Shown here: in pieces, positions 1-64,000 of the stretch
How positions within the stretch are numbered: the first letter of the stretch is position 1
Layout of the letters: each line of letters opens with the position of its first letter
Assembly (NCBI GenBank): GCA_937922785.1
Contig: CALAJQ010000007.1
Span: 1 to 64,000 of the forward strand
DNA length: 64,000 bases
Direction: 5' to 3'
Origin: an uncultured Acidimicrobiales bacterium
Lineage (GTDB): Bacteria; Actinomycetota; Acidimicrobiia; Acidimicrobiales; SZUA-35
Notes under the pieces: model-generated
Databases searched by the model: none
Seen by the model: the letters and a program-made list of their open reading frames with translations, nothing else
Told to the model about the DNA's origin: nothing
Program-made: the position numbers and the translations under genes

Positions 1-342
1 TCCCATCTTCTCTCTACGGAACGCTTGCAAAGCAGGCCCGGAAAGAGTTTGAACATCTGTGCCATCAACAATTACTTCGCCGTGGGTGGTGTGATGAAGT
101 TTGTTGACTGTGCGGATAGCCGTTGACTTACCCGAGCCCGAAAGACCCATCACAACAAAGATCTCGCCTTTGTTCACCGAGAAATTCACATCATCCAAAC
201 CAACCACATGGCCAGTCTGAGCCTGAATATCATTCTTGTTGATGCCAGCCTTAGCCAGATCAAACGCCCGCCCCCGAGGCTGAGGACCAAAAATCTTATA
301 CACGCTGTTCAGGCGGATAATCTCTTCACCGGCATCTGACAT
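1..342 (-). CDS. proV: Glycine betaine/L-proline ABC transporter ATP-binding protein (partial)
   Basis: The first 114 codons of a leftward gene are present; the rest lies outside the window. The Walker A motif GLSGSGKST is intact, preceded by GEIFVVMG and followed by an RREKMG segment. A long N-terminal extension before the core ABC fold (residues 1-50) is typical of the ProV/OpuAA branch that drives uptake of betaine, proline and related osmolytes. The start is the ATG at 340-342. Signature and Walker B motifs are not visible because the gene is cut. In this window the neighbouring catabolic genes for betaine-derived methylamines fit a betaine substrate, but substrate choice is inferred. The family call is firm. 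Confidence 0.85.
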   Translation of the reverse strand, partial: MSDAGEEIIRLNSVYKIFGPQPRGRAFDLAKAGINKNDIQAQTGHVVGLDDVNFSVNKGEIFVVMGLSGSGKSTAIRTVNKLHHTTHGEVIVDGTDVQTLSGPALQAFRREKMG

Positions 343-470
343 ATGGCTCCCCAGAGTTGCGTAACGCAGTTCGAACGCGTCGAACTGCTAGGCGTGAATG
401 GCCTGGCGCAGGATCTCCTTCCCGTGCCCGACGTCACACACCATAACAGCATGATGCCCTCTGGGCACAA

Positions 471-520
471 GGTTGGTTATACCCACTAGCTCAAACGTGA
501 CTATCTATAACCAACGTTTG
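471..520. promoter_or_regulatory. Interleaved inverted repeats in the divergent promoter region
   Basis: GTTGGTTATA (472-481) and TATAACCAAC (506-515) form a perfect 10-bp dyad. Interleaved with it, CAAACGT (492-498) pairs with ACGTTTG (514-520). They lie between the divergent ABC ATPase gene and the class V aminotransferase gene. Two overlapping perfect dyads in a 270-bp intergenic region suggest an operator, or alternative RNA structures. The bound regulator is unknown. Confidence 0.45.
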
Positions 521-611
521 GGATACCAAAACGGCTGCTTGGGATGCAGAATCGGACCGATTGTTGCGTGATATGGCTAACTAAATCAGCCGATTCCGTA
601 ATACTTTGGTA

Positions 612-1883
612 ATGGAATTACCACCGAAACCGGAACCTCTTGACGTCAACTTTGTGAGGCAGAACTTCCCGGCGTTCTCATCTGCAGAACTATCAGGGTC
701 TCTCTTCTTCGAAAATGCTGGTGGTTCCTATGCTTGCGCAGACACAGTTAACGCTTTGCATGACTACTACAAGCTGAACAAGGTTCAGCCCTACGCCGCC
801 TACAACGCAAGCAAGCACGCAGGGGAGGCCATGGACCAATCGCGGCGTCGCTGGGCTGAGGCGCTAGGAGTGGAAACTGACGAGGTCAACTTCGGACCTT
901 CGACCTCGATGAATACCTACGTGTTGGCTAACGCATTTGGCGCCGTGATCGGACCTGGTGATGAAGTGATCGTGACCAACCAAGACCACGAGGCAAACAC
1001 TGGCGCCGTGCGACGTATGGCGGAACGAGTCGGCGCAACACTGCTCGAGTGGCGGATTGACCCCGAATCGGGTTTGCTCGACATCGCTGAGCTGGACTCG
1101 CTGCTGACTGACAAAACCAAGCTGATGACATTCCCACACTGCTCAAACATCATCGGCGCGGAAAACGACGTGGCGGCCATTTCGGCCAAGGCGCATCAAG
1201 TTGGAGCGAGAGTCATAGTTGACGGCGTCTCCTTTGCCCCACACACCTTCCCTGACGTCGCAGCCATGGGTGCTGATGTCTATCTGTTCTCTATGTATAA
1301 GACCTATTCGGTGCACCAAGGTCTGATGGTTCTGCGTAACGGTGTAGCCGGCTACCTGCCTAACCAAGGCCATTATTTCAACCGTCAGATCCCTACTAAG
1401 CGGCTGACTCCTGCCGGACCTGATCACGCGCAGGAGGCTGCAGCGGGTGCTGTTCTCGATTACGTGGAAACACTGGGTGCTCACCATCGAGTGATGGGTG
1501 GAACCCTCCGTGAGACCGTGGCCAGCGTTTCTTCACTTTGGCGAGCTCATGAGGCAAAGACCCTCGCTCCAGTAATTGAAGTTCTGAGTGCTGCCCCTGG
1601 AGTCAGGCTGTTGGGGCCCGCTCAGTTAGAAAACGGCCTGCACAGATGTCCAACCGTGGCATTTGTGCCAGGCAGTCGAGAGCCAAGCGACGTTGCTGGA
1701 GCACTCGTCGACGCGGGCATCATGTGTTCGTCAGGCGGCTACTACGCCAATCGGGTGCTTGAGGGATTGGGTGTAGATCCAGACACCGGAGTCGTCCGAC
1801 TGTCATGGGTCCACTACACCTCCGATCAAGACATATCTACGCTGGTAAAAACCTTGGAGCGAGTGCTCGGCCTTTCCGCCTAG
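612..1883 (+). CDS. Cysteine desulfurase-like class V aminotransferase
   Basis: PLP-dependent fold type I enzyme of about 423 residues, resembling the cysteine desulfurase-related family that lacks a firmly known substrate. The presumed Schiff-base lysine is in SMYKTYSVHQG (about residue 230). The phosphate-binding region is GPSTSMNTYVLAN and the cofactor aspartate is in VIVDGVSFAPH. The C-terminal part has a Cys-containing loop, GIMCSSGGYYANR. A TTG two codons upstream (606) is possible, but ATG at 612 is preferred; neither has a clear ribosome binding site. It is transcribed away from the betaine transporter gene and its stop codon lies inside a tandem duplication. Sulfur mobilisation versus another beta-lyase activity cannot be decided from sequence. 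Confidence 0.75.
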   Translation: MELPPKPEPLDVNFVRQNFPAFSSAELSGSLFFENAGGSYACADTVNALHDYYKLNKVQPYAAYNASKHAGEAMDQSRRRWAEALGVETDEVNFGPSTSMNTYVLANAFGAVIGPGDEVIVTNQDHEANTGAVRRMAERVGATLLEWRIDPESGLLDIAELDSLLTDKTKLMTFPHCSNIIGAENDVAAISAKAHQVGARVIVDGVSFAPHTFPDVAAMGADVYLFSMYKTYSVHQGLMVLRNGVAGYLPNQGHYFNRQIPTKRLTPAGPDHAQEAAAGAVLDYVETLGAHHRVMGGTLRETVASVSSLWRAHEAKTLAPVIEVLSAAPGVRLLGPAQLENGLHRCPTVAFVPGSREPSDVAGALVDAGIMCSSGGYYANRVLEGLGVDPDTGVVRLSWVHYTSDQDISTLVKTLERVLGLSA

Positions 1884-1922
1884 AGATGCGGCCAAAACGT
1901 CGCTCGGCCTTTCCGCCTAGAG
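1865..1922. repeat. 21-bp direct repeat spanning two convergent stop codons
   Basis: An exact 21-nt sequence occurs at 1865-1885 and again at 1902-1922 (period 37). The first copy carries the TAG stop of the rightward aminotransferase gene and the second carries the TAG stop of the leftward glycosyltransferase gene. The spacer contains ATGCGGCCAAAACG, a motif repeated around 40.5 and 41.6 kb. Confidence 0.9.
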
Positions 1923-2858
1923 TCCGCGTGGCTTGGAATAGGCCTTGTAGAGGGACTTGCCGAACACTCCTACTAACGTTCCCGAACCTAGGGCCACCTT
2001 TTGTGCTCCAAGTACCCATAGGCCGTCGCGCTTAGCTACGTGAAGAAGTGTTTCCACCGTGCCTTGACCGATCCGCGCCAAGGCCTTACTCACTCGGCTC
2101 AATTTGGCGCCAATCGACCGATTGAGTTTCAGGTGGGTCAGAGTGAAGGTGTTGCCTTTTCTATAGGCGCTTTTGATTAGCCACTTGGAGTTCGCTCGAT
2201 GGGCCGGAATCCATTCGGTCACTTTGGCCTCAGGTGCATGAACCAGTTTCTTGCCGTCGGCATAAAGCGATCGGAACAGAAAGTCGTCCTCGCCACCGGT
2301 TAGCCCAAAGGCAAGATCAAACGGCGGGTCGTATTTTTCCAGCGCAGCCACACGAACCAGAGTGCAGTTGGTCGCTGCGGTGTTTAGCAGTGAAGAGCTT
2401 GAACTGTCCTCAAAGAACGGTGACTCAACAAAGAAACCGCCTTTAGCTACCCAGTCCGGCACGCCCTCCATGTAAAGAGGTACGACTTCACCGTGCACAA
2501 CGTCGGCGTCCTCAGCAATCTGTTTGGCGACCAGCTGATCCATCCAGTCCGGATCTGGGACCTCGTCGTCATCGATAAACGCAACAAAGTCGCTCTGGGG
2601 GTTGGCTTCGGCAACGCCGCGGTTGCGAGCATACGAGATTCCCTGATTCGGCTCTATCACATACTTAAGCGGCCACTTCATGGTTTTGGCCGCAGCTGAA
2701 GCAACCGCACCCGCCGATCCCGCCGAATCGTTGTCGACCACGACAATCTCTAAATCGACTTGACTGCCAGAGCTGAACACCTGACCATCGAGTCCATCAA
2801 GAAGTCGTTCCAGACCTTCTGGCCGGTGAAACGTAGCGATACATACTGAAACCAACAT
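1917..2858 (-). CDS. Family 2 glycosyltransferase
   Basis: A 313-residue GT-A fold glycosyltransferase with the opening SVCIATFHRPEGLERLL, the nucleotide-binding VVVDNDS, the acceptor-side NQGISYARNRG and the metal-binding DDDE motif in FIDDDEVPDPDW. It would transfer a sugar from a nucleotide sugar to a polysaccharide, lipid or protein acceptor; the acceptor cannot be read. It has no strong membrane anchor. It is the last gene of a leftward operon after an enoyl-CoA hydratase and a Baeyer-Villiger-type monooxygenase, 15 bases after the monooxygenase stop. That pairing gives no clear pathway. Confidence 0.85.
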   Translation of the reverse strand: MLVSVCIATFHRPEGLERLLDGLDGQVFSSGSQVDLEIVVVDNDSAGSAGAVASAAAKTMKWPLKYVIEPNQGISYARNRGVAEANPQSDFVAFIDDDEVPDPDWMDQLVAKQIAEDADVVHGEVVPLYMEGVPDWVAKGGFFVESPFFEDSSSSSLLNTAATNCTLVRVAALEKYDPPFDLAFGLTGGEDDFLFRSLYADGKKLVHAPEAKVTEWIPAHRANSKWLIKSAYRKGNTFTLTHLKLNRSIGAKLSRVSKALARIGQGTVETLLHVAKRDGLWVLGAQKVALGSGTLVGVFGKSLYKAYSKPRGL

Positions 2859-2873
2859 CGGTCCCAGTATGAC

Positions 2874-4511
2874 TCAGGATCGAATGAACCCTTCGTATCC
2901 CGCCTGGGCAACCCGATCACATTCTGCGGCGTAGTCGGGGAAGCCGATAAGGGGCATAAACACGCGGGGTTTGCCTGGGACGTTGGCCCCGACATACCAG
3001 GAGTTACAACTAGGGAAGAGCGTCGCGTCTGCGATCGAATTCACGTGGTTCACCCATCGGGATTCGGCCACCTCGGTCGCTTCGAGCGTTTTGTAGCCCT
3101 CAGCGGCTTGAGTCGCAACGGCGTCGGCGATCCACTCGACGTGTTGTTCTATAGCAACGATCATGTTTGTGAGGACCGAAGGGCTGCCCGGGCCTGTGAT
3201 CGTAAAGAGGTTGGGGAAGCCGGCGATAGTCAGGCCCAAATAATTGACCGGGCCAGCCGACCACTTGTCATTCATCGTGACTCCGCCTCGGCCGGCGATT
3301 TCAATCTTCGAGATCGAGCCGGTCATTGCGTCAAAGCCGGTGGCTAAGACAACACAATCCAGCTCTGTCAGGTCCTCGCCGACCACCAGGCCGTCTTTGG
3401 CAAAGGCAAGCGGTCGTTCGGAGATGTCTACCAGGTCAACGTTTGATCGGTTGTATGTCTGGAAATAGTCAGTGTCAACGCAAAGCCGCTTGCAACCAAT
3501 CAACTGCGTTGGTGAAAGTAGCTTTGCAGTTTCGGGGTCACTAACGATTTCTGCGATCTTGGCCCTAGCGAAGTCAGCAGCGGTTTGGTTTGACTCCGAG
3601 TTGATCATCAGGTCCACGTAGCCTCGCAAGAAGTCGAAGCCGCCTACATTCCAACGCCGTTCATACTCAGCAGTCCTGACTTCGGCGTCGACCTCCAAGG
3701 CGCCGACTTCACCGCGCGGTCGCAAAGATCCGAACCCCGACGACTGTTGGCGGTTGGCGGCGCGAAACTCGGGATAGATAGCCTTGATCTCAGCGATCTC
3801 TTCCGGGTCTAGAGGCCTGTTCTTTGCCGGCACCGAGTAATTCGGCGTCCTCTGGAAAACGGTCAGGTGTTGGGCTTCGGAGGCAATCACTGGAATGGAC
3901 TGGATGCCCGATGATCCAGTTCCGATTACCCCAACTCGCTTGCCAGCAAAGTCGACTCCGTCTTGGGGCCACTGACCCGTGTGGTAGATGTCTCCCTTAA
4001 AGGAGTCCATTCCTTCGAACGAGGGCTTGTTCGCGCTCGACAGCATCCCGGTGGCGAGAATTAGGTACTGGCTGATTACTTCTGTACCCGAGTCAGTCCT
4101 GACGACCCAAAGATCATCAGACTCGTCAAAGCGGGCTGAAGCTACGCGAGTGTTGAACAGGATCTGGTCACGCAGATCGAAGCGGTCGGCAACGTGGCTG
4201 GCGTAAGAGAGGATCTCGGGTTGGCGAGCGTAACGTTCGGTCCACTCCCATTCCTGTTGAAGGTCTTCATCGAAGCTGTATGAGTACTCCATCGACTCAA
4301 CGTCGCAGCGCGCTCCCGGATATCGATTCCAATACCAGGTGCCTCCGACGTCGTGTCCGGCCTCAATTCCGAGAACATTCAGGCCCAAGCCGGTGAGCTT
4401 GTGGATCGAGTACATCCCCCCGAAACCTGCACCCACCACAACTGCATCTACCGCAGGCTTTCCCGATCGCGTGGCGAGACCAACTCCCGACGGTAACGAA
4501 TCAGCGTCCAT
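2874..4511 (-). CDS. Flavin-containing Baeyer-Villiger-type monooxygenase
   Basis: A 545-residue FAD/NADPH monooxygenase. The FAD-binding GAGFGG lies near residue 27, followed by GGTWYWNRYPGARCD, which is typical of cyclohexanone monooxygenase relatives. The Baeyer-Villiger fingerprint F-x-G-x3-H-x3-W is present as FKGDIYHTGQW, followed by the NADPH-binding GVIGTGSSG. The family inserts oxygen next to a carbonyl to make esters or lactones, often in steroid, terpenoid or cyclic ketone degradation. Its start overlaps the end of the upstream enoyl-CoA hydratase by 11 bases, so the two are probably translationally coupled. A hydratase partner suits degradation of a cyclic or branched carbon skeleton through CoA esters; the substrate is inferred only. 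Confidence 0.85.
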   Translation of the reverse strand: MDADSLPSGVGLATRSGKPAVDAVVVGAGFGGMYSIHKLTGLGLNVLGIEAGHDVGGTWYWNRYPGARCDVESMEYSYSFDEDLQQEWEWTERYARQPEILSYASHVADRFDLRDQILFNTRVASARFDESDDLWVVRTDSGTEVISQYLILATGMLSSANKPSFEGMDSFKGDIYHTGQWPQDGVDFAGKRVGVIGTGSSGIQSIPVIASEAQHLTVFQRTPNYSVPAKNRPLDPEEIAEIKAIYPEFRAANRQQSSGFGSLRPRGEVGALEVDAEVRTAEYERRWNVGGFDFLRGYVDLMINSESNQTAADFARAKIAEIVSDPETAKLLSPTQLIGCKRLCVDTDYFQTYNRSNVDLVDISERPLAFAKDGLVVGEDLTELDCVVLATGFDAMTGSISKIEIAGRGGVTMNDKWSAGPVNYLGLTIAGFPNLFTITGPGSPSVLTNMIVAIEQHVEWIADAVATQAAEGYKTLEATEVAESRWVNHVNSIADATLFPSCNSWYVGANVPGKPRVFMPLIGFPDYAAECDRVAQAGYEGFIRS

Positions 4512-5277
4512 GGAACTCGGGCGTCTTCTTCTCGGCGAAGGCGATCATCGCATTGACTGTGTCTTCGGATCCGAAGTTGACTGTTTGTGAAGCCCCTTCG
4601 AACTCGAGCGCTTCAGCCATCGAGCGGTTCAGTGATTGGTTCAGCATCATCTTGGACTGAGCGAGTGCTAGCGGAGGACCCGCAGCCAGCCGTTGGGCCC
4701 AGTCGTCAACGAATGCATCCAAGCTCTCGCCGGGCACGACCCGGTTCACGATGCCAAGCCTCTCTGCCTCGGCCGCGTCGATGACGTCGGCAAAGAACGC
4801 GAGTTCCTTCGCTTTGTGAAGCCCGACCAGGCGGGGCAGTAACCAGGATCCGCCGAAGTCCAGAGACAGCCCACGAGAGGCGAAGATCTCAGAGAACCTA
4901 GCCACGTCTGAGGCAACTATTAGGTCACAGCCGAGGGCAAGATTGCAGCCCGCGCCGGCTGCGACGCCGTTCACCTTCGCAATGGTTGGCTGTGGCAGAT
5001 CGTGTAGGGCTAGCGCCGTAGCGGTGATCTTGCGCATCGCAGTGAGCTGATGAGGGCGAGGTCCGTCGCCGCGGGCGGTCAGGTCGGCACCGCTGCAAAA
5101 GCCTCGACCCTTACCAGTAATGACGAGCACGCGAACATCGGAGTCAGTTCGGATGGCTTGGAACGTTTGGTGCAGCTCATCCCACATTGTTTGATTGGCG
5201 GCGTTCAGCTTCGTTGGCCGGTTCAGCGTAAGAGTTGCGATACCAGTGGAAGATGTTTCTAGCTCAAGTGTCTCCAT
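4501..5277 (-). CDS. Enoyl-CoA hydratase/isomerase (crotonase family)
   Basis: A 258-residue crotonase-fold protein of normal length. The first oxyanion-hole segment is GRGFCSGADL and the second is NGVAAGAGCNLALGCDLIVAS. Where mitochondrial hydratase has its second catalytic glutamate, this protein has SLDFGGSWLLPRLVG, with aspartate, as in PaaG-like isomerases and hydratases. Hydration of an enoyl-CoA or double-bond isomerisation are both possible. It is the first gene of the leftward operon with the monooxygenase and glycosyltransferase. The ATG is at 5275-5277; the promoter should lie in 5278-5460, a region filled with short tandem repeats. Confidence 0.85.
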   Translation of the reverse strand: METLELETSSTGIATLTLNRPTKLNAANQTMWDELHQTFQAIRTDSDVRVLVITGKGRGFCSGADLTARGDGPRPHQLTAMRKITATALALHDLPQPTIAKVNGVAAGAGCNLALGCDLIVASDVARFSEIFASRGLSLDFGGSWLLPRLVGLHKAKELAFFADVIDAAEAERLGIVNRVVPGESLDAFVDDWAQRLAAGPPLALAQSKMMLNQSLNRSMAEALEFEGASQTVNFGSEDTVNAMIAFAEKKTPEFHGR

Positions 5278-5320
5278 CCCTAAGTTGTTAGCCCGTCAGT
5301 GGCTTCAACACCAGTTCAGG

Positions 5321-5403
5321 CCTCCACCTAGATACCTCCACCTAGATACAGAGTTCCTGGCACCTAGATACAGAGTTCCTGGCACCTAGAAAGAACTTTC
5401 TGG
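5321..5403. repeat. 22-bp tandem repeat in a divergent promoter region
   Basis: A 22-nt unit starting CACCTAGATACAGAG is present as two exact adjacent copies (5339-5360 and 5361-5382). A diverged third copy (5383-5403) contains AGAAAGAACTTTCT, which can fold into a hairpin, and a partial copy lies to the left from 5325. The array sits between the divergent enoyl-CoA hydratase gene and the TasA-like/signal peptidase operon, so it could influence transcription of either. Confidence 0.9.
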
Positions 5404-5460
5404 AGGTGCTTTGGCGCTGGTAAGTGAGCCGAACGGCCCATTCGACACCCAGGTAGGCCC

Positions 5461-6117
5461 ATGGGTGAGATTATTCGTCATGTTTCTGCTTGCGATGCCG
5501 AGAAAATACCTATGGAGAAGCCCATTGACTCGCGTATGGCTTTGGCGACCGTTGCCGCAATTGCGCTTGCTGTCACGCTTCTCTACTCGGTTCGGACTTC
5601 AGGCGCTCAATTCACAGCGCGTACTGAAAACTCCTCCAACGAGTTTTGGGCCGGTCAAATCGATGTGACAACCAATCTGGTTCAACCCGTTCTCCTAATC
5701 TCCGACGGCATCTATCCAGGTGTCCAGATCACCGAATGTATGGAGGTCTCATACGTCGGAACGGTTGAGTCAGTTTCAACCCGGATGTTCGCAAGCGCGC
5801 TCGACGGCGGGCTGGGGGACTACCTGGACATCAGAATCGACAGCGGCGTAATGCGATCCGACTCTGGAGGCAACACCAACACCAACGGCACGGACTCGTG
5901 CGAGAGCTTTGAAGCAGCGGCCCAAGGATCATCGGTCTTTGACGGCACATTGGCCGATTTCGCTCAACGTCACGGGACCTACGAGAACGGGTTCGATCTT
6001 GGACTTACCGATCCCGGAGACACGATCGCTCTGCGGATCACGGCCGAAGTTCAAGACAACAACGAAGCGCAAGGCTTGTCAGCTGACTTCAGTTTCTTCC
6101 TTGAGGGTCGCCCGTGA
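5461..6117 (+). CDS. TasA/camelysin-like exported protein A
   Basis: A 218-residue exported protein. A hydrophobic stretch (about residues 26-45, MALATVAAIALAVTLLYSV) is followed by GAQFTARTENSSNEFWAGQIDV. That layout resembles the alternate signal of SipW-processed fibre proteins, where a helix precedes a TasA-like beta domain. Two cysteines (ITECMEVSY and DSCESF) may form a disulfide. The end, VQDNNEAQGLSADFSF, matches the end of the paralogue at 9199-9810. The stop codon overlaps the start of the signal peptidase fusion gene (GTGA). An ATG at 5512 is an alternative start; 5461 has AGG-rich sequence just upstream. The fibre-subunit role is inferred from homology and context. Confidence 0.75.
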   Translation: MGEIIRHVSACDAEKIPMEKPIDSRMALATVAAIALAVTLLYSVRTSGAQFTARTENSSNEFWAGQIDVTTNLVQPVLLISDGIYPGVQITECMEVSYVGTVESVSTRMFASALDGGLGDYLDIRIDSGVMRSDSGGNTNTNGTDSCESFEAAAQGSSVFDGTLADFAQRHGTYENGFDLGLTDPGDTIALRITAEVQDNNEAQGLSADFSFFLEGRP

Positions 6118-9100
6118 TTCTTCTGTCGCCCAAAAAGGCAAATCCGACTCCCGACGAATCGTCTGAGGCGCAACAGGACTCGGTGGGCGACGAGGGCCAT
6201 GACTCAGTTGCTCAGGTCGGAGCCGAACAACACGCCTGGATCAAGCAAGGTGTTATTCCGGGCGTTTGGCTCATGGTGTGGGCTTACCTCTATCTAACCG
6301 CCTTGTTGCTTATCTGGACTGCGATTACAAGTCTCGCTACCGGTTGGAGCCCGGTTGTCATAACCGAGAACTCAATGCAACCGACGCTGTCTCCCGGCGA
6401 TGTGATTCTGACCGAGGACCCGGCTGAGATCGAACTTGGTCAACGGGCAGTCATCACCTACGAACAGCCACCAGGTTCGGGCCAGTTTGTCACTCATCGA
6501 GTCATCGCTGCTGAGGCTGATGGGCTTCGGACCCGAGGTGATGCCAACTCCGTACCGGACGCATATGTAGTTGATCTGAGTCAAGTTGTGGGCGTAACCC
6601 GGATGGTCGTTCCATACGTTGGTTTGCCCGCAGTTTGGTTGCAGAGCAAAGCCTATGTGCCATTTGCGTCATGGCTAATCTTGACGGGTTGTGCGCTCGT
6701 GCTTGCCCTAAATCGGCAGAAGAAGGCGAGCAAAGAAGAAAGAGAACCCAGCCCGCCGATTGCCCAAAAAGCGATTCGTCGAGTTCGAGTCTTAGTAGCA
6801 ATTCTAATTGCCGCGCAGTTCATCATCGATCCGACCAGACTGGACTTTGTTGGTCCTGGCGGGCGGCTTGCAGTATTGATCATGTCTGTGGCTGCGTTGT
6901 CAGCCACCAACGTGATGTCTTCGATCGCCGAAACCGAAACAAACATGCGTCGCTTCCTAGACCGCGTACCGGTTCTCGAGTTGGTGCTGGACTCTGTTCT
7001 CGTGTTGGGCTTGACCGCAGCCACTGGCACTGACGGGATTGGCTGGGTTCTCTTTGCTCTGCCGATCATCGAGGCCGCAACTCGCTTCCGCCTAACCGGA
7101 GCTCTTCTTCACTGGATGATGCTGACCGGAGCCACCCTCGCTCTCCAGATCATGGTTCTGCAACAGAGTGGCAAGCCCAGCACGCTGTTCCTTGCCGCGT
7201 TGGAACAAACTCTCGATCAGCTGTCGGTGCTACTTCTTGTTGTTCTGCCCGGTGCCTATTTGGCGGAACAGTTGATGAGCGAGGTTGCGTTGCAGAGATC
7301 ATCAGCGGGCGAGGCGGCGGACAGAAGCCAGCTGCTTCAAAACGTGGTGGAGTCCTCTGAAGATGTGAACCGCCTTGGCCTCGATGTGTCTCAAGGACTG
7401 GTAGACGCGGTTCTCAAACTTGGCTTCGACGTAGCAGAGGTTGATGTGTACAAAGCCGACGGAGGCTACTGGGAAACCGTGGCAGTCTCGTCAAGCCTTG
7501 GCTACCTCCATCTACCGGTTCCTGGTCAGCCCGCCAGCGGTCTACGCGAGGGAGAGCTAGCCAACGAACGCGTCGTAGTTGATCTTCGAGAAAAAGACCA
7601 GGCTGAAGTCACCGCATTGATCGATCACGGGCTCTCCTGTGTAGTCCGGATGACCTGGCCCCAGCCCAACGGCGAGCTAGCCGCAGTTCGAGTCGGCAAA
7701 GCAACAGGTAGTGAGATTCGGTCGTCTCAGCTTGAAGCGCTATTGCTATTGGTTAGCCAAGCAGTGGTGGCCAACCAGAACGACAAGCTCGTGACTGAAC
7801 TTCAAGAGATGCACGATCAGATCTCGATTCAGGCGAACCGGGATTCACTAACTGGTCTACCCAACAGGCTCAAGTTCATGCGAGACCTGAGCGCCGCAGT
7901 TGATGCGGGTCAAGAAACATCAGTGTTGTTTATGGACCTGAACGGATTCAAGGCAGTTAACGACACGCTCGGTCACGACGTCGGTGACGACGTATTGAGA
8001 GCGGTCGCTCGACGACTAGAACCAGTCGTTACTGACTTCGGAACCTTGTGTCGACTCGGCGGCGATGAGTTCACGATTCTGATGAACGGACTTGCCCCTG
8101 GTGGCGCCTTGACGCTGGCCGAAAAGGTCACTGAATCAGTTGGGCAGCCGATCGAAGTAGCAGGGGAGCAGATTCAGCTCGGGATTGCGGTAGGAATTGC
8201 GCTTTCCGAGCCCGACCTTGGCTACACCGAAGTCCTGCGAAGGGCCGACCTGGCCATGTACTACGCAAAGGCCGAAGGTGGCCGCAATATCGCCTTCTAC
8301 GCAAAAGAGATGGAAGAGTCCGAAAGTCGTAAGGCCAAGATGCAAACCGGGATTGGTTCCGCAATTCTGGACGAGAGCCAAGTCGAACTTCACTATCAGG
8401 CCATCGTCAATGCCAAGAGTCGCCGTGTGGCCGGCATGGAAGCCCTGCTCCGATGGGACCATCCTGAGCTGGGCCCAATTAGCCCCGGCGATGCGATCCT
8501 GGTTGCCCAGCAAAGCGGAGTGGCCGACGAGCTCACTAAGCGAGTTCTCAAACTTGCACTAACCGAATGTAAGAGATGGCAGACCGAGCTTGAGCACCCG
8601 CCAGCCTATGTGTCGGTGAACGTGTCTCCCTTCGAGTTGGAATCGGCCAGGTTAGTTCGCAACGTTGCCCTTGCCCTCGCCGAACTTGACCTCGCTCCAC
8701 GCCATCTAAAGATCGAGTTGAGCGAGAAGATTTTGGGTCCCGATGAGGGAAGCTATCGACGCAACATCGACGGTCTGCGCAAGCTCGGAGTAGTTGTCAC
8801 CCTGGACGACTTCGGCGAGGGACGCACCTCGCTGGCTCACCTCCGTGGGCTGCCTATCGAAGGACTGAAGCTCGATCGATCTCTAATCACAAACAGCATC
8901 CGTTCCGAAAGTGACCAGATCATTTTGGATTCGATCACAAAGCTGGCCCATGGCCTCAAGTTCGAAGTTGTAGCCGAGGGCGTCGAGACCCCCGAGCATC
9001 TAGTTCGCGTTCTTGCTGCGGGCTGTGACTATGTCCAGGGTTATCTATTCTCCAAGCCGCTTCAGTCGGTCGACGTCGACGACTTCTTGCTTCAAATGAA

Positions 9101-9209
9101 GTCCAAAGAAGTCTCTGCACATCTGGATCAAGAGGTGCCTGCATCGCCGGCGGATATCAGCGCAAGCGAAGTCGAGCGACTACAGACAGGGGCACCTGAT
9201 GGCTCGTAA
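6114..9209 (+). CDS. SipW/ER-type signal peptidase I fused to GGDEF and EAL domains
   Basis: A 1031-residue membrane protein. Residues 50-75 are a membrane helix. Residues 82-170 form a type I signal peptidase of the ER/SipW class, with Ser87 in ENSMQPTLSPGD, His128 in VTHRVI (histidine in place of the bacterial lysine) and Asp143 in RGDANSVPD. A second helix follows at about 181-199, then some six hydrophobic segments (224-385) and a region of about 150 residues that could be GAF-like. The GGDEF domain (575-730) has an intact GGDEF at 649-653 and metal Asp608. The EAL domain (740-995) has EALLRW at 776-781 plus Asn836, Glu868, Asp898/Asp899, Lys919, Glu955 and Gln975. The inhibitory RxxD site is absent. 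Start is GTG at 6114, overlapping the previous stop. It probably matures the neighbouring TasA-like proteins and makes or degrades cyclic di-GMP. Confidence 0.9.
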   Translation: MILLSPKKANPTPDESSEAQQDSVGDEGHDSVAQVGAEQHAWIKQGVIPGVWLMVWAYLYLTALLLIWTAITSLATGWSPVVITENSMQPTLSPGDVILTEDPAEIELGQRAVITYEQPPGSGQFVTHRVIAAEADGLRTRGDANSVPDAYVVDLSQVVGVTRMVVPYVGLPAVWLQSKAYVPFASWLILTGCALVLALNRQKKASKEEREPSPPIAQKAIRRVRVLVAILIAAQFIIDPTRLDFVGPGGRLAVLIMSVAALSATNVMSSIAETETNMRRFLDRVPVLELVLDSVLVLGLTAATGTDGIGWVLFALPIIEAATRFRLTGALLHWMMLTGATLALQIMVLQQSGKPSTLFLAALEQTLDQLSVLLLVVLPGAYLAEQLMSEVALQRSSAGEAADRSQLLQNVVESSEDVNRLGLDVSQGLVDAVLKLGFDVAEVDVYKADGGYWETVAVSSSLGYLHLPVPGQPASGLREGELANERVVVDLREKDQAEVTALIDHGLSCVVRMTWPQPNGELAAVRVGKATGSEIRSSQLEALLLLVSQAVVANQNDKLVTELQEMHDQISIQANRDSLTGLPNRLKFMRDLSAAVDAGQETSVLFMDLNGFKAVNDTLGHDVGDDVLRAVARRLEPVVTDFGTLCRLGGDEFTILMNGLAPGGALTLAEKVTESVGQPIEVAGEQIQLGIAVGIALSEPDLGYTEVLRRADLAMYYAKAEGGRNIAFYAKEMEESESRKAKMQTGIGSAILDESQVELHYQAIVNAKSRRVAGMEALLRWDHPELGPISPGDAILVAQQSGVADELTKRVLKLALTECKRWQTELEHPPAYVSVNVSPFELESARLVRNVALALAELDLAPRHLKIELSEKILGPDEGSYRRNIDGLRKLGVVVTLDDFGEGRTSLAHLRGLPIEGLKLDRSLITNSIRSESDQIILDSITKLAHGLKFEVVAEGVETPEHLVRVLAAGCDYVQGYLFSKPLQSVDVDDFLLQMKSKEVSAHLDQEVPASPADISASEVERLQTGAPDGS

Positions 9210-9810
9210 GCTCGATCTGACCGAATTCGCAGCGGCCGATGGCTACGGCGAGCGTCGCTTGGCCCGCTCTACCGCACGAGCGTTCGCAGCAGCAGTGTCG
9301 GTTCTGCTAATCACAACGCTTGTAATTGATCGCTCAACCAAAACCGTCGTTGGCGAGGGCACAGTCTCGGCCAGCTCGGTGGACGCCGGAACACTTCGGC
9401 TTTACGACGACGACGGCGGACAGTCGCTGTTTGACCTGGGGGCAATGGTTCCGGGTCGAGCCGAGGAACGCTGTCTGACGATTACCTACGACGGCGACGT
9501 TCTACCGGTAGATCTGTCGTTAGTAGCAGCAAGCAGCGGTTCCCTCGACGAATTCTTAGACATCACAGTTGAGCGAGGAGTTGGCGGCTCGTTCGACTCC
9601 TGTGACGGTTTTGAACCCGAAGAGGAAATCTTCGCTGGCACGCTCGCTGAGTTTGCAGCCGAGGGTGAGGCCGGCGCTCTGCCGGTAGGAGTGATTAGAA
9701 ACCAAACAGACGCAGTCAGCTTCAGGTTCAACTTCGAACTCCAAGACAACAGTGAGGCGATGGGGCTTAGCTCATCAGTCGACTTCGCATGGCAGGTGAC
9801 CCCATCATGA
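9199..9810 (+). CDS. TasA/camelysin-like exported protein B
   Basis: A 203-residue paralogue of the protein at 5461-6117. A charged N-terminus precedes a hydrophobic helix (about 25-45), then a beta domain containing GTLRLYDDDGGQSLFDLG, PGRAEERCLTITYDGDV and a second cysteine in FDSCDGF. Shared with protein A are the two cysteines, an F-x-GTLA-x-FA segment and the final QDN-E-A-GLS motif. Such segments are typical of SipW-dependent fibre and matrix proteins in Gram-positive bacteria. The start overlaps the fusion gene by 11 bases and the stop overlaps the next start by 4, so the operon is translationally coupled. Probably a secreted structural subunit; polymerisation is inferred. Confidence 0.75.
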   Translation: MARKLDLTEFAAADGYGERRLARSTARAFAAAVSVLLITTLVIDRSTKTVVGEGTVSASSVDAGTLRLYDDDGGQSLFDLGAMVPGRAEERCLTITYDGDVLPVDLSLVAASSGSLDEFLDITVERGVGGSFDSCDGFEPEEEIFAGTLAEFAAEGEAGALPVGVIRNQTDAVSFRFNFELQDNSEAMGLSSSVDFAWQVTPS

Positions 9811-10382
9811 GTCGAATCTCAGGTATCGCAGTACTAATTGTCGTTCTATTGGGGGGAGTCTGGCTGTTCGGAACCCAGGATCAATCGGGAGCGACGCTGT
9901 CAGACTCTGAGGCTGTCCGCAGCAGCATCCAAGCCGAAACCGTGGACATCTCGATATCAGACGTTGACGGCGCTATCGCCACCTTCACGCTCGAGAACAT
10001 GGCCCCTGGTGATGAGTTCCGAGGCGAAATTGTAATAGCAAACGGTGGTGGTGTTCCTGTGCTGTACGGCATCACTTCTGAAGCTGACCCCAGTCCACTA
10101 AATGACCTTCTTGTTCTCAATGTTTGGACCGGACCTGGTCGGTGCGACGTGGGCGAGCTACCAACCAGTCTGGTCTTTTCAGGCGCCTTAAGCGATGCCA
10201 CGTCTGACGTTATAGGCGAGATGGCGACTCAAACTAACTACCGGCCATTGGGTGAAGGTCAGTTTGAAAGCATCTGTGCCCAGATCACGTTGCCGCTTGA
10301 AGTTGGAAACGAAGCCCAGAACCAGATCAGCCGCCAAAGGTTCACGGTGCTGGCGATTCAGGACGTGGCAAACACCCAATAG
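9807..10382 (+). CDS. TasA-like exported protein C
   Basis: A 191-residue exported protein. The ATG at 9807 overlaps the preceding TGA (ATGA), so it is chosen over the in-frame ATG at 9789. An N-terminal helix (SGIAVLIVVLLGGVWLF) is followed by a beta domain with FTLENMAPGDEFRGEIVIAN, a pattern common in TasA/camelysin and in alternate-signal exported proteins. Cysteines lie in GPGRCDVG and FESICAQ. It is more distant from proteins A and B than they are from each other, so it may be a minor subunit, anchor or assembly factor (compare TapA in Bacillus, by analogy only). It is the last gene of the operon. Confidence 0.65.
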   Translation: MSRISGIAVLIVVLLGGVWLFGTQDQSGATLSDSEAVRSSIQAETVDISISDVDGAIATFTLENMAPGDEFRGEIVIANGGGVPVLYGITSEADPSPLNDLLVLNVWTGPGRCDVGELPTSLVFSGALSDATSDVIGEMATQTNYRPLGEGQFESICAQITLPLEVGNEAQNQISRQRFTVLAIQDVANTQ

Positions 10383-10386
10383 TCTG

Positions 10387-10432
10387 TTTCTTCTGGCGGC
10401 TGCCGCTATTTCTTTTGGCGGCGACTGCCGCC
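10387..10432. repeat. Imperfect tandem duplication with GC hairpin at convergent gene ends
   Basis: TTTCTT[C/T]TGGCGGC(GAC)TGCCGC occurs at 10387-10406 and 10409-10432 with one mismatch and a 3-nt insertion. The second copy folds into a 7-bp hairpin (TGGCGGC/GCCGCCA, 10416-10433) and encodes the C-terminus of the leftward DsbA-like gene. It may help terminate transcription from the TasA-like operon. Confidence 0.75.
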
Positions 10433-11191
10433 ATGCCAATCCTCGGTTACTCCTACATCACCCGGATTCACCCCATAGGCCCGCAGTTGAGGACGTTCTC
10501 GAAGGCTGCGCTTAAGTTCAGCGAAGCCCTCAAATCGGGCCAGCTTTACCACCGCGTCCCACAGTTCTACAGCTTCGTCGGGAGACGGAATCCTGCTTAT
10601 GACCGGTCCGAAAAACGCTGCCCCATCAGGTGGGTCATAGGCGATAATCGGAGTCCCGACGTCCTTGCCGCAAAGGCCCAACGCTTCCTCGGTCTCAGCC
10701 TCGATAACGGCATCCCAATCCAGATTGTCGGCTTCACCAGCGAGCTCGGTATCAAGACCTAAACCGTCAAGGATTTCGGCTATGAACCGCACCGACCCGA
10801 GGCGCTGTCTCTCGGTTGCCTCGTCATCAGCAGGCGGTCGATCAAACACAGCGGCGCCAAAGGCGTCATAGAGCCCTCCCATAGCTTCGCGTCCCTGCTG
10901 TTCTCTCAGCGCTGCTGCCACCCGCAGCATCCGAAGACCAGCAGTGTGGCCAGCCTCGTATTCCGGCGGAAAGTGGCTGTCATAATCAACGTTCTTGTTC
11001 AAAACTCGCAGCGAAATGAAGCGCCAATCCACCTCGTAATTGCGCTGCCGCTTCACCTCATTTATCCACCGAGACGTGATCCATGCGAACGGACAAACAG
11101 GGTCCCAGTAGAACCAGATATCTGCTTTATCATGAAGGGGAGGTGGTTGGAGTGATTCCATCAGATCAAATCTATTGGTATCTCCACCCAT
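10406..11191 (-). CDS. DsbA-family thioredoxin-fold protein (Rv2466c-like)
   Basis: A 261-residue protein whose WFYWDPVCPFAWITSRW segment resembles the active-site region of the actinobacterial mycothiol-dependent reductase Rv2466c and its relatives. The usual C-x-x-C is reduced to CPFA, so only the first cysteine remains, compatible with a monothiol, mycothiol-linked mechanism. A helical insertion and a cis-proline-type VGTPIIAY segment follow as expected. The start at 11191 gives a short unrelated tail; the internal ATG at 11159-11161 is equally plausible and leaves more room for the divergent ClpN gene's promoter. The function as a reductase or nitroreductase is known only for relatives. 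Confidence 0.75.
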   Translation of the reverse strand: MGGDTNRFDLMESLQPPPLHDKADIWFYWDPVCPFAWITSRWINEVKRQRNYEVDWRFISLRVLNKNVDYDSHFPPEYEAGHTAGLRMLRVAAALREQQGREAMGGLYDAFGAAVFDRPPADDEATERQRLGSVRFIAEILDGLGLDTELAGEADNLDWDAVIEAETEEALGLCGKDVGTPIIAYDPPDGAAFFGPVISRIPSPDEAVELWDAVVKLARFEGFAELKRSLRERPQLRAYGVNPGDVGVTEDWHGGSRRQKK

Positions 11192-11226
11192 ACAGAACTA
11201 GCCCCCGACCAGCCGATAAAGAAAAC

Positions 11227-11655
11227 GTGTTCGACCAGTTCACCCCCGAATCCCGCCACTCGCTCCTGTTTGCCCAACGACGCGCTGCAGCGCGATACAA
11301 GAACAACATCGATGTGCCCGACCTTCTCCACGGGGTCCTCGCCGACGGCGTTTGGGCCTCCACCTTGCTACTTAGCGTCGGCGCCTATCCCGACGCGGTT
11401 ATGGCTCCGTTGATCCTTCGAGGCGCGCCAAGGTTCTACGAACCCGAGACGCCCATGGACTTCACGTCTGAAGCTAGACGGGCGTTGGGTCGATCCAAGA
11501 AACTTGCTGATCGGTACAGCCATCAGGCAATCACCTCAGCTCACATTTTGGTTGCCTGTCTCACAGTCGGGGACCCCGAAGTCGATGAGATCGCAAAGGC
11601 CCACGAGTTAAGCTCAGCTCGCCTTGCCGCTGAACTGGACGTCAGGTTCGACTGA
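11227..11655 (+). CDS. Stand-alone Clp N-terminal domain protein
   Basis: About 142 residues containing two Clp-N repeats: FTPESRHSLLFAQRRAAARY-x-DVPDLLHGVL, and FTSEARRALGRSKKLADRY-x-ITSAHILVACL. There is no AAA+ ATPase domain, so it resembles ClpS/ClpC-associated or orphan ClpN proteins that may act as adaptors or substrate receptors. The open frame extends upstream to 11083, but that part overlaps the divergent DsbA-like gene and is not conserved-looking. The GTG at 11227 starts right at the domain and is preferred. The binding partner is unknown. Confidence 0.7.
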   Translation: MFDQFTPESRHSLLFAQRRAAARYKNNIDVPDLLHGVLADGVWASTLLLSVGAYPDAVMAPLILRGAPRFYEPETPMDFTSEARRALGRSKKLADRYSHQAITSAHILVACLTVGDPEVDEIAKAHELSSARLAAELDVRFD

Positions 11656-11843
11656 CTTTGCCGTTCCCCGGCCACGGAGGCCGCCCGGGTTACGGTTTGC
11701 TGGTCGGGACGACTGGCTTGGTGTCTTGAGGTGGCGAGGCCGCGTTGGTTGGGGTTTGTGGGTCGGGTTGAGAAGGTGGTAGCGCTTGGTCTTTAACCGT
11801 GTAACACTTCGATCCGTTTAGTCATCAGAACAAAGGGTTTGTT

Positions 11844-12803
11844 ATGCGAGTCGGTTTTATTGGACTGGGTAATGTGGGCGCAAAGTTGGCCGGGTCGCTG
11901 CTGCGTAACGGCGTGGACTTAACCGTTCGCGATCTCGACCGCGAAGCTGCGCAACCTTTCCTGGATATGGGAGCCAAATGGGCCGACTCTCCTTATGACA
12001 TGGCCACCGAATGTGACGTAGTTATAACCTGTCTACCTTCTCCTGCCGCCTCGGCCGCAGTCCTTGAGGCCGACGACGGCCTGATCGCCGGGTTCGCTGC
12101 GGTTGATGAACCACGCGTCTGGGCCGAGATGAGCACAACCGATGAAGCAGAGGTCCTTCGGTTAGGGGAGAAGGTTTCAGCAGTCGGAGCTGAACCGGTG
12201 GACTGTCCGGTTAGCGGCGGTTGTCACCGGGCTGCCACCGGGAACATCGCGATCTTTGCCGGGTGTGAGCGGAAAACCTTTGAGGCAATGTTGCCGCTTC
12301 TAACCAAGATGGGACGCCGAATCCTTCACACCGGTGGACTGGGCTCGGCCTCAATCCTTAAGGTCGTCACTAACTATCTGGCAACTGCAAACCTAGTTTC
12401 TGTAAGCGAAGCACTTGTGACTGCCGAACGGGCTGGCATGGATTTGAGCACCACCTATGAGGCAATCAAGATCTCATCCGGCAATAGCTTCGTCCATGAG
12501 ACCGAATCTCAAGTGATCTTGAACGGAAGTCGAGACATCAACTTCACAATGGACCTGGTGCTGAAAGACATTGGACTTTTCCAGGCCGTGGCAGACAGGA
12601 ACAATGTTCCGCTAGATGTTTCCCCCGTTCTTATCGACGTATTCGAAGACGCCGCCGAACGTTACGGAATGCGTGAGTGGTCACCGAACGTGATTAGAAG
12701 GCTTGAAGATGCAACCGGGGCGTCGGTGCTGGCCGACGGGTTCCCGCCGGAGATGGTGGATGATGAACCCGAAGAGCCCGGCTATGAGATCAAGCCTAGG
12801 TAG
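11844..12803 (+). CDS. 3-hydroxyisobutyrate dehydrogenase-family oxidoreductase
   Basis: A 319-residue NAD(P)-dependent beta-hydroxyacid dehydrogenase. The Rossmann motif GFIGLGNVG is at the N-terminus, the substrate loop is DCPVSGG, and the catalytic lysine is in GSASILKVVTNYLA. Family members oxidise 3-hydroxyisobutyrate, tartronate semialdehyde or related acids, or act as imine reductases. The C-terminal tail (EPEEPGYEIKPR) is an acidic extension. AAAGGG lies about 8 bases before the ATG. The 188 bases upstream are G/T-rich and contain several G-runs (about 11748-11772) but no gene. Its neighbours do not reveal the substrate. Confidence 0.8.
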   Translation: MRVGFIGLGNVGAKLAGSLLRNGVDLTVRDLDREAAQPFLDMGAKWADSPYDMATECDVVITCLPSPAASAAVLEADDGLIAGFAAVDEPRVWAEMSTTDEAEVLRLGEKVSAVGAEPVDCPVSGGCHRAATGNIAIFAGCERKTFEAMLPLLTKMGRRILHTGGLGSASILKVVTNYLATANLVSVSEALVTAERAGMDLSTTYEAIKISSGNSFVHETESQVILNGSRDINFTMDLVLKDIGLFQAVADRNNVPLDVSPVLIDVFEDAAERYGMREWSPNVIRRLEDATGASVLADGFPPEMVDDEPEEPGYEIKPR

Positions 12804-12845
12804 GCGGATCCACTCGATCCTCAGAATGATCTTCGAGTAGCTGAT

Positions 12846-14054
12846 CTACTGGTAGGTGATCATCACTGGAGGTGTTGACAACAACGTCATCACTTCAGTG
12901 GGTGTCATAACCCGAGTGTCTTCGTCGATGAACAGTTTGAACCCGCCCCGCCAAGGTGACTGTGGATGCAGATTCGAGTAAACACCAACCTTGGTATTGG
13001 GGTGCCCGAACCCGTCGATGTGCATCACGTTGGCCAACTCTGGGTGGGCAATCATGTCGGCCTCGTTGATCAGCATCCGGTTCGTAAACTTATGAAGCAT
13101 GAAGATCTTCTGGGGCAGTTCGTTTTCCCTTACGATCTCGGCTAGGTACGCGCTCACCTCATTGATCTCCGCAGCGTCGACCCGGCCGATCACTTTCCCA
13201 GGCACACCACTACCTTGCATGCGCCACTCGGCATCAAGGGCAATACCTACGTCGGGCTCGGTAAGAAATTCCTCGAAGCGCTGAACGTCTCGCAGGAACG
13301 TCGAGCGCCCTGGTTGGAAGTCGAGAATCATGTAACCCCCGACGGCCCGGATCGCTTCAAGGTACTCCCACGCATCTTCTCTGTCGGTCGGAAGGCTGTA
13401 GTTGCCGTCTTGGCCCGGGGCGGGCTGAGCGACAGTCGCGATGTAGTCGAAAGCGGGGACGGCATTGATTCCTGTCTCGGTTGACCACCGTTCAGCTTCC
13501 GCGGCAACCCGCTGGGCCGCTTCGGTTGCTGTGCCCTCTCCAGCAATTCCGAGTTGGTGAGTCGAGCCAGTTCCATAGTGGGCGACAATGACAGTGTCGT
13601 CCCAAAGATTGCCTCGAAGTAATACTGAGTCACAACCCAGTTCGACCTTGTCGGAGTTGCTAGCCGAGATTGCGTCAACGCAAATCTCGCTTCTGCCTGG
13701 TTCAAGGAACAGTCGAGTAGAGAAACCATCTGTTCCTCCCTCAAATCGATACTTGAGGGCCCCGTTGACTCGCATTTCAAGCCGCGCGCCCGCCTGTCTT
13801 GTTTCATCAAAGGCCCAACCTGAAACAACGGCTTCAGAGCCATTCAACACGATTTCGTCCAATTGGCCAATCGGCGTTGCGTCAGCGCTTATTTCAGGCT
13901 CGGGCTCAGGTTCGGTCAGTGGCGTAGCTTCGACAACAGGAGCTGCTGGCTCGGGCAGAACGGGAGTGGAGCCGGGCTTTGTGCCGAGCACAGTTATCAG
14001 TGCGATTGACGCCCCGACAACCACTGCGCTTAGGCGTGCGTCAATAGAAACCAT
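12846..14054 (-). CDS. Exported protein of unknown function with barrel-like C-terminal domain
   Basis: Not recognised. The 402 residues begin with a hydrophobic helix (about 7-25, signal or anchor), then a Pro/Glu-rich linker (30-60) and a small beta domain (65-150) with VVSGWAFDETRQAGARLEMRV. From about 155 a larger domain has alternating strands and helices with acidic residues at strand ends: VIVAHYGTG, MILDFQPGRS, VGIALDAEW, KIFMLHKFTN, VMHIDGFGHP and FKLFIDED. This layout suggests a TIM-barrel-like, possibly glycosidase-like fold on the cell surface, but that is a guess from strand pattern alone. Confidence 0.55.
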   Translation of the reverse strand: MVSIDARLSAVVVGASIALITVLGTKPGSTPVLPEPAAPVVEATPLTEPEPEPEISADATPIGQLDEIVLNGSEAVVSGWAFDETRQAGARLEMRVNGALKYRFEGGTDGFSTRLFLEPGRSEICVDAISASNSDKVELGCDSVLLRGNLWDDTVIVAHYGTGSTHQLGIAGEGTATEAAQRVAAEAERWSTETGINAVPAFDYIATVAQPAPGQDGNYSLPTDREDAWEYLEAIRAVGGYMILDFQPGRSTFLRDVQRFEEFLTEPDVGIALDAEWRMQGSGVPGKVIGRVDAAEINEVSAYLAEIVRENELPQKIFMLHKFTNRMLINEADMIAHPELANVMHIDGFGHPNTKVGVYSNLHPQSPWRGGFKLFIDEDTRVMTPTEVMTLLSTPPVMITYQ

Positions 14055-14252
14055 TGCCTTATGTTGGTTGATTGAGCGCCTAGACGCGTGGCAATCGTTC
14101 TAAATCTCCCAATGACAGATACACTTGAGGTTGCCTTGGCGTGCGGAACGCTCGGGTGTCTGTGCCGCTGTCGGCAAATTTAGGCCATTCGGCGCACCGG
14201 ACTAAACATAAATACTTCCAGATGTCGCTACTTTGTCGTGGTCGCGTTTGCG

Positions 14253-17200
14253 ATGAGAAAGCTCAGAACTATTCCTACACAAGTAGATGAACCAAAGACC
14301 GATGCCGACAAGGCGTCGGTGATAGAGCCTCCAGTTCCAGCAGGATTCTCCCGAATGGTGCAAAGTCACCTTGATGGTCTGGCATCAGATGCTGAGATCG
14401 CTGAACTCAAATTGCGACCCCAGGCTTGGGTGCAAGAACTCTGGCGCCTGCTCGACCGGGCAGACCGGGCAATAGACGAGGTGCACGAGAGTGCCAGAGG
14501 GCCATTCCGTTCTAGAGTCCTGTCTGATTTTGAAGCCGAATACAACGCGATAGACGCCGCGATTTCGGGTCTCATCGGGGCACCAAAACGCAAAAACCCG
14601 AATCTGCCGCGGCCAGCTGAGCTGCAGCTGTCGTGGACGCCCGGACACATAGTGGCCTGGGCTGCGGGCTCGTCGGGCGAAGCCGATGACATCGACGGCG
14701 TTCTAGAACGGCTCCAAGCCGCTGGCGCAGCAACCAAGGGTTGGGTGGACCATCCCGACATCACTGTTCCAAACGGCGGAAGTGTTGCTGCAGTATCAGC
14801 GCCACTTGTTGAAGTGCTGGGTTGGCTCGCGGCCCTAGGTTCTGACGAATTGGCAAGCCTGGCATCAGACGATGCGGCTGCGAAAGCGCGAGTCGGACCA
14901 AGCGCACTGTGGATCGGGCGAACAGCTGCCATGGCAGTGCGCCTTGCAGCCCAGGGACGAATGGTTCCCCAACTCAATCAGGCAAAGGGCGGCGACGCCA
15001 AAAATTCTGCGTTCCAGGTGAACTGGGCTCCAGCCATGATGGACGGCACCAGGATTCTCGATCTCGCTCGAGCCCGGCCCGGTGCTGTTGCTGCGGTGGA
15101 ACCTAAACAGGATCCTCAAGCCTTTACGACGTCGGTGGTGTCGGATTTAGTCGACGCGATCTGTCAAACCGCAGCCTCGCGTCTCGAGGTGCCTGCGCCG
15201 CCGCCCCAGCCACGAACCCGAAGCGATGTGGGTGAAGCCTTGTTGGCGCGGCTCGACGGCGAAGTATTCACCGCTGCCCGAAACTCCGCCGCAGACGTAG
15301 CCCGAAAGCTTGGCCAATGGTCAAGGGCTGTAACTGGTCCGGCCAAAGTATCGCTTGTGCTCTTGCTGGACCCACCCGACAGCGGCGGAGCCTGGCGCTT
15401 GGCAGTAATGGTTAAGGGCGATGGGTCCAAACTTGTTCCCGTCGAGCTGGCGATGGTGAATTCTTCGAATGCAAAACGCAAGGACGTCAAAGAACACCTT
15501 GCCCGCCTTGAGCGTTTGTATCCGCCGTTGCTACGACCCGGCGAACGGCGCAGAGGCGAAGTGATCCTGTCTCAGTCCGAAGCTTGGGACTTGATGACAG
15601 GCACCGGAGACCTGCTGGTTGCCTGTGGGTTTGACGTACGCGTACCCGAGCTGAGCCGCAAGAAGTCAAAGCCAGCTTTGCGCTTGACCGCCGATGCCGA
15701 TGCAGAGTCCGTTGTTGGTGCTCAGCAGTTAGCGAATGTCCGTTGGTCGGCAGTGTTTGGCGACGTCGAGCTGTCGGTTGAACAGATCAGACACCTTGCT
15801 CGCCAAGCAAAGCCACTGGTTCAAAGCAACGGCAAGTGGATCGAGCTGGACAAGGTAGATCTTGCCAAGGCGGCTAAAGCCATTGAAGAACGAGGAGAGA
15901 CGTCCAAGCTGACCGGCGCTGACATGTTGCGTCATGCGCTTGGCCTCGAAGGAACTCCTCTGGAAGGTGGAGTCTCGGTTGCTGGTAGTGGCTGGGCGGT
16001 AGAGCTCTTGAAGAGCGCCAGCGCCATTCCCGATGATCTGCCAACTCGCCCCGAAGGCTTCCGTGGCGAGTTGCGAAGCTATCAAGCTGATGCGCTGGCA
16101 TGGCTCGGATTCCTAGACTCTGCTGGGCTTGGCGGGTGTCTTGCGCTGGACATGGGACTTGGCAAGACGCCGACCATGCTGGCCCACGTCGCTCGTACGA
16201 CTGGCGAAGGGCCAACGCTAGTGATAGCGCCACCTGCGGTGGTGGGAAACTGGGCAGCCGAAGCTCACAAGTTTGTGCCCGGTCTCAAAGTGAGAGTCCA
16301 CCACGGTGCAAGCCGTGCAAGCTCAGCCGAAGTGGCCAAGCTTCCAGACACCTATGACCTCATTATCACCACCTACGGCACTGCGGTTCGTGACGTCGGA
16401 TCGCTAGAGAAGATCAAGTGGTCCAAGGTCGTGCTTGATGAAGCGCAGGCAATTAAGAACCCAGCTTCGGACACCGCTCAGCAGCTTCGGCGCTTCGACG
16501 CAAGAACACGAATCGCCCTGACCGGTACACCAATCGAAAATGGCCTTGGTGATCTGTGGGCGATCATCGACTGGGCAAACCCCGGTCTCGTGGGTCCTCG
16601 CTCCCAGTTTGTTTCTCAGCTTGCCCCCGCAGGCAACGGCAAGGAAGCAGCTGAGTCTGCACTGAAGGCCCTAAACGGATTGCTTGTGTTCCGTCGAACC
16701 AAAGCAGAGCCTGCAATTGCGGCCGAGCTTCCAGACCGAATCGACGAGCTAGACCATTGCATCATGACTGCGGAACAGATCGGTCTCTACCAGGCAGTCC
16801 TAGATGGACTGATGAAGGAGACATCCGGCGAAGAGGGGCCAGCTCGCAAGGGTGCTGTTCTGGCTGCAATCACCGCTCTCAAGCAGATCTGCAACCATCC
16901 AGCCAACTATCTCTCAGATTATGACGCTCCACTTGAAGGCCGTTCAGGCAAGCTGATACGTCTGAACGAGATTCTGGACTCGGTCTTTGCCGCTGAAGAG
17001 CGGATGTTGATATTTACCCACTTCGCATCATGGGGTGTGGAACTTGCCGAGTACCTTTCGAAACGAAGCGGCGTGAAGATCGAGTGCTATCACGGCGGCA
17101 TCGCCCGTGGGGCGCGAGACCGCATGGTAGACGAGTTCCAGAAAGGAACAGGCGCTGGCGCGATGGTGTTGTCGCTTAAGGCCGGTGGCACCGGGTTGAA

Positions 17201-17522
17201 CCTGACCGCTGCTTCCCACGTGGTGCTTTATGATCGATGGTGGAACCCAGCAGTCGAAGATCAGGCCCGGGACCGGGTATGGCGAATCGGACAGAAAAAC
17301 ACGGTTATCGCTCACCGCTTAGTCTGTCCAGGGACAATCGATGAACGAGTTGAAGAAGTTGTGGCTGGTAAACGTCACGTAGCCAACATGGTGCTTCCGA
17401 AGTCATCATCAGTTGGCGATTTGGATTCTGAGCAACTGCAGCAGGCTTTAGGCATTGACCCAGCGATGTTGTTATCTGAAGACCTGTTATCTGAAGACGA
17501 AGCAACAGAGGTGACGGTCTAA
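14253..17522 (+). CDS. SNF2-family DEAD/DEAH-box helicase
   Basis: A protein of about 1089 residues. The N-terminal half includes an SNF2-associated region with YPPLLRPGERRRGEVILSQ. The motor has Walker A DMGLGKT (about residue 632), the DEAQ motif in VVLDEAQAIKN (about 728), LTGTPIENGLGDLW and, in the C-terminal lobe, DRWWNPAVEDQARDRVWRIGQ. It should be an ATP-driven double-stranded DNA translocase that remodels protein-DNA complexes or RNA polymerase. A GTG at 14238 is an alternative start. The stop overlaps the next start (TAATG), marking an operon with a small basic protein. In other actinobacteria such helicases sit beside SWIM zinc-finger proteins; none is visible here. Confidence 0.85.
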   Translation: MRKLRTIPTQVDEPKTDADKASVIEPPVPAGFSRMVQSHLDGLASDAEIAELKLRPQAWVQELWRLLDRADRAIDEVHESARGPFRSRVLSDFEAEYNAIDAAISGLIGAPKRKNPNLPRPAELQLSWTPGHIVAWAAGSSGEADDIDGVLERLQAAGAATKGWVDHPDITVPNGGSVAAVSAPLVEVLGWLAALGSDELASLASDDAAAKARVGPSALWIGRTAAMAVRLAAQGRMVPQLNQAKGGDAKNSAFQVNWAPAMMDGTRILDLARARPGAVAAVEPKQDPQAFTTSVVSDLVDAICQTAASRLEVPAPPPQPRTRSDVGEALLARLDGEVFTAARNSAADVARKLGQWSRAVTGPAKVSLVLLLDPPDSGGAWRLAVMVKGDGSKLVPVELAMVNSSNAKRKDVKEHLARLERLYPPLLRPGERRRGEVILSQSEAWDLMTGTGDLLVACGFDVRVPELSRKKSKPALRLTADADAESVVGAQQLANVRWSAVFGDVELSVEQIRHLARQAKPLVQSNGKWIELDKVDLAKAAKAIEERGETSKLTGADMLRHALGLEGTPLEGGVSVAGSGWAVELLKSASAIPDDLPTRPEGFRGELRSYQADALAWLGFLDSAGLGGCLALDMGLGKTPTMLAHVARTTGEGPTLVIAPPAVVGNWAAEAHKFVPGLKVRVHHGASRASSAEVAKLPDTYDLIITTYGTAVRDVGSLEKIKWSKVVLDEAQAIKNPASDTAQQLRRFDARTRIALTGTPIENGLGDLWAIIDWANPGLVGPRSQFVSQLAPAGNGKEAAESALKALNGLLVFRRTKAEPAIAAELPDRIDELDHCIMTAEQIGLYQAVLDGLMKETSGEEGPARKGAVLAAITALKQICNHPANYLSDYDAPLEGRSGKLIRLNEILDSVFAAEERMLIFTHFASWGVELAEYLSKRSGVKIECYHGGIARGARDRMVDEFQKGTGAGAMVLSLKAGGTGLNLTAASHVVLYDRWWNPAVEDQARDRVWRIGQKNTVIAHRLVCPGTIDERVEEVVAGKRHVANMVLPKSSSVGDLDSEQLQQALGIDPAMLLSEDLLSEDEATEVTV

Positions 17523-17806
17523 TGAGTGAGCAACAAAGACGCCGCCCGAAGAAACGCAGATCTAACCGAGGCAGAAACAGTCCTAAGAACTTCTGGGGTG
17601 ACGTCGAGAAACTGCCGGTCGCCGAAGACAAGATTAGAATCACACCCCAACCCGATGCGCTAGCTAAATCGCTAGGCCGGCCACCGATTCCAGGCTCGGA
17701 AACAATCGCCGAGCATTACTTCGAAGCGGTCTATGACCGAGCAGTTGCGCTAGCCAGCGTTCTGGCAACCGCCGGGGGAATGATAGAACCAGACGACTTG
17801 GACTGA
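17522..17806 (+). CDS. Small basic protein coupled to the SNF2 helicase
   Basis: A 94-residue protein, not recognised as a named family. The first 25 residues are strongly basic (RRRPKKRRSNRGRN), which suggests nucleic-acid binding. The rest is mixed, with a predicted helix, ETIAEHYFEAVYDRAVALASVLATAGG. The start shares one base with the helicase stop, so it is very likely translated with it and may be a cofactor. The short acidic C-terminus (EPDDLD) follows the helix. Confidence 0.6.
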   Translation: MSEQQRRRPKKRRSNRGRNSPKNFWGDVEKLPVAEDKIRITPQPDALAKSLGRPPIPGSETIAEHYFEAVYDRAVALASVLATAGGMIEPDDLD

Positions 17807-17855
17807 ACATGCCGTTGTAAAGGCGCGGCTCGAGTCGTGGTTTGATTTGAGTTGT

Positions 17856-18836
17856 CTAGTTCTTGCGGCGTCGGCCTCGGCGGCGGGGGCTTCGTTCGGT
17901 GTCGGTAGGTCCTGAAGCCACTGGTCCTGGCGCGGGCAGATCTGGAGCAGTTATGGCGCCATCAATCACCGATCGCATGTACCCGATGTGTTCTGAAGTG
18001 GAGCCGCAGCACGCGCCGATCAGGCTGACTCCAGCATCCATCATGCGTCTTGTGTGAGCACCCATGATTTCTGGAGTTCCGTTGTAGACAAGAGTGTCGG
18101 CCTTCCACTCGGGTATGCCTGCGTTTGACTTGGCGACCAGCGGAACGCCAGTGCCTGCCGCTGCCATGGCTACCATCGCCGCTTCGGTGTCTCGGAGGTT
18201 GTTTCCACAGTTTGCGCCGAACCCTGCGACGCCGATTTCAGCCAGCGCAGCAACCGCGTCTTCCCCCTTTACGCCCATCATTGTTCGTCCGGCGGTATCA
18301 AAACTCATGGTGGCGACCACTGGTAGCTCACAGGCCTGTTTGGCGCCACGTACCGCAGCGCTGACTTCGTCAAGGTCGCTCATGGTCTCCACCCAGATCA
18401 AGTCAGCTCCGCCAGCGGCTAAGCCGCCAGCTTGCTCGGCGAAAGCCTCGGTGCACTCTTCGATAGTCATGGTTCCCATCGGTTCAAGTAGTTCACCGCT
18501 GGGACCCATCGACCCCGCTACCAGGACCTGTTTGTCAGCTATATCCGCAGCTCTTCGAGCCACTTCCGCGGCCGCCTTGTTTAGCTCGAATACTCTGTCG
18601 TCGGATTTGTGAAGCATCAGACGGTATCTGTTTCCGCCGAATGAGTTTGTCAGAACTATGTCGCTTCCGGCCGTCACATATGCGGAATGAACTGCAACAA
18701 CGCGGTCTGGAAAGTCGATGTTCCATAGTTCGGGCGGATCGCCTGCTTGTAACCCAGAGGCAAAAAGCTGGGTCCCCATCCCACCGTCCACCAAGAGGTG
18801 GGTTCGTTCGTTGATGAGAGTTTCCAATACGTTCAT
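17856..18836 (-). CDS. Homocysteine S-methyltransferase (betaine-homocysteine type)
   Basis: A 326-residue zinc-dependent methyltransferase. The N-terminal DGGMGTQLF is the family start signature. Zinc cysteines are in GFGANCGNN and GACCGST. The true start is the ATG at 18834-18836; the longer open frame to 19118 overlaps a divergent small gene and is spurious. It transfers a methyl group to homocysteine. Betaine, S-methylmethionine or a methylated corrinoid are possible donors, and betaine is favoured because dimethylglycine and sarcosine oxidation genes occur in the same window. The C-terminus is a basic tail, RSPRRRGRRRKN. Confidence 0.8.
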   Translation of the reverse strand: MNVLETLINERTHLLVDGGMGTQLFASGLQAGDPPELWNIDFPDRVVAVHSAYVTAGSDIVLTNSFGGNRYRLMLHKSDDRVFELNKAAAEVARRAADIADKQVLVAGSMGPSGELLEPMGTMTIEECTEAFAEQAGGLAAGGADLIWVETMSDLDEVSAAVRGAKQACELPVVATMSFDTAGRTMMGVKGEDAVAALAEIGVAGFGANCGNNLRDTEAAMVAMAAAGTGVPLVAKSNAGIPEWKADTLVYNGTPEIMGAHTRRMMDAGVSLIGACCGSTSEHIGYMRSVIDGAITAPDLPAPGPVASGPTDTERSPRRRGRRRKN

Positions 18837-18882
18837 AGACACCCGCTGAACCATAGAGCTTCGGTGCGCTATCTTTGTGTCT

Positions 18883-19035
18883 ATGGTTTCCACGAAAGAG
18901 CAAGAACTAGCCAAGGCCCGAAGCCGCAGTGCCACCATCCAATGGATTGGATTGGCCGCTTTAGCACTCCTTGGAATCATCGCAATTTTTGTGTTCGGCA
19001 TTGGTGGCGGCAGCGGAATTGGCCATAGCGGATAG
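18883..19035 (+). CDS. Small single-pass membrane protein
   Basis: A 50-codon open frame: a charged N-terminus (MVSTKEQELAKARSRS), one clear membrane helix (IGLAALALLGIIAIFVFGI) and a Gly-rich tail. It is divergent from the homocysteine methyltransferase gene, with 46 bases between starts, and ends 39 bases before the aminotransferase gene. Not recognised as a named family. The coherent topology is the main argument that it is real; no strong ribosome binding site is visible. Confidence 0.5.
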   Translation: MVSTKEQELAKARSRSATIQWIGLAALALLGIIAIFVFGIGGGSGIGHSG

Positions 19036-19074
19036 CAGCGTGCTTTAGGCCCCAACAAGTGAGACAATTGAGCT

Positions 19075-20763
19075 ATGGGTAACCCAAGCTTGATTCCGAT
19101 GATTGCTAGCTCGGTCATCGGCGCCGATGAAGTTGTTGATGGACCGTTTGGCCCAAGACCGGTCGTATACGCCGACTACACCGCCTCGGGCCGGGCTTTA
19201 AGTTTCATCGAGGACTACCTGCGCAAAGCGGTGCTGCCGCTTTATGCAAATACCCATACCGAGTCCTCCGGCACAGGCCTACAGACGTCCAAGTACCGCG
19301 ACGAGGCCCGGTCCATCGTGGCCCGCTGCCTGGGCGCAACTGAAGACCACGCCGTGTTGTTTTGCGGAAGTGGGTCCACTGCGGCAATAGACAAGCTGAT
19401 CGGCGTCCTCGGCATCCGAATTCCGTCGGTGCTTGAAGACGCTCATTCGCTTTCAGAGCACATCCCAGCCGAGGAACGGCCCGTAGTATTCATCGGCCCG
19501 TTTGAGCACCACTCGAACGAGCTGCCCTGGCGTGAGTCGATCGCTGACGTTGTTGTGATTGACGAGAACTCCGATGGGCATATCGATGTTGAGATGCTTG
19601 AAGCCAAGCTGGAAGAGTTCGCTGAGCGCCCCATGAAAATCGGCTCTTTCTCTGCAGCATCAAACGTTACTGGGATCGTGACCGACACGTGCGCAGTGTC
19701 AACCTTGCTGCACGCACACGGCGCTCTTGCTTTTTGGGACTTTGCCGCAGCAGCACCTTATGTCGAGATCACGATGGCGTGCCCGGGCGATGGTCTTGCT
19801 TACTACGACGCAGTCTTCATCTCCACTCACAAGATGATCGGTGGGCCTGGCACTCCAGGAGTTCTTTGCGCCCGCAATGAGTTGTTCAAGAATCGAGTGC
19901 CCGACGTGCCTGGCGGTGGCACGGTTCAGTACGTGAACGAACAAGAGCATGTTTATCTTGATGACATCACCCACCGCGAAGAGGGCGGTACGCCTGCAAT
20001 CGTGGAATCAATCAGGGCTGGCCTGGTGTTTGGACTAAAGGAAGCGGTCGGCACAGACGTAATCAACGAACGCGAAGTCGCCCATGTGACCGCCGCCATC
20101 AACCAGTGGGACAGCAATGAGAACCTTTACCTCCTGGGCAGCAAGGAGGCCGAGCGTCTATCGATTGTCTCCTTTGTTGTCCGACACGGCGAGAAGGGCT
20201 TCCTGCATCACAACTATGTTGTGGCGTTGCTGAATGATCTATTCGGCGTGCAAGCGCGTGGGGGCTGTTCTTGCGCCGGACCTTATGGGCACCGGCTGCT
20301 GGGAATTGACCTGGAACAGTCTCATGAATTCGAGCGTGAGATCACAAGAGGATGCGAGGGCATCAAACCCGGCTGGGTACGAGTCAACTTCAACTATTTC
20401 ATTTCTGACGAGCAGGCTCAGTACATAATCGATGCGGTTGACGAGGTTGCTAAGTGTGGCGCCGCAATGTTGCCCCACTACAGGTTCAGTCCAGAAAACG
20501 GCCTGTGGCGTCACCGAGCAGGCAATGCTCGGCCCCCGATGAGCCTGCATGACGTCAGTTACGGCCCCGAGGGCATGAGTTTTGATGACCACCGCCAGCG
20601 GGTTGGTGACCGTTCGCTTTCTGAGTTCATGGCCGAGTCAAGGGCGCTGATCGAAGCTGCGGCCAGTCAAGCTGAGGGTCTGTCGCCTTTGGCTGCGCCT
20701 GAGACCACTGAGGACTTTGAACATCTTCGGTGGTTTCCTTATCCGGCTGACATCGCAAGCTAG
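19075..20763 (+). CDS. Class V aminotransferase/cysteine desulfurase-like protein (long form)
   Basis: A 562-residue PLP enzyme. The cofactor region is FCGSGSTAAIDKL, the aspartate is in AFWDFAAAAPYV and the Schiff-base lysine is Lys253 in STHKMIGGPGTPGVL. A C-terminal loop, ARGGCSCAGPYG, holds two cysteines where desulfurases have the catalytic cysteine. The protein is longer than SufS/IscS because of a C-terminal extension of about 100 residues. Related long forms are found in bacteria without assigned function. A sulfur-lyase role is possible but unproven. The next gene, a nucleotide cyclase, follows after six bases. Confidence 0.75.
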   Translation: MGNPSLIPMIASSVIGADEVVDGPFGPRPVVYADYTASGRALSFIEDYLRKAVLPLYANTHTESSGTGLQTSKYRDEARSIVARCLGATEDHAVLFCGSGSTAAIDKLIGVLGIRIPSVLEDAHSLSEHIPAEERPVVFIGPFEHHSNELPWRESIADVVVIDENSDGHIDVEMLEAKLEEFAERPMKIGSFSAASNVTGIVTDTCAVSTLLHAHGALAFWDFAAAAPYVEITMACPGDGLAYYDAVFISTHKMIGGPGTPGVLCARNELFKNRVPDVPGGGTVQYVNEQEHVYLDDITHREEGGTPAIVESIRAGLVFGLKEAVGTDVINEREVAHVTAAINQWDSNENLYLLGSKEAERLSIVSFVVRHGEKGFLHHNYVVALLNDLFGVQARGGCSCAGPYGHRLLGIDLEQSHEFEREITRGCEGIKPGWVRVNFNYFISDEQAQYIIDAVDEVAKCGAAMLPHYRFSPENGLWRHRAGNARPPMSLHDVSYGPEGMSFDDHRQRVGDRSLSEFMAESRALIEAAASQAEGLSPLAAPETTEDFEHLRWFPYPADIAS

Positions 20764-20769
20764 ACCGTT

Positions 20770-21918
20770 GTGGCAAAGCTCAGCGCTAGCCAACGAAAGA
20801 AGCTTCCAAACTCAGCGTTCGCTTATGTCAACCCAGCTGGCAAGCGTGTGTTGCCCATTAATGACGAGTCTCACGTACGCAACGCTTTGTCGAGATTCAA
20901 TCAGGTCAAATTTGATTCCGAGGAAGCTAGGAACCAGGCCCGTTCTCGCTTGCTGAAAGCAGCAAAAAGGTACGGGATAGTTCCGGTCGGGTTTATCGAA
21001 GGGCAACTGACCAAGGCTCAAAAAAGGGCTGCGCCTGGTCAACTGATAATTGAGCTGGGAAGGATCGAAACCTCCCAGCAACTTGAGGGCGAGCTTCGCA
21101 GGACGCTAAAGGACGAGGACCTTAAGCTGCTTCGCTGGGCAAAGGCCCATGGGTCCTATGTCGATTGTGACGGCGAGCCAACATCGCTTCCGAGTTCGGG
21201 GGCCAAGACCAAATCCACTTTCCTCCAGGGAAGCGGCCGACCACTGATGGCGATTGTCCACTCAGGTGAGGTACTGCAGACTCCCGAGATGACTGAAGCG
21301 GTGATGGCAGCCGTGCATCTGGTTGCGGGCAAGGAAATGCTGGAGGAGCTCGACGAGCTTGGAGTTGCTACGGGCAACCTGCCCGACGGTGAAGTGACTT
21401 TCCTCCTTACCGACATTGAAGGTTCGACCGAGCTGCTTACCGATCTGGGCAAGGGGTATGCCAAGGTGCTTAGCGACGTGCGCAGACTGATTCGCGAAGC
21501 GGTGCTTCGCTCAGGCGGTCGCCAAGTTGAGGCAAGGGCGGACGAATATGTAGCTGTCTTCTCTCATGCCGATGACGCCGTAGCCGCGGCGGCCGAGATG
21601 CAGCGCTCGATGCGTGCCATGAAATGGCCCAGGAACGCTCAAATAAGGATTCGAGTTGGAGTTCACAGTGGTGAGATCATGTTGACCGAGGCCGGATACG
21701 TCGGTCTTACTGTTCACACTGCTGCCAGGATCATGTCTGCGGCCCATGGCGGACAGGTGCTGATTTCGAACGAAACTCGCAAGAGATTGACCAGCGACGG
21801 TGAAGTGGAATTGCTTGACCTGGGCATGTTCAAGCTGAAGGGGCTGTCCCATCGCTACAAACTGCTTCAGTTGGTAGCTCCGGGACTAGACAGCCAGTTC
21901 GCTCCACCAGTTACCTAG
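20770..21918 (+). CDS. Class III adenylate/guanylate cyclase with N-terminal accessory domain
   Basis: A 382-residue protein with a GTG start. Residues 1-75 (LSASQRKKLPNSAFAYV to RYGIVPVGF) form a small domain also seen as a separate bacterial unit. The C-terminal catalytic domain (about 210-370) has the first metal aspartate in FLLTDIEGST and a second in ARADEYVAVF, and the dimer region GVHSGE. The usual transition-state asparagine in VN-x-AAR is replaced by histidine (TVHTAARI), as in many actinobacterial cyclases. It likely makes cAMP, though activity with the substitution is uncertain. No membrane helix. It follows the aminotransferase gene by six bases. Confidence 0.75.
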   Translation: MAKLSASQRKKLPNSAFAYVNPAGKRVLPINDESHVRNALSRFNQVKFDSEEARNQARSRLLKAAKRYGIVPVGFIEGQLTKAQKRAAPGQLIIELGRIETSQQLEGELRRTLKDEDLKLLRWAKAHGSYVDCDGEPTSLPSSGAKTKSTFLQGSGRPLMAIVHSGEVLQTPEMTEAVMAAVHLVAGKEMLEELDELGVATGNLPDGEVTFLLTDIEGSTELLTDLGKGYAKVLSDVRRLIREAVLRSGGRQVEARADEYVAVFSHADDAVAAAAEMQRSMRAMKWPRNAQIRIRVGVHSGEIMLTEAGYVGLTVHTAARIMSAAHGGQVLISNETRKRLTSDGEVELLDLGMFKLKGLSHRYKLLQLVAPGLDSQFAPPVT

Positions 21919-21951
21919 CCAAGTTATCCGGCCAAGTTGCCTGGCCAGTTT
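21913..21951. repeat. Three imperfect 13-bp tandem units at convergent gene ends
   Basis: ACCTAGCCAAGTT, ATCCGGCCAAGTT and GCCTGGCCAGTTT lie head to tail between the cyclase stop (inside the first unit) and the giant surface-protein stop just to the right. The consensus core is GGCCAAGTT. Confidence 0.7.
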
Positions 21952-21953
21952 GC

Positions 21954-24900
21954 TTAGAGCCCAGCTAGGCGAGAAGTGCCGTCTTCTTCGACCGGAGGTT
22001 CATCGTCGTCTTTGCGACGCTTGCCCATCACAAGGAAGAAGTAGCCAACCAACATCAGCCCGAATGCCAACGTCAGCATGAGTCGAAGCGAGCTGCCGGT
22101 GAAGGCCAGTCCGGCGCTGGCAGAGACTTGGGCAGTAGCTGTGGCGGTGACTATCGCGTCATCCCCGCTTCCGCCCTCGAGCCCACTTGCCGATACCACA
22201 ACGGTGTTAATCGCCAGCTTCTGGTCAGCGGTGACCTTGGTGCGAATCCGAAGTTCAATTGACTCCCCAGCCGGCAGTCCGTCGAGCTCGCACTCGATCA
22301 CTGGCTGCTTGTCAGCTTCTTTGGTCTCAACACATATGGGCGAGCCAGGCACGATGCTTTGAAGCACGTGGCCTCGGGGAATAGCATCGCTGACCGTAAT
22401 GGGGCTGAGGATCGGCTCGGGGCCAGTGTTGGTGATTACGACTGCCCATGTAACTAAATCGCCCGCCTTGAGTGGCGACTTAGAACCCGACTTCGTCACC
22501 GTCAACTCAGCTGAGGGCCGACGTACCTCCACGGCTGCATTTGCGGTTGCAGTTGCCGGGTTGGGGTCCGTCTCTGCACTTTGGGCCGAAGCGGTGTTTG
22601 TGATCACTCCGAACGCCAGGCCGGTCACGTCGGTGACCAGGTTGATCGTTGCAGTTTCCCCAGGAGTAATGTCGGCCACCGAACACTCGACTGTTTGCCC
22701 AGTTGCGGTGCAACGTGGGCTGCTTCCCGGTGAAGAGAAGGTCAGAGTTTCTGGGAGCAGATCGGTGACCACCACGTCGGTGGCAACCGATGGACCCTGA
22801 TTTAATATCTCGATCAGCCACGTGATTTGTCCGCCCGCCACAGCGTCGTTCGACACAGCGGCCTTGGAGACAGATAGGTCCGCGGTCTGGGAGACGGTCG
22901 TGGAGGTTGATGCCACGTTGTCAGCTTGAGCGGTCTCGCTGGCAGACGAAGACACCACGGCCGTGTTGGTAACAGGCTGTGTGGCCGCCGGATCGACCAG
23001 TGAGTCGAGGACCACCGTCGATGTTTCACCAACAGCAAGATCGCCTATCTGGCAAGTAACTACTTGTCCGGCAGCTGAGCAGCCAGAATCAAGCGAGTTG
23101 ATTGTCAGCTCTGACGGCAGTTCGTCAGTAATGACGACGTCTCGGGCTAGGCCTGGTCCGTTGTTCAACACTTGAAGCGAGAAAGTGAGACTCTCGCCGG
23201 CCACTACGGTCGAGGCTGTTGACTTGGTCAAACTGAGGTCTGCAAGCTCAGATACGACCACATCGGTTGACGCCGTGGGGTCAGTGTTGGTGTTTGTTTC
23301 AACCGTGGCCACTTCAGCAGCGTTGGTGATTGTTCCCGTGGTCGACGGATCAATATCGATTCCTATGGAAACCGACCCGGTAGAACCAGCGGCGACCGAG
23401 GGCAGTGGGCAACTTACCGCCGCGCCAGTTAGAGAACAGCCCGGGGAAGATAGACCAGGATTAAACGCAGTGCCCGCAGGAAGTACGTCTGTAACGGTCA
23501 GTCCGTCTGCGTCTGACGGACCCGCATTGCTTGCGACGATGTCATAGATAACTGAGTCGCCGGCGCTTGCGTTGGGGTCAGAAGTGGTCTTGGTTATGGC
23601 TACGTCAACGAGCCGCTCCACTGGCGTCTCGCTTTGGCCAGTGTCGTTGGCACCGTTGCTATCGGGCTCGGCGGCGCTGACGGCAACGTTATTGTCGAAG
23701 TTTGAGCCGTCAACTAACCAGGGCTCAGGTGTCACATCAATTGTGATGAGCTGTGAAGATCCTGCTTCCAACGTGGCAAATTCACACGTCACTGCACCAG
23801 CGCTGGCAACACATTGTTCTGAAGGCTCGACCGAGTCGATAACGCTGCCCGGTGGCAAGGCATCGATTAGAGACACTGTGGATGCGTCAGAGGGGCCATC
23901 GTTGACCACTGAAATTTCGTAGGTAAGCGGCACACCAGGTGTGACTGTCGGAGTGCTTGCCGTTTTGTTCACGCTGAGGTCGGCGTCACGTGAAACAGTG
24001 GTCTCTTCAGTGGCTGATGCTGAAGGCGAACCGTCGCCTGAAACAGTCGCTTGGTTACTCAAGATGGTGCCCTCGGCCAGTGCCGGATCCAAGTCAGCGA
24101 CTATCGCTACTGAAATGCTTTCTCCGACTGCCACCGTTCCGAGATCGCACGATACGGCTGAGCCCACGGCTGAACATGCCGGATCAGATGCGGCTGAGTC
24201 AAACGTTGCTCCGCTTGGAAGGGTGTCAGTGACAACTACGTTGTCGGTGTCAGAAGGTCCGAATGGGTTCCCAACATTTACCGACCAAGTGACTTGTTCG
24301 CCGGCTAGGACTGGGTCGGCCAGGTCGGTTTTCGCTAGCGTCAACCCACTATCTCTGGCAATGTCGACGCTATGAGTTGAGGTGTTGTCGGTGGTGTCGG
24401 GATCACCTTGATCGGCGCTGACCGAAGCTGAGTTGGTCAACACATCTCCATCGTTAACGCTCGAAGACACGTTGACTGCAACTATGGCTGTGTCGGTGGC
24501 AGACACGCTCAAGGTCCCAAAGTCACAGGTAACAGCAGCCCCAACTGCGCTACAACGAGGGTCTGAGTTTGCTGGGTCAAAGGTTGTGCCTGAGGGAAGG
24601 TTGTCGATTGTGGCAACACCGCTTCCATCAGACGGCCCAGCGTTGGCAACCTCGAGCGTCCAGTCGAACGAAGTGCCCGCAGTGATTGGCGCAGAAGGTC
24701 CCTGTTTAAAGACTGACAGGTTGGTTTCCCTAACCACTGTGCCCGACGCTGATGATTCATTGGACGCTGGGTCAATCTCAGTCTCGGCGCTGGCGACGCT
24801 GGCGGTATTGGTGAGAGTGTCGCCCAGAGCAAGGCCAGGGTCAGCATCGCTGCCAACTATCACGGATACGGTCTGGCCCGATGGCAACAAGTCAACCGTG

Positions 24901-27900
24901 CAGGTGACCCCATCTGAGCATCCGGCAGAGCTGAGGTCGGAGCGGAAGGTCAGACCAGTTGGAAGTGTGTCGGTGATCACAAGATCACTGGCGTCTGATG
25001 GGCCGCTGTTGGTCACAGATAGCTCCCACAGGACTTCGCGGCCCGCCACTATTGCGCCAAGCAGGGTCTTGGTCATCTCCAGATCAACCTCGCGAGTAAC
25101 TGCAGTTGAAACCGAGTCAGAGTTGTTGGCTGGCTGAGGGTCTGCGCTGTCACTAGATGCAGAGGCCGTGTTGATGAGACTGGCGTTGTCAGCTGTGTCA
25201 GCACCGACCGTTCCGCTGACCGTTGCTGTAATTGTTTCCCCTGGGGCCAGGGTGGCGGGAGAACACGTGACCGTGCTAGCACTCACAACGCACGAGGGGT
25301 GTCCGGAGACGCTTGCGTTGTTAATCGCCGTTGGTAGAGCGTCAGCCAACGTCGGATTGTCAGCCTGCGATGGGCCGATGTTGATGAACGTCAGGTCATA
25401 GGAAATGATTTCACCGGCAACTGCGGAGGCTGGTCCGACCTTTGAGACTTCAAGGTCTGACTGGCGCACAAAAACCGCTTCGGAGGTGGCAGTGTCGTTG
25501 GCTGGGTTTGGGTCAGTCGTAGCCGCAATTGTTGCTGCGTTGTTAGTAAGCGTGGCGTTGTCGAAGATGGTGGGCGAGGAGTTGAACCCGATTGCGAAGT
25601 TGGTGCTAGCCCCGGCGGGGAGGTTCGCCAATGCGCAGACGGCGGAGCCTGCGGTTGCGGCCGAGCAACGGCTGTCTGATGTAGCGGGATCAAACTCGAG
25701 GTCTGGACCAAATGAGTCGGTGACCTGAATTGACGTTGAGTCTGACGGCCCGAGGTTGGTTACTGAGATCTCCCACTCAACTGGCTGTCCTGGTGTTGGA
25801 TTGGTAGTCACCAGGGTTTTGGTGATGGCGAGGTCAGCTGAGGAGTCGACATCAACCGTCGAGGAATCGGTGTTGTTGGCAAGATCGGGGTCGGTCTCCG
25901 AAGCTGAGATCGAGGCATTGTTTGTGATCTGGCCGTTTGCATCAGGTGTAAGGTCACCGGCGATTACAACAGATGTTCCTGCGCCGCTGCCCAAGAAGCC
26001 GATTACGCAGATGACGTTGCCAGGTGTGGATTCGCTACACCTACTGTCTGAAGCCCCGGAGTTAAAGGTGACGTCACTTGGAAGAGCGTCCAGTATCTCT
26101 ACCGAGGTAGCGTCCGAGGGTCCTAGGTTGGTGGCGGCAAGGGTCCAACTAGTTAGCTCGCCCGCGATGGCCGGGCCGCTGTGATTCTTAACTACCCGAA
26201 GATCAGCCGACCGCGAAGGCGAGATGGTGTTGTTCGCAGTGTTGTTCGATGAGTCAGGATCAGGGGTGGAGGACCCAACGGTTGCGGAGTTGGTTATGGC
26301 AGCGCCGTCCGCAGCGTCAGGGTCCACAGCGAAGGTTACATCGGCGGTGGTTGTAGCTCCCGATGACAGAGAACCGAAGCTGCACTCGACTACAGCGCCG
26401 TTCAGAGAACAAGCGGCATCCGAAGCGCCGGGATCAAACGTCAGACCGTTCGGAACCGGATCGGACACAAGTACTTGCGATGCTTCTGAAGGTCCGGGAT
26501 TGTTGACGCTCAGCTGCCATGTGACAGAGTCGCCGGCAACCGGATTCGGAGTTAGCGAGAACTTCGCAAGCGAGAGGTCGGCCGAAGTAGTGACTGTGCC
26601 CGTGGTCGTGACGATGTTGTCTGAGTTGTCTGGATCGGCGATGCTTGAGTTTGCAAGTGCAGAGTTTGTTACCTGTGTTCCGTCCCCGGTTGTGGCATCG
26701 ATGGCAAAGGCAAGCACAAAGGACTCGCTTGAACCAGCGGCGATTGATGGCGAAGTACATGTCACGGGAGATCCGTCTGTACAGGACGGGTCAGAGTTGG
26801 CCGGCACGAAGGTTGAAATTGAGTCTGGTGCGTCCTCCACTAAGACGTTTCGAGCGTCTGACGGTCCAAGGTTTTCAACTGTGACAGTCCAGAGCGCCTC
26901 GCCTCCGGCCACCACGGGTGAGGTATCAAGAGTCTTGGAAACTACGAGGTTGGCGCTCGGCGACAAGGCAGAGGTGGTAGAAGCGGTGTCATTATTTGAG
27001 TTTGGATCGGTTTCGTTGCCGGCGGCGGTAGCTGTATTGGTGATGTTCCCCGTCGCATCAGAGTCCACGACGGCGGCAATGATTACCGACGACGAAGATC
27101 CAGAGTCGATTGATGCAAACGTGCAGGTGACAACCCCAGGAGATATCTCAACACAGCCCGGACTGGAAGCGCCTGGCGCAAAGGTTGTTCGCGGACTCAA
27201 AGTGTCGGTAACAGTTACATCTGTGGCCTGTGAAGGGCCGGTATTGATTACTCCGACTGACCATTGCGCCAACGCCCCCGGTACGGCTTGGCCGTTAAGG
27301 CTCTTTGTAACAAAGAGATCGGCCGCCCGGATAACGTCAACAGCAGCAGTGCCGGAGTTGTTCGAGCTGTCAGGGTCGGTCTGATCTGCGGAGGCACTAG
27401 CGGTGTTGATTAGCTGGTTTCCGTCAGCAAAGTCTTGCTCTAGCTCGAATGCGATTCGAACGGTCTCCGAGCTTCCCGAAGCGATCGCGCTGATTGAGCA
27501 GACGACGTCAGCACCAGAGGGAGAGCACGACGAAGACGAGTCGGTGGGGTCAAATGTTGCGCCGGCTGGAACAGGGTCGGTTACAACCACGTTGGTGGCA
27601 TCGGAAGGACCCGAATTGGCTACCAGTACTTGGAAAGATGTTCCCTGACCGGCAACGGCCGTGGAGCTGTTGGCAAGCTTGGTTACCGAGAGGTCGCTAC
27701 CTTGAGTGACGGTTCCCTGAGCTGAAGCGTTGTTGTTGGTGGCGTCGGGATCGTCAGTAGTAGCTTGCGCCGACGCTGAGTTGTTTATGGTGGAACCACC
27801 GATGGCTGAAGGTGCGAGATCAAACGCAACATTGGCAGTGGCGGTGCTACCAGCTGCGATAGAGCCCAGGTCACAACTAACAACTGACCCAGCAAGTGAG

Positions 27901-30900
27901 CACCTGGCGTCTGAGCTTCCAGGGCTAAACGTCATCGCTGAATCGAACACGTCGGTAACGATTACCTCGGCAGCGTCGGACGGACCGGCATTTGTGACTG
28001 CGATGGACCAGGTCACGAGGTCTCCCGCTACAACGGGAGAGGTCAGCAGTGTCTTCACGGTTTCGAGGTCGGCCTGAGGGGCCAGGGGAGAGGTAACTGT
28101 GTCTGAGTTGTTCGCGGCGTTTGGATCGGATTCGGACGCGTTGGCCTGGGCATCGTTGGAGAGGTTTCCGGTCTGGTTGGCCGGTATTAGTGCGGAGATC
28201 GTGACAGTGCCTGTGGCGCCTGCTGGAATTGCGGCGATCGAGCACGAAACAACGCCTGGGGTGACCTCGCTGCATGAAGAGTCTGACCCTGCGGCGTCAA
28301 AGTCTACGTTCGGGGCGAGCGTATCGGTGACGGTCACCGTGGTGGCGTCGCTCGGGCCCAGATTCGTAACCTCGACGTCCCACGCAGTTGTAGAACCCGG
28401 CACCGGCGCAGTTCCAGGAGCGGTCTTGTTAACAGAGAGATCAGCCTCGCGGGTGATGCCGACCGAATCCGTGGAGGCATCGTTGGTGCTATCGGGATCC
28501 GCATCGGATCCTGCAACAGTGGCGGTGTTACTAAACGACGATCCAGCCACAAGGTCTGTGGGTGTGAACATGGCGATGGTGAGGTTTGCTCCCGAGCCGT
28601 TCACCAGATCGGAGACACCGCAAGTGATCGTCCCACCGGTTTCGCTACACGAACTGGTGGATGACCCAGCGTCGAAAGAAGCACCGGCGGGAAGGATGTC
28701 AGAGACAACAATGTTGGTGGCATCGGATGGCCCGTTGTTGACCACAACAATGTCCCAGCTAGCTAGTGCTCCTGCGTTAACTGATGCCGCTACCGAGGTC
28801 TTCGTGATCGATAGATCTGCTTGACGCACGACGGTGGTTGACGCGCTTGCCTGGTCGTTTGCCGAATCAGGATCGTCGCTTGTTGAAGTTACTGTTGCTT
28901 GGTTGGTGACGGTTTCACCATCGAAGACGCTTGTGCTGAGGCGACTGACGATCGAAAGCGACGTGCTGGTACCGGCTTGAATCATGCCAATGCCACACTC
29001 GATGTCTCCGCCCACAGGGTCACAACGAGGGTCCGACGGCGCATCCAAGTAGACGAGGTCCGGGCCGAGTGCGTCGGTTAAGGTCACCCCCGACGCATCG
29101 GAGGGTCCAAGGTTCGTGATCTCGACTAACCACTGAGCGTCCTGTCCAGCGACGACTGGGTCGGTAACGGCAGACTTAGTTACCGAGAGGTCGGCGGTCG
29201 GAACCAAAGACTCGGTGGTGGAGTCGGAGTTGTTGCCAGCGAAGGGATCGTCGGTGCTAGAGCTAACTGAGGCGGTGTTTGTCACTGAACCGATCAGCGA
29301 TGACGAAATGTCGGCTGCGATGCTTAGATCTGAAGTTCCACCAGAACTAATGCTCGAGATTGAACACTCAACCACGCCCGGGCTGGCCAGCGAACACGTC
29401 GGAGCGGATTGTCCAGGGTTGAATGTGGTTCCGCTTGGCAACGTGTCGGTAACCACAACGGAAACAGCATCAGACGGGCCGTTGTTCGTGACGGCGACCG
29501 GCCATACGGCTGTGGATCCTGGAACTGGGGGAGTTGGCGGCGAAGATTTCGTGAGGCTCAAGTCGGCCGAGGTGGAAACGGTCACAGTACCTGTTGCGCT
29601 GTTGTTCCCCGCTTGGTTGTCGGTTTCATTAGCGCTCACTGTTGCGGTGTTTGATACCGCCGAACCGTCTGCGAGGTCGGAACTCAAAGTGGTGCTTACG
29701 GTGAAGACAGCTGACGCTCCGTCGGCCAGGCTCGCCTGGGTGCAGGTGACGGTCGTGCCTGACAGTGAGCACTCAGGCGATGATCCAGCTGCGTCGAAGG
29801 TGCGTTCCGGTCCGAGAACGTCTGAAACGGATATCCCTGTTGCGTCTGACGGGCCCAAGTTGTTCACCTGTAACAGCCATTGCACCGTGTCGCCGGCAAC
29901 CCCAGTTGGCTGGCTAGCCGTTTTGGCCAGTGCGAGGTCGGCTTCGCGTTCGACGGTCACAGATGCCGAGGCGGAGTTGTTGCCGGGCGCCGGATCAGGT
30001 TCGGCAGCAGAGCTGGTGGCCGAGTTCGTGATGATGTCGCCAACGCTGGCTCCGGAATCAACTGAAGCGGTGATCGTTGCTTGCACCGACTGGCCAGGCA
30101 ACAGTTGGGAAGCAGAACAGGTGACTGTCTGCCCACTTATGGAACATGTGCCGCCAACAGGCGTGGCCGAAATCGGTGTCAGTTCGGGAACAAAGGTGTC
30201 GGTTAGCGAAACTGCACTCGCTGCAGATGGCCCGCTATTCGTCAGCCTCAACTCATAGGTTGCAGTCCCTCCAGCAACGACGTTTCCGGTTGCGGTCTTG
30301 GTCAGGCTGACATCGGCACTTCGTTCGATTCGGGAACTAGCCGATGACGAGTTATTCGTCGTGTCCGGATCGGCGACGTCCGAGCTCGCCTGCGCATTGT
30401 TGGTGAGAAGCGAACCCTCAACCGCTGTGACGTCAACGTTTGCGACAATGTCAACAGATACTGAATCTCCCGGAGCAATGTCGGGGAGCGAGCATGAGAC
30501 GTTGCTGCCAGTGGCACTACAAAGTGGATTACTGGCCCCTGAGAAAGTGACTCCTGCAGGCAAAGTGTCGGTTATCTCGGTGCCTGTTGCGGTGGAGGCC
30601 CCAGCATTGGTCACCAGCAGGCTCCAAGTTATTGTGCCGCCGGCGTTAACTGTGGCTGGAGCCGTCTTGTCCAATTGAATGTTGGCTGCGGGAATCAGTG
30701 GCGTCGAGTCGCTGCTTTGGTTGTTGGACGTGTCCGGATCGGCGGTATCACTGTTAACAACTGCACTGTTGTTAAGGCTGCCCGTTCTTGTCGGTTCGAT
30801 GTCTACGACGATCACGATCGAGGCAGATTCGGCGGGTGCCAAGTTGCCAAGAACACAAGTGACGGTCCCCGATGGTGCTTCAGAGCATGCCGGTGAGGAT

Positions 30901-33900
30901 CCAGCTGCCAACGAGGTTCCAGCAGGCAGAGTGTCGGTGACCGAGTTGGCAAGAGCGTCCGATGGGCCATTGTTTGTAACGTCGATTACATACTCATAGG
31001 TCTCGCCTGGAACGGCCGGCGTGGCCGGAGAGGTCTTTGCAACTGACATATCAGCTAACGCATCAACGACGAAGTCGGCGCTGGCGGCATTGTTGGTCGT
31101 GTCCGAGTCTGTTTCGGTAGCGCTGATGCTTGCGCTATTTGTGTATGTGCCAGCGGCCTGCGCTGAGTCAACATCAAACGTGACGTTGAACGTCGTGGGC
31201 GCATTTAGCGGATCCAAGTCACCGGCGACGCAAGTAACAGTAGAACCAGTCTGAGAACACGCGGAATCTGACAGCGCTGAGTTAAAGACAAATGCGGGAT
31301 CCAAGGTGTCAACCAACTCAACACCTGTTGCCATCGATGGGCCGAGATTGTTGGCAGTCAGGGCGAAGCTGATCGTGCCGCCAGCGTTTGTACTTGGAGA
31401 GATCGCAGCTTTGGTAAGTTCAAGGTCAGCTGACCGACTCACCGAGGTTGGAACTGATCCTGAGTTCGAGGCCGGATCTGGGTCGCTTGTTGACGATGTG
31501 ACACTTGCGGCATTGGCAATTGGTCCTGCAGCCGACGTTCGCTCCACGCGAGCAGTTATATCGATAGTGGCCGTCGCCCCCGGATCGAGCGTGCCTACGG
31601 TGCAGTTGACGTTGGCGCCCACTGGATCACAGGCGATTGAGCCCGGAGTTGTCGAGCTAGATATGTAGGTGACTCCAGTCGGTAGCAGGTCTGCCACTTC
31701 GATGGCCTTGGCCTGGGCCGGCCCGTCGTTTGTTACAACGATTGTCCAGACGCCGGTTTCGCCAGCTGCAATGGTGGCAGGTCCAGACTTTATGAGGCGA
31801 AGATCCGATTGTGCGTTGATGGTGGTCTCTTCGATCCCGGTGACTGGTGCTGAGAAGTCTCCATCGGCGTTGGCCGTGTTGCTAATGACATCGCCACTGT
31901 TCGCACTTGGATCAGCGGTGGCAGTCACAACAACAAGCGCTGATGTGTTGCCATCAAGGGTCGGTATCGAACAGGACACTGCTAGCCCGCTAACTGAACA
32001 GCTTCCCGGAGCACCAGTGACAGTCGCAGTAACGGGCCCGGCTACCGGCTGTCCGCTGAGATCGTCGGTTATGACCACGTTGGTGTCAGTCGATGACGAC
32101 AGGTTGGTCAGGTTGAGGTCCCAAGACACTGGTTCTCCGGCCAAGACCGGGTCGGTGACTCCCGGTGACTCATTCTTGGTGAGTTCGAGAAGGGTGGTGC
32201 GATCTGTTGTTGTGGTCAGCTGAGAACTGTCGTTCGCCGAATTCGGATCACTCTCGTCTGCGCTAACGGATGCAACGTTCACCAAGTCAACTCCGTCAGG
32301 GACTGTTGATGGCACATCGGCTGTGATCGTGAATGTTGTTGACGCACCCACCGCCAAATTGGCGACATCACACGTGATCACTGTGGTGCCAGAGCACCCG
32401 GGCGCTGAGTTGAATACCAGTTCTGGTGGGAGGCTGTCTGTGATCTGCAGATTTGCTGCTGCAGACGGTCCGGCGTTAGTCACCTCAAGGGTGTATTCAA
32501 TCTGGCTTCCAGCGCTGACGGTGCCTGGACCCGACTTGAGGATCGCAACGTCGGCAACTCGGCTGACGGTGACAGTATCTGATGCCGAGTTGTTGGATCC
32601 GTCGGGATCTTGAGTGTCGGCGGAAGCAACTGCGGTATTGGTGATGTCGGATCCGCTGTTTGCTGTTTGGTTTATCCGTACTCCGATTGAAAACGCTGAC
32701 GACGAGCCACTGTCGATTTGGGGGATAACACAGGTAACAACGCCAGCCGCCTCAGAGCATCCGGAGCTGGACAGCCCCACAACAAAGGTGGTTCCGGTCG
32801 GCAACGTGTCGGTGACTGTGACGTTTTGTGCATGTGACGGTCCGTTGTTGGCGACTACGAGATCCCAAGTCAGCGTTTCACCCGCAATCGCAGGGTCGGT
32901 AGTCGTCTTGGTTAGCGACAGGTCAGCAGAGGTGTCAATTGGTGTGCTTACCGAAGCACTGTTTGGTCCTCCGCCTGCTACTTCAGGTTCATCTGCAGTG
33001 GCCGACGCGGAGTTCGTAACGCTTGTTCCCTCGCCCTGACCTGGATCCAATTCGACTGTCACATTTAGCGTTTCGAAGGCTCCAACGGCAATAGTCGCCC
33101 AGTTACATTCGATACTGCCAGCGGTTGCAGTGCATGCGGCTTCCGGAGTTGAGGACACAACTGTGACCCCGGCCGGGAGCAAGTCAGTAAGAACAACGTT
33201 GTTGGCCGTAGCGGGACCGTTGTTGGCAACAGTTACCGAGTAGTCGATGCGCTCGCCGGCAATGGCCGCTTCGGGTGGGGACAATGGGTTCGGGGTCTCG
33301 ATTTTTGTGACTTCTAAATCAACCAGTCGCTCCACCGTTGTCTGTTCGGTGGCCAGATCATCGGCGGTAGACCGGTCTTGAGTGGTCGTGGAGATCTGGG
33401 CGGTATTGGTGAACGTCCCACCCGTCATTGAAGGTAGAACGTCGACGGCGACGGTGACCGAGTCAGTTGTGCCGGAGGCCATGGAACCAAGCAAGCATGA
33501 GACGGTCCCAGCGGCCACAGAACAGCGCGCATCAGAGTTGCTTGGGTCAAAGACCAGGCCCGACGGTAGAGGATCAGTGATGACTACGTTGTCTGCGGTC
33601 GATGGGCCATCGTTGGCAGCAGCAATGTCCCACGTCAGAGCGCCGCCGGCCAACACAGGATCGACGCTGTCAACCTTGGCTGTTAGCTTTACATCTGCCA
33701 ATGAAACAATGTTCGAAATGGTCTGATTTGTGGTGCTGGCGTAGTTGTCCGAAATCGTTTCACCTGTGTAGTTGAGCGTTGCTTCGTTGACGGCGGCCAG
33801 TCCTTCTGATCCTGCGTCGACCTGCACTTTGAATCTGGCTTGATAGACGGTTCCAGTTCCGGCGAAAGGAGCCACACGCCCGCCTGATGTGGCTGTAGCG

Positions 33901-35231
33901 CCTGTTCCAAGGTTGAAGACTGCCCGGTTGCCTGGTCCGTCAAAGAACGCAGTGTCGTCGCCAGCGGCGTCGGTCTTTGCGCCCGGGTTGTCGCCTGACA
34001 AGACCTCAAGAGAGCCAGGAACATAGGTGGTGTTCGCTGGGATAGCGTCATCCAAAACCACATCCAAGCCAGCGTCGTCACCTTGATTTGAGAAAGCGAT
34101 GTCATAAGTCAAGATGTCGCCGGGGTTGACGTCCCCGCCGTTGTCATCGGTGACGGTCTTGTCGAGATCCAGGACAAGATTGGGCACATAGACGTCAATC
34201 GCAGCGGTTACAACCCCCGGGTAGTACCAGTCTCCAGCGGAGTCCATCGTGATTGTTGCGGCCGTGGCCCCGGCCGGTACCACGCCGACCGTGTTGGTGA
34301 TCGTTGCGTCAAACCCGAGCTGGTCAACGTAGTTGGGGTTCTTGGCCGTGGTGAGCACGCCGTTGTCTGAGATTCGCGAGTTGAAGAAGTTAGTCGCAGG
34401 GTTAACCGAGTCGTTTAGTTGCTGGCCGTTCAGCTGAGCGAAGTCGCCAGCGAACCGGTCATCGCCTTCATAGGTAACAAAGCCAATCTGGGCAGTAACT
34501 GGCCCACTAGGCGGGGTAAGGAAACCGTTGACCGTGACGTTGATTGGGTTGCCGGTTGTGACGCGTTGGAATCCGTCAAACACACTTAGATTCCTGTACG
34601 GCTGGCTGACATCCCCATAAGCCACTACTAAGGACCAGCCGGCATGTATGCCTCCGCCGGTCCGAGCCTCAATCCCTCCGACCACGTACTGGCCCGCCCC
34701 GCCGGCCTGCACCAAGGTGGTGACGTCCACAAAGCTCTGGTACGTGGTTCCTCCACCATTGTCATCGATTTGATCGGCGGTGAGGGCTACATAGCCACCG
34801 CTTGCTGGGGTAGAGAAACGGACGTTTGGGCGATTGGCGGCGTTTTGGGAGACCGCCCCCCAATACAGTCCAGCGAACCTCACCTCAGCGCCAGCTGGAA
34901 GGTTGAGATCTGCGGCCGAGGAGATGTTGGTCTGGCTAGTCGGGTCAAGACCCAGCGAGTTGTCCACATCCACCCGGATCATGGTGAAGTCGTTATTAGC
35001 CCGGGGAACACCGGTTCCGTTCTGTGCCGCTGTGCAGGCCGCGCTGGCTGGACACGTCAGAAGTGTGTTGGCAGCCATGATGATGTCACCAGGCTCGGTT
35101 GTGGAAAATCGGGGCGTTCCGAAGGTTCGATACGCCGCGTCAGCTGGCGCGACAGGGCCAGCGAGCACCAAAGAACCCACTATAAGTACGGCCAGAAGAG
35201 GCCTAAGCACACGCTGCGCTCCGAAACCCAT
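21954..35231 (-). CDS. Giant DUF11-repeat cell-surface protein
   Basis: About 4425 residues. The ATG at 35229-35231 is followed by a signal peptide (RPLLAVLIVGSLVLAGPVAPADA); the frame upstream of it is not needed. An N-terminal domain of about 330 residues (AYRTFGTPRFSTTEPGDI onward) is followed by about 32 DUF11-type Ig-like repeats of roughly 120 residues. Each starts near ADLSLTK-x-PVVAG, contains NNGPSDA and DTLP-G-TF, and has a Cys pair about 7-9 residues apart. The C-terminus is a sorting signal: LAFTG, a hydrophobic helix and KRRKDDDE. LAxTG motifs are recognised by class E sortases of high-GC actinobacteria. It probably forms a long, disulfide-stiffened stalk for adhesion or surface coating. 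No sortase gene is in the window. Confidence 0.9.
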   Translation of the reverse strand: MGFGAQRVLRPLLAVLIVGSLVLAGPVAPADAAYRTFGTPRFSTTEPGDIIMAANTLLTCPASAACTAAQNGTGVPRANNDFTMIRVDVDNSLGLDPTSQTNISSAADLNLPAGAEVRFAGLYWGAVSQNAANRPNVRFSTPASGGYVALTADQIDDNGGGTTYQSFVDVTTLVQAGGAGQYVVGGIEARTGGGIHAGWSLVVAYGDVSQPYRNLSVFDGFQRVTTGNPINVTVNGFLTPPSGPVTAQIGFVTYEGDDRFAGDFAQLNGQQLNDSVNPATNFFNSRISDNGVLTTAKNPNYVDQLGFDATITNTVGVVPAGATAATITMDSAGDWYYPGVVTAAIDVYVPNLVLDLDKTVTDDNGGDVNPGDILTYDIAFSNQGDDAGLDVVLDDAIPANTTYVPGSLEVLSGDNPGAKTDAAGDDTAFFDGPGNRAVFNLGTGATATSGGRVAPFAGTGTVYQARFKVQVDAGSEGLAAVNEATLNYTGETISDNYASTTNQTISNIVSLADVKLTAKVDSVDPVLAGGALTWDIAAANDGPSTADNVVITDPLPSGLVFDPSNSDARCSVAAGTVSCLLGSMASGTTDSVTVAVDVLPSMTGGTFTNTAQISTTTQDRSTADDLATEQTTVERLVDLEVTKIETPNPLSPPEAAIAGERIDYSVTVANNGPATANNVVLTDLLPAGVTVVSSTPEAACTATAGSIECNWATIAVGAFETLNVTVELDPGQGEGTSVTNSASATADEPEVAGGGPNSASVSTPIDTSADLSLTKTTTDPAIAGETLTWDLVVANNGPSHAQNVTVTDTLPTGTTFVVGLSSSGCSEAAGVVTCVIPQIDSGSSSAFSIGVRINQTANSGSDITNTAVASADTQDPDGSNNSASDTVTVSRVADVAILKSGPGTVSAGSQIEYTLEVTNAGPSAAANLQITDSLPPELVFNSAPGCSGTTVITCDVANLAVGASTTFTITADVPSTVPDGVDLVNVASVSADESDPNSANDSSQLTTTTDRTTLLELTKNESPGVTDPVLAGEPVSWDLNLTNLSSSTDTNVVITDDLSGQPVAGPVTATVTGAPGSCSVSGLAVSCSIPTLDGNTSALVVVTATADPSANSGDVISNTANADGDFSAPVTGIEETTINAQSDLRLIKSGPATIAAGETGVWTIVVTNDGPAQAKAIEVADLLPTGVTYISSSTTPGSIACDPVGANVNCTVGTLDPGATATIDITARVERTSAAGPIANAASVTSSTSDPDPASNSGSVPTSVSRSADLELTKAAISPSTNAGGTISFALTANNLGPSMATGVELVDTLDPAFVFNSALSDSACSQTGSTVTCVAGDLDPLNAPTTFNVTFDVDSAQAAGTYTNSASISATETDSDTTNNAASADFVVDALADMSVAKTSPATPAVPGETYEYVIDVTNNGPSDALANSVTDTLPAGTSLAAGSSPACSEAPSGTVTCVLGNLAPAESASIVIVVDIEPTRTGSLNNSAVVNSDTADPDTSNNQSSDSTPLIPAANIQLDKTAPATVNAGGTITWSLLVTNAGASTATGTEITDTLPAGVTFSGASNPLCSATGSNVSCSLPDIAPGDSVSVDIVANVDVTAVEGSLLTNNAQASSDVADPDTTNNSSSASSRIERSADVSLTKTATGNVVAGGTATYELRLTNSGPSAASAVSLTDTFVPELTPISATPVGGTCSISGQTVTCSASQLLPGQSVQATITASVDSGASVGDIITNSATSSAAEPDPAPGNNSASASVTVEREADLALAKTASQPTGVAGDTVQWLLQVNNLGPSDATGISVSDVLGPERTFDAAGSSPECSLSGTTVTCTQASLADGASAVFTVSTTLSSDLADGSAVSNTATVSANETDNQAGNNSATGTVTVSTSADLSLTKSSPPTPPVPGSTAVWPVAVTNNGPSDAVSVVVTDTLPSGTTFNPGQSAPTCSLASPGVVECSISSISSGGTSDLSIAADISSSLIGSVTNTASVSSSTDDPFAGNNSDSTTESLVPTADLSVTKSAVTDPVVAGQDAQWLVEITNLGPSDASGVTLTDALGPDLVYLDAPSDPRCDPVGGDIECGIGMIQAGTSTSLSIVSRLSTSVFDGETVTNQATVTSTSDDPDSANDQASASTTVVRQADLSITKTSVAASVNAGALASWDIVVVNNGPSDATNIVVSDILPAGASFDAGSSTSSCSETGGTITCGVSDLVNGSGANLTIAMFTPTDLVAGSSFSNTATVAGSDADPDSTNDASTDSVGITREADLSVNKTAPGTAPVPGSTTAWDVEVTNLGPSDATTVTVTDTLAPNVDFDAAGSDSSCSEVTPGVVSCSIAAIPAGATGTVTISALIPANQTGNLSNDAQANASESDPNAANNSDTVTSPLAPQADLETVKTLLTSPVVAGDLVTWSIAVTNAGPSDAAEVIVTDVFDSAMTFSPGSSDARCSLAGSVVSCDLGSIAAGSTATANVAFDLAPSAIGGSTINNSASAQATTDDPDATNNNASAQGTVTQGSDLSVTKLANSSTAVAGQGTSFQVLVANSGPSDATNVVVTDPVPAGATFDPTDSSSSCSPSGADVVCSISAIASGSSETVRIAFELEQDFADGNQLINTASASADQTDPDSSNNSGTAAVDVIRAADLFVTKSLNGQAVPGALAQWSVGVINTGPSQATDVTVTDTLSPRTTFAPGASSPGCVEISPGVVTCTFASIDSGSSSSVIIAAVVDSDATGNITNTATAAGNETDPNSNNDTASTTSALSPSANLVVSKTLDTSPVVAGGEALWTVTVENLGPSDARNVLVEDAPDSISTFVPANSDPSCTDGSPVTCTSPSIAAGSSESFVLAFAIDATTGDGTQVTNSALANSSIADPDNSDNIVTTTGTVTTSADLSLAKFSLTPNPVAGDSVTWQLSVNNPGPSEASQVLVSDPVPNGLTFDPGASDAACSLNGAVVECSFGSLSSGATTTADVTFAVDPDAADGAAITNSATVGSSTPDPDSSNNTANNTISPSRSADLRVVKNHSGPAIAGELTSWTLAATNLGPSDATSVEILDALPSDVTFNSGASDSRCSESTPGNVICVIGFLGSGAGTSVVIAGDLTPDANGQITNNASISASETDPDLANNTDSSTVDVDSSADLAITKTLVTTNPTPGQPVEWEISVTNLGPSDSTSIQVTDSFGPDLEFDPATSDSRCSAATAGSAVCALANLPAGASTNFAIGFNSSPTIFDNATLTNNAATIAATTDPNPANDTATSEAVFVRQSDLEVSKVGPASAVAGEIISYDLTFINIGPSQADNPTLADALPTAINNASVSGHPSCVVSASTVTCSPATLAPGETITATVSGTVGADTADNASLINTASASSDSADPQPANNSDSVSTAVTREVDLEMTKTLLGAIVAGREVLWELSVTNSGPSDASDLVITDTLPTGLTFRSDLSSAGCSDGVTCTVDLLPSGQTVSVIVGSDADPGLALGDTLTNTASVASAETEIDPASNESSASGTVVRETNLSVFKQGPSAPITAGTSFDWTLEVANAGPSDGSGVATIDNLPSGTTFDPANSDPRCSAVGAAVTCDFGTLSVSATDTAIVAVNVSSSVNDGDVLTNSASVSADQGDPDTTDNTSTHSVDIARDSGLTLAKTDLADPVLAGEQVTWSVNVGNPFGPSDTDNVVVTDTLPSGATFDSAASDPACSAVGSAVSCDLGTVAVGESISVAIVADLDPALAEGTILSNQATVSGDGSPSASATEETTVSRDADLSVNKTASTPTVTPGVPLTYEISVVNDGPSDASTVSLIDALPPGSVIDSVEPSEQCVASAGAVTCEFATLEAGSSQLITIDVTPEPWLVDGSNFDNNVAVSAAEPDSNGANDTGQSETPVERLVDVAITKTTSDPNASAGDSVIYDIVASNAGPSDADGLTVTDVLPAGTAFNPGLSSPGCSLTGAAVSCPLPSVAAGSTGSVSIGIDIDPSTTGTITNAAEVATVETNTNTDPTASTDVVVSELADLSLTKSTASTVVAGESLTFSLQVLNNGPGLARDVVITDELPSELTINSLDSGCSAAGQVVTCQIGDLAVGETSTVVLDSLVDPAATQPVTNTAVVSSSASETAQADNVASTSTTVSQTADLSVSKAAVSNDAVAGGQITWLIEILNQGPSVATDVVVTDLLPETLTFSSPGSSPRCTATGQTVECSVADITPGETATINLVTDVTGLAFGVITNTASAQSAETDPNPATATANAAVEVRRPSAELTVTKSGSKSPLKAGDLVTWAVVITNTGPEPILSPITVSDAIPRGHVLQSIVPGSPICVETKEADKQPVIECELDGLPAGESIELRIRTKVTADQKLAINTVVVSASGLEGGSGDDAIVTATATAQVSASAGLAFTGSSLRLMLTLAFGLMLVGYFFLVMGKRRKDDDEPPVEEDGTSRLAGL

Positions 35232-35318
35232 AGCTATCCCTGTCGGTCCTAATAAGCTGATATTGATAGGTTGCTGGGAACGGTGGCTTGTTGAAGCAAG
35301 GGCTGAAAAGGCGCGAAA

Positions 35319-36221
35319 TTGGCGATAAAGCCGGGTTGGCGGCCGGTCGATACCCAAACCGTGTTGAAACCCACTCTTGCCGAGGAAGCTAGAACCGAGC
35401 TGTCGAACGCCGGTTTCGGAAATCTGGCCGTCCTCGACTCAACCCATCGCCCGATGGTGACCAACGTTCCGTTGGTTGACGACGGTGCCGGAAACCCAGT
35501 GACCGTCATTTCAAACCTCGCGGCGATAACCGCCAGGGCTCATCGTGACCCTCGAGCAGGCATCAACATTGGTGGGCGGCTGATGATGCAAGGCAATCTC
35601 GAGCCGGTGCCCGGAATCCAACAGATCGAGATCCAGAATCAGTTCATTGCCCGACACGTCACGTTGGTGCGCCAAGTTGAGTCGCTGGACTTCAGCTGGT
35701 TTCGCTTAGCGGCAACAAGCGTTTGTTGGACTGACGACAACGGAGACGAGAAATGGCTGGAACCGGCGGACATTTCAGGAGCCGAACCAGACCCTTTTGG
35801 TCACTACACCCGAACCGAGGTATCCGAACTCGCAGAACGGATTGGTGATGACCTGATCGTCATGGTGCGCGGGCTCAGTGGCATTCACCGAGCTAGGACT
35901 GCAGAGTTGTTCGGTGTTGACCGCTACGGACTTGTTGTAACTATCACTGAGCCTGGGACTAGACGCCGTACGCGAGTTCCGTTCCCTGAGCGATTGAACG
36001 GAGCTGGTGAGATTCACGCTGCCATTGGCGCACTAGCTCAAGCTGCTCGCAACACGCCTAGCGCTGCAGAGGCCGGTCTCGAAACTCCAGCTACGTTTCG
36101 AACTGAGATTCCGGTAGAGGTCCGGCCTAAGAAGCCTGTGTCAAGGCCTTCGACTTTGCTGGAGAGCATAGAAGGCTATAGCGGAGGCGGAGCCGACGTT
36201 GATGGAATCGACAGCGCCTGA
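35319..36221 (+). CDS. FMN split-barrel protein with DUF2470 domain (HugZ-like)
   Basis: About 300 residues. The N-terminal half (AEEARTELSNAGFGNLAVLD, SNLAAITARAHRDPRAGINI) is a pyridoxamine-oxidase-like split barrel. The C-terminal half (RIGDDLIVMVRGLSGIHRARTAELFGVDRYG to RVPFPERLNGAGEIHAAIGALAQAAR) is a DUF2470 domain. This pairing occurs in HugZ-type haem-utilisation proteins and in uncharacterised reductases. TTG at 35319 has AAAAGG seven bases upstream; GTG at 35361 is an alternative. The last 27 codons overlap the 3' end of the opposing methyltransferase gene by 81 bases. Haem handling is inferred. Confidence 0.75.
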   Translation: MAIKPGWRPVDTQTVLKPTLAEEARTELSNAGFGNLAVLDSTHRPMVTNVPLVDDGAGNPVTVISNLAAITARAHRDPRAGINIGGRLMMQGNLEPVPGIQQIEIQNQFIARHVTLVRQVESLDFSWFRLAATSVCWTDDNGDEKWLEPADISGAEPDPFGHYTRTEVSELAERIGDDLIVMVRGLSGIHRARTAELFGVDRYGLVVTITEPGTRRRTRVPFPERLNGAGEIHAAIGALAQAARNTPSAAEAGLETPATFRTEIPVEVRPKKPVSRPSTLLESIEGYSGGGADVDGIDSA

Positions 36222-37013
36222 CATCGGGATCTTCACCCTCACATGGGCTGCATCTTGAGCAGCCTGAGTTAAACCCGGTCCTTCCGCCCCGATCATTAAC
36301 GCAACTTTCTCATGCGGATCTAAACGGAGGTCAGCAACATCAACCGCGTCGGGAGCTGGCGTGAATGCCAGAAGTTTGAACCCTGCATCAATTACTTGTT
36401 GAAGACCTTCGGGAAACTTTGGCAGTCGGGCGTAGGGCATCACGTATGCCTCACCCATGGAAACGCGGCCGGTGCGTCGGTAGAGGGGATCACACGAGGT
36501 GGGGTCCAGCAAGTAGCTATCAATGCCAAGGCCAACTGCGTTACGAATTATCACGCCAAGATTGGTCGGGTTAGCGATCGATTCGGTAACCAACAAGTTG
36601 GTTGAGTTGGCAAGAACTTCAGCAGGCTCTGGAACCGGCCTCCGCGCAAAACACGCAAGCATGCCCCGGTGTAGGTGATATCCGGTTACTCGCTGAAGGA
36701 CCGAATCTCCAGCGGCGTAGACCGGCACATCTGGTCCGACGGCGGCCGGGAGGGGTTTGGTGCGTTTGCCATCAATCAAGATCGAGCTGAGCTTGTACCC
36801 CGCTTTCAGGCAACGCTCTACGACGTTGTCGCCTTCAGACATGAATACGCCGTCCATGTCTCCACCCGGCTCTTCCCTCCTCTGTCTCAATACGTGATCT
36901 CGCAGGCCCTGGTAGACCTCTATTCTGCGATCTTGTGGATCGTCAACTGGTATCAAGTTTGGGTGGATGGGTGTTGCTGTAGGGATGTCTTCAGCTTCGA
37001 AATCAGGTGCCAT
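36141..37013 (-). CDS. SpoU/TrmH-family RNA 2'-O-methyltransferase
   Basis: A 290-residue SPOUT methyltransferase. The three knot motifs are present: NPTNLGVIIRNA (motif 1), IGAEGPGLT (motif 2) and IPMSGAVDSINVGSASAIAFY (motif 3). An N-terminal substrate-binding domain (GVFMSEGDNVVERCLKAGYKLSSILID) matches the L30e-like domain of the family. It methylates a ribose in rRNA or tRNA using S-adenosylmethionine; the exact nucleotide is not predictable. Its ATG overlaps the end of the upstream SelW-like gene by 11 bases, so both are probably on one transcript. Confidence 0.85.
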   Translation of the reverse strand: MAPDFEAEDIPTATPIHPNLIPVDDPQDRRIEVYQGLRDHVLRQRREEPGGDMDGVFMSEGDNVVERCLKAGYKLSSILIDGKRTKPLPAAVGPDVPVYAAGDSVLQRVTGYHLHRGMLACFARRPVPEPAEVLANSTNLLVTESIANPTNLGVIIRNAVGLGIDSYLLDPTSCDPLYRRTGRVSMGEAYVMPYARLPKFPEGLQQVIDAGFKLLAFTPAPDAVDVADLRLDPHEKVALMIGAEGPGLTQAAQDAAHVRVKIPMSGAVDSINVGSASAIAFYALQQSRRP

Positions 37014-37281
37014 AAAGCCTGACGTCTGGCCCGACTATCTCACCAACCTGAGCCAAGAGCTCACCCTCGTTGGGGTACCGGCCCAGCTCGCCTTTAGAAA
37101 AAACCAAATCTCCGTTCACATGGACATCAAAGACACCCTTGCTTCCCATCACAAGCTTCAGCTCGGAGATGACGTGCTGGTAACCGCTGATGATCTCGTT
37201 TGTCGCGCTCACGGCGCGAGCGGAATAGTCTCAGGGAACGCAGTAGGTGATGCTTATTTCAATAGGTGTGGCAGTAGTCAT
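37003..37281 (-). CDS. SelW-like (Rdx family) selenoprotein with in-frame UGA
   Basis: Read with UGA as selenocysteine the frame gives 92 residues. ISITYC-V-P-U-DYSARA carries a CxxU redox motif (Cys14, Sec17; UGA at 37231-37233), then YQHVISELKLVMGSKGVFDV and GDLVFSKGELGRYPNEGE, the hallmark of Rdx/SelW proteins. Homologues without Sec have CxxC at this place, so UGA replaces a catalytic Cys. Standard calling would see only the 69 codons after UGA, starting at a GTG inside a hairpin. That hairpin fits a bacterial SECIS element. The gene ends in another UGA at 37003-37005. Start is ATG 37279-37281, with an in-frame ATG at 37291-37293. Probably a thiol/selenol oxidoreductase. The selA/selB/selC/selD genes are not in this window. 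Confidence 0.85.
37203..37219 (-). promoter_or_regulatory. Putative bacterial SECIS hairpin
   Basis: On the coding strand, 17 nt after the UGA, TCGCGC and GCGCGA form a perfect 6-bp stem around a five-base loop, CGTGA. A G in the first two loop positions, a short strong stem and about 17 nt from UGA to loop agree with the general bacterial SECIS consensus as I recall it. It would be the binding site for SelB carrying Sec-tRNA. Confidence 0.7.
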
Positions 37282-37315
37282 GGGTTGCAGCATAGGAGCG
37301 CCTATCGTGGGTGCC

Positions 37316-37798
37316 ATGAGCGCAGTTGTCATCTATGAGAGCCTTCGGGGAAACACCCAGCGAGCTGGCGAGTTGATCGCCCACGAGCTGACTGCATCGG
37401 GAATGCCGGCCATCGCATGTCCGATAGATCAAGTTGATCTCCAGGCCTTGAGTGAGGCGGACACGGTAATCGTTGGTTCGTGGACCGATGGCTTCTTTTT
37501 CTTTGGCCAGCGCCCCGGGCGTCCTTGGCGCCTTGCAAAGCTTCCTGTTATCGATGGCAAGAAAGCATACGTCTACTGCACTTATGCAAAGGACCCAGCA
37601 CAGACGCTTACCCATCTCAGTGGCATCGTTGCCCGGCGCGGCGGCGATGTCCAGGGTGGATATGCCATTCATCGCAAGAACCTCAAGGGTGGCGCGTTCG
37701 AATTCGCAGCCCGGCTTCTAGATTCAGTAGAGACAACCTCCGAAGATGCTGCCGCGGGTGCAGGGGCAAAGCCCGAACTTGAAGACGCAAGCTCCTAA
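37316..37798 (+). CDS. Flavodoxin-domain protein
   Basis: About 160 residues. The N-terminal strand and phosphate loop (VVIYESLRGNTQRAGELIA) are flavodoxin-like, binding FMN. GSWTDGFFFFGQRPGRPW and VYCTYAKD correspond to the loops that usually flank the isoalloxazine ring. The C-terminal tail (SEDAAAGAGAKPELEDASS) is acidic and disordered-looking. The open frame extends to 37247, but ATG at 37316 starts exactly at the domain and leaves 34 bases to the divergent SelW-like gene. It is a likely small electron carrier. Divergent placement beside a redox selenoprotein hints at shared control. Confidence 0.75.
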   Translation: MSAVVIYESLRGNTQRAGELIAHELTASGMPAIACPIDQVDLQALSEADTVIVGSWTDGFFFFGQRPGRPWRLAKLPVIDGKKAYVYCTYAKDPAQTLTHLSGIVARRGGDVQGGYAIHRKNLKGGAFEFAARLLDSVETTSEDAAAGAGAKPELEDASS

Positions 37799-37882
37799 CC
37801 CAAGATGATCAAGATCGCCGTGGCAGCGGTACGGGACCTCTCCAACGGTGGCGCAGCAATCGCGGTTGCGTCAACAAACTAA

Positions 37883-38485
37883 GTGGCTGGACGTCGGACC
37901 AGATCGGACATTCTTAACGGTGCATATGAGTGGTACGCCTCTAGGGCGATGATCACAGCAGAGAGCCGACGGGGTCAGCGGTTCGCATCGTTCGGGCAGG
38001 GCTCAATCATCGGCTTTCCCCCAGTGGCACTTTATGGGGAACAGGCCATCCACATCGGGGCCAACACTCTGCTTGGGCCTGGACTGTCGTTAAGCGCTGG
38101 AATGGTGCCGGGTCAAGAACTACTAAGCACTGAGATTGTGCGAATAGGTGATCGCTGCATGATTGGGCGACACAGTTCGATAGTGGCGCATTTTGACATT
38201 GTGATTGAGGATGACGTTTTCTTTGGTCCCAACGTTTACGTCACAGACCAGAATCACAGCACTTCGAACTTGGCCTTACCGATTGGCAAGCAGTCTCAAT
38301 CTGAGAAGCCGGTCCGCATCGGGAAAGGATCTTGGCTTGGCACCAACGTGGTCGTCCTGCCGGGCGTGACTATTGGCGAACACACAGCAGTGGGCGCAGG
38401 CTCGGTAGTCACCGCTGACCTGCCTCCCTTTGTGACTGCAGTCGGTTCGCCAGCCCGAGTGATCGCCGAACATGACCAGCCGTGA
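37883..38485 (+). CDS. Hexapeptide-repeat acyltransferase
   Basis: A 200-residue left-handed beta-helix protein. Hexapeptide repeats run from IHIGANTLLGPGLSL through VRIGDRCMIGRHSSIVAHFDIVIEDDVFFGPNVYVTDQNH to GKGSWLGTNVVVLPGVTIGEHTAVGAGSVVTADLPP. VTDQNH carries the histidine expected at the active site of the maltose/galactoside acetyltransferase (LbH-MAT) group. The acceptor may be a sugar in a surface glycan. GTG start at 37883, directly after a TAA that ends a 25-codon open frame (37805-37882) of doubtful status. Confidence 0.8.
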   Translation: MAGRRTRSDILNGAYEWYASRAMITAESRRGQRFASFGQGSIIGFPPVALYGEQAIHIGANTLLGPGLSLSAGMVPGQELLSTEIVRIGDRCMIGRHSSIVAHFDIVIEDDVFFGPNVYVTDQNHSTSNLALPIGKQSQSEKPVRIGKGSWLGTNVVVLPGVTIGEHTAVGAGSVVTADLPPFVTAVGSPARVIAEHDQP

Positions 38486-38530
38486 GTCGAGCTAGGCCTG
38501 AGTCGAGTTAGGCCTGAGCAGAGCTAGAAG
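38483..38530. repeat. 16-bp tandem repeat across convergent stop codons
   Basis: TGAGTCGAGCTAGGCC (38483-38498), TGAGTCGAGTTAGGCC (38499-38514) and a diverged third unit TGAGCAGAGCTAGAAG (38515-38530). The first unit supplies the TGA stop of the acyltransferase and the third supplies the TAG stop of the opposing metallopeptidase (38524-38526). Confidence 0.9.
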
Positions 38531-39486
38531 CCGTCCGCCCCAACAGAGTAGGTGTCGCACTGCTCAGGGTCGCCGCTTTGTAGTCCCTTTGTGAACCAGC
38601 CCTGGCGTTGCCGAGCTGAGCCGTGGGTCCAAGTGTGGGGATCAACAGTCATGCCAGCTTGTGATTGAATTCGGTCATCACCAACTGCTTGAGCCGCAGC
38701 TAGACCCTCTTCGATGTCGCCGATCTGAATGATCGAGCGGCCCGCATCGTCTGTGCGTTGGTTTGCTGAGTATGCCCACACGCCGGCAAAGCAGTCTGCC
38801 TGGAGTTCTTGCAGAACTGACAGTTGATTCTTGGATCCAGGGTTGGACCCCTGAGCCTGTCGGACCTGATCGGAGATTCCTGTGACGGACTGAATGTGGT
38901 GCCCAACTTCATGAGCAACTACGTAGGCCTGAGCGAAGTCGCCAGCGGCGCCAAACCGTGGCGACGCCAACTCGTCAAAGAATCCGAGATCGATGTACAC
39001 GTTGCGATCATTCGGTGCGGGGCAATAAAACGGGCCTACAGCAGACGTCGCGTTGCCACAGCCAGTGGAAACTTGGTCTTCGAAGATGATCATCTTGGTG
39101 AACTGATACTGCAAGCCAACTTGGTCAAAGTAAGCAGACCAGACATCTTGGGAGTCGGCCATGACGAACTGCATCAATTCCACTGTGTCGGCGTCGGGGT
39201 CCAATTCAGATGACCCGCTGTTCGCCGGGACCTGCTGACCGCTTCCGAAGCCGCCGGGGGAGTTGATGTCGATGCCGCTTGCTGAGCCCCCGTCTCCGGC
39301 GATGTTTCCCCCGAAGATGAGGGCGAGGATGATTGCGATGATGGCGCCAAGGCCTCCACCGGCTTTACCCATAGGGACGCCGCCGCCACCACGACGCGGG
39401 GCAGTGTTTCGTCGACCACTCTGACCGCGACGGTCTTCTACGTACTGTTCGCCACGCTTGGCTGTTCTTTTATTAACGCGAACCAT
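38524..39486 (-). CDS. Putative neutral zinc metallopeptidase (YpfJ family)
   Basis: A 320-residue membrane-anchored protein. A basic, Gly-rich N-terminus precedes one membrane helix (LGAIIAIILALIFGGNIAG), then a domain with VYIDLGFFDEL, the zinc motif HEVGHH and a downstream acidic segment, LQELQADCFAGVWAY, that supplies the third zinc ligand. DPHTWTHGSARQRQGWFTKG closes the family signature. Catalytic residues are intact, so it is probably an active extracytoplasmic peptidase, but no substrate is known for the family. Confidence 0.85.
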   Translation of the reverse strand: MVRVNKRTAKRGEQYVEDRRGQSGRRNTAPRRGGGGVPMGKAGGGLGAIIAIILALIFGGNIAGDGGSASGIDINSPGGFGSGQQVPANSGSSELDPDADTVELMQFVMADSQDVWSAYFDQVGLQYQFTKMIIFEDQVSTGCGNATSAVGPFYCPAPNDRNVYIDLGFFDELASPRFGAAGDFAQAYVVAHEVGHHIQSVTGISDQVRQAQGSNPGSKNQLSVLQELQADCFAGVWAYSANQRTDDAGRSIIQIGDIEEGLAAAQAVGDDRIQSQAGMTVDPHTWTHGSARQRQGWFTKGLQSGDPEQCDTYSVGADGF

Positions 39487-39517
39487 TGTTCAACTCTCTG
39501 CTACCGCCAGGTAGCCC

Positions 39518-40435
39518 TTATGCCGCCAACGGGCGGCCAAATATCTTCGCATCTGTCCAAGTCTTCAGAAACTCTTCAGCCCGATAGCAAGCTGCAAGCA
39601 GCACGCCGTCTTCATGATCAGATAGCGCCTCCAGCATGCCAGAAACTTGTTGCGCAACCTGTGCACTCACCATTTGGGAGTCGCCATCCATGTAGCCACC
39701 AACGGTGGTTCCGCTGGCTGAAATGAAATCTGGGAGAACCTGAACACCAGCTCGGCGCAGCTGGGCGAAGGCCTTGGTGGTAACCGGAATGGGTCCCCAA
39801 GGGACAATGGCCGAGGCCTTAACCATGCCTGCACCTTGATGGGTGAGGGTGCCGGGCTTTGAGCCAGCGCAGATGGCATCGACGTCAGCGCCCCAAATCA
39901 TCCAGGGCTTGTCTTCGATGCCTTCGGGGGTAACGATTGTGGCGCCGGCTGTGGTCAGCGCGGCTTCGACTGCGGCTGGGATGGGGGTTCCGTTGTTGCC
40001 TTCTATCGCGATCTTCTTGCCTTCAACGGTTCCGCCTAGAGCGAACGCGGTTGCTGCCAAAACACCACTGGCTTGGACCACAGCGTCGGTTCCGGCCGAG
40101 TTCCGGCTGTCGGCGTCAGCCAAGGGTGCCAGCTCGGACGCAGTGAGCCCTTTGCCAGGGTCCAGATGCAAGCCGCCGCCGGCTACAACTTCAGACAGCT
40201 CGTCTACAAAGGAGCTGACAGCTTCGGTGGTTGCGTCACCTTCGGCGTTGATGCCAGCTGAGGCGCCGCTGCGTTGCATCTCACAAATGGCGAAGGTGTA
40301 GGTGATCGATCGGGCCAGGTCCTTGGCTGAGCTTTGCAAGATCTTGCGACCCATCCGAACCGGGCCAGTAGCGGGGGCGTCGTTGATGTCGACGACCACA
40401 AACGCATCAGTAGAAGAGAGTTTCTGAAGAGACAC
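39518..40435 (-). CDS. Glutamate-dehydrogenase-like protein lacking catalytic lysines
   Basis: A 305-residue protein. LARSITYTFAICEMQRSGAS recalls the Glu/Leu/Phe/Val dehydrogenase core (normally LARAMTYK-x-GGAKGG), and KIAIEGNNG recalls the Rossmann loop GFGNVG. The segment DAICAGSKPGTL-x-VLPDFISASGTTVGGY lines up with the family's DILIPAA-x-VLPDILANAGGV. The catalytic lysines and the GxGxxG pattern are not conserved. It is also much shorter than the usual 410-450 residues. It could bind a nucleotide or amino acid in a regulatory or altered enzymatic role. Moderate confidence in family, none in activity. Confidence 0.55.
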   Translation of the reverse strand: MSLQKLSSTDAFVVVDINDAPATGPVRMGRKILQSSAKDLARSITYTFAICEMQRSGASAGINAEGDATTEAVSSFVDELSEVVAGGGLHLDPGKGLTASELAPLADADSRNSAGTDAVVQASGVLAATAFALGGTVEGKKIAIEGNNGTPIPAAVEAALTTAGATIVTPEGIEDKPWMIWGADVDAICAGSKPGTLTHQGAGMVKASAIVPWGPIPVTTKAFAQLRRAGVQVLPDFISASGTTVGGYMDGDSQMVSAQVAQQVSGMLEALSDHEDGVLLAACYRAEEFLKTWTDAKIFGRPLAA

Positions 40436-40479
40436 AATGACAGTCTAGGCAGCCCCACTCACCCACCCCCTAAATCCAA

Positions 40480-40587
40480 TTTTGGCCGCATACCCCGCCC
40501 CAACCTCACGTTTTGGCCGCATAGGTCGACGCAAATGTCGCTCTATGCGGCCAGAGTCGGAATTTGCGGCGGGGTGTGCGGCCAAAA
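40480..40587. repeat. TATGCGGCCAAAA-type repeats, left flank of AbiEi gene
   Basis: TTTTGGCCGCATA occurs at 40480-40492 and 40511-40523. In the opposite orientation, TATGCGGCCAGA (40544-40555) and TGTGCGGCCAAAA (40575-40587) follow. The second and third form a hairpin (GGCCGCATAG/CTATGCGGCC). They fill the promoter region between the dehydrogenase-like gene and the AbiEi/DUF559 gene. Confidence 0.85.
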
Positions 40588-40647
40588 TACGGCGAACTTG
40601 GTGCGGTGTGTGGCGACACTGTCACAGGCAGTGAGCATGATGGAATC

Positions 40648-41586
40648 ATGTCGACAAACCACGATCAAACAATTGTGAAGCTTGCGATGGCTAACGGCGG
40701 CGCTGTCAGCACGCAGCTATTAAAAGCCGAGGGAATCAATAGTCGCAGCGTTCTGAGGCGTGTGCACGATGGATCTCTCGAACGAGTCTTTAAGGGGGTC
40801 TATCTGGCAAACGCCGTTCGGAATCACGATTCGCCGCTACACGCTGCTTGTTTGGCACAACCCGCTGGAGCGGCGTTCCGGTTCACCGCGGCTTATCTCC
40901 ACGGTTTTGACGTCAAAAGACCAGCCATTCCCCAATTCGTAGTGATGCATAGCCATCGGGCCAACAGCCATCTTCTTGAAATACATGAGACGCGTGACTT
41001 GCCGGAGGTGGATGTGAAGGTTGTAGACGGAATTAGAGTTACCTCACCTTCTCGAACCATCTGCGACATTGCGCCTTATGTGAAACCGGCCTTTCTGCGT
41101 CATTTGATCGAGACACAACTCAGCCGGAAACGCCCGACGCCGGATGAGATAGTCGCGTGTGTGCGCAGTCGCCGACGCAGCGGGGTCAGATCGGTCGGAG
41201 AGCTGTACGAGTTGTTGGGAATCATGCTTGATGACGAGCCGTTTCCAGAGTCTGCGCTGGAGATCCGCTTGTTCCAAGCGCTGGCAGCTGGGGGAGTCAC
41301 GGGGTTGACGCGCCAATTCCGGCCACCCTGGTACGACGGAATCAGGGGTATTGTCGACGCTGCCGACCCGATCGGAAAGACGATCATCGAGGCTGACGGT
41401 CGCCAGTTTCGACAGGTTACTCAGGCCCACAACAACGACCGTCAGCGCGATCGCACCGCAGCTGGCCACGGGTTTGCGGTGCTCCGAGTCGGCCACCAAG
41501 AGCTAGCTCAAAGGCGAGCAGCGGTTGTGGGTGAGATCCGAGGAGTCGTGATGGCCAGGCGGCGAGCAGCGTTGAAGGCGTCCTAG
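40648..41586 (+). CDS. AbiEi-like antitoxin domain fused to DUF559 nuclease-like domain
   Basis: A 312-residue protein. Residues 5-60 (AMANGGAVSTQLLKAEGINSRS and LERVFKGVYLAN) resemble the winged-helix domain of type IV AbiEi antitoxins. The middle carries the usual AbiEi-family strands (VDGIRVTSPSRTICDIA). The C-terminal 100 residues resemble DUF559/Vsr-like PD-(D/E)xK nucleases: IVDAADP, IIEADGRQF and RDRTAAGHGFAVLRV. ATG at 40648 is preferred over the longer frame to 40564, which runs through repeats. No toxin partner (AbiEii-type nucleotidyltransferase) is adjacent. It is flanked on both sides by the TATGCGGCC repeat family. Defence or DNA repair are possible roles. Confidence 0.7.
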   Translation: MSTNHDQTIVKLAMANGGAVSTQLLKAEGINSRSVLRRVHDGSLERVFKGVYLANAVRNHDSPLHAACLAQPAGAAFRFTAAYLHGFDVKRPAIPQFVVMHSHRANSHLLEIHETRDLPEVDVKVVDGIRVTSPSRTICDIAPYVKPAFLRHLIETQLSRKRPTPDEIVACVRSRRRSGVRSVGELYELLGIMLDDEPFPESALEIRLFQALAAGGVTGLTRQFRPPWYDGIRGIVDAADPIGKTIIEADGRQFRQVTQAHNNDRQRDRTAAGHGFAVLRVGHQELAQRRAAVVGEIRGVVMARRRAALKAS

Positions 41587-41592
41587 ACATAA

Positions 41593-41670
41593 TTCTGGCC
41601 GCACAAAGCGACACCAAAACCCAGACCGGCCGCACAGGGCGACAAAAACGTCGAGGTATGCGGCCAAAAC
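41593..41670. repeat. TATGCGGCC-type repeats, right flank of AbiEi gene
   Basis: TTCTGGCCGCACA at 41593-41605 and GACCGGCCGCACAGG near 41624-41638 are followed by TATGCGGCCAAAAC at 41657-41670. The first two lie in an imperfect tandem unit of about 36 nt containing GCGAC and AAAA tracts. They match the motifs left of the AbiEi gene and near 1.89 kb. Confidence 0.8.
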
Positions 41671-41674
41671 GCGA

Positions 41675-41706
41675 GAAGACCCGGCCCCGTAGAGGGCCGG
41701 GTCTTC
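41675..41706. terminator. Bidirectional hairpin terminator
   Basis: GAAGACCCGGCCC (41675-41687) pairs perfectly with GGGCCGGGTCTTC (41694-41706) around a six-base loop, followed on the + strand by TTTA. On the other side the - strand soon reaches a TTTT run. It sits between the convergent AbiEi/DUF559 and pyrophosphatase genes. Confidence 0.85.
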
Positions 41707-41735
41707 TTTAGTGCGGCTTCTTTAGTGCGGCTAGT

Positions 41736-43862
41736 TTAGACGAAGGCGCTGGCGAACACCAGGCTTACGATCGTCATTACCTTCAGCAAGATGTTCATTG
41801 CTGGGCCCGAGGTGTCCTTGAACGGGTCACCAACGGTGTCGCCCACAACAGCAGCCTTGTGGGAATCAGATCCCTTGCCACCGAGGTCGCCGTGTCCGGC
41901 TTCGATGTACTTCTTAGCGTTGTCCCATGCGCCACCAGCGTTAGCCATGAAGATGGCCAATGCGAAGCCGGTTACAAGAGCACCAGCTAGGAAGCCGCCA
42001 AGGGCGTCAACGCTGATGAAACCAACCACTAGTGGAACCAGAACTGCAAGCAGACCCGGGATGATCATTTCCTTCAGAGAGGCCTGGGTCGAAATAGCAA
42101 CACAGCGGGCAGAGTCAGGGATGACTCCTTCCTTGCCTTCACGTAGGCCAGGAATCTCACGGAACTGGCGTCGAACTTCTTCAATCATCTCCTGTGCGGC
42201 CCGACCAACAGCGTCAATAGTCAAAGCAGCAAATAGGAACGGCAACATTGCGCCGAGGAAGAGTCCAACAAACACTGCAACGTTTCCGATGTCGAGGTTC
42301 AGCTCGCCGCCAGCGTTGAGAATGGCGAATTCGAAGCTCTTGAACAACGCAAGTGCAGTCAAAGCAGCAGATCCAACGGCAAAACCCTTGGCCACAGCAG
42401 CAGTTGTGTTACCTAGTGAGTCAAGAGCGTCGGTTACTTCACGCACTGAAGGGTCAAGCTCGGCCATCTCGGCAATACCGCCAGCGTTGTCAGCGATTGG
42501 GCCATAAGCGTCAACCGATACAACTACACCAGTCGTAGCCAACATGCCGATAGCGGCAACGGCGATGCCGTAGATGCCACCGGAAAGTCCGGGTGAGCCT
42601 GCGGCGCCACCAATTGCTGCTTCGCCTAAGGCAAGCTCGCCGCCCCAGAACGCAATCATGATGCCAACAACAATCAGAGCAACCGAAGCAGCAACTGAGA
42701 TCATGCCGGCAGAGATGCCGCCAAGAATTGTGGTTGCTGGGCCAGTCCTGGTTTGCTCAGCGATCTTCTTTACCGGAGAGAAGTGATCAGAGGTGTAGAA
42801 CTCGGCGGTCTTGCCAAGTGCCCAACCAGCGATGAGGCCTCCGATTACTGCGATTGCCAGGCCAATTGGGTTGCCGTCGAAGTCGTCTCCGCCGAACATC
42901 CAGTAGGAAAGAGCGATGGTGGCCACGATGGTCATAGCCATTGCTGAGTTGGTTCCCATATGAAGGGCCTTCGAAAGTGACTTCGAATCAGTTGAATCGC
43001 CGCCCTTAACAAGGAACGATCCGATGATCGAAGCGATCATGCCAACAAACGCAACTGCCATCGGGAACATAAGAAGTGGCATGTTCAGCGAAGTGTCTGC
43101 AGTAGTTGCAGTGACGCCAAGGGCGAAAGCCACCAGCGAGATAGGTGCGATGATCGAACCGGCGTATGACTCAAAGAGGTCGGCGCCCATACCTGCGACG
43201 TCGCCTACGTTGTCACCCACGTTGTCTGCGATAGTTGCAGGGTTGCGAGGGTCATCTTCTGGGATGCCAGCCTCAACCTTGCCGACAAGGTCGGCGCCAA
43301 CGTCGGCTGCCTTGGTGTAGATACCGCCGCCAACACGTGAGAACAAAGCGATCGAGGAAGCTCCGAGGCCGTATGCAGTTACGATTTCGAAAGCGTTGTC
43401 TGCGTTGTCGCTCATGACAACAAAGATGATGTAGACAACCATGAGGCCGGCTAGCGCAAGGCCAGCTACCGAGAAGCCCATAACGGCGCCGCCTCGGAAT
43501 GCCACAGCAAGCGCGGGAGCTGGTCCCTGTTGGGCTGCCTCGGTGGTTCGAGCGTTAGCCATGGTGGCCACTGTCATGCCGACATAGCCAGCCAGAGCAG
43601 ATAGGAAAGCTCCGAACACATAAGTTATGGCGGCTTGCCAGGCGATCGCAGCGGCGATGGCAGCAGCCATCACAACAACAAACACCGAAACCCAGGTGTA
43701 TTCCTGCTTAAGGAAAGCTCGGGCACCCTTCTGGATTTCTTCCATCAAGAAGACCATGCGGTCATTGCCAGGGCTGGCGGCCTTGACCTTGGTGAAATAG
43801 AAGGCTGCTAAGGCAAGTGCAGCCAAGGCAGACAAGAACGCTAAATAGGGAATTGCTGACAC
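41736..43862 (-). CDS. hppA: Membrane-bound ion-pumping pyrophosphatase
   Basis: About 708 residues with some 16 hydrophobic helices. The pyrophosphate-binding motif DVGADLVGK and the following DNVGDNVGDVAGMGADLFESY are intact. A second acidic cluster lies in GDTVGDPFKDTSGPAMN near the end. The enzyme hydrolyses pyrophosphate to pump H+ or Na+ out of the cytoplasm. GNTTAAVAKGFA has alanine where K+-independent enzymes carry lysine, which suggests the K+-dependent class. The start is GTG at 43860-43862 with GGGAGA four bases upstream; the longer frame to 44249 overlaps the divergent acyl-CoA dehydrogenase and is spurious. Confidence 0.9.
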   Translation of the reverse strand: MSAIPYLAFLSALAALALAAFYFTKVKAASPGNDRMVFLMEEIQKGARAFLKQEYTWVSVFVVVMAAAIAAAIAWQAAITYVFGAFLSALAGYVGMTVATMANARTTEAAQQGPAPALAVAFRGGAVMGFSVAGLALAGLMVVYIIFVVMSDNADNAFEIVTAYGLGASSIALFSRVGGGIYTKAADVGADLVGKVEAGIPEDDPRNPATIADNVGDNVGDVAGMGADLFESYAGSIIAPISLVAFALGVTATTADTSLNMPLLMFPMAVAFVGMIASIIGSFLVKGGDSTDSKSLSKALHMGTNSAMAMTIVATIALSYWMFGGDDFDGNPIGLAIAVIGGLIAGWALGKTAEFYTSDHFSPVKKIAEQTRTGPATTILGGISAGMISVAASVALIVVGIMIAFWGGELALGEAAIGGAAGSPGLSGGIYGIAVAAIGMLATTGVVVSVDAYGPIADNAGGIAEMAELDPSVREVTDALDSLGNTTAAVAKGFAVGSAALTALALFKSFEFAILNAGGELNLDIGNVAVFVGLFLGAMLPFLFAALTIDAVGRAAQEMIEEVRRQFREIPGLREGKEGVIPDSARCVAISTQASLKEMIIPGLLAVLVPLVVGFISVDALGGFLAGALVTGFALAIFMANAGGAWDNAKKYIEAGHGDLGGKGSDSHKAAVVGDTVGDPFKDTSGPAMNILLKVMTIVSLVFASAFV

Positions 43863-43971
43863 GGTCTCTCCCGAGATCAAAAGGCAACTGGGCAAATCGC
43901 AGAATGCAAAAGCGCATCCCGACGACCGAGCTACGGTACTTGGCCGACGGCCAGCATTCAACATTGGGAAC

Positions 43972-45234
43972 ATGTCAATTTTGTGTGTCGACCAACCGGT
44001 GCAGGCTGTTAGTTGGCTAGATGAGGCCTTGGTCGGCAATACTCGGCCTATGACGGAACAGGAACTCGCAAAGTTGGCGACTTCGGTTGTCGAAAAGGTT
44101 GGCCTAGATGCCTCTGAAGTCGACTTTCGATCTGCCTTATGGGATGCCGGACTGGCTCGCGTGCAATACCCAGTGGGCAAGGGCGGACTAGATATTTCTC
44201 CCAGAATGCAAGGGGTCGTAGAGTCTGCGATTCGGTCGGCTGGCCGCAATTACAACGCTTTAAGTCTTAACGTAATCGGCATAGGCATGGGCTTGCCGAC
44301 TGTGCTGACCTACGGCAGCGAAGAGCATCACGAGCAGTATCTCAAGCGAATTTTCACTGGCGAAGACATCTGGTGCCAGATGTTTTCAGAACCAAGCCAC
44401 GGTTCCGACGTGGCCGGCTTGGCTAGCCGGGCTATACGCGATGGTGACGAATGGATTGTGAACGGTCAGAAGGTCTGGACCAGTGGGGCACATGTGTCTC
44501 GCTATGGCATGTTGTTGGTTCGGACCGACCCGGACATCCCAAAGCACAAGGGGTTGTCTTACTTCATTCTCGACATGCATTCGCCCGGTGTGGAGATAAG
44601 GCCTCTGTATCAAATAACCGGCAACGCAGAGTTCAACGAGGTGTTCTTCACAGATGTTCGTGTGCCACATTCGAATCTGCTGGGTGCTGTTGGCGATGGA
44701 TGGCGAGTTGCTACCACCACGCTAATGAACGAGCGGGTTGCCCTTGGAGGCTCCACGGCTCCTAGAGGCTCAGGCAACATCGGTGTCCTGATGGACTTGT
44801 GGGCCAAGCGCGGTCCGGAGCTGGACGACCGCACGCAAAATCTAATGAGTGACCGAGTCATGCAACTGTGGATTGAGGCTGAGGTCGGACGGCTTACCAC
44901 TATTCGTGGTCGCGAAAACTCGGTCATCGGCAACCCTGGTCCGGAGGGATCGGTTGGCAAGCTTGCGTCGGCTGAGTTGAACATCCGCATCTGGAACTGC
45001 TGTATGGATCTCATAGGTAGCGAAGGAATGATGCATGAGCCCGGCTACCCACTTACTCGAGATCTCAGCCGCGAAGACTGGACGTATTCAAAGCTGTTCT
45101 TGCGAAGCCAAGCCAACACGATTGAAGGCGGGACGAGTGACATCATGCGCAACATCCTGGGCGAACGAGTACTGGGCCTTCCGGGTGAGCCAAGAGTGGA
45201 CAAAAACGTTCCGTGGACCGACATTCCTAAGTAG
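43972..45234 (+). CDS. Acyl-CoA dehydrogenase
   Basis: A 420-residue flavoenzyme. The FAD-binding QMFSEPSHGSDVAGL and VNGQKVWTSGA and the C-terminal SQANTIEGGTSDIMRNILGERVLGLP match the acyl-CoA dehydrogenase fold. It would introduce an alpha-beta double bond in an acyl-CoA. The N-terminal helical domain is short and diverged. The ATG at 44050 is an alternative start. It is followed after six bases by a QueG-like Fe-S protein read from TTG, perhaps co-transcribed. The substrate chain length is not inferable. Confidence 0.8.
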   Translation: MSILCVDQPVQAVSWLDEALVGNTRPMTEQELAKLATSVVEKVGLDASEVDFRSALWDAGLARVQYPVGKGGLDISPRMQGVVESAIRSAGRNYNALSLNVIGIGMGLPTVLTYGSEEHHEQYLKRIFTGEDIWCQMFSEPSHGSDVAGLASRAIRDGDEWIVNGQKVWTSGAHVSRYGMLLVRTDPDIPKHKGLSYFILDMHSPGVEIRPLYQITGNAEFNEVFFTDVRVPHSNLLGAVGDGWRVATTTLMNERVALGGSTAPRGSGNIGVLMDLWAKRGPELDDRTQNLMSDRVMQLWIEAEVGRLTTIRGRENSVIGNPGPEGSVGKLASAELNIRIWNCCMDLIGSEGMMHEPGYPLTRDLSREDWTYSKLFLRSQANTIEGGTSDIMRNILGERVLGLPGEPRVDKNVPWTDIPK

Positions 45235-45240
45235 GGCTAG

Positions 45241-45954
45241 TTGGACGGCGTCACCGAACAATTCCCAATAGCTCAGTTAGAAGCCAAGGGGCTTCTGCTT
45301 CAAGCGGCGCTTCCTTTAGCCACGCTCGCCGAGGAGCTGAAGGCGCCGCTGATAGCGGCCGGCCTAGACCTGGCATCGTTTCAAACTCTTGTCTTGATGG
45401 GCCAAGCTGGCCCTCGGTTCTTCGAACAGACTGTGTCGGCCAGCCGTGAACAGGCAGACCCCTTTGACGCCGAGTCGATCCGCCTTGTTGCGGACTGGTT
45501 CGCCACCAACTCTCCGGCGGCAAAGCTAGCGATTGTCTACCCGGGTGATATTGCTTTGAACCTTGGACAGCTGGCTGAACTTGGCGGTTGGGGAAAGCCA
45601 TCGCCGTTGGGGTTGACGATCCATCCCGAGTATGGCCTGTGGAATGCGCACCGGGTAGCGTTTCTAACCGACATTGCATGGGACTGCGCACAGCCGAACA
45701 GAGCTCATCCGTGCGACACGTGTGAAGCAAAGCCGTGTGAAGCTGCGTGCCCGGCAAAGGCGGTCTCTCTATCTGACGGGTTTGACGTCGTGAGTTGCAC
45801 CGGCCAGCGGGCTCCGGCGGGTTCGGAGTGCGAGTTTCGCTGTTCATCAAGAGAGGCTTGCCCTGTTGGAAGCGAGTATCGCTACGGCCCGATTCAGATG
45901 AAACATCACTACTCATCAGGGCTTAAGTCGATTCGCCAGTACCTGCAGCGTTAG
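45241..45954 (+). CDS. QueG-like 4Fe-4S protein
   Basis: A 237-residue protein with a TTG start, six bases after the acyl-CoA dehydrogenase stop. The cysteine cluster CDTCEAKPCEAACPAKAV looks like a ferredoxin-type 4Fe-4S site. More cysteines follow in VSCTGQR, CEFRCSSREACPVG, and the C-terminal YSSGLKSIRQYL is helical. The N-terminal 150 residues (LPLATLAEELKAPLIAAGL to GLWNAHRVAFLT) resemble the cobalamin-binding half of epoxyqueuosine reductase relatives, but shorter. A reductase role is inferred, with no clear tie to queuosine synthesis. Confidence 0.6.
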   Translation: MDGVTEQFPIAQLEAKGLLLQAALPLATLAEELKAPLIAAGLDLASFQTLVLMGQAGPRFFEQTVSASREQADPFDAESIRLVADWFATNSPAAKLAIVYPGDIALNLGQLAELGGWGKPSPLGLTIHPEYGLWNAHRVAFLTDIAWDCAQPNRAHPCDTCEAKPCEAACPAKAVSLSDGFDVVSCTGQRAPAGSECEFRCSSREACPVGSEYRYGPIQMKHHYSSGLKSIRQYLQR

Positions 45955-46016
45955 CTCGGAGGTGTCCGCAGGGGCGCGGCAGTGCTAAACAGAACTTCTA
46001 CCGCTGGAGCAATCTC

Positions 46017-47408
46017 ATGACTGACACATCCCAGACTTTCGACGACGCATCTCCATATCTCGACGGCAACTTCGCGCCAGTTACCGAAGAACTGACGGCG
46101 TTTGACCTGCCAGTAGTTGGGGAAGTTCCTAATGAGCTAGAAGGTCGATTGCTGCGGAACGGACCTAATCCGATCGACAGTCCAGATGTGAGTAACCATC
46201 ATTGGTTCCTAGGCGACGGCATGGTTCACGGTGTGCGACTACGGGGTGGTAAAGCCGAGTGGTATCGGAACCGGTTTGTCGGTAGTCAGCGAGCGGAAGA
46301 TCTTCTCGGCAAAAGCTACGAACAGCCAGTAACGGCATCGACCGGGCCGAACACAAACGTCATCGGTCACGCCGGTAAGACCTTTGCGATCGTCGAAGCA
46401 GGTTCAAAGCCCGTCGAGCTCAGCTACGAGCTGGAGACAATTGGAACCAACGGGTTCGGCCACTCGCTTCTGAACAGCTACTCCGCACACCCAAAGTATG
46501 ACCCTCTGACGGGCGAGATGCATGCGATGGCTTACGCGCCGCTTGCTCTAGGTGGAATGGTTGAGTACATCGTGGTCGGCGCCGACGGTTTGATGACCAA
46601 GACGGTCCAGGTGTCGGCTCCCACAATGCCGATGATGCACGACATGGGCCTTACCCAAAAATACGCCGTCATCTTGGACCTACCTGTGGCTGTCGATATC
46701 GAGCTCGCTATGGGGGGCTCACCTTTCCCGGTCCGCTGGTTTGACGACTACAACGCAAGAGTCGGCCTGTTGCCTCGGACGGCCGAAACTGAGGACGAAA
46801 TTGTGTGGTGCGAGATCGAGCCTTGTTACGCCTTCCATCCGCTCAATAGCTACGACACCGAAGACGGGAAGGTTGTTGTTGACATTTGCCGGTTTGACCG
46901 ACTTTTCGATCGTGATCGCAACGGCCCATTTCGAGATTCGTCTCCACAGCTAGAACGCTGGACCGTCGATCCTCAAGCACGCAAGGTGAACCGGGAGCTG
47001 GTTGATGAGCGGTTCCAAGAATTCCCGAGGGTTGCTGGCTCAGTACTTAACCAGAAGCATCGTTATGGATACACGGCTTCGGTAGGTCTGACCCCTACCG
47101 AGTGGAACTTCGGCAACACCTACAAGTACGACTTTGAACGTGGTACCAGCGAGACGTTCGATCACGGGCCTGGACGCGACGCTGGTGAACCGGTGTTCGT
47201 CAGCCGAACCGGAGCGAAGTCAGAAGACGACGGTTGGTTAATGACAATGGTCAACGACGTCACCACCGACAAGGCTGAATTAGTCATAATCGATGCCCAG
47301 GACTTCTCCCGGCCAGAGGTGGCCCGAATTCAGCTGCCCGCTCGAGTTCCCTACGGTTTCCATGGCAACTGGGTCAGGGATACTGTCACCCCACCACCAG
47401 CGGACTAA
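46017..47408 (+). CDS. Carotenoid oxygenase (RPE65 family)
   Basis: A 463-residue iron dioxygenase of normal length. The four iron-binding histidines lie in YSAHPKYD, PMMHDMG, CYAFHPLNSY and PYGFHGNWV. The N-terminal EGRLLRNGPNP-x-HHWFLGDGMVHGVRL is the typical entry. It cleaves a carotenoid, apocarotenoid, lignin stilbene or similar double bond with O2. In light-exposed waters such enzymes can produce retinal, but no rhodopsin or carotenoid gene is visible here. The start ATG is at 46017. The end overlaps the opposing HIT-like gene by 4 bases. Confidence 0.85.
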   Translation: MTDTSQTFDDASPYLDGNFAPVTEELTAFDLPVVGEVPNELEGRLLRNGPNPIDSPDVSNHHWFLGDGMVHGVRLRGGKAEWYRNRFVGSQRAEDLLGKSYEQPVTASTGPNTNVIGHAGKTFAIVEAGSKPVELSYELETIGTNGFGHSLLNSYSAHPKYDPLTGEMHAMAYAPLALGGMVEYIVVGADGLMTKTVQVSAPTMPMMHDMGLTQKYAVILDLPVAVDIELAMGGSPFPVRWFDDYNARVGLLPRTAETEDEIVWCEIEPCYAFHPLNSYDTEDGKVVVDICRFDRLFDRDRNGPFRDSSPQLERWTVDPQARKVNRELVDERFQEFPRVAGSVLNQKHRYGYTASVGLTPTEWNFGNTYKYDFERGTSETFDHGPGRDAGEPVFVSRTGAKSEDDGWLMTMVNDVTTDKAELVIIDAQDFSRPEVARIQLPARVPYGFHGNWVRDTVTPPPAD

Positions 47409-47953
47409 GTCATCCGTTCCAGCGATGCCACGACCTTCTCGGTTATCGGATCGGTCACCTCGGTTGGAATCGGCGGCAGGATGAAGCCCCACATCGGCAA
47501 CGTGAACCCGCCCAATTGTTCTGCTCCCATGGGTCGCCCCAGGTACCAATAATGGAAGTGCTCGCCGCCGTCGCCCCAGCGGTTGTTGTGAACCCGACCG
47601 ATCTCGGGCTGGGCCTCACCGGTTCGGGTGATATTCACGCTGATCCGTCCAAGCTCGCTGGCCAGGTCGTCATCTAGTTGGTGCATGTCGATGTGCTTGC
47701 GGGTCTCCAAAATGTAGAGCAACGGCAGCGGCGTGAATGGAGCCAGGGTCTTTAGCCGCCAACGCTCGTTAGTCCAGATGTACTGGTCGTCAGCGGCCTT
47801 GCAACTAACACACTCTCCACCTCCGGGCTCACCGTTTCGAGGGGCCTCGACGTCAGAAAATGGCCGGACTTCTTGCACCCGGAGGTCACCTTCGAAGGGG
47901 AAGTTGGGCCATTCCACAAAACCAGGCAGCGGGAGTCTGTCGTCTTCAGTCAT
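47405..47953 (-). CDS. HIT-like protein
   Basis: A 182-residue protein. GEHFHYWYLGRP resembles the histidine triad motif (H-x-H-x-H-x-x) with the last histidine replaced by tyrosine/tryptophan region residues. GGECVSCKAADDQYIWTNERWRL carries a C-x-x-C that could bind zinc, as in some GalT/HIT proteins. Family placement is tentative, and nucleotide hydrolysis or transfer cannot be asserted. It overlaps the carotenoid oxygenase stop and lies 56 bases downstream of the dimethylglycine dehydrogenase-like gene's region on the same strand in reverse order. Confidence 0.5.
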   Translation of the reverse strand: MTEDDRLPLPGFVEWPNFPFEGDLRVQEVRPFSDVEAPRNGEPGGGECVSCKAADDQYIWTNERWRLKTLAPFTPLPLLYILETRKHIDMHQLDDDLASELGRISVNITRTGEAQPEIGRVHNNRWGDGGEHFHYWYLGRPMGAEQLGGFTLPMWGFILPPIPTEVTDPITEKVVASLERMT

Positions 47954-48009
47954 GGTTCTGTTCTAGCGCAGATAGTCATCAGGCGCCGATAGATCTGGCG
48001 GTGAGTTGA

Positions 48010-50517
48010 CTAGCTGCGCATAAGCGAGCCCGATGGGTCATAGAGGCACTCGTCTAGTCGAGTTGCCTCGCGTCGATCGCCCACAATCTCGATCTCGAAC
48101 CCACTGTTTTCGTTTGCAATCCCAACCGGCACGTAACCCATCGCCACCGACTTCTCCTGCGCATGGGCGTAGCCGCCTGAAGTCACCCAACCGACTACCT
48201 CACCGTTGTGCCAGACGGGCTCGTCACCGATCACGTCGTATTCGGTAGCGTCGACCACCCACGAACAGAGCTGTAACTTCTGCTCACGGGCGGCTAATGC
48301 CTCAGCGCCGATGAATCCGCCATCGGCTCGTATAAAGCGGCCGAACTGGGCCTCGATCGGGTCATAAAGCGGCCGGTACTCTCTGGCCCATGAGCCAAAG
48401 CTCTTTTCAAGGCGAAGTGAGTTGAGCGCGTGTGAACCGAACAGGGTCATGTCGAACTCTTTGCCCGCTTCGCGAATCAGATCAAACACGTGGCGCTGAT
48501 AGCTGGCTGGCATCCAGAACTCATACCCGAGGTCGCCGGTGAAAGTGACTCGCCCGCAATACAGCGGCACCATGCCCAGATCCATGCGGCGAAAGTCCAT
48601 GAACCTAAATGCGTCTGCTGAAACGTCTGCGTTGGTTAGTTTCTCTAGCAGTGCCCGGGAGCTAGGGCCGGCAATTGAAAGCCCGGCCAGCTCATAGCCG
48701 TGCGTCTTGTAGTGGACCGAGCCGTCACTCGGCAGGTGCTGATCAAACCAGCGTTCGTAGTAGCTCTGCGCCACGCCAGATCCGAACACCATGAATCGTT
48801 CGGCCTGATCAACGTTTGAGGTCGCTCCACCAGTGACGGTGTTGTATGGCCCTTCGGCTTCACCCGCGGCCGGGCCGAGGCACGCGACGGTTAGATCGCC
48901 AATGAGAGTGCCAGCCGGGTTGGTCATTGGTGTTAGCGCCATGCGGCCTGGTTTTGCGATGCGGCCAGCAAGAACCTTGTTTAGATAATCACGAGCGCCG
49001 GGGCCGGAGAACTCGAACTTTGCAAAACCAGTGGTCTCCATCATGCCGACACTGTTTCGAACGGCAAGTGATTCGGCTTTCACGTTGTCCCAAGCGTTGG
49101 AGCGGCCGAAAGTAACATCTTCCGTTGGCTCTTTGCCTTTGTCTTGGAACCACAGCGGATTTTCCAGACCAAAGCTGTTCCCGAAGACTGCGTTCTCAGC
49201 AACCATCCGGTCATAGATGGGTGAGGTCATCAGCGGACGAGCGCCCTCGAGAAACTCGTTCGGGAAAGTTATTCGGAACCGGCGGCCGTAGTTCTCTCGA
49301 ACCTTTGTATCGGTGTATTGCATCGTCGAATAGTCACCAAAGCGCGAGATGTCCATGCCCCAAACGTCAGCACCCGGATCACCTTCGGTGATCCAGTTAG
49401 CAACCGTTAGGCCCACTCCGCCGCCTTGGGAAAGGCCGGCCATGACGGCGCAGGCACTCCAGTAATTAGGCAGGCCACGCACAGGGCCCAGTAGCGGGTT
49501 GCCGTCGGGGGCGAAGGTGAACGGGCCGTTGATGACTTGTTTGATTCCAGCTTCAGCGAATATGGGGAAGTGCTTAAAGCCGACCTCAAGAGAGTCAGCA
49601 ATGTGTTCAAGATCGGGTTGCAGCAGTTGAGTGCCGAAGTTCCACGGTGTTTGTTTAGAGGACCACGGACGCCCGTTCTTCTCATAGGTCCCAAGCAAAA
49701 GGCCATTGCCTTCTTGGCGCATATAGATCTCGCCACCGAAGTCGATGGCGTGTAGAACTTGCTGCCCCGTGGTCTTGTTGATCTCGGCCACCTCGGGCAG
49801 TTCTTCGGTGAGGAGATACATGTGCTCCATGGCCAGCAGGGGAGTCTCAAGGCCAACCATGCGGCCAATCTCGCGGGCCCAAAGTCCGCCGGCGTTAACG
49901 ACGTGCTCGCAATGGAATTGGCCAAGTTCTTCGTTTGTGTGAGGGTTGAGCAGCTCAAGGTTCCAGCCGCCATCGGCAGCTCGATTGATGTCTCGGACCC
50001 AAGTATTTCGGTAAACCTCTGCGCCGGCCATGCGAGCTGCCTTTGCGTAGGCGTTGGTGACCCCTGACGGGTCAACGTGACCTTCATGGGCGTCATACAT
50101 GGCTCCCACGAAGTGCTTCTCTTCGAAGATCGGCAAGAGTTCTTTGGCTTCTGCCACCGAGATCAGCTCGGTATCCATGCCCAAGTACCGGCCACGGGCG
50201 TGGCTCATCTTGAGCCAGTCAAGTCGCTCTGGAGTGTCAGCCAACATCACGCCACCAGTGATGTGGATGCCGCAATCTTGGCCCGATATCTCTTCAATCT
50301 CCTTGTAGAGCTCGATGGTGTATTGCTGGAGCTTCGCGACGTTCGGGTCACCGTTTAGCGTGTGCATACCCCCAGCGGAATGCCAGGTTGAACCTGCGGT
50401 CAGTTCATGACGCTCAAGTAAGACCACATCGGTCCAGCCTGCTTTGGTTAAGTGATATAGGACCGAGGCCCCAACTACTCCGCCGCCGACTACAACAACT
50501 TGGGCTTGGGTCTTCAC
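48010..50517 (-). CDS. Dimethylglycine/sarcosine dehydrogenase-like FAD-GcvT protein
   Basis: An 835-residue protein. The N-terminal DAO-type FAD domain (VVVVGGGVVGASVLYHL) carries GSTWHSAGG, with His46 where the family attaches FAD covalently. A middle FAO domain (about 370-430) and C-terminal GcvT and GcvT-C folate-binding domains follow (ARDYLNKVLAGRIAKPGRMALT to GDLGYEFWMPAS to SVAMGYVP). It oxidatively demethylates dimethylglycine or sarcosine and passes the one-carbon unit to tetrahydrofolate. It is the last gene of the sox operon, three bases after soxG. Dimethylglycine as substrate is favoured since the complex upstream already handles sarcosine. Confidence 0.85.
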   Translation of the reverse strand: MKTQAQVVVVGGGVVGASVLYHLTKAGWTDVVLLERHELTAGSTWHSAGGMHTLNGDPNVAKLQQYTIELYKEIEEISGQDCGIHITGGVMLADTPERLDWLKMSHARGRYLGMDTELISVAEAKELLPIFEEKHFVGAMYDAHEGHVDPSGVTNAYAKAARMAGAEVYRNTWVRDINRAADGGWNLELLNPHTNEELGQFHCEHVVNAGGLWAREIGRMVGLETPLLAMEHMYLLTEELPEVAEINKTTGQQVLHAIDFGGEIYMRQEGNGLLLGTYEKNGRPWSSKQTPWNFGTQLLQPDLEHIADSLEVGFKHFPIFAEAGIKQVINGPFTFAPDGNPLLGPVRGLPNYWSACAVMAGLSQGGGVGLTVANWITEGDPGADVWGMDISRFGDYSTMQYTDTKVRENYGRRFRITFPNEFLEGARPLMTSPIYDRMVAENAVFGNSFGLENPLWFQDKGKEPTEDVTFGRSNAWDNVKAESLAVRNSVGMMETTGFAKFEFSGPGARDYLNKVLAGRIAKPGRMALTPMTNPAGTLIGDLTVACLGPAAGEAEGPYNTVTGGATSNVDQAERFMVFGSGVAQSYYERWFDQHLPSDGSVHYKTHGYELAGLSIAGPSSRALLEKLTNADVSADAFRFMDFRRMDLGMVPLYCGRVTFTGDLGYEFWMPASYQRHVFDLIREAGKEFDMTLFGSHALNSLRLEKSFGSWAREYRPLYDPIEAQFGRFIRADGGFIGAEALAAREQKLQLCSWVVDATEYDVIGDEPVWHNGEVVGWVTSGGYAHAQEKSVAMGYVPVGIANENSGFEIEIVGDRREATRLDECLYDPSGSLMRS

Positions 50518-50520
50518 GAT

Positions 50521-51084
50521 TTAGTGTCCTCGCAGTGGGTGTTGGTTGAGATAGCTGGCAACGTCAACAATCTGGGTCGAGAAGAAGTCGGCAAATGACC
50601 TGTCAAACAACAAAACGTAGGACGGAGCGTCGTCCATGTCGTCTCTAATGATGTCGCACATGACCGAACTGACAGCGCCCGAGATCACCGCACCGTTTGG
50701 TGTGAAGTCGTCGGAGAAGTCAAGCGAGCAAAGCTGAGCGAGAACTTCGGGAGCACCGACCCCACTAAGTCGAACCGCCGAGCGCCCATGGGTGAGGTCA
50801 ACAACTGTGGCCCCAGGCGGCACAAGATCGGCAACGTCCATGCCACGCTGTCCAAGGATTGTCCACTCAGACGGTCGGGTGGCAGCAATTAGAACCTGCC
50901 CACCTACTTGGGCGTGGCCCTGACTGGGAAGACCGCTTGGGATCTCAACGTCGGCGCCAACCGGCTGTCGCTTGGTGCGAACCAGCAGCTTTGCCATGTC
51001 GCTGGCATCGGTTACCGAAACTCGGCTGCCGTTGGACAAGGTCGATGTGACGGCTGTTTCGTAGGGGAGAGTTGAGTTAGGCAC
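50521..51084 (-). CDS. soxG: Sarcosine oxidase gamma subunit
   Basis: A 187-residue protein with the SoxG layout, ending in a folate-site-like GcvT fold: GVSGVGAPEVLAQLCSLDFSDDFTPNGAVISG, then YVLLFDRSFADFFSTQIVDVASYLN. Gamma subunits of heterotetrameric sarcosine oxidase complete the complex and are often the least conserved member. Its start overlaps the soxA end by eight bases. The position between soxA and the dehydrogenase-like gene is standard for the cluster. Confidence 0.8.
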   Translation of the reverse strand: MPNSTLPYETAVTSTLSNGSRVSVTDASDMAKLLVRTKRQPVGADVEIPSGLPSQGHAQVGGQVLIAATRPSEWTILGQRGMDVADLVPPGATVVDLTHGRSAVRLSGVGAPEVLAQLCSLDFSDDFTPNGAVISGAVSSVMCDIIRDDMDDAPSYVLLFDRSFADFFSTQIVDVASYLNQHPLRGH

Positions 51085-53923
51085 GGAGGCGGGCTCCTTC
51101 AGGGTCGATGAATGCGTGGTCGGTGTGGATCTTTGCGGGAACGCGACGTCCGTCGGTGAGTAGGACTGTCAGTTTCGAGCCGGGGGCTGCTAGCTCTGGG
51201 ATTACTTGGCCCATGCAGACTGACCGTCCAAGGTTTGGCGACATCCGAGACGATGTAATGCGGCCCACAATTGTGTTGGTCTCGCCATCGACAAGCTGGC
51301 TCGCTTCTTCAGGAACAATCATTCCGTCATCGAGTGCTATCGATACGACTTGGGCAAGGTCGGTTCGGTCGGCGGCCCAACGCAGCTCGGGCAATCCAAC
51401 GCCGTCATCTTTGTCTAGCTTGATCAGGCCGCCTAGGCCTGCGGATGCCCCACGAGTCAGACCGTCGGTGTCCTGGCCAACGATGAAATGGCCTTTCTCG
51501 AGGCGCAGAATTCGCTGAGCTTCCAGGCCGAAGGGCTTGACACCCAGGTCCTTGCCGGCATCAAGTAGGGCTTCCCAGACCTTCAACCCGTGGGCGGCGG
51601 GCACGTGAACCTCGTAGCTAAGCTCGCCCGTGAATCCAATGCGTAGCATTAGCGATTCGGCCACGCCGGCAACGGTTGCTGGACGAGCACTCATGTAGCC
51701 AAACGCTTCGTTCGATAGGTCGACGTCTTCGCAGATCTTCAGCAGCAGTTCTCGACTCTTTGGCCCCGCTACGTTGATTGATGTGTAAGAGGTGGTTACC
51801 GGCACGATCCTCACGTCCCAGTCGGGTCGTTCGGTCTGAAGCCAGTTCTCGGCCCATTCCCAAATGGACGCCGCACCCGATGACGTTGTTGTCATCATGT
51901 AGTGCTCCTCGCCGAGGCGAGCAGTGACGCCGTCGTCGAGCACAACTCCATCCTCGCCAACCATGACGCCGTAACGCACCTTGCCAATGTCGAGCTTGCG
52001 CCACTTGTTCACATACAACAGCTCAAGCAGGTCGGGCACGTTCGGGCCCTGAAGGTCAAGCTTGCCCAGCGGCGTTACATCGATGATGCCAACGTTGTCA
52101 CGGACGTTCTTCGCTTCGGCTTGGGCATTTCCGTAGTGGTCTGGCCGCAGCCAGGCTCCGGCGTGAATGAATTTGCAGTTGTTGGCCTTGTTCCAGACGT
52201 GAATCGAAGAGATCCGATGCGGAGTGGAGTTCTTACCTGCAAGCGCTCCTAGAGACACCGGCGCATAAGGCGGACGCCAGACGGTGGTGCCTACTTCTTC
52301 GATCGACTGTCCGAGGTACTCGGCCAGCACGGCAACCGTGTTGACCGTTTCAAGCTTGCCCTGTGACGGGCCCATGGTGGCTGTTGTGAAGCGCTTGACC
52401 AGTTCGACAGAGTCAAACCCTTCCGCCGCCGCAGCCCAAAGATCCTTAGATCCAACATCTTCGGAGAAGTCGACCAGGCCGTGGGTGGTTGAACGGAACA
52501 GCTCGGGATGGTTAGCCCTGGGGAGGGGAGCAGGTTCGGAAGCATCCTTGATTGGCGCTGGCACACCTGTTGACGCCCGCGGGGTCATTGACCGCATCTG
52601 GTTCCTCATAGTCAGACCTCGGCGAGCGGCAAGCCGTCCAGTTGCTGAGGCATGGGTGAGGTTTTCTTCGAGTGATCCGTCACCAGCCAAGCCGCCGGTT
52701 GGTAGCACATCATCGGGCAGACTTGTGCAGAAGAATCGGGCAGCAGACGGGTCATATGAGGGACGATCGCCCGACATGTTGGCCAGTGATGTCGGGGCGG
52801 TCCAACCCACCGCCGTCACTAACAGGTCCGCTTCATAAACAGTGCCGTCGGCAAGTTCAACCTGCTCTACCCGATCACCGCTTCCCGACGCCCGAACAAC
52901 ATCGGCGCCAGTGCGCCCATCCACGGTTGTTACTTCAACTCCAGCATCGGCCAGGTCCGCGGCGGCGGCGTCACCTGCAGCATTTGCCGTGAAGACCACC
53001 GCCTTCTGGCCGGGCTTGATGCCGTACATATTCAGCATGCGCCGGGCGGCGCCAGAAGTCATCACGCCAACTCGATCATTGCCTTCGAAGATGTATGGCC
53101 GCTCGATAAGGCCCGGGGCAATAACCAAACACTTCGCGCGTGCCTTGACAACTCGTTCGATCGTTTCGCCGGCAACATTTCGTTGGTTTATGGCGACCCA
53201 CGAGCCGTCGTAACGTCCGGTGACTGTGGAGTCGGTGAGAACTTCCACACCAACTTCTATGCAACGGGCGCCAAGACTGGCGGCTCGTTTTTGATCTTCG
53301 GCCGACCCCCAAAGCAGATGGCCGCCGAGCTGGTGGTTGTGCTCAACCAACATGACGTCGGCGCCAGCCTCTGCAGCGGCAATTGCGGCTGCCATTCCGG
53401 CTGGCCCGCCGCCAGCTACTAGAACGTCGGGGTGGCTGTAGCGCTTGTCGTAGCGTCCTGGGGTTGATTCGATGTCGATTGCCCCACCCGGAGCAAAAGT
53501 GGCCAAGATCTTCTCGTATTTGGGCCACAATGTTGCTGGCTTCATGAAGGTCTTGTAGTAGAAGCCGGCGGTCAGGAAGCGCCCGACCAGACCGTTTGCG
53601 GCCTTGACATCGCGTTCCAATGAAGGCCAAACGTTTTGTGCGCTGACTTCTATGCCAGCGCTGATTAGTCGGTGCCCGGCTCGCACGTTGGGTTCGTCGC
53701 CAACCTGAACAAAGCAGTTCGGATCCCAGAAATCGCCAGTGAGGATGCCACGCCGACGGTGGTACTTCATGGACCTGGAGAACACATCAACTCCGTTAGC
53801 GGCAAGAGCGGACACGATCGTGTCGCCTTCAAAGCCAGTGAAGCTTTTGCCGTTCCATTTGAACTTGATGGGGCGTGAACGGTCGATGACTGCGCCGCCA
53901 GAGGGGAGACGAGAGGGGCTCAT
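51077..53923 (-). CDS. soxA: Sarcosine oxidase alpha subunit
   Basis: A 948-residue protein. Residues 20-100 are a ferredoxin-like domain (GFEGDTIVSALAANGVDVFSRSMKYHRRRG) typical of SoxA. Then an NAD-binding domain (VLVAGGGPAGMAAAIAAAEAGA), a linker, and a C-terminal GcvT domain (RDNVGIIDVTPLGKLDLQGP to TGELSYEVHVPAAHGLKVWEALLDAG). SoxA holds NAD+ and the tetrahydrofolate site that captures formaldehyde from sarcosine. The start overlaps soxD's stop by four bases and the end overlaps soxG by eight, so the operon is translationally coupled. Confidence 0.9.
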   Translation of the reverse strand: MSPSRLPSGGAVIDRSRPIKFKWNGKSFTGFEGDTIVSALAANGVDVFSRSMKYHRRRGILTGDFWDPNCFVQVGDEPNVRAGHRLISAGIEVSAQNVWPSLERDVKAANGLVGRFLTAGFYYKTFMKPATLWPKYEKILATFAPGGAIDIESTPGRYDKRYSHPDVLVAGGGPAGMAAAIAAAEAGADVMLVEHNHQLGGHLLWGSAEDQKRAASLGARCIEVGVEVLTDSTVTGRYDGSWVAINQRNVAGETIERVVKARAKCLVIAPGLIERPYIFEGNDRVGVMTSGAARRMLNMYGIKPGQKAVVFTANAAGDAAAADLADAGVEVTTVDGRTGADVVRASGSGDRVEQVELADGTVYEADLLVTAVGWTAPTSLANMSGDRPSYDPSAARFFCTSLPDDVLPTGGLAGDGSLEENLTHASATGRLAARRGLTMRNQMRSMTPRASTGVPAPIKDASEPAPLPRANHPELFRSTTHGLVDFSEDVGSKDLWAAAAEGFDSVELVKRFTTATMGPSQGKLETVNTVAVLAEYLGQSIEEVGTTVWRPPYAPVSLGALAGKNSTPHRISSIHVWNKANNCKFIHAGAWLRPDHYGNAQAEAKNVRDNVGIIDVTPLGKLDLQGPNVPDLLELLYVNKWRKLDIGKVRYGVMVGEDGVVLDDGVTARLGEEHYMMTTTSSGAASIWEWAENWLQTERPDWDVRIVPVTTSYTSINVAGPKSRELLLKICEDVDLSNEAFGYMSARPATVAGVAESLMLRIGFTGELSYEVHVPAAHGLKVWEALLDAGKDLGVKPFGLEAQRILRLEKGHFIVGQDTDGLTRGASAGLGGLIKLDKDDGVGLPELRWAADRTDLAQVVSIALDDGMIVPEEASQLVDGETNTIVGRITSSRMSPNLGRSVCMGQVIPELAAPGSKLTVLLTDGRRVPAKIHTDHAFIDPEGARLRA

Positions 53924-54162
53924 GATTGGGGTGCTCCAAATATGTTTGTGACGGTGTCACGGTGTAGGGAGAAGTAAGTTCGGCAGCCCCGGCAGTACCA
54001 GGTTTCTTTCTGATTGCCGGCGACGTTGGTCTTCAGATGGACATAGTCGCGCCATTGCTCTGGCGTTGCGGTGCGGGGGTCGGGTCTGGAAGATGACTCG
54101 CCTCCGAACTTAAAATCCGATGCGTCTCTTGGGCCGCAGTTTGGGCAAGGTACTAACAACAT
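53920..54162 (-). CDS. soxD: Sarcosine oxidase delta subunit
   Basis: An 80-residue zinc-binding subunit. The N-terminal CPNCGPRDASDFKFGGE and the later WYCRGCRTYFSLHRDTVTN provide the cysteines and histidine that bind zinc in the complex. Normal length. It sits between soxB and soxA with a 25-base gap to soxB and a 4-base overlap with soxA. Confidence 0.9.
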   Translation of the reverse strand: MLLVPCPNCGPRDASDFKFGGESSSRPDPRTATPEQWRDYVHLKTNVAGNQKETWYCRGCRTYFSLHRDTVTNIFGAPQS

Positions 54163-54187
54163 GGTGGTCTCGTTTCGCGATTGTTGG

Positions 54188-55480
54188 CTAGTGGCCTACG
54201 GCCGCTGCACCCTTTTCTCCGACGAGGCGATCCTCGGCGAAGCGGGCTAGATCGAATGGGGCAATGATGTCTGCGTTGCGGCCGGACGAAATGGTGTTAG
54301 CCATTGCTTCGCCCGACCCTGGTCCTGCTTTGAATCCGTAGGTTCCCCAGCCGACATCAACATAGAAACCCTCCACTGGTGTGACGCCCATGACGGGGGA
54401 GTAGTCCGGTGTCATGTCACACAGCCCGGCCCATTGACGCAGGAGGCGCATCTTGGCAACTCCGGGCATCAGGTCCAGGATGTGGCCGGCGAGATTCTCG
54501 GTGAACTCAAAAGTCCCTCGCATCGAGTAGGTGCTAACCGGGTCGACAGCGGCTCCAAAGACAAGCTCGCCCCGATCGGTTTGGCTCACGTAACAGTGCA
54601 ATGAGCCTGAGACGACCACCGCCGGTAGGAATACCTTTACTGGTTCGGTCACAGCGGCTTGAAGTGTGAACGTTGTGATCGGCAGCTTGACGCCTGCCAT
54701 GTCAGAAATCAGCGTCGCCCAACCGGCAGTGCAGTTCACAACTACTGGTGCTGAGACATCGCCACGGTTGGTTCGTACACCAGTGACTTTGCCGCCAGGG
54801 CCTTTGCCATCGGGCCCGCTTCCGCCTTCGCAGATGATGTCAAGAACTTCAGTTTTCTGATGCATCTGAGTGCCCATTGCGGCGGCACTTCGGGCATAGG
54901 CCCAGACAACTGCGTCGTGGCGAATGATGCCACCTGGAGGGTGGAACAATGCGCCCTCAATCGGGTGAGCGGCGTCACGCGAGATGTCTAGCGATGGAAC
55001 GATCTTCTTGACTTCATCTGGTCCGATGACTAGCGAATTGATGTTCTGAAGTTTGTTGACCTCTGCTCGCCACCGCATTGTGCGCAACGAGGCATCTGAG
55101 TGCGCCAACGTCAAGTGGCCACGCTCAGAGAACATGACGTTGAGGTTGTGGTCAGTTGCCATCGAACCGTAGAGCTCTAGTGAACGGTTGTAGAAGTTGA
55201 TGCCCTCGGGTGTTAGGTAGTTGGACCGAACGATTGCCGTGTTGCGCCCCGAACCGCCTCCGCCCAAGTAGCCCTTGTCCATGACGGCGACGTTTGTGAT
55301 GCCGTGGTCTTTGGCCAAGTAGTAGGCCGTCGCCAGGCCGTGAACACCGCCACCGATGATGATGGCGTCATAGGACTTGTTGAGGTCATGGTGATCCCAC
55401 AGTCTCGGCCATTCTTCGTTCTTGAGACCTCGTTTCACAAGGTCAAACGCCGAATAGCGTGCTGGTTTCTTACGGGCCAT
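54188..55480 (-). CDS. soxB: Sarcosine oxidase beta subunit
   Basis: A 430-residue DAO-family flavoprotein. FAD binds through IIIGGGVHGLATAYYLAKDHG. GGGGSGRNTAIVRSNYLTPEG is typical of SoxB, and the C-terminal DVGWGTYGFKAGPGSGEAMA closes the FAD site. SoxB oxidises sarcosine to glycine and formaldehyde, with FMN attached to a histidine near the subunit interface in studied homologues. It is the first structural gene after the IclR regulator (25-base gap). Confidence 0.9.
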   Translation of the reverse strand: MARKKPARYSAFDLVKRGLKNEEWPRLWDHHDLNKSYDAIIIGGGVHGLATAYYLAKDHGITNVAVMDKGYLGGGGSGRNTAIVRSNYLTPEGINFYNRSLELYGSMATDHNLNVMFSERGHLTLAHSDASLRTMRWRAEVNKLQNINSLVIGPDEVKKIVPSLDISRDAAHPIEGALFHPPGGIIRHDAVVWAYARSAAAMGTQMHQKTEVLDIICEGGSGPDGKGPGGKVTGVRTNRGDVSAPVVVNCTAGWATLISDMAGVKLPITTFTLQAAVTEPVKVFLPAVVVSGSLHCYVSQTDRGELVFGAAVDPVSTYSMRGTFEFTENLAGHILDLMPGVAKMRLLRQWAGLCDMTPDYSPVMGVTPVEGFYVDVGWGTYGFKAGPGSGEAMANTISSGRNADIIAPFDLARFAEDRLVGEKGAAAVGH

Positions 55481-55505
55481 TAGGTAAGGCTCCTGGTGTT
55501 TGTTG

Positions 55506-56267
55506 TCACGATGCGATCTGTTGGTTTGGTCGGCCGCTTAGTTCGGCCGAGATTTCGTCTGCGATCTGGATTACCCGAGCTGAGACTGCGTCAGCCTGGC
55601 CCTTTGCTGGGAAACGGAAGGATGGGCCATATGCGAACAATGCGGCCACCGGACGCCCAGCGTCATTAACAATTGCCGCAGCGGTAGACGACAGCCCTTC
55701 GACGTATTCGCCATGGGTCCAAAGAGTTCTGTTGATCCGTACCTTGGACAGCCGCTTGCGAATCTTTGCTGGGTCTACGACCGTCAATTCGTTGAATCTC
55801 TCGAGGTCACCTTCTAGATAGGCGTCGATTTCTGCGTCGCTTTGAAGAGCCAGCGTGACGAGACCAAGGCAGCCCGCATGCAGGGGAATTCTGGTGCCGG
55901 TCCAGTCTTCGGCAGTTATTGGTTTGTCTGCGTCGATGCGTAGAACTGTGGCAGACTCGCGGCCCGACGGTATTGAAAGACCAACTGCCTCGTTTAGTTC
56001 GTTCGCTAGCTTGGTCATGTGTGGATGGGCCATCACCTGCACCATGGGACCGCCACTGGCGCTCGCCATTCGAGTTATTGCCGGACCTAGGTGGTAGCGG
56101 CCATCTGCGGTTCGGTGGACTCCACCATCAAGTTCAAGAGTGCCTAGGAGTCGTGTTGTTGTTGTGGTTGGCAGATTTAGGCGCCCCGCCAACTCGACCA
56201 GACCACCGGGCTGTTCGCTGACAGCCTGAAGCACTGCCATTGCTCGACGCACGCTGTTCACTGCCAC
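55506..56267 (-). CDS. IclR-family transcriptional regulator
   Basis: About 253 residues. The N-terminal winged helix (VNSVRRAMAVLQAVSEQPGGLVELAGRLNLPTTTTTRLLGTLE) is followed by an effector domain (MVQVMAHPHMTKLANELNEAVGLSI to AAAIVNDAGRPVAALFAYG). A GTG at 56267 (or 56261) begins right before the HTH; the ATG-led frame from 56342 would include an operator-like sequence. It heads the sox operon and probably senses a methylated glycine, controlling its own promoter at the dyads just upstream. Confidence 0.85.
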   Translation of the reverse strand: MAVNSVRRAMAVLQAVSEQPGGLVELAGRLNLPTTTTTRLLGTLELDGGVHRTADGRYHLGPAITRMASASGGPMVQVMAHPHMTKLANELNEAVGLSIPSGRESATVLRIDADKPITAEDWTGTRIPLHAGCLGLVTLALQSDAEIDAYLEGDLERFNELTVVDPAKIRKRLSKVRINRTLWTHGEYVEGLSSTAAAIVNDAGRPVAALFAYGPSFRFPAKGQADAVSARVIQIADEISAELSGRPNQQIAS

Positions 56268-56277
56268 AAACCGATTA

Positions 56278-56323
56278 TTCCAGTAGGTGGAAATGATTGC
56301 AAGCATTTTCCACGATATGGAAA
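56278..56323. promoter_or_regulatory. Paired TTCC-N7-GGAA dyads, likely IclR operator
   Basis: TTCC-AGTAGGT-GGAA (56278-56292) and TTTCC-ACGATAT-GGAAA (56307-56323) have the same 7-base spacer. Their centres are 30 bases apart, near three helical turns. Between them AATGATTGCAAGCATT is almost palindromic with a TTGCAA core. The cluster sits immediately upstream of the iclR start. The TTCC/GGAA half-sites are like those of several IclR-type operators, so autoregulation is probable. Confidence 0.6.
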
Positions 56324-56334
56324 TCGGGATCAAG

Positions 56335-56381
56335 GGGGTCAAGTCTCAAACTTGGCTAGGTTCAAATACTGTGGATAACTC
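56335..56381 (+). repeat. 47-bp inverted repeat, arm A
   Basis: This arm matches the opposite strand at 57191-57237 at 39 of 47 positions without gaps. Shared blocks are GGGGTCAAGTCTC, AGGTTC and CTGTGGATAACTC. It overlaps the stop codon of the GNAT gene and lies between that gene and the iclR operator. Confidence 0.9.
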
Positions 56382-57201
56382 ACAGCTCAAAAGTCTGAAT
56401 GGTGAGAACGCTTGAGAAACCGTGACGCATCAGGTTTCGTTCAGACGGGCCACCGGTTGCTGCAGTAGTGGCAGCAAGGTCACAGCCAAGTTCTACCGCA
56501 TGATCGATGCGACGTCGGACGAAGGCAGCCTGGACGCCTCGTCTCCGATAATCAGGAACGGTTGACATTCCACCGAGCGTTGCCAGCTTGTCTCGAATCG
56601 TGATGCTTGCGCACCCCATAGGTGTCATGTCCGATTCGTTGAAGGCGATCATCAGGCCGTCAGGTTCAACTTCAAACGCAGCAGCGGCGAACGCATCGGA
56701 AGCTCTACGATCGATTTCGGATGTGTGTCCCCAGCCGAGGGCTGAGGTTTCTTGCCATATGCGAAGATCGCCCGGTGTACGAACTGGTCGAACCAGAATC
56801 TCGTCCGGACCCGCCACCTCTGGCCCTGGGATTGGCCTCACCAAGGCACTGAAGTCCGCATCGGTGTTATGTACGAAGCCGCTGTTCACCAACTGCGTAA
56901 TGACCCCACGGTCAGTCTCGGCCGAAACTTCAATGGCGGCCGTGACTCCTGCTGCCGCACTTCGTGACTTTAACTCAGCGATCTCATCACTAGACAGTTG
57001 GCTATCTAGGCCCACGCCCATGGCCCGGTTTACGTACATGCCTTTGCCCGCAAGAATCAGCCAACCGTCTGCGAATTCGTCCACTGACGTGCCCCAAGAG
57101 GGGTCGATTCGGGCTAACGCCACAGCGTGAGCCGCCGCATCCTCGGCCCAAGTTCGAACAAGTCTGCGTGAGATGCTGGGAATCGAGTCAGAGTTATCCA
57201 C
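56380..57201 (-). CDS. GNAT-family N-acetyltransferase
   Basis: About 273 residues. The acetyl-CoA site is GMSTVPDYRRRGVQAAFVRRRIDHAVELG, followed by LAATTAATGGPSERNLMRHGF. The N-terminal half may be a degenerate second GNAT domain. The open frame to 57507 is mostly antisense to the MFS gene; GTG at 57201 (VDNSDSIPSISRR) is the likely start, inside one arm of an inverted repeat. The stop lies at the edge of the other arm. The acceptor is unknown. It follows the MFS gene on the same strand after 11 bases. Confidence 0.8.
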   Translation of the reverse strand: MDNSDSIPSISRRLVRTWAEDAAAHAVALARIDPSWGTSVDEFADGWLILAGKGMYVNRAMGVGLDSQLSSDEIAELKSRSAAAGVTAAIEVSAETDRGVITQLVNSGFVHNTDADFSALVRPIPGPEVAGPDEILVRPVRTPGDLRIWQETSALGWGHTSEIDRRASDAFAAAAFEVEPDGLMIAFNESDMTPMGCASITIRDKLATLGGMSTVPDYRRRGVQAAFVRRRIDHAVELGCDLAATTAATGGPSERNLMRHGFSSVLTIQTFEL

Positions 57202-57237
57202 AGAATTCGAACCTAACTTGTTTCGAGACTTGACCCC
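57191..57237 (-). repeat. 47-bp inverted repeat, arm B
   Basis: Mate of 56335-56381 in opposite orientation. It spans the last codons and stop of the MFS gene, the 11-base gap and the GTG start of the GNAT gene. Both arms keep a TAG triplet before AGGTTC-like sequence and the same GTGGATAACTC. Confidence 0.9.
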
Positions 57238-58461
57238 GGTTGTTTTGGTGGCGTGGATAGGAAGAAGAAGGACATGCCCAGACCGGCGGCCACGGCGAGG
57301 ATCGTGAAGCCAGTTCTGTAGCTGCCTGTTTGATCGGCCAAGAAACCAGCAAAGAACGGTCCACCAACCATGCCCAACATGACAATCAGGGACGAATAGC
57401 CCATGATCTGACCGAAATGGGTTGAACCAAAATAGTCTGCTCGCAACGCCTGCATCAGGGGTCCCCGCACACCCCAGGAGATCCCATGGAACGGCACAAA
57501 CAGCCAAACCATCCAGCGACTATCCGCCCACGCCAACAGCAACAAGCCGATCATGTGGCCCAGCATCGCTGCGCTGGCCAGCCATCGCTTGTTGACCTTG
57601 TCGCCGAGGATCCCGCCCATCGCCATGCCTACCAGCTGGCAAATGGTTAGCGCCAGGATGACAAGACTGGCTCGCTGCTGGTTGAAGCCTTGTTCGGAAG
57701 TTAGGTAGAGCGAAAGGTGAGCAATAACAGCACCAACTACCAAAAGGGCCGAGGTGTGGCCCAGCGAAATTGTCCAGAATGATCTAGTCCGGATTGCTTG
57801 CGCTGCGGTCAAGTGAATCTCGGAAAGCCCTTCGGCTCGGAAAGCGGTATCTGGAATGTCTGCGGGGTCTAACCCATCAACAAAGTCTCCTCTGGTGGCT
57901 GGGGTGTCGCCGAAGAAATAGGTGAGCGGCCAGCCAATCAGCAGGATCAGAATCGACATGCCCAACGCTGTTTCACGCCAGCCAAATCGATCCAGGGCAA
58001 AAAACCACAACCGGCACAAGTCCACCACCAATCGCAAAACCAGTGCTGGCCAGAGCGAGCGCGCGGGCTCGCTTCTTCTCAAACCATTGCACGGTGCCGG
58101 TGGTCACGCTTAAGAAACCGGAGAGGCTCGCACCGACCGCGGCGATAAGTAGAGAACCAATGAACTCGACTTTGGTGTCCATCTGGGAGAAGAGGGCAAA
58201 TCCGATCGACATCATGATGACGCCAACTCGCATCACGGCTTTGGTTCCGAACCGGCCCAGCGCCCAGCCCTGAAGCGGTCCCAGCAGCCCGCTCTCAGCT
58301 CTGTTCAACGAGTAGCCAGCGCCAAAGAAGGTCTTACTCCAGCCGAATTGTTGTTCCAAGACAACCGCAAACTGACCATAACCCTGCACTAGAAATGCAG
58401 ATTGAAGGGCCGAAATGGCCGCGCCCGCGCCAACGACTTTCCATCCATGAAAAAGTTTCAT
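57213..58461 (-). pseudogene. MFS transporter broken by a homopolymer frameshift
   Basis: Two overlapping frames give one major-facilitator protein. The first (58461 down to 57973, starting KLFHGWKVVGAGAAISALQSAFLVQGYGQF) has the N-terminal six helices and ends at FAIGGGLVPVVVFCPGS. The second resumes with FALDRFGWRETALGMS and continues to 57213. Removing one base from the run of six A/T at 57999-58004 restores a 415-residue protein of normal length. This may be a sequencing error, a true mutation or a slippery-run switch. The family resembles OFA/monocarboxylate-type exporters-importers. The substrate is unknown. Confidence 0.8.
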
Positions 58462-58466
58462 TCGGA

Positions 58467-59837
58467 CTAGACCGGATTCCGCCCGCCGCCACCGTTCGGG
58501 TCTGTTTGTGACCAGGTAACGAAATTGCCCGGGGCAACCAAAGTTGCCGCCCCCTCACTTTCGACGACCTCTACCCAGATGCCGGACAATCCATCAGCTG
58601 CTTGTCCAGCGTAAGCAAAGGCTGCTCCGTCGGGTGACCAACGATTGTGGCTCAATGCGTATTGAGCCGCGAATGGCAAGATGTTGGCAACTTCGAACCC
58701 GCTGGGGGCATAAGGCTGGGTAGTTCCGATTTCTTCCCCAGCCTCGAGGTCGAAGAAGTGCCAGCGGAACAGACCTGCCGAGTCAGAGCCGAGCCAAGCT
58801 AGGCGGTTGCCGTCAGAGCTCCACTCCCAGCTGATTGCAACCTGTTCGCTGACTACAACTTCTGTGCCTGTGGCAACCTCAACGATCTTTAGTGAGCGGT
58901 CCTCATCTCCTCCGGCGTAGGCAATGAATGTGCCGTCGCTGGAAGGAACGAATCTGACTTGGCCGCCCGTTCTTCCGAGAATCGAGATTGTGGTTCCGGT
59001 GGTAACTGAGGTAAGTCCTAGAGCGCCCTCGCGAGCGGCAAGCAAAGTTGATGGGGTCAGGTATGTCGGGGCAATAAAGCGAGTCGTTGTTTCAAAGAGG
59101 GTGGTTGACGTTCGGCTAGTTGCGTTCCACAGATCGACTCGCTGTTCATCAACATGAGCCGCAACGTTTGATCCGTCGAACGCCCACGCGAGGTAGAAGG
59201 GACTTCCCACCCCCAGTGGTTCGCCAGCCTCACTTGGTCTTGCCAAGCCAAACTGTGTGTTCCGCTGATCCGGCGAGGTATGCAGGAAGGCGATCTGTTC
59301 AGCGGTCGGGCTCCATTGGAGGTAGTAGATGGGATTGCCATCGACGTCGCTAAAAGGGTCGTCTTCGGTATCTAGACCGAAGTAGCCGATGCCGCGCCGA
59401 TCAGCCCCAAAGTAGGAGTAGGCGAGGACTTCAGAGTTGGGAAGCCACGTTGGTTGAGTGGCGCGGCCCGTCGCTCCACCCGCAACTAACTCTGGGCCAA
59501 ATCCATCTGGGGCCATAACCCACAGCTCTCCGGTGTCGGTTGAAATCGCAAGCTGGCCGCCTAGATCGGCTAATCCTTCATCTGCGGGTCCAAAGTTTGG
59601 CCCTGTGTCGGGATCAGCTGCGTTCGGGTCGTCAGGGTTCGGGGGGCTGGAAGGGCTATTTGGATCGGTCTCGCCGGGTGCTGAATCTTGCGGATCGGAG
59701 CCCTCAGGTGCCGATGTGGTGGTGTCTTGTCCGTCTTCTGCTGTGCCTAGTCCCGGTGTGCAGGCGGCCATAACCATCAGCAGCACTAGCGCCAGGATTC
59801 TCACAATGGGTTTTGCTGGCGGTTTCACTTGCTGCAC
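58467..59837 (-). CDS. Beta-propeller lipoprotein
   Basis: A 456-residue exported lipoprotein. The lipobox LMVMAAC follows a hydrophobic signal (residues 12-26), then a low-complexity Asp/Pro/Ser/Thr linker (28-85). The rest repeats WSPTAEQIAFLHTS-like segments (PTWLPNSEVLAYSYFG, FVPSSDGTFIAYAGG, WEWSSDGNRLAWLGS, NRWSPDGAAFAYAGQ), the pattern of TolB/WD40-like propellers. It may act as an extracytoplasmic binding scaffold. It is divergent from glpD with 38 bases between starts. Confidence 0.75.
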   Translation of the reverse strand: MQQVKPPAKPIVRILALVLLMVMAACTPGLGTAEDGQDTTTSAPEGSDPQDSAPGETDPNSPSSPPNPDDPNAADPDTGPNFGPADEGLADLGGQLAISTDTGELWVMAPDGFGPELVAGGATGRATQPTWLPNSEVLAYSYFGADRRGIGYFGLDTEDDPFSDVDGNPIYYLQWSPTAEQIAFLHTSPDQRNTQFGLARPSEAGEPLGVGSPFYLAWAFDGSNVAAHVDEQRVDLWNATSRTSTTLFETTTRFIAPTYLTPSTLLAAREGALGLTSVTTGTTISILGRTGGQVRFVPSSDGTFIAYAGGDEDRSLKIVEVATGTEVVVSEQVAISWEWSSDGNRLAWLGSDSAGLFRWHFFDLEAGEEIGTTQPYAPSGFEVANILPFAAQYALSHNRWSPDGAAFAYAGQAADGLSGIWVEVVESEGAATLVAPGNFVTWSQTDPNGGGGRNPV

Positions 59838-59875
59838 TTCACCTACCGTAGGCCTCTTTAGCTACCCTGTAGTAA

Positions 59876-61543
59876 ATGCAGCCGACGCAAAATCCATCTT
59901 TAAGAGACTCCAATGTTGCAGCCATGGCTGGTCAGACGTTCGACGTTGTTGTTATCGGTGGTGGAATCAACGGCGCTGTGTCCGCAGCTGCCTTAGCTGC
60001 TCGTGGGTTGTCGGTAGCTCTCCTAGAGCGGAACGACTTTGCCAGCTTCACCAGCCAGGAGTCTTCAAACATGGTTTGGGGTGGCTTTAAGTACCTGCAG
60101 AACTATGAACTGGCACTTGTTTGGGAGCTCTGTAAGAGCCGAAACGAGCTTATGGATGCCTACCCAACCGCCATCTCTGAAGTCAGGTTCTTTGCCACGC
60201 TCGACAAAACCGCGCCGTTCCCTGCATGGCTTGCCTCCTTAGGCACGTTTGGCTACTGGGGCTTTGGTCGGCTGGCCACAAAGGCCCCAAAGTTCTTTCG
60301 ACCGAAGGCAATAAAGAAGGCAGTTCCCGTTGTCAGAACTGACACCGCAAAAGGCGCCATCGAATATTCCGACGGCTACATGCTCGAGAACGACTCGAGG
60401 TTTGTCTGGACCTTCGTCCGGTCAGCCCTGGACCATGGAGCGGTAGCGCTTAACTACGCCGAAGTTGTGTCAGCCACCTATCACCCCGAACGCGTGTGGG
60501 AGTTCGGGGTGCAGGACTCGGTAAATGAGAAGGCGTTCAAGTTCAAGGCCCACTCGGTAGTTAACGCAGCTGGCCCATTTGTTGATGGCCTAAACGAGTC
60601 TTGGGGTATCAAGACAGATCATCGGATCGTCTACTCCAAGGGGATCCACCTGATCGTCCCTAGGGTCACTGACCAAGAGCGGGTTCTCGCCTTCTTCGAC
60701 GACACCGGGCGCTTGTTCTATGTGTTGCCTATGGCGAACAGGTCAGTAATCGGCACAACCGATACTCGCACTATTGACGCCAATGAGGGTGTGCTTCCTG
60801 AAGATCGAGAGTTCTTGCTTGACCAGATCAATCGTCGACTGGATCTGGACAAGCCTTTGACTGAAGCAGACATCATCTCCGAACGTTGCGGCGTTCGGCC
60901 TTTGGTGGTTCCGGTCGATGGTGACGATCAAACACAGACCGACTGGACCAAGCTGTCGCGAAAGCACGAGATCGAGGCGGACATCGATCGTCAAGTCGTG
61001 ACCATCTTTGGCGGCAAGTTGACCGATTGTCTTAATGTCGGAGATGAGATTGCCGAGGCGCTCGAAAGCTTCGGGGTGAAATTTGGCCCCGCCGACCCTG
61101 ATTGGTTTGGCGAACCATCCGAAGAAAAGAGGGACGCCTTTTACGCCAGGGCCGCCAAGCATGGCTTGGATCGAGCTCCGACAGTGGAGCACGCGCCAAC
61201 AGCTGCGGAGGTTTTGTGGCGACGCCATCACAACGCAGCCAACGACGTCCTTGACCTCATCGAGTCAGACGCGACTCTGGCCGAGGAGCTGTTCCCCAAT
61301 TCTGATGTCCTTCGGGCTGAGTTGGAGCTGATGATCAGTCGGGAGATGTTGGTCTACGCCGATGACTTCTTGCGTCGCCGAACGAAGTTGGCGTTAATCG
61401 TTGGCGACGAGGCACTTGCATCGGCCCCTGGAATGGTTGAGCTCAATAACGCACTAGGAAACACAGCTCTAGGAAACACAGCACTAGGGAACACAGCTCC
61501 AGGAAACACAGCACTAGGGAACAAAGCCCCCGGTCGCGGCTAG
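59876..61543 (+). CDS. glpD: FAD-dependent glycerol-3-phosphate dehydrogenase
   Basis: A 555-residue flavoprotein. The FAD motif VVVIGGGINGAVSAAALAARG is followed by the family signature SNMVWGGFKYLQNYELALV and, further on, GVRPLVVP and FGGKLTDCLNVGDEIA. It oxidises glycerol-3-phosphate to dihydroxyacetone phosphate at the membrane, feeding the quinone pool. The ATG at 59924 is an alternative start. The last 30 residues are a repeated NTALG pentapeptide that is not part of the usual fold. A lipid acyltransferase follows after 12 bases. Confidence 0.85.
   Translation: MQPTQNPSLRDSNVAAMAGQTFDVVVIGGGINGAVSAAALAARGLSVALLERNDFASFTSQESSNMVWGGFKYLQNYELALVWELCKSRNELMDAYPTAISEVRFFATLDKTAPFPAWLASLGTFGYWGFGRLATKAPKFFRPKAIKKAVPVVRTDTAKGAIEYSDGYMLENDSRFVWTFVRSALDHGAVALNYAEVVSATYHPERVWEFGVQDSVNEKAFKFKAHSVVNAAGPFVDGLNESWGIKTDHRIVYSKGIHLIVPRVTDQERVLAFFDDTGRLFYVLPMANRSVIGTTDTRTIDANEGVLPEDREFLLDQINRRLDLDKPLTEADIISERCGVRPLVVPVDGDDQTQTDWTKLSRKHEIEADIDRQVVTIFGGKLTDCLNVGDEIAEALESFGVKFGPADPDWFGEPSEEKRDAFYARAAKHGLDRAPTVEHAPTAAEVLWRRHHNAANDVLDLIESDATLAEELFPNSDVLRAELELMISREMLVYADDFLRRRTKLALIVGDEALASAPGMVELNNALGNTALGNTALGNTAPGNTALGNKAPGRG
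61448..61534 (+). repeat. 15-bp tandem repeat encoding NTALG units
   Basis: Five to six copies of a 15-nt unit (consensus AACACAGC[A/T]CTAGG[A/G]) encode N-ALG, NTALG, NTALG, NTAPG, NTALG and NKAPG at the GlpD C-terminus. Alternation of third positions shows the last copies arose by duplicating a 30-nt pair. Confidence 0.9.
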
Positions 61544-61555
61544 CGTTGTTGCCTG

Positions 61556-62269
61556 GTGAGTGAAGATAAGAACAAATCCAAAGAACTACGAGAGCGAGCC
61601 TTTGCCACCGGTGATAAGGCCTCGTCAATGGTGGTCTACCGCATCATCCGTCGTCTGATTCGCGCGGTCATGTTCCCGTACCTGAGAGCCGAAGCAACAA
61701 ACGTTGACGCGCTCAATCTGGATGGTCCCACCATCTTGGCCCCCGTGCACCGGAGCCATCTGGATTCGATAATCCTGGCGACCTTTTCCAAACGGCGAAT
61801 TCGAGCTCTGGGCAAAGAATCGCTGTTTACGGTTCCAGTGCTCAGCTACTTTTGCGCGGCCTTAGGTGCAATTCCGGTTAGGCGCGGAGCGGCCGACCGT
61901 GAGGCTTTGGTTGCGGCTAAAACTCTTCTTGACCGTGGAGAGTCGATGATTGTGTTTCCTGAGGGCGGCAGACAGCTTGGTGATGAAATTGGAGAGTTGT
62001 TCGATGGTGCCGCATGGCTTGCGGCCCGTACCGGTGCCCGGGTTATTCCAATAGGAATCTCAGGCACCGAACAGTCGATGCAAGAGGGGAAGAAATTGCC
62101 TCGCCGCTCGACGGTTCGAATTGTGGTGGGTGAACCTATGGCCGCCCCTAAGGGTCCTGAAGGTAAGCGAGCAAACCGAGATCAGCTGACCGCGTTCACA
62201 GAACAGTTGCGAGACAATCTTCAGGCAGTCCAAACGGCCGCAGCAGGGATGGCGCTAAATGCAGGTTGA
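61556..62269 (+). CDS. 1-acyl-glycerol-3-phosphate acyltransferase
   Basis: A 237-residue PlsC-family acyltransferase. The catalytic H-x4-D is HRSHLD and the phosphate-binding motif is FPEGGRQ. A hydrophobic segment precedes the active site. It acylates lysophosphatidate or a related lysolipid at the membrane. GTG start at 61556. It follows glpD, so both enzymes act on glycerol-3-phosphate-derived lipids. The end overlaps the next gene's start by 11 bases. Confidence 0.85.
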   Translation: MSEDKNKSKELRERAFATGDKASSMVVYRIIRRLIRAVMFPYLRAEATNVDALNLDGPTILAPVHRSHLDSIILATFSKRRIRALGKESLFTVPVLSYFCAALGAIPVRRGAADREALVAAKTLLDRGESMIVFPEGGRQLGDEIGELFDGAAWLAARTGARVIPIGISGTEQSMQEGKKLPRRSTVRIVVGEPMAAPKGPEGKRANRDQLTAFTEQLRDNLQAVQTAAAGMALNAG

Positions 62270-62900
62270 TATCTGGTCCGATGTGGTTTGTCCTTGGTGT
62301 TACATCGGAAAGCGAAGATTTGAACAAGCAATCGAGATATTCCACGAAGAGCATCCCGATGTGGAAATCAACGTTTCGTACCGGGCCTACATGCTTGACC
62401 CGACGTCCAAGCCTGGTGTGCATCAGCCTGTCCGTCAGGCTTATGAGAAGAAGTTTGGCGGCCCCGAAGCGGCTCAGCAGATCTTTGATCGAGTCACTGC
62501 CGAAGCGGCCGGAGAGGGTATCGAGTTCAACATGGACATCGCCCAGCGGGCCAACACTGGGCTTGCCCACCGGCTGCTCGTGTTAGCCGACCAGCTAGGT
62601 AGCCAGGGTGAAGTAAAGGAGCGGCTAATGGCTGCGTATTTCACTGATGGCAAGGCAATCGGTGACCTCGAGGTGCTCATTGAGATCGCAGGAGACGCGG
62701 GCATTGACAAGGCTGTGGCCCGTGAATTCCTGACTGGCAACGGTGGACGTAGCGAAGTCAGTGAGCAGCTCGAGTTTGCAGCCAACGCTGGCATCACATC
62801 TGTTCCGACCTTCGTGTTCAACGGATCCCAAGGGTTCTCGGGCGCACACCCGGTGAGATCGTTGGTGAAAGTTCTCAAACACCAGGCCAACGTTGCCTAA
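62259..62900 (+). CDS. DsbA-family oxidoreductase (FrnE-like)
   Basis: A 213-residue thioredoxin-fold protein with the active site CPWC in DIWSDVVCPWCYIGKRRFE and a cis-proline loop in GITSVPTFVFNGSQGFSGA. There is no signal peptide, so it is cytoplasmic like FrnE and 2-hydroxychromene-2-carboxylate isomerase relatives. Both cysteines are present, unlike the DsbA-like protein at 10406-11191. It overlaps the preceding acyltransferase gene, implying one transcript. Confidence 0.85.
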   Translation: MQVDIWSDVVCPWCYIGKRRFEQAIEIFHEEHPDVEINVSYRAYMLDPTSKPGVHQPVRQAYEKKFGGPEAAQQIFDRVTAEAAGEGIEFNMDIAQRANTGLAHRLLVLADQLGSQGEVKERLMAAYFTDGKAIGDLEVLIEIAGDAGIDKAVAREFLTGNGGRSEVSEQLEFAANAGITSVPTFVFNGSQGFSGAHPVRSLVKVLKHQANVA

Positions 62901-62904
62901 GGCT

Positions 62905-64000
62905 GTGTCGGTGGGATCCTGGGGTAAAGGGCCAGGGAGAACTAGACGCGACGCTCTCGGATTCCTGCTGGGCGGCACCGCTGTGTTGGCGTTGGCTGGA
63001 TGTCCGCGTGACGAGCAGGATTCGGTGGTCGTCCTGGACACTTTCTACGACTCCGGGGATGGCCGTCAGGCAATATTGGACGCTGTCGAGGTCACGGCGG
63101 TAGCCGAACTAGTCCGGATCGGCACAACTAGCCGCGAAAGCTTTGTGTCGAGCATCGATGACTACCTGGACTTCACCCCTGGTTCGGTCTTTACCTGGCC
63201 TGTGGGTCATGCCCTATCCGAACTGATTAACGGTGGCCAGGTTGAGCAGGTCTCACAAGCCTGGAACGCTGCGGATCTCAACCCTCGACTCCGCCGGTTG
63301 TCGTCGGATTCAGATGGTGTGCAGTTCATGGTGCCTCTTTGGTTTGACCCCGTCGGCTTTTTCTACTCAGCAACAGAATGGGCTGACTCTGGATATTCGG
63401 CTCCCGATACTGCTGAGGATTTGCTCGAGCTGGCCCAGGGCATGGCTAACGATGGCGTGTCCGCATTCGGTCTCTCTCGCCTAGCGACCCCAGCCTTAGT
63501 TGCCTTGTTTGACTACCTGGCTCTGGACGCCCACGGCGTGGTCGGGTACCGCCGTTCGATAACCCAATCCGGGGTTGACTTGGCTGAGTTTGGAGCCGAT
63601 GTGTTCCCGGTCTTACAAGAACTTTCGGCCATAGAATCAGCCCTACCCGAGAGCGCACCCGTATCGATTGTTCCAGCCCGGCTAAGCGACGCAGCAACCC
63701 GAGCCGGCACCGAACTTGAACTAAGCAGTTTCATCCTGGGCACCCAAGCCGTGGTCTCGCACAGTGAAGGGTTCATGATGAGCAAAACAGGCGTGGATCA
63801 AGATCTCACCAATCAGCTCCAGCTAATAACCGAGCTGGCCAAAATCGGGCCGCAACAAGCGTTCCTCGGAACGGGTTCGGCAATTCTTCCCGCCAACCTG
63901 AATGCGAACTACCAAGCAATGAATGCCACGATGTTGAACATGGTGGAAATAGTCGACCGAGCTGAAGACATCGTAGAATCCAGCGAAGTTGCCGAGCCTG
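62905..64000 (+). CDS. Extracellular solute-binding lipoprotein (partial)
   Basis: At least 365 codons, cut by the window end. The N-terminus has a twin-arginine RTRRDALGFLLGG followed by a lipobox, VLALAGC, so export through Tat and lipidation are likely. The body resembles family 1 substrate-binding proteins: VVVLDTFYDSGDGRQAILDAV, MVPLWFDPVGFFYSATEW and VSHSEGFMMSKTG. Such proteins deliver sugars or glycerol-phosphate compounds to an ABC permease, which would lie beyond the window. GTG at 62905 is chosen, with TTG at 62893 and GTG at 62911 as alternatives. Confidence 0.75.
   Translation, partial: MSVGSWGKGPGRTRRDALGFLLGGTAVLALAGCPRDEQDSVVVLDTFYDSGDGRQAILDAVEVTAVAELVRIGTTSRESFVSSIDDYLDFTPGSVFTWPVGHALSELINGGQVEQVSQAWNAADLNPRLRRLSSDSDGVQFMVPLWFDPVGFFYSATEWADSGYSAPDTAEDLLELAQGMANDGVSAFGLSRLATPALVALFDYLALDAHGVVGYRRSITQSGVDLAEFGADVFPVLQELSAIESALPESAPVSIVPARLSDAATRAGTELELSSFILGTQAVVSHSEGFMMSKTGVDQDLTNQLQLITELAKIGPQQAFLGTGSAILPANLNANYQAMNATMLNMVEIVDRAEDIVESSEVAEP

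Follow-up and report, generated by a model that had tools for sequence, protein, structure and literature searches.

In the window, by which we mean the whole 64,000-nucleotide stretch of DNA analysed here, a single open reading frame on the + strand (6114..9209) joins an ER-type signal peptidase, membrane helices, a GAF-like region, a GGDEF domain and an EAL domain. It begins with GTG, encodes 1,031 residues without an internal stop and stands in an operon of TasA-like genes, all features with coordinates inside this operon lying on the + strand. On balance, we read the fusion as a SipW-type signal peptidase dedicated to processing the TasA-family matrix proteins encoded in its operon and equipped with a cyclic-di-GMP module of its own, the two parts probably being coupled. 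The operon setting suggests that export and cyclic-di-GMP signalling are wired together; from sequence, we infer cleavage of the neighbouring proteins, enzyme activity, topology, coupling and the direction of coupling.

That peptidase, GGDEF and EAL parts form one protein had been proposed in the first-pass annotation, and profile matches agree, with these three domains scoring above curated cut-offs and all checked catalytic residues intact. The ER/SipW-type peptidase domain (residues 56-179; 6279..6650) matches NCBIfam TIGR02228 (signal peptidase I, archaeal/ER type; 61.9 bits, cut-off 51.85) and Pfam Peptidase_S26 (24.9, cut-off 22.9), and its catalytic residues S87 (6372-6374), H128 (6495-6497) and D143 (6540-6542) are placed in NSMQP, THRV and RGDAN, respectively. 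This Ser/His/Asp set is retained in all 16 fused-type peptidase domains, which form one supported clade in the tree; the sister relation of unfused peptidases to this clade received no resolution from it. The GGDEF domain (residues 574-723; 7833..8282; Pfam score 122, cut-off 23.8) retains its motif in all 13 sequences covering that site. RxxD, which we take to be the inhibitory site of GGDEF domains, is seen in L044 only and is absent from the other aligned fusions. In the EAL domain (residues 753-982; 8370..9059; Pfam score 200.1, cut-off 31.3), the checked residues, at positions that we presume to matter for catalysis, are retained in 11 of the 12 sequences covering them; the EAL part of L050 is damaged. 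The two residue sets fit a putative diguanylate cyclase and a putative cyclic-di-GMP phosphodiesterase, respectively. The best solved-structure match of the tandem GGDEF-EAL part is PDB 4rnh "Motility regulator" (E 1.1e-73), presumably MorA. MorA-type proteins share the tandem catalytic domains with the fusion, and we know of none with a signal peptidase part.

Peptidase and GGDEF domain are separated by further membrane helices, which alignment-averaged hydropathy predicts to number six (residues about 225-390; 6786..7283), and by a GAF-like region, predicted to be cytoplasmic and alignable in 11 aligned sequences (residues 400-555; 7311..7778), in which Pfam GAF gives a weak match in one of the 11 members (E 0.027). 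A single-sequence structure model of residues 1-570 was unusable (mean pLDDT 41). In a tree of the helix-GAF-GGDEF-EAL part, which leaves out L053, the fused rows form one clade in just 27% of bootstrap trees and the L083 branch is very long.

TasA-like genes had also been predicted on both sides of the fusion, which held, for the upstream gene ("up") and the first downstream gene (d1) by profile-profile comparison only and for the second downstream gene (d2) by family profile and predicted fold. The fusion start overlaps the TGA of up (218 aa; 5461..6117), d1 (203 aa; 9199..9810) overlaps the fusion by 11 bases and d2 (191 aa; 9807..10382) overlaps d1 by four. Using its own family profile, up aligned to TasA-type family A5 with an hhalign E of 3.9e-13, as did d1 with 1.8e-11; a direct profile search of the PDB with up and d1 did not find TasA. 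At the predicted site SGA|QF of up, taken from the alignment, P1 is Ala and P2' is hydrophobic in 14 of 14 sequences, and P2' is Phe in four of them, the window sequence included. Passages of PMC10269814 describe TasA as having Phe at P2' and as being processed by SipW and poorly by E. coli LepB. The alignment of d1 contained no convincing SipW-type cleavage motif.

Comparing the profile of the downstream TasA-type family with solved structures recovers TasA (E 1.4e-7), which is also the best match of the predicted d2 fold (Z 10.9, rmsd 3.0, 137 residues; model pLDDT 62.8), followed by an unrelated entry with Z 9.0; Foldseek TM-scores of d2 against TasA are 0.45-0.49. Many beta-sandwich proteins ranked below TasA in this search, which we take as common folds. 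Pfam PF12389 (TasA/camelysin) scores 16.1 bits with the window d2 alone, below its cut-off of 22.5, and matches 17 of the 18 family members at E up to 0.1. TIGR04088 (SipW-dependent signal peptide) gave no match in the three small window proteins at E 1 and matched eight of the 18 d2/d3-family proteins. Searched with profiles A4 and A5, the window genome has four TasA-family places, three of them inside the fusion operon; the fourth adjoins a second ER-type peptidase on contig C15, the sole other ER-type peptidase match in that genome. A repeat search found short direct repeats before the operon (5321..5390; 14- and 22-base units, both containing CACCTAGATA), a possible regulatory region.

The operon is conserved in relatives. 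All 16 loci have a TasA-like gene immediately upstream of the fusion, and in 15 its stop and the fusion start share four bases, RTGA (L053, the one left out of this count, has an earlier in-frame stop in its up); d1 follows the fusion immediately in 13 of 13 loci with a continuing contig, and d2 follows d1 in 12 of 12. The proposed coupled operon is supported: TasA-family genes flank the fusion in a fixed, overlapping order across relatives, and the neighbours do not vary randomly as they might beside an artefact. In relatives, a second, longer peptidase protein is encoded downstream.

The same protein was recovered over its whole length from 10 of the 39 genomes in the window's family and from one genome of another family; four more genomes of the window's family hold copies broken at contig ends or by a gap, and in a third family, the copy is broken off before GGDEF. 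The eleven end-to-end proteins, from eleven assemblies, are each complete from start to stop. The fusion occurs sporadically (in 14 of the 39 family genomes if broken copies are counted, and in one of 19 in family f27). Incomplete copies entered a count only if they span the feature in question; these are L050 (a run of N, its peptidase lying in a different frame), L051/L052 (a single fusion split over two contigs of G019) and the copies that end at contig ends, L053, L042 (G024; stops within EAL) and L085 (G353; stops before GGDEF). Full-length matches in the class sample (395 genomes, threshold 1e-30) and in the phylum sample (396 genomes, 1e-25) were confined to the window's own family, and we reject a wide spread of the fusion. 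In the order, class and phylum surveys, most genomes had only their top three candidates scored; given this limit and, for class and phylum, the thresholds, fusions that are rarer or more divergent may have escaped detection, and the counts for the order should be taken as minimum values. A first collection scan with the whole fusion protein gave one GGDEF match only, in a Clostridiales genome, and in a plasmid search with residues 50-400 no record covered 80% of the query, the matches listed being to the peptidase part only. Searches of open-licence literature yielded no earlier description of a peptidase-GGDEF-EAL fusion, and within their scope the first-pass statement that no described example was known stands.

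In genus g9, a gene for a PilZ-domain membrane protein comes first in the operon at seven of eight loci. PilZ is a cyclic-di-GMP-binding domain, and the gene suggests that operon output responds to cyclic di-GMP there. The domain is above cut-off in three of the four proteins scanned (the fourth has 21.9 vs 22.5), the remaining three of the seven genes being assigned by similarity alone; RxxxR and DxTxxG, which we take to be the PilZ motif, are visible in the alignment. Of the two domains expected of a BcsA-like PilZ glycosyltransferase, the second, glycosyltransferase 2, stayed below cut-off (best 24 vs 27 bits, no match in two of four scanned); no PDB match was found at E 0.01. Searching the window genome with the g9 protein, a search run without a positive control, gave no match; one short PilZ match lies elsewhere in that genome. 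No PilZ gene stands beside the fusion at any of the eight loci outside g9. In G043, G251 and G266, the peptidase and a helix-GGDEF protein are encoded by two adjacent genes next to TasA-like genes (the split in G251 may stem from a frameshift in the draft); the same holds for G938, from another class, whose unfused peptidase lacks Ser, His and Asp.

As in the Bacillus subtilis tapA-sipW-tasA operon, an ER-type signal peptidase is encoded beside TasA-family matrix proteins; unlike B. subtilis SipW, which to our knowledge has no GGDEF or EAL domain, the window peptidase has a cyclic-di-GMP module in the same protein. According to passages of PMC4238804, citing Terra 2012, B. subtilis SipW has, besides being the peptidase for TasA, a second role in surface-adhered biofilms. 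Among Actinomycetota proteins, WP_239437835.1 (Arthrobacter alpinus) and WP_191082201.1 (Pseudarthrobacter) likewise have an N-terminal ER-type peptidase in a larger protein and a preceding TasA-like gene, but there the partner is an exported cargo part.

In the reading we favour, the peptidase active site would lie outside the membrane and trim exported TasA-like subunits of their signal helices, and the further helices would join it to the inside GAF-like/GGDEF/EAL part, which would make and/or destroy cyclic di-GMP at the same spot. Coupling would be the most likely use, matrix-subunit export and the local messenger level being tuned mutually via the shared membrane part. More tentatively, the peptidase may serve as a receptor: whether its export active site is occupied or at work would be read across the membrane and would set how much cyclic di-GMP is made or degraded locally, and the cell would measure matrix-fibre export directly and adjust exopolysaccharide or export in one complex.

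It is rather unlikely, yet worth weighing, that the single gene simply keeps the export peptidase and the messenger enzyme together at one membrane site with neither end regulating the other. Tight allostery may be unneeded, because other families have unfused neighbour pairs in this same setting, and the damaged EAL part of L050 points the same way; against this, the several predicted helices and the conserved GAF-like region between the ends resemble a transmission path. Control could also run from inside out, cyclic di-GMP sensed or made inside switching the outside peptidase so that the messenger gates fibre export. LapD, a GGDEF-EAL protein coupled to proteolysis of a surface protein across the membrane (LapD/LapG), is a precedent, and the g9 PilZ gene would fit such an output. 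But LapD has degenerate GGDEF and EAL domains and is a receptor acting on a separate protease, whereas the fusion has intact motifs joined to a signal peptidase and scores 109.1 bits against the NCBIfam LapD model (cut-off 1020), which does not fit a LapD-type receptor; signal peptidases are usually constitutive, and we regard such gating as improbable. That the peptidase domain serves chiefly to sense passing precursors by binding them, with cleavage left to the cell's second peptidase, seems more doubtful still: the G938 partner and the second peptidase on C15 speak for it, the three catalytic residues kept in every fused-type domain against it. A meaningless chance fusion or assembly artefact is scarcely credible, and we reject it. 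The genomes are drafts and G061 is 6% contaminated, but other genomes hold the same continuous start-to-stop frame, their gene order is constant and the fused-type peptidase domains form a single supported clade, so the fusion is neither chance nor the assembly error that the first-pass annotation named as a possible refutation.

With a SipW-type peptidase and cyclic-di-GMP enzymes covalently fused and the fusion conserved, a direct signalling route becomes open to testing. If the coupling is true, TasA-type fibres of another bacterial group would be under cyclic-di-GMP control, and the processing of export substrates would join the possible inputs of GGDEF-EAL proteins; if the peptidase is indeed the receptor, this input to cyclic-di-GMP signalling would be of a new kind.

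The window frame at 6114–9209 (+) is a single open frame of 1,031 residues with a GTG start. Its N-terminal part matches TIGR02228 with 61.9 bits (curated cut-off 51.85) and Pfam Peptidase_S26 with 24.9 (cut-off 22.9), and Ser87, His128 and Asp143 lie at the positions that the first-pass annotation had proposed. The GGDEF (574–723) and EAL (753–982) domains score far over their cut-offs, and a single alignment to PDB 4rnh spans both (E 1.1e-73). Alignment-averaged hydropathy, in which the segments are ragged in outline, reveals a hydrophobic stretch at residues 51–76, a second with its maximum close to 190, and several more from roughly 225 to 390; the segment with the peptidase catalytic residues is strongly acidic (net charge −4 to −9 in 11/11 sequences). 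These profiles suggest a layout of 2 + 6 helices, which would place the peptidase outside and GGDEF-EAL inside. A single-sequence structure model of the N-terminal and membrane part was unusable (mean pLDDT 41).

The distribution of the fusion was examined with residues 1–573 as query. This stretch is present in one frame in 11 of the 39 genomes of the window's family and is broken by N-runs or contig ends in three more (G002, G019 and G021). Ten of the 11 one-frame genomes, together with G061 from another family, encode start-to-stop proteins, giving eleven complete fusions of 974 to 1,088 residues with no internal stop, each with GGDEF; the eleventh one-frame copy (G024) stops at a contig end inside EAL. 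Complete uninterrupted copies in eleven genomes rule out an assembly artefact, and the fusion is real, as had been claimed. Outside the family, an order-wide sample of 397 genomes contained the stretch in G061 and G353, each from another family, and samples of the class (395) and phylum (396) yielded no further fusion outside the window's family; as the best three candidates were scored in most genomes, these counts are lower bounds. The G353 copy is cut by a contig end before GGDEF, and within the families of G061 and G353 the stretch occurs in 1/1 and 1/19 genomes, respectively. In a tree of 47 peptidase domains, 15 fused domains and that of contig-truncated locus L052 form one clade (support 97/90). 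The G061 fusion possibly reflects transfer or contamination, because this assembly is 6% contaminated and its peptidase domain is placed inside the window's family.

The residues checked, which we take to be catalytic, are widely conserved. Ser, His and Asp are all kept in 16/16 fused-type peptidase domains (46/47 domains overall), the GGDEF motif in 13/13 sequences and all checked EAL residues in 11 of the 12 sequences covering them, L050 differing at three. The EAL motif itself reads EVL in five sequences from the related genus g9 (L041, L042, L046, L047 and L048).

The predicted TasA-like neighbours recur throughout. A TasA-like gene lies immediately upstream of the fusion in 16/16 loci (“up”, 5461–6117 (+) in the window), and where the contig continues, d1 (9199–9810 (+)) and d2 (9807–10382 (+)) follow in 13/13 and 12/12 loci; d2 of L047 includes a run of N. 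The upstream stop codon and the fusion start codon share a 4-base overlap (ATGA or GTGA) in 15/16 loci, the exception being L053 with an earlier stop in its small upstream gene (offsets for L050 and L053 were taken directly from the bases), and the start codon within this overlap opens the frame of all 11 complete fusions. Directly after d2, a second ER-type peptidase gene is found in 11/12 loci. Behind its peptidase, Pfam detects LamG and DUF2341 in L045 and L048 and no domain in L040; in L041, where the contig cuts the gene, it finds the peptidase alone. The exception is the window's genome, whose second peptidase gene (LamG, DUF2341; L054) lies on contig C15, accompanied by a TasA-like neighbour. 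Just before the operon, window positions 5321–5390 carry perfect short tandem repeats of 14 and 22 bases with CACCTAGATA in common; no sigma-70-like promoter was found in 5200–10700.

The family profile including d2 (d2/d3) reaches the B. subtilis TasA structures 8aur (E 1.4e-7) and 5of1 (E 1.7e-7). Pfam M73 matches 17 of its 18 members (E up to 0.1), and at E up to 1 NCBIfam TasA matches 14/18 and the SipW-type signal peptide 8/18. For a model of the window's d2, built from window sequences alone (pLDDT 62.8), the three best Foldseek matches are TasA (TM 0.45–0.49), and VIA-align likewise ranks TasA best (Z 10.9; next, an unrelated entry, Z 9.0). Profiles of “up” and d1 did not reach TasA among structures; in hhalign, both match the d2/d3 family (E 3.9e-13 for “up”, 1.8e-11 for d1), and they also match one another (E 9.2e-27). 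As read from the alignment, “up” has Ala at P1 and a hydrophobic P2′ residue in 14/14 sequences, with Phe at P2′ in four; in TasA, which is processed by SipW, P2′ is Phe (PMC10269814). No convincing cleavage site was found in d1. Profiles A4 and A5 (the latter the d2/d3 family) recover “up”, d1, d2 and one gene on C15 in the window's genome, and no others.

Unfused counterparts also exist. In G043, G251 and G266, the peptidase and helix-GGDEF parts are separate adjoining genes with TasA-like genes alongside; the G266 partner stops after GGDEF, and the G251 split may be a draft frameshift. In G938, from another class, a peptidase homologue (E 2.5e-13) lacking Ser, His and Asp adjoins an unfused GGDEF-EAL gene with TasA-like genes on both sides (L107:10140–10730 and 9911–13153). 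These arrangements fit an origin of the fusion from neighbouring genes with a common purpose; trees of the peptidase and of the helix-GGDEF-EAL part do not single out the closest unfused pair.

In 7/8 g9 loci (L041, L042, L045–L049), the operon opens with a membrane protein gene upstream of “up”. A PilZ domain scores over the cut-off in three of the four scanned proteins, RxxxR and DxTxxG are visible in their alignment, and a glycosyltransferase-like part stays below cut-offs. This protein was not seen in the eight loci outside g9, and a single search of the rest of the window's genome, run with no positive control, did not find it either. Across that genome, GGDEF is matched 28 times and PilZ only once.

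ER-type signal peptidases are also joined to exported parts in L054:8854–12603 (contig C15), L045, L048, L056, L057, L059, L109–L112, L119 and L120, with an apparent second, SipW-type signal helix in between; each is apparently a peptidase linked to its own substrate. Pfam finds LamG, DUF2341 and FG-GAP in these proteins; the RCC1-like repeats of L109 and the exported parts of L110–L112 were identified by eye. Named examples lie on Arthrobacter and Pseudarthrobacter plasmids behind a TasA-like gene, where annotation covers the cargo only, and the search giving these Actinomycetota records likewise matched haloarchaeal signal peptidases. Separately, window 21954–35357 (−) encodes a repeat protein of 4,467 residues that contains 32 DUF11 stretches; behind its LAFTG-like C-terminus comes a hydrophobic helix. 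This C-terminus and the named plasmid records hint, weakly in view of the haloarchaeal matches, at an Actinomycetota-like source for the window.

Among the matches listed, titles and abstract openings of the open-licence literature contained no description of a signal peptidase–GGDEF–EAL fusion. A second role in biofilms is ascribed to Bacillus SipW in a review (PMC4238804). We read the fusion as a matrix-protein signal peptidase carrying its own cyclic-di-GMP module. Judged from gene order and from the few substrates and peptidases detected in the genome, it likely cleaves the products of its operon. Coupling of its peptidase and cyclic-di-GMP ends is plausible, because a single chain spans both and a PilZ-domain protein belongs to the g9 operon.
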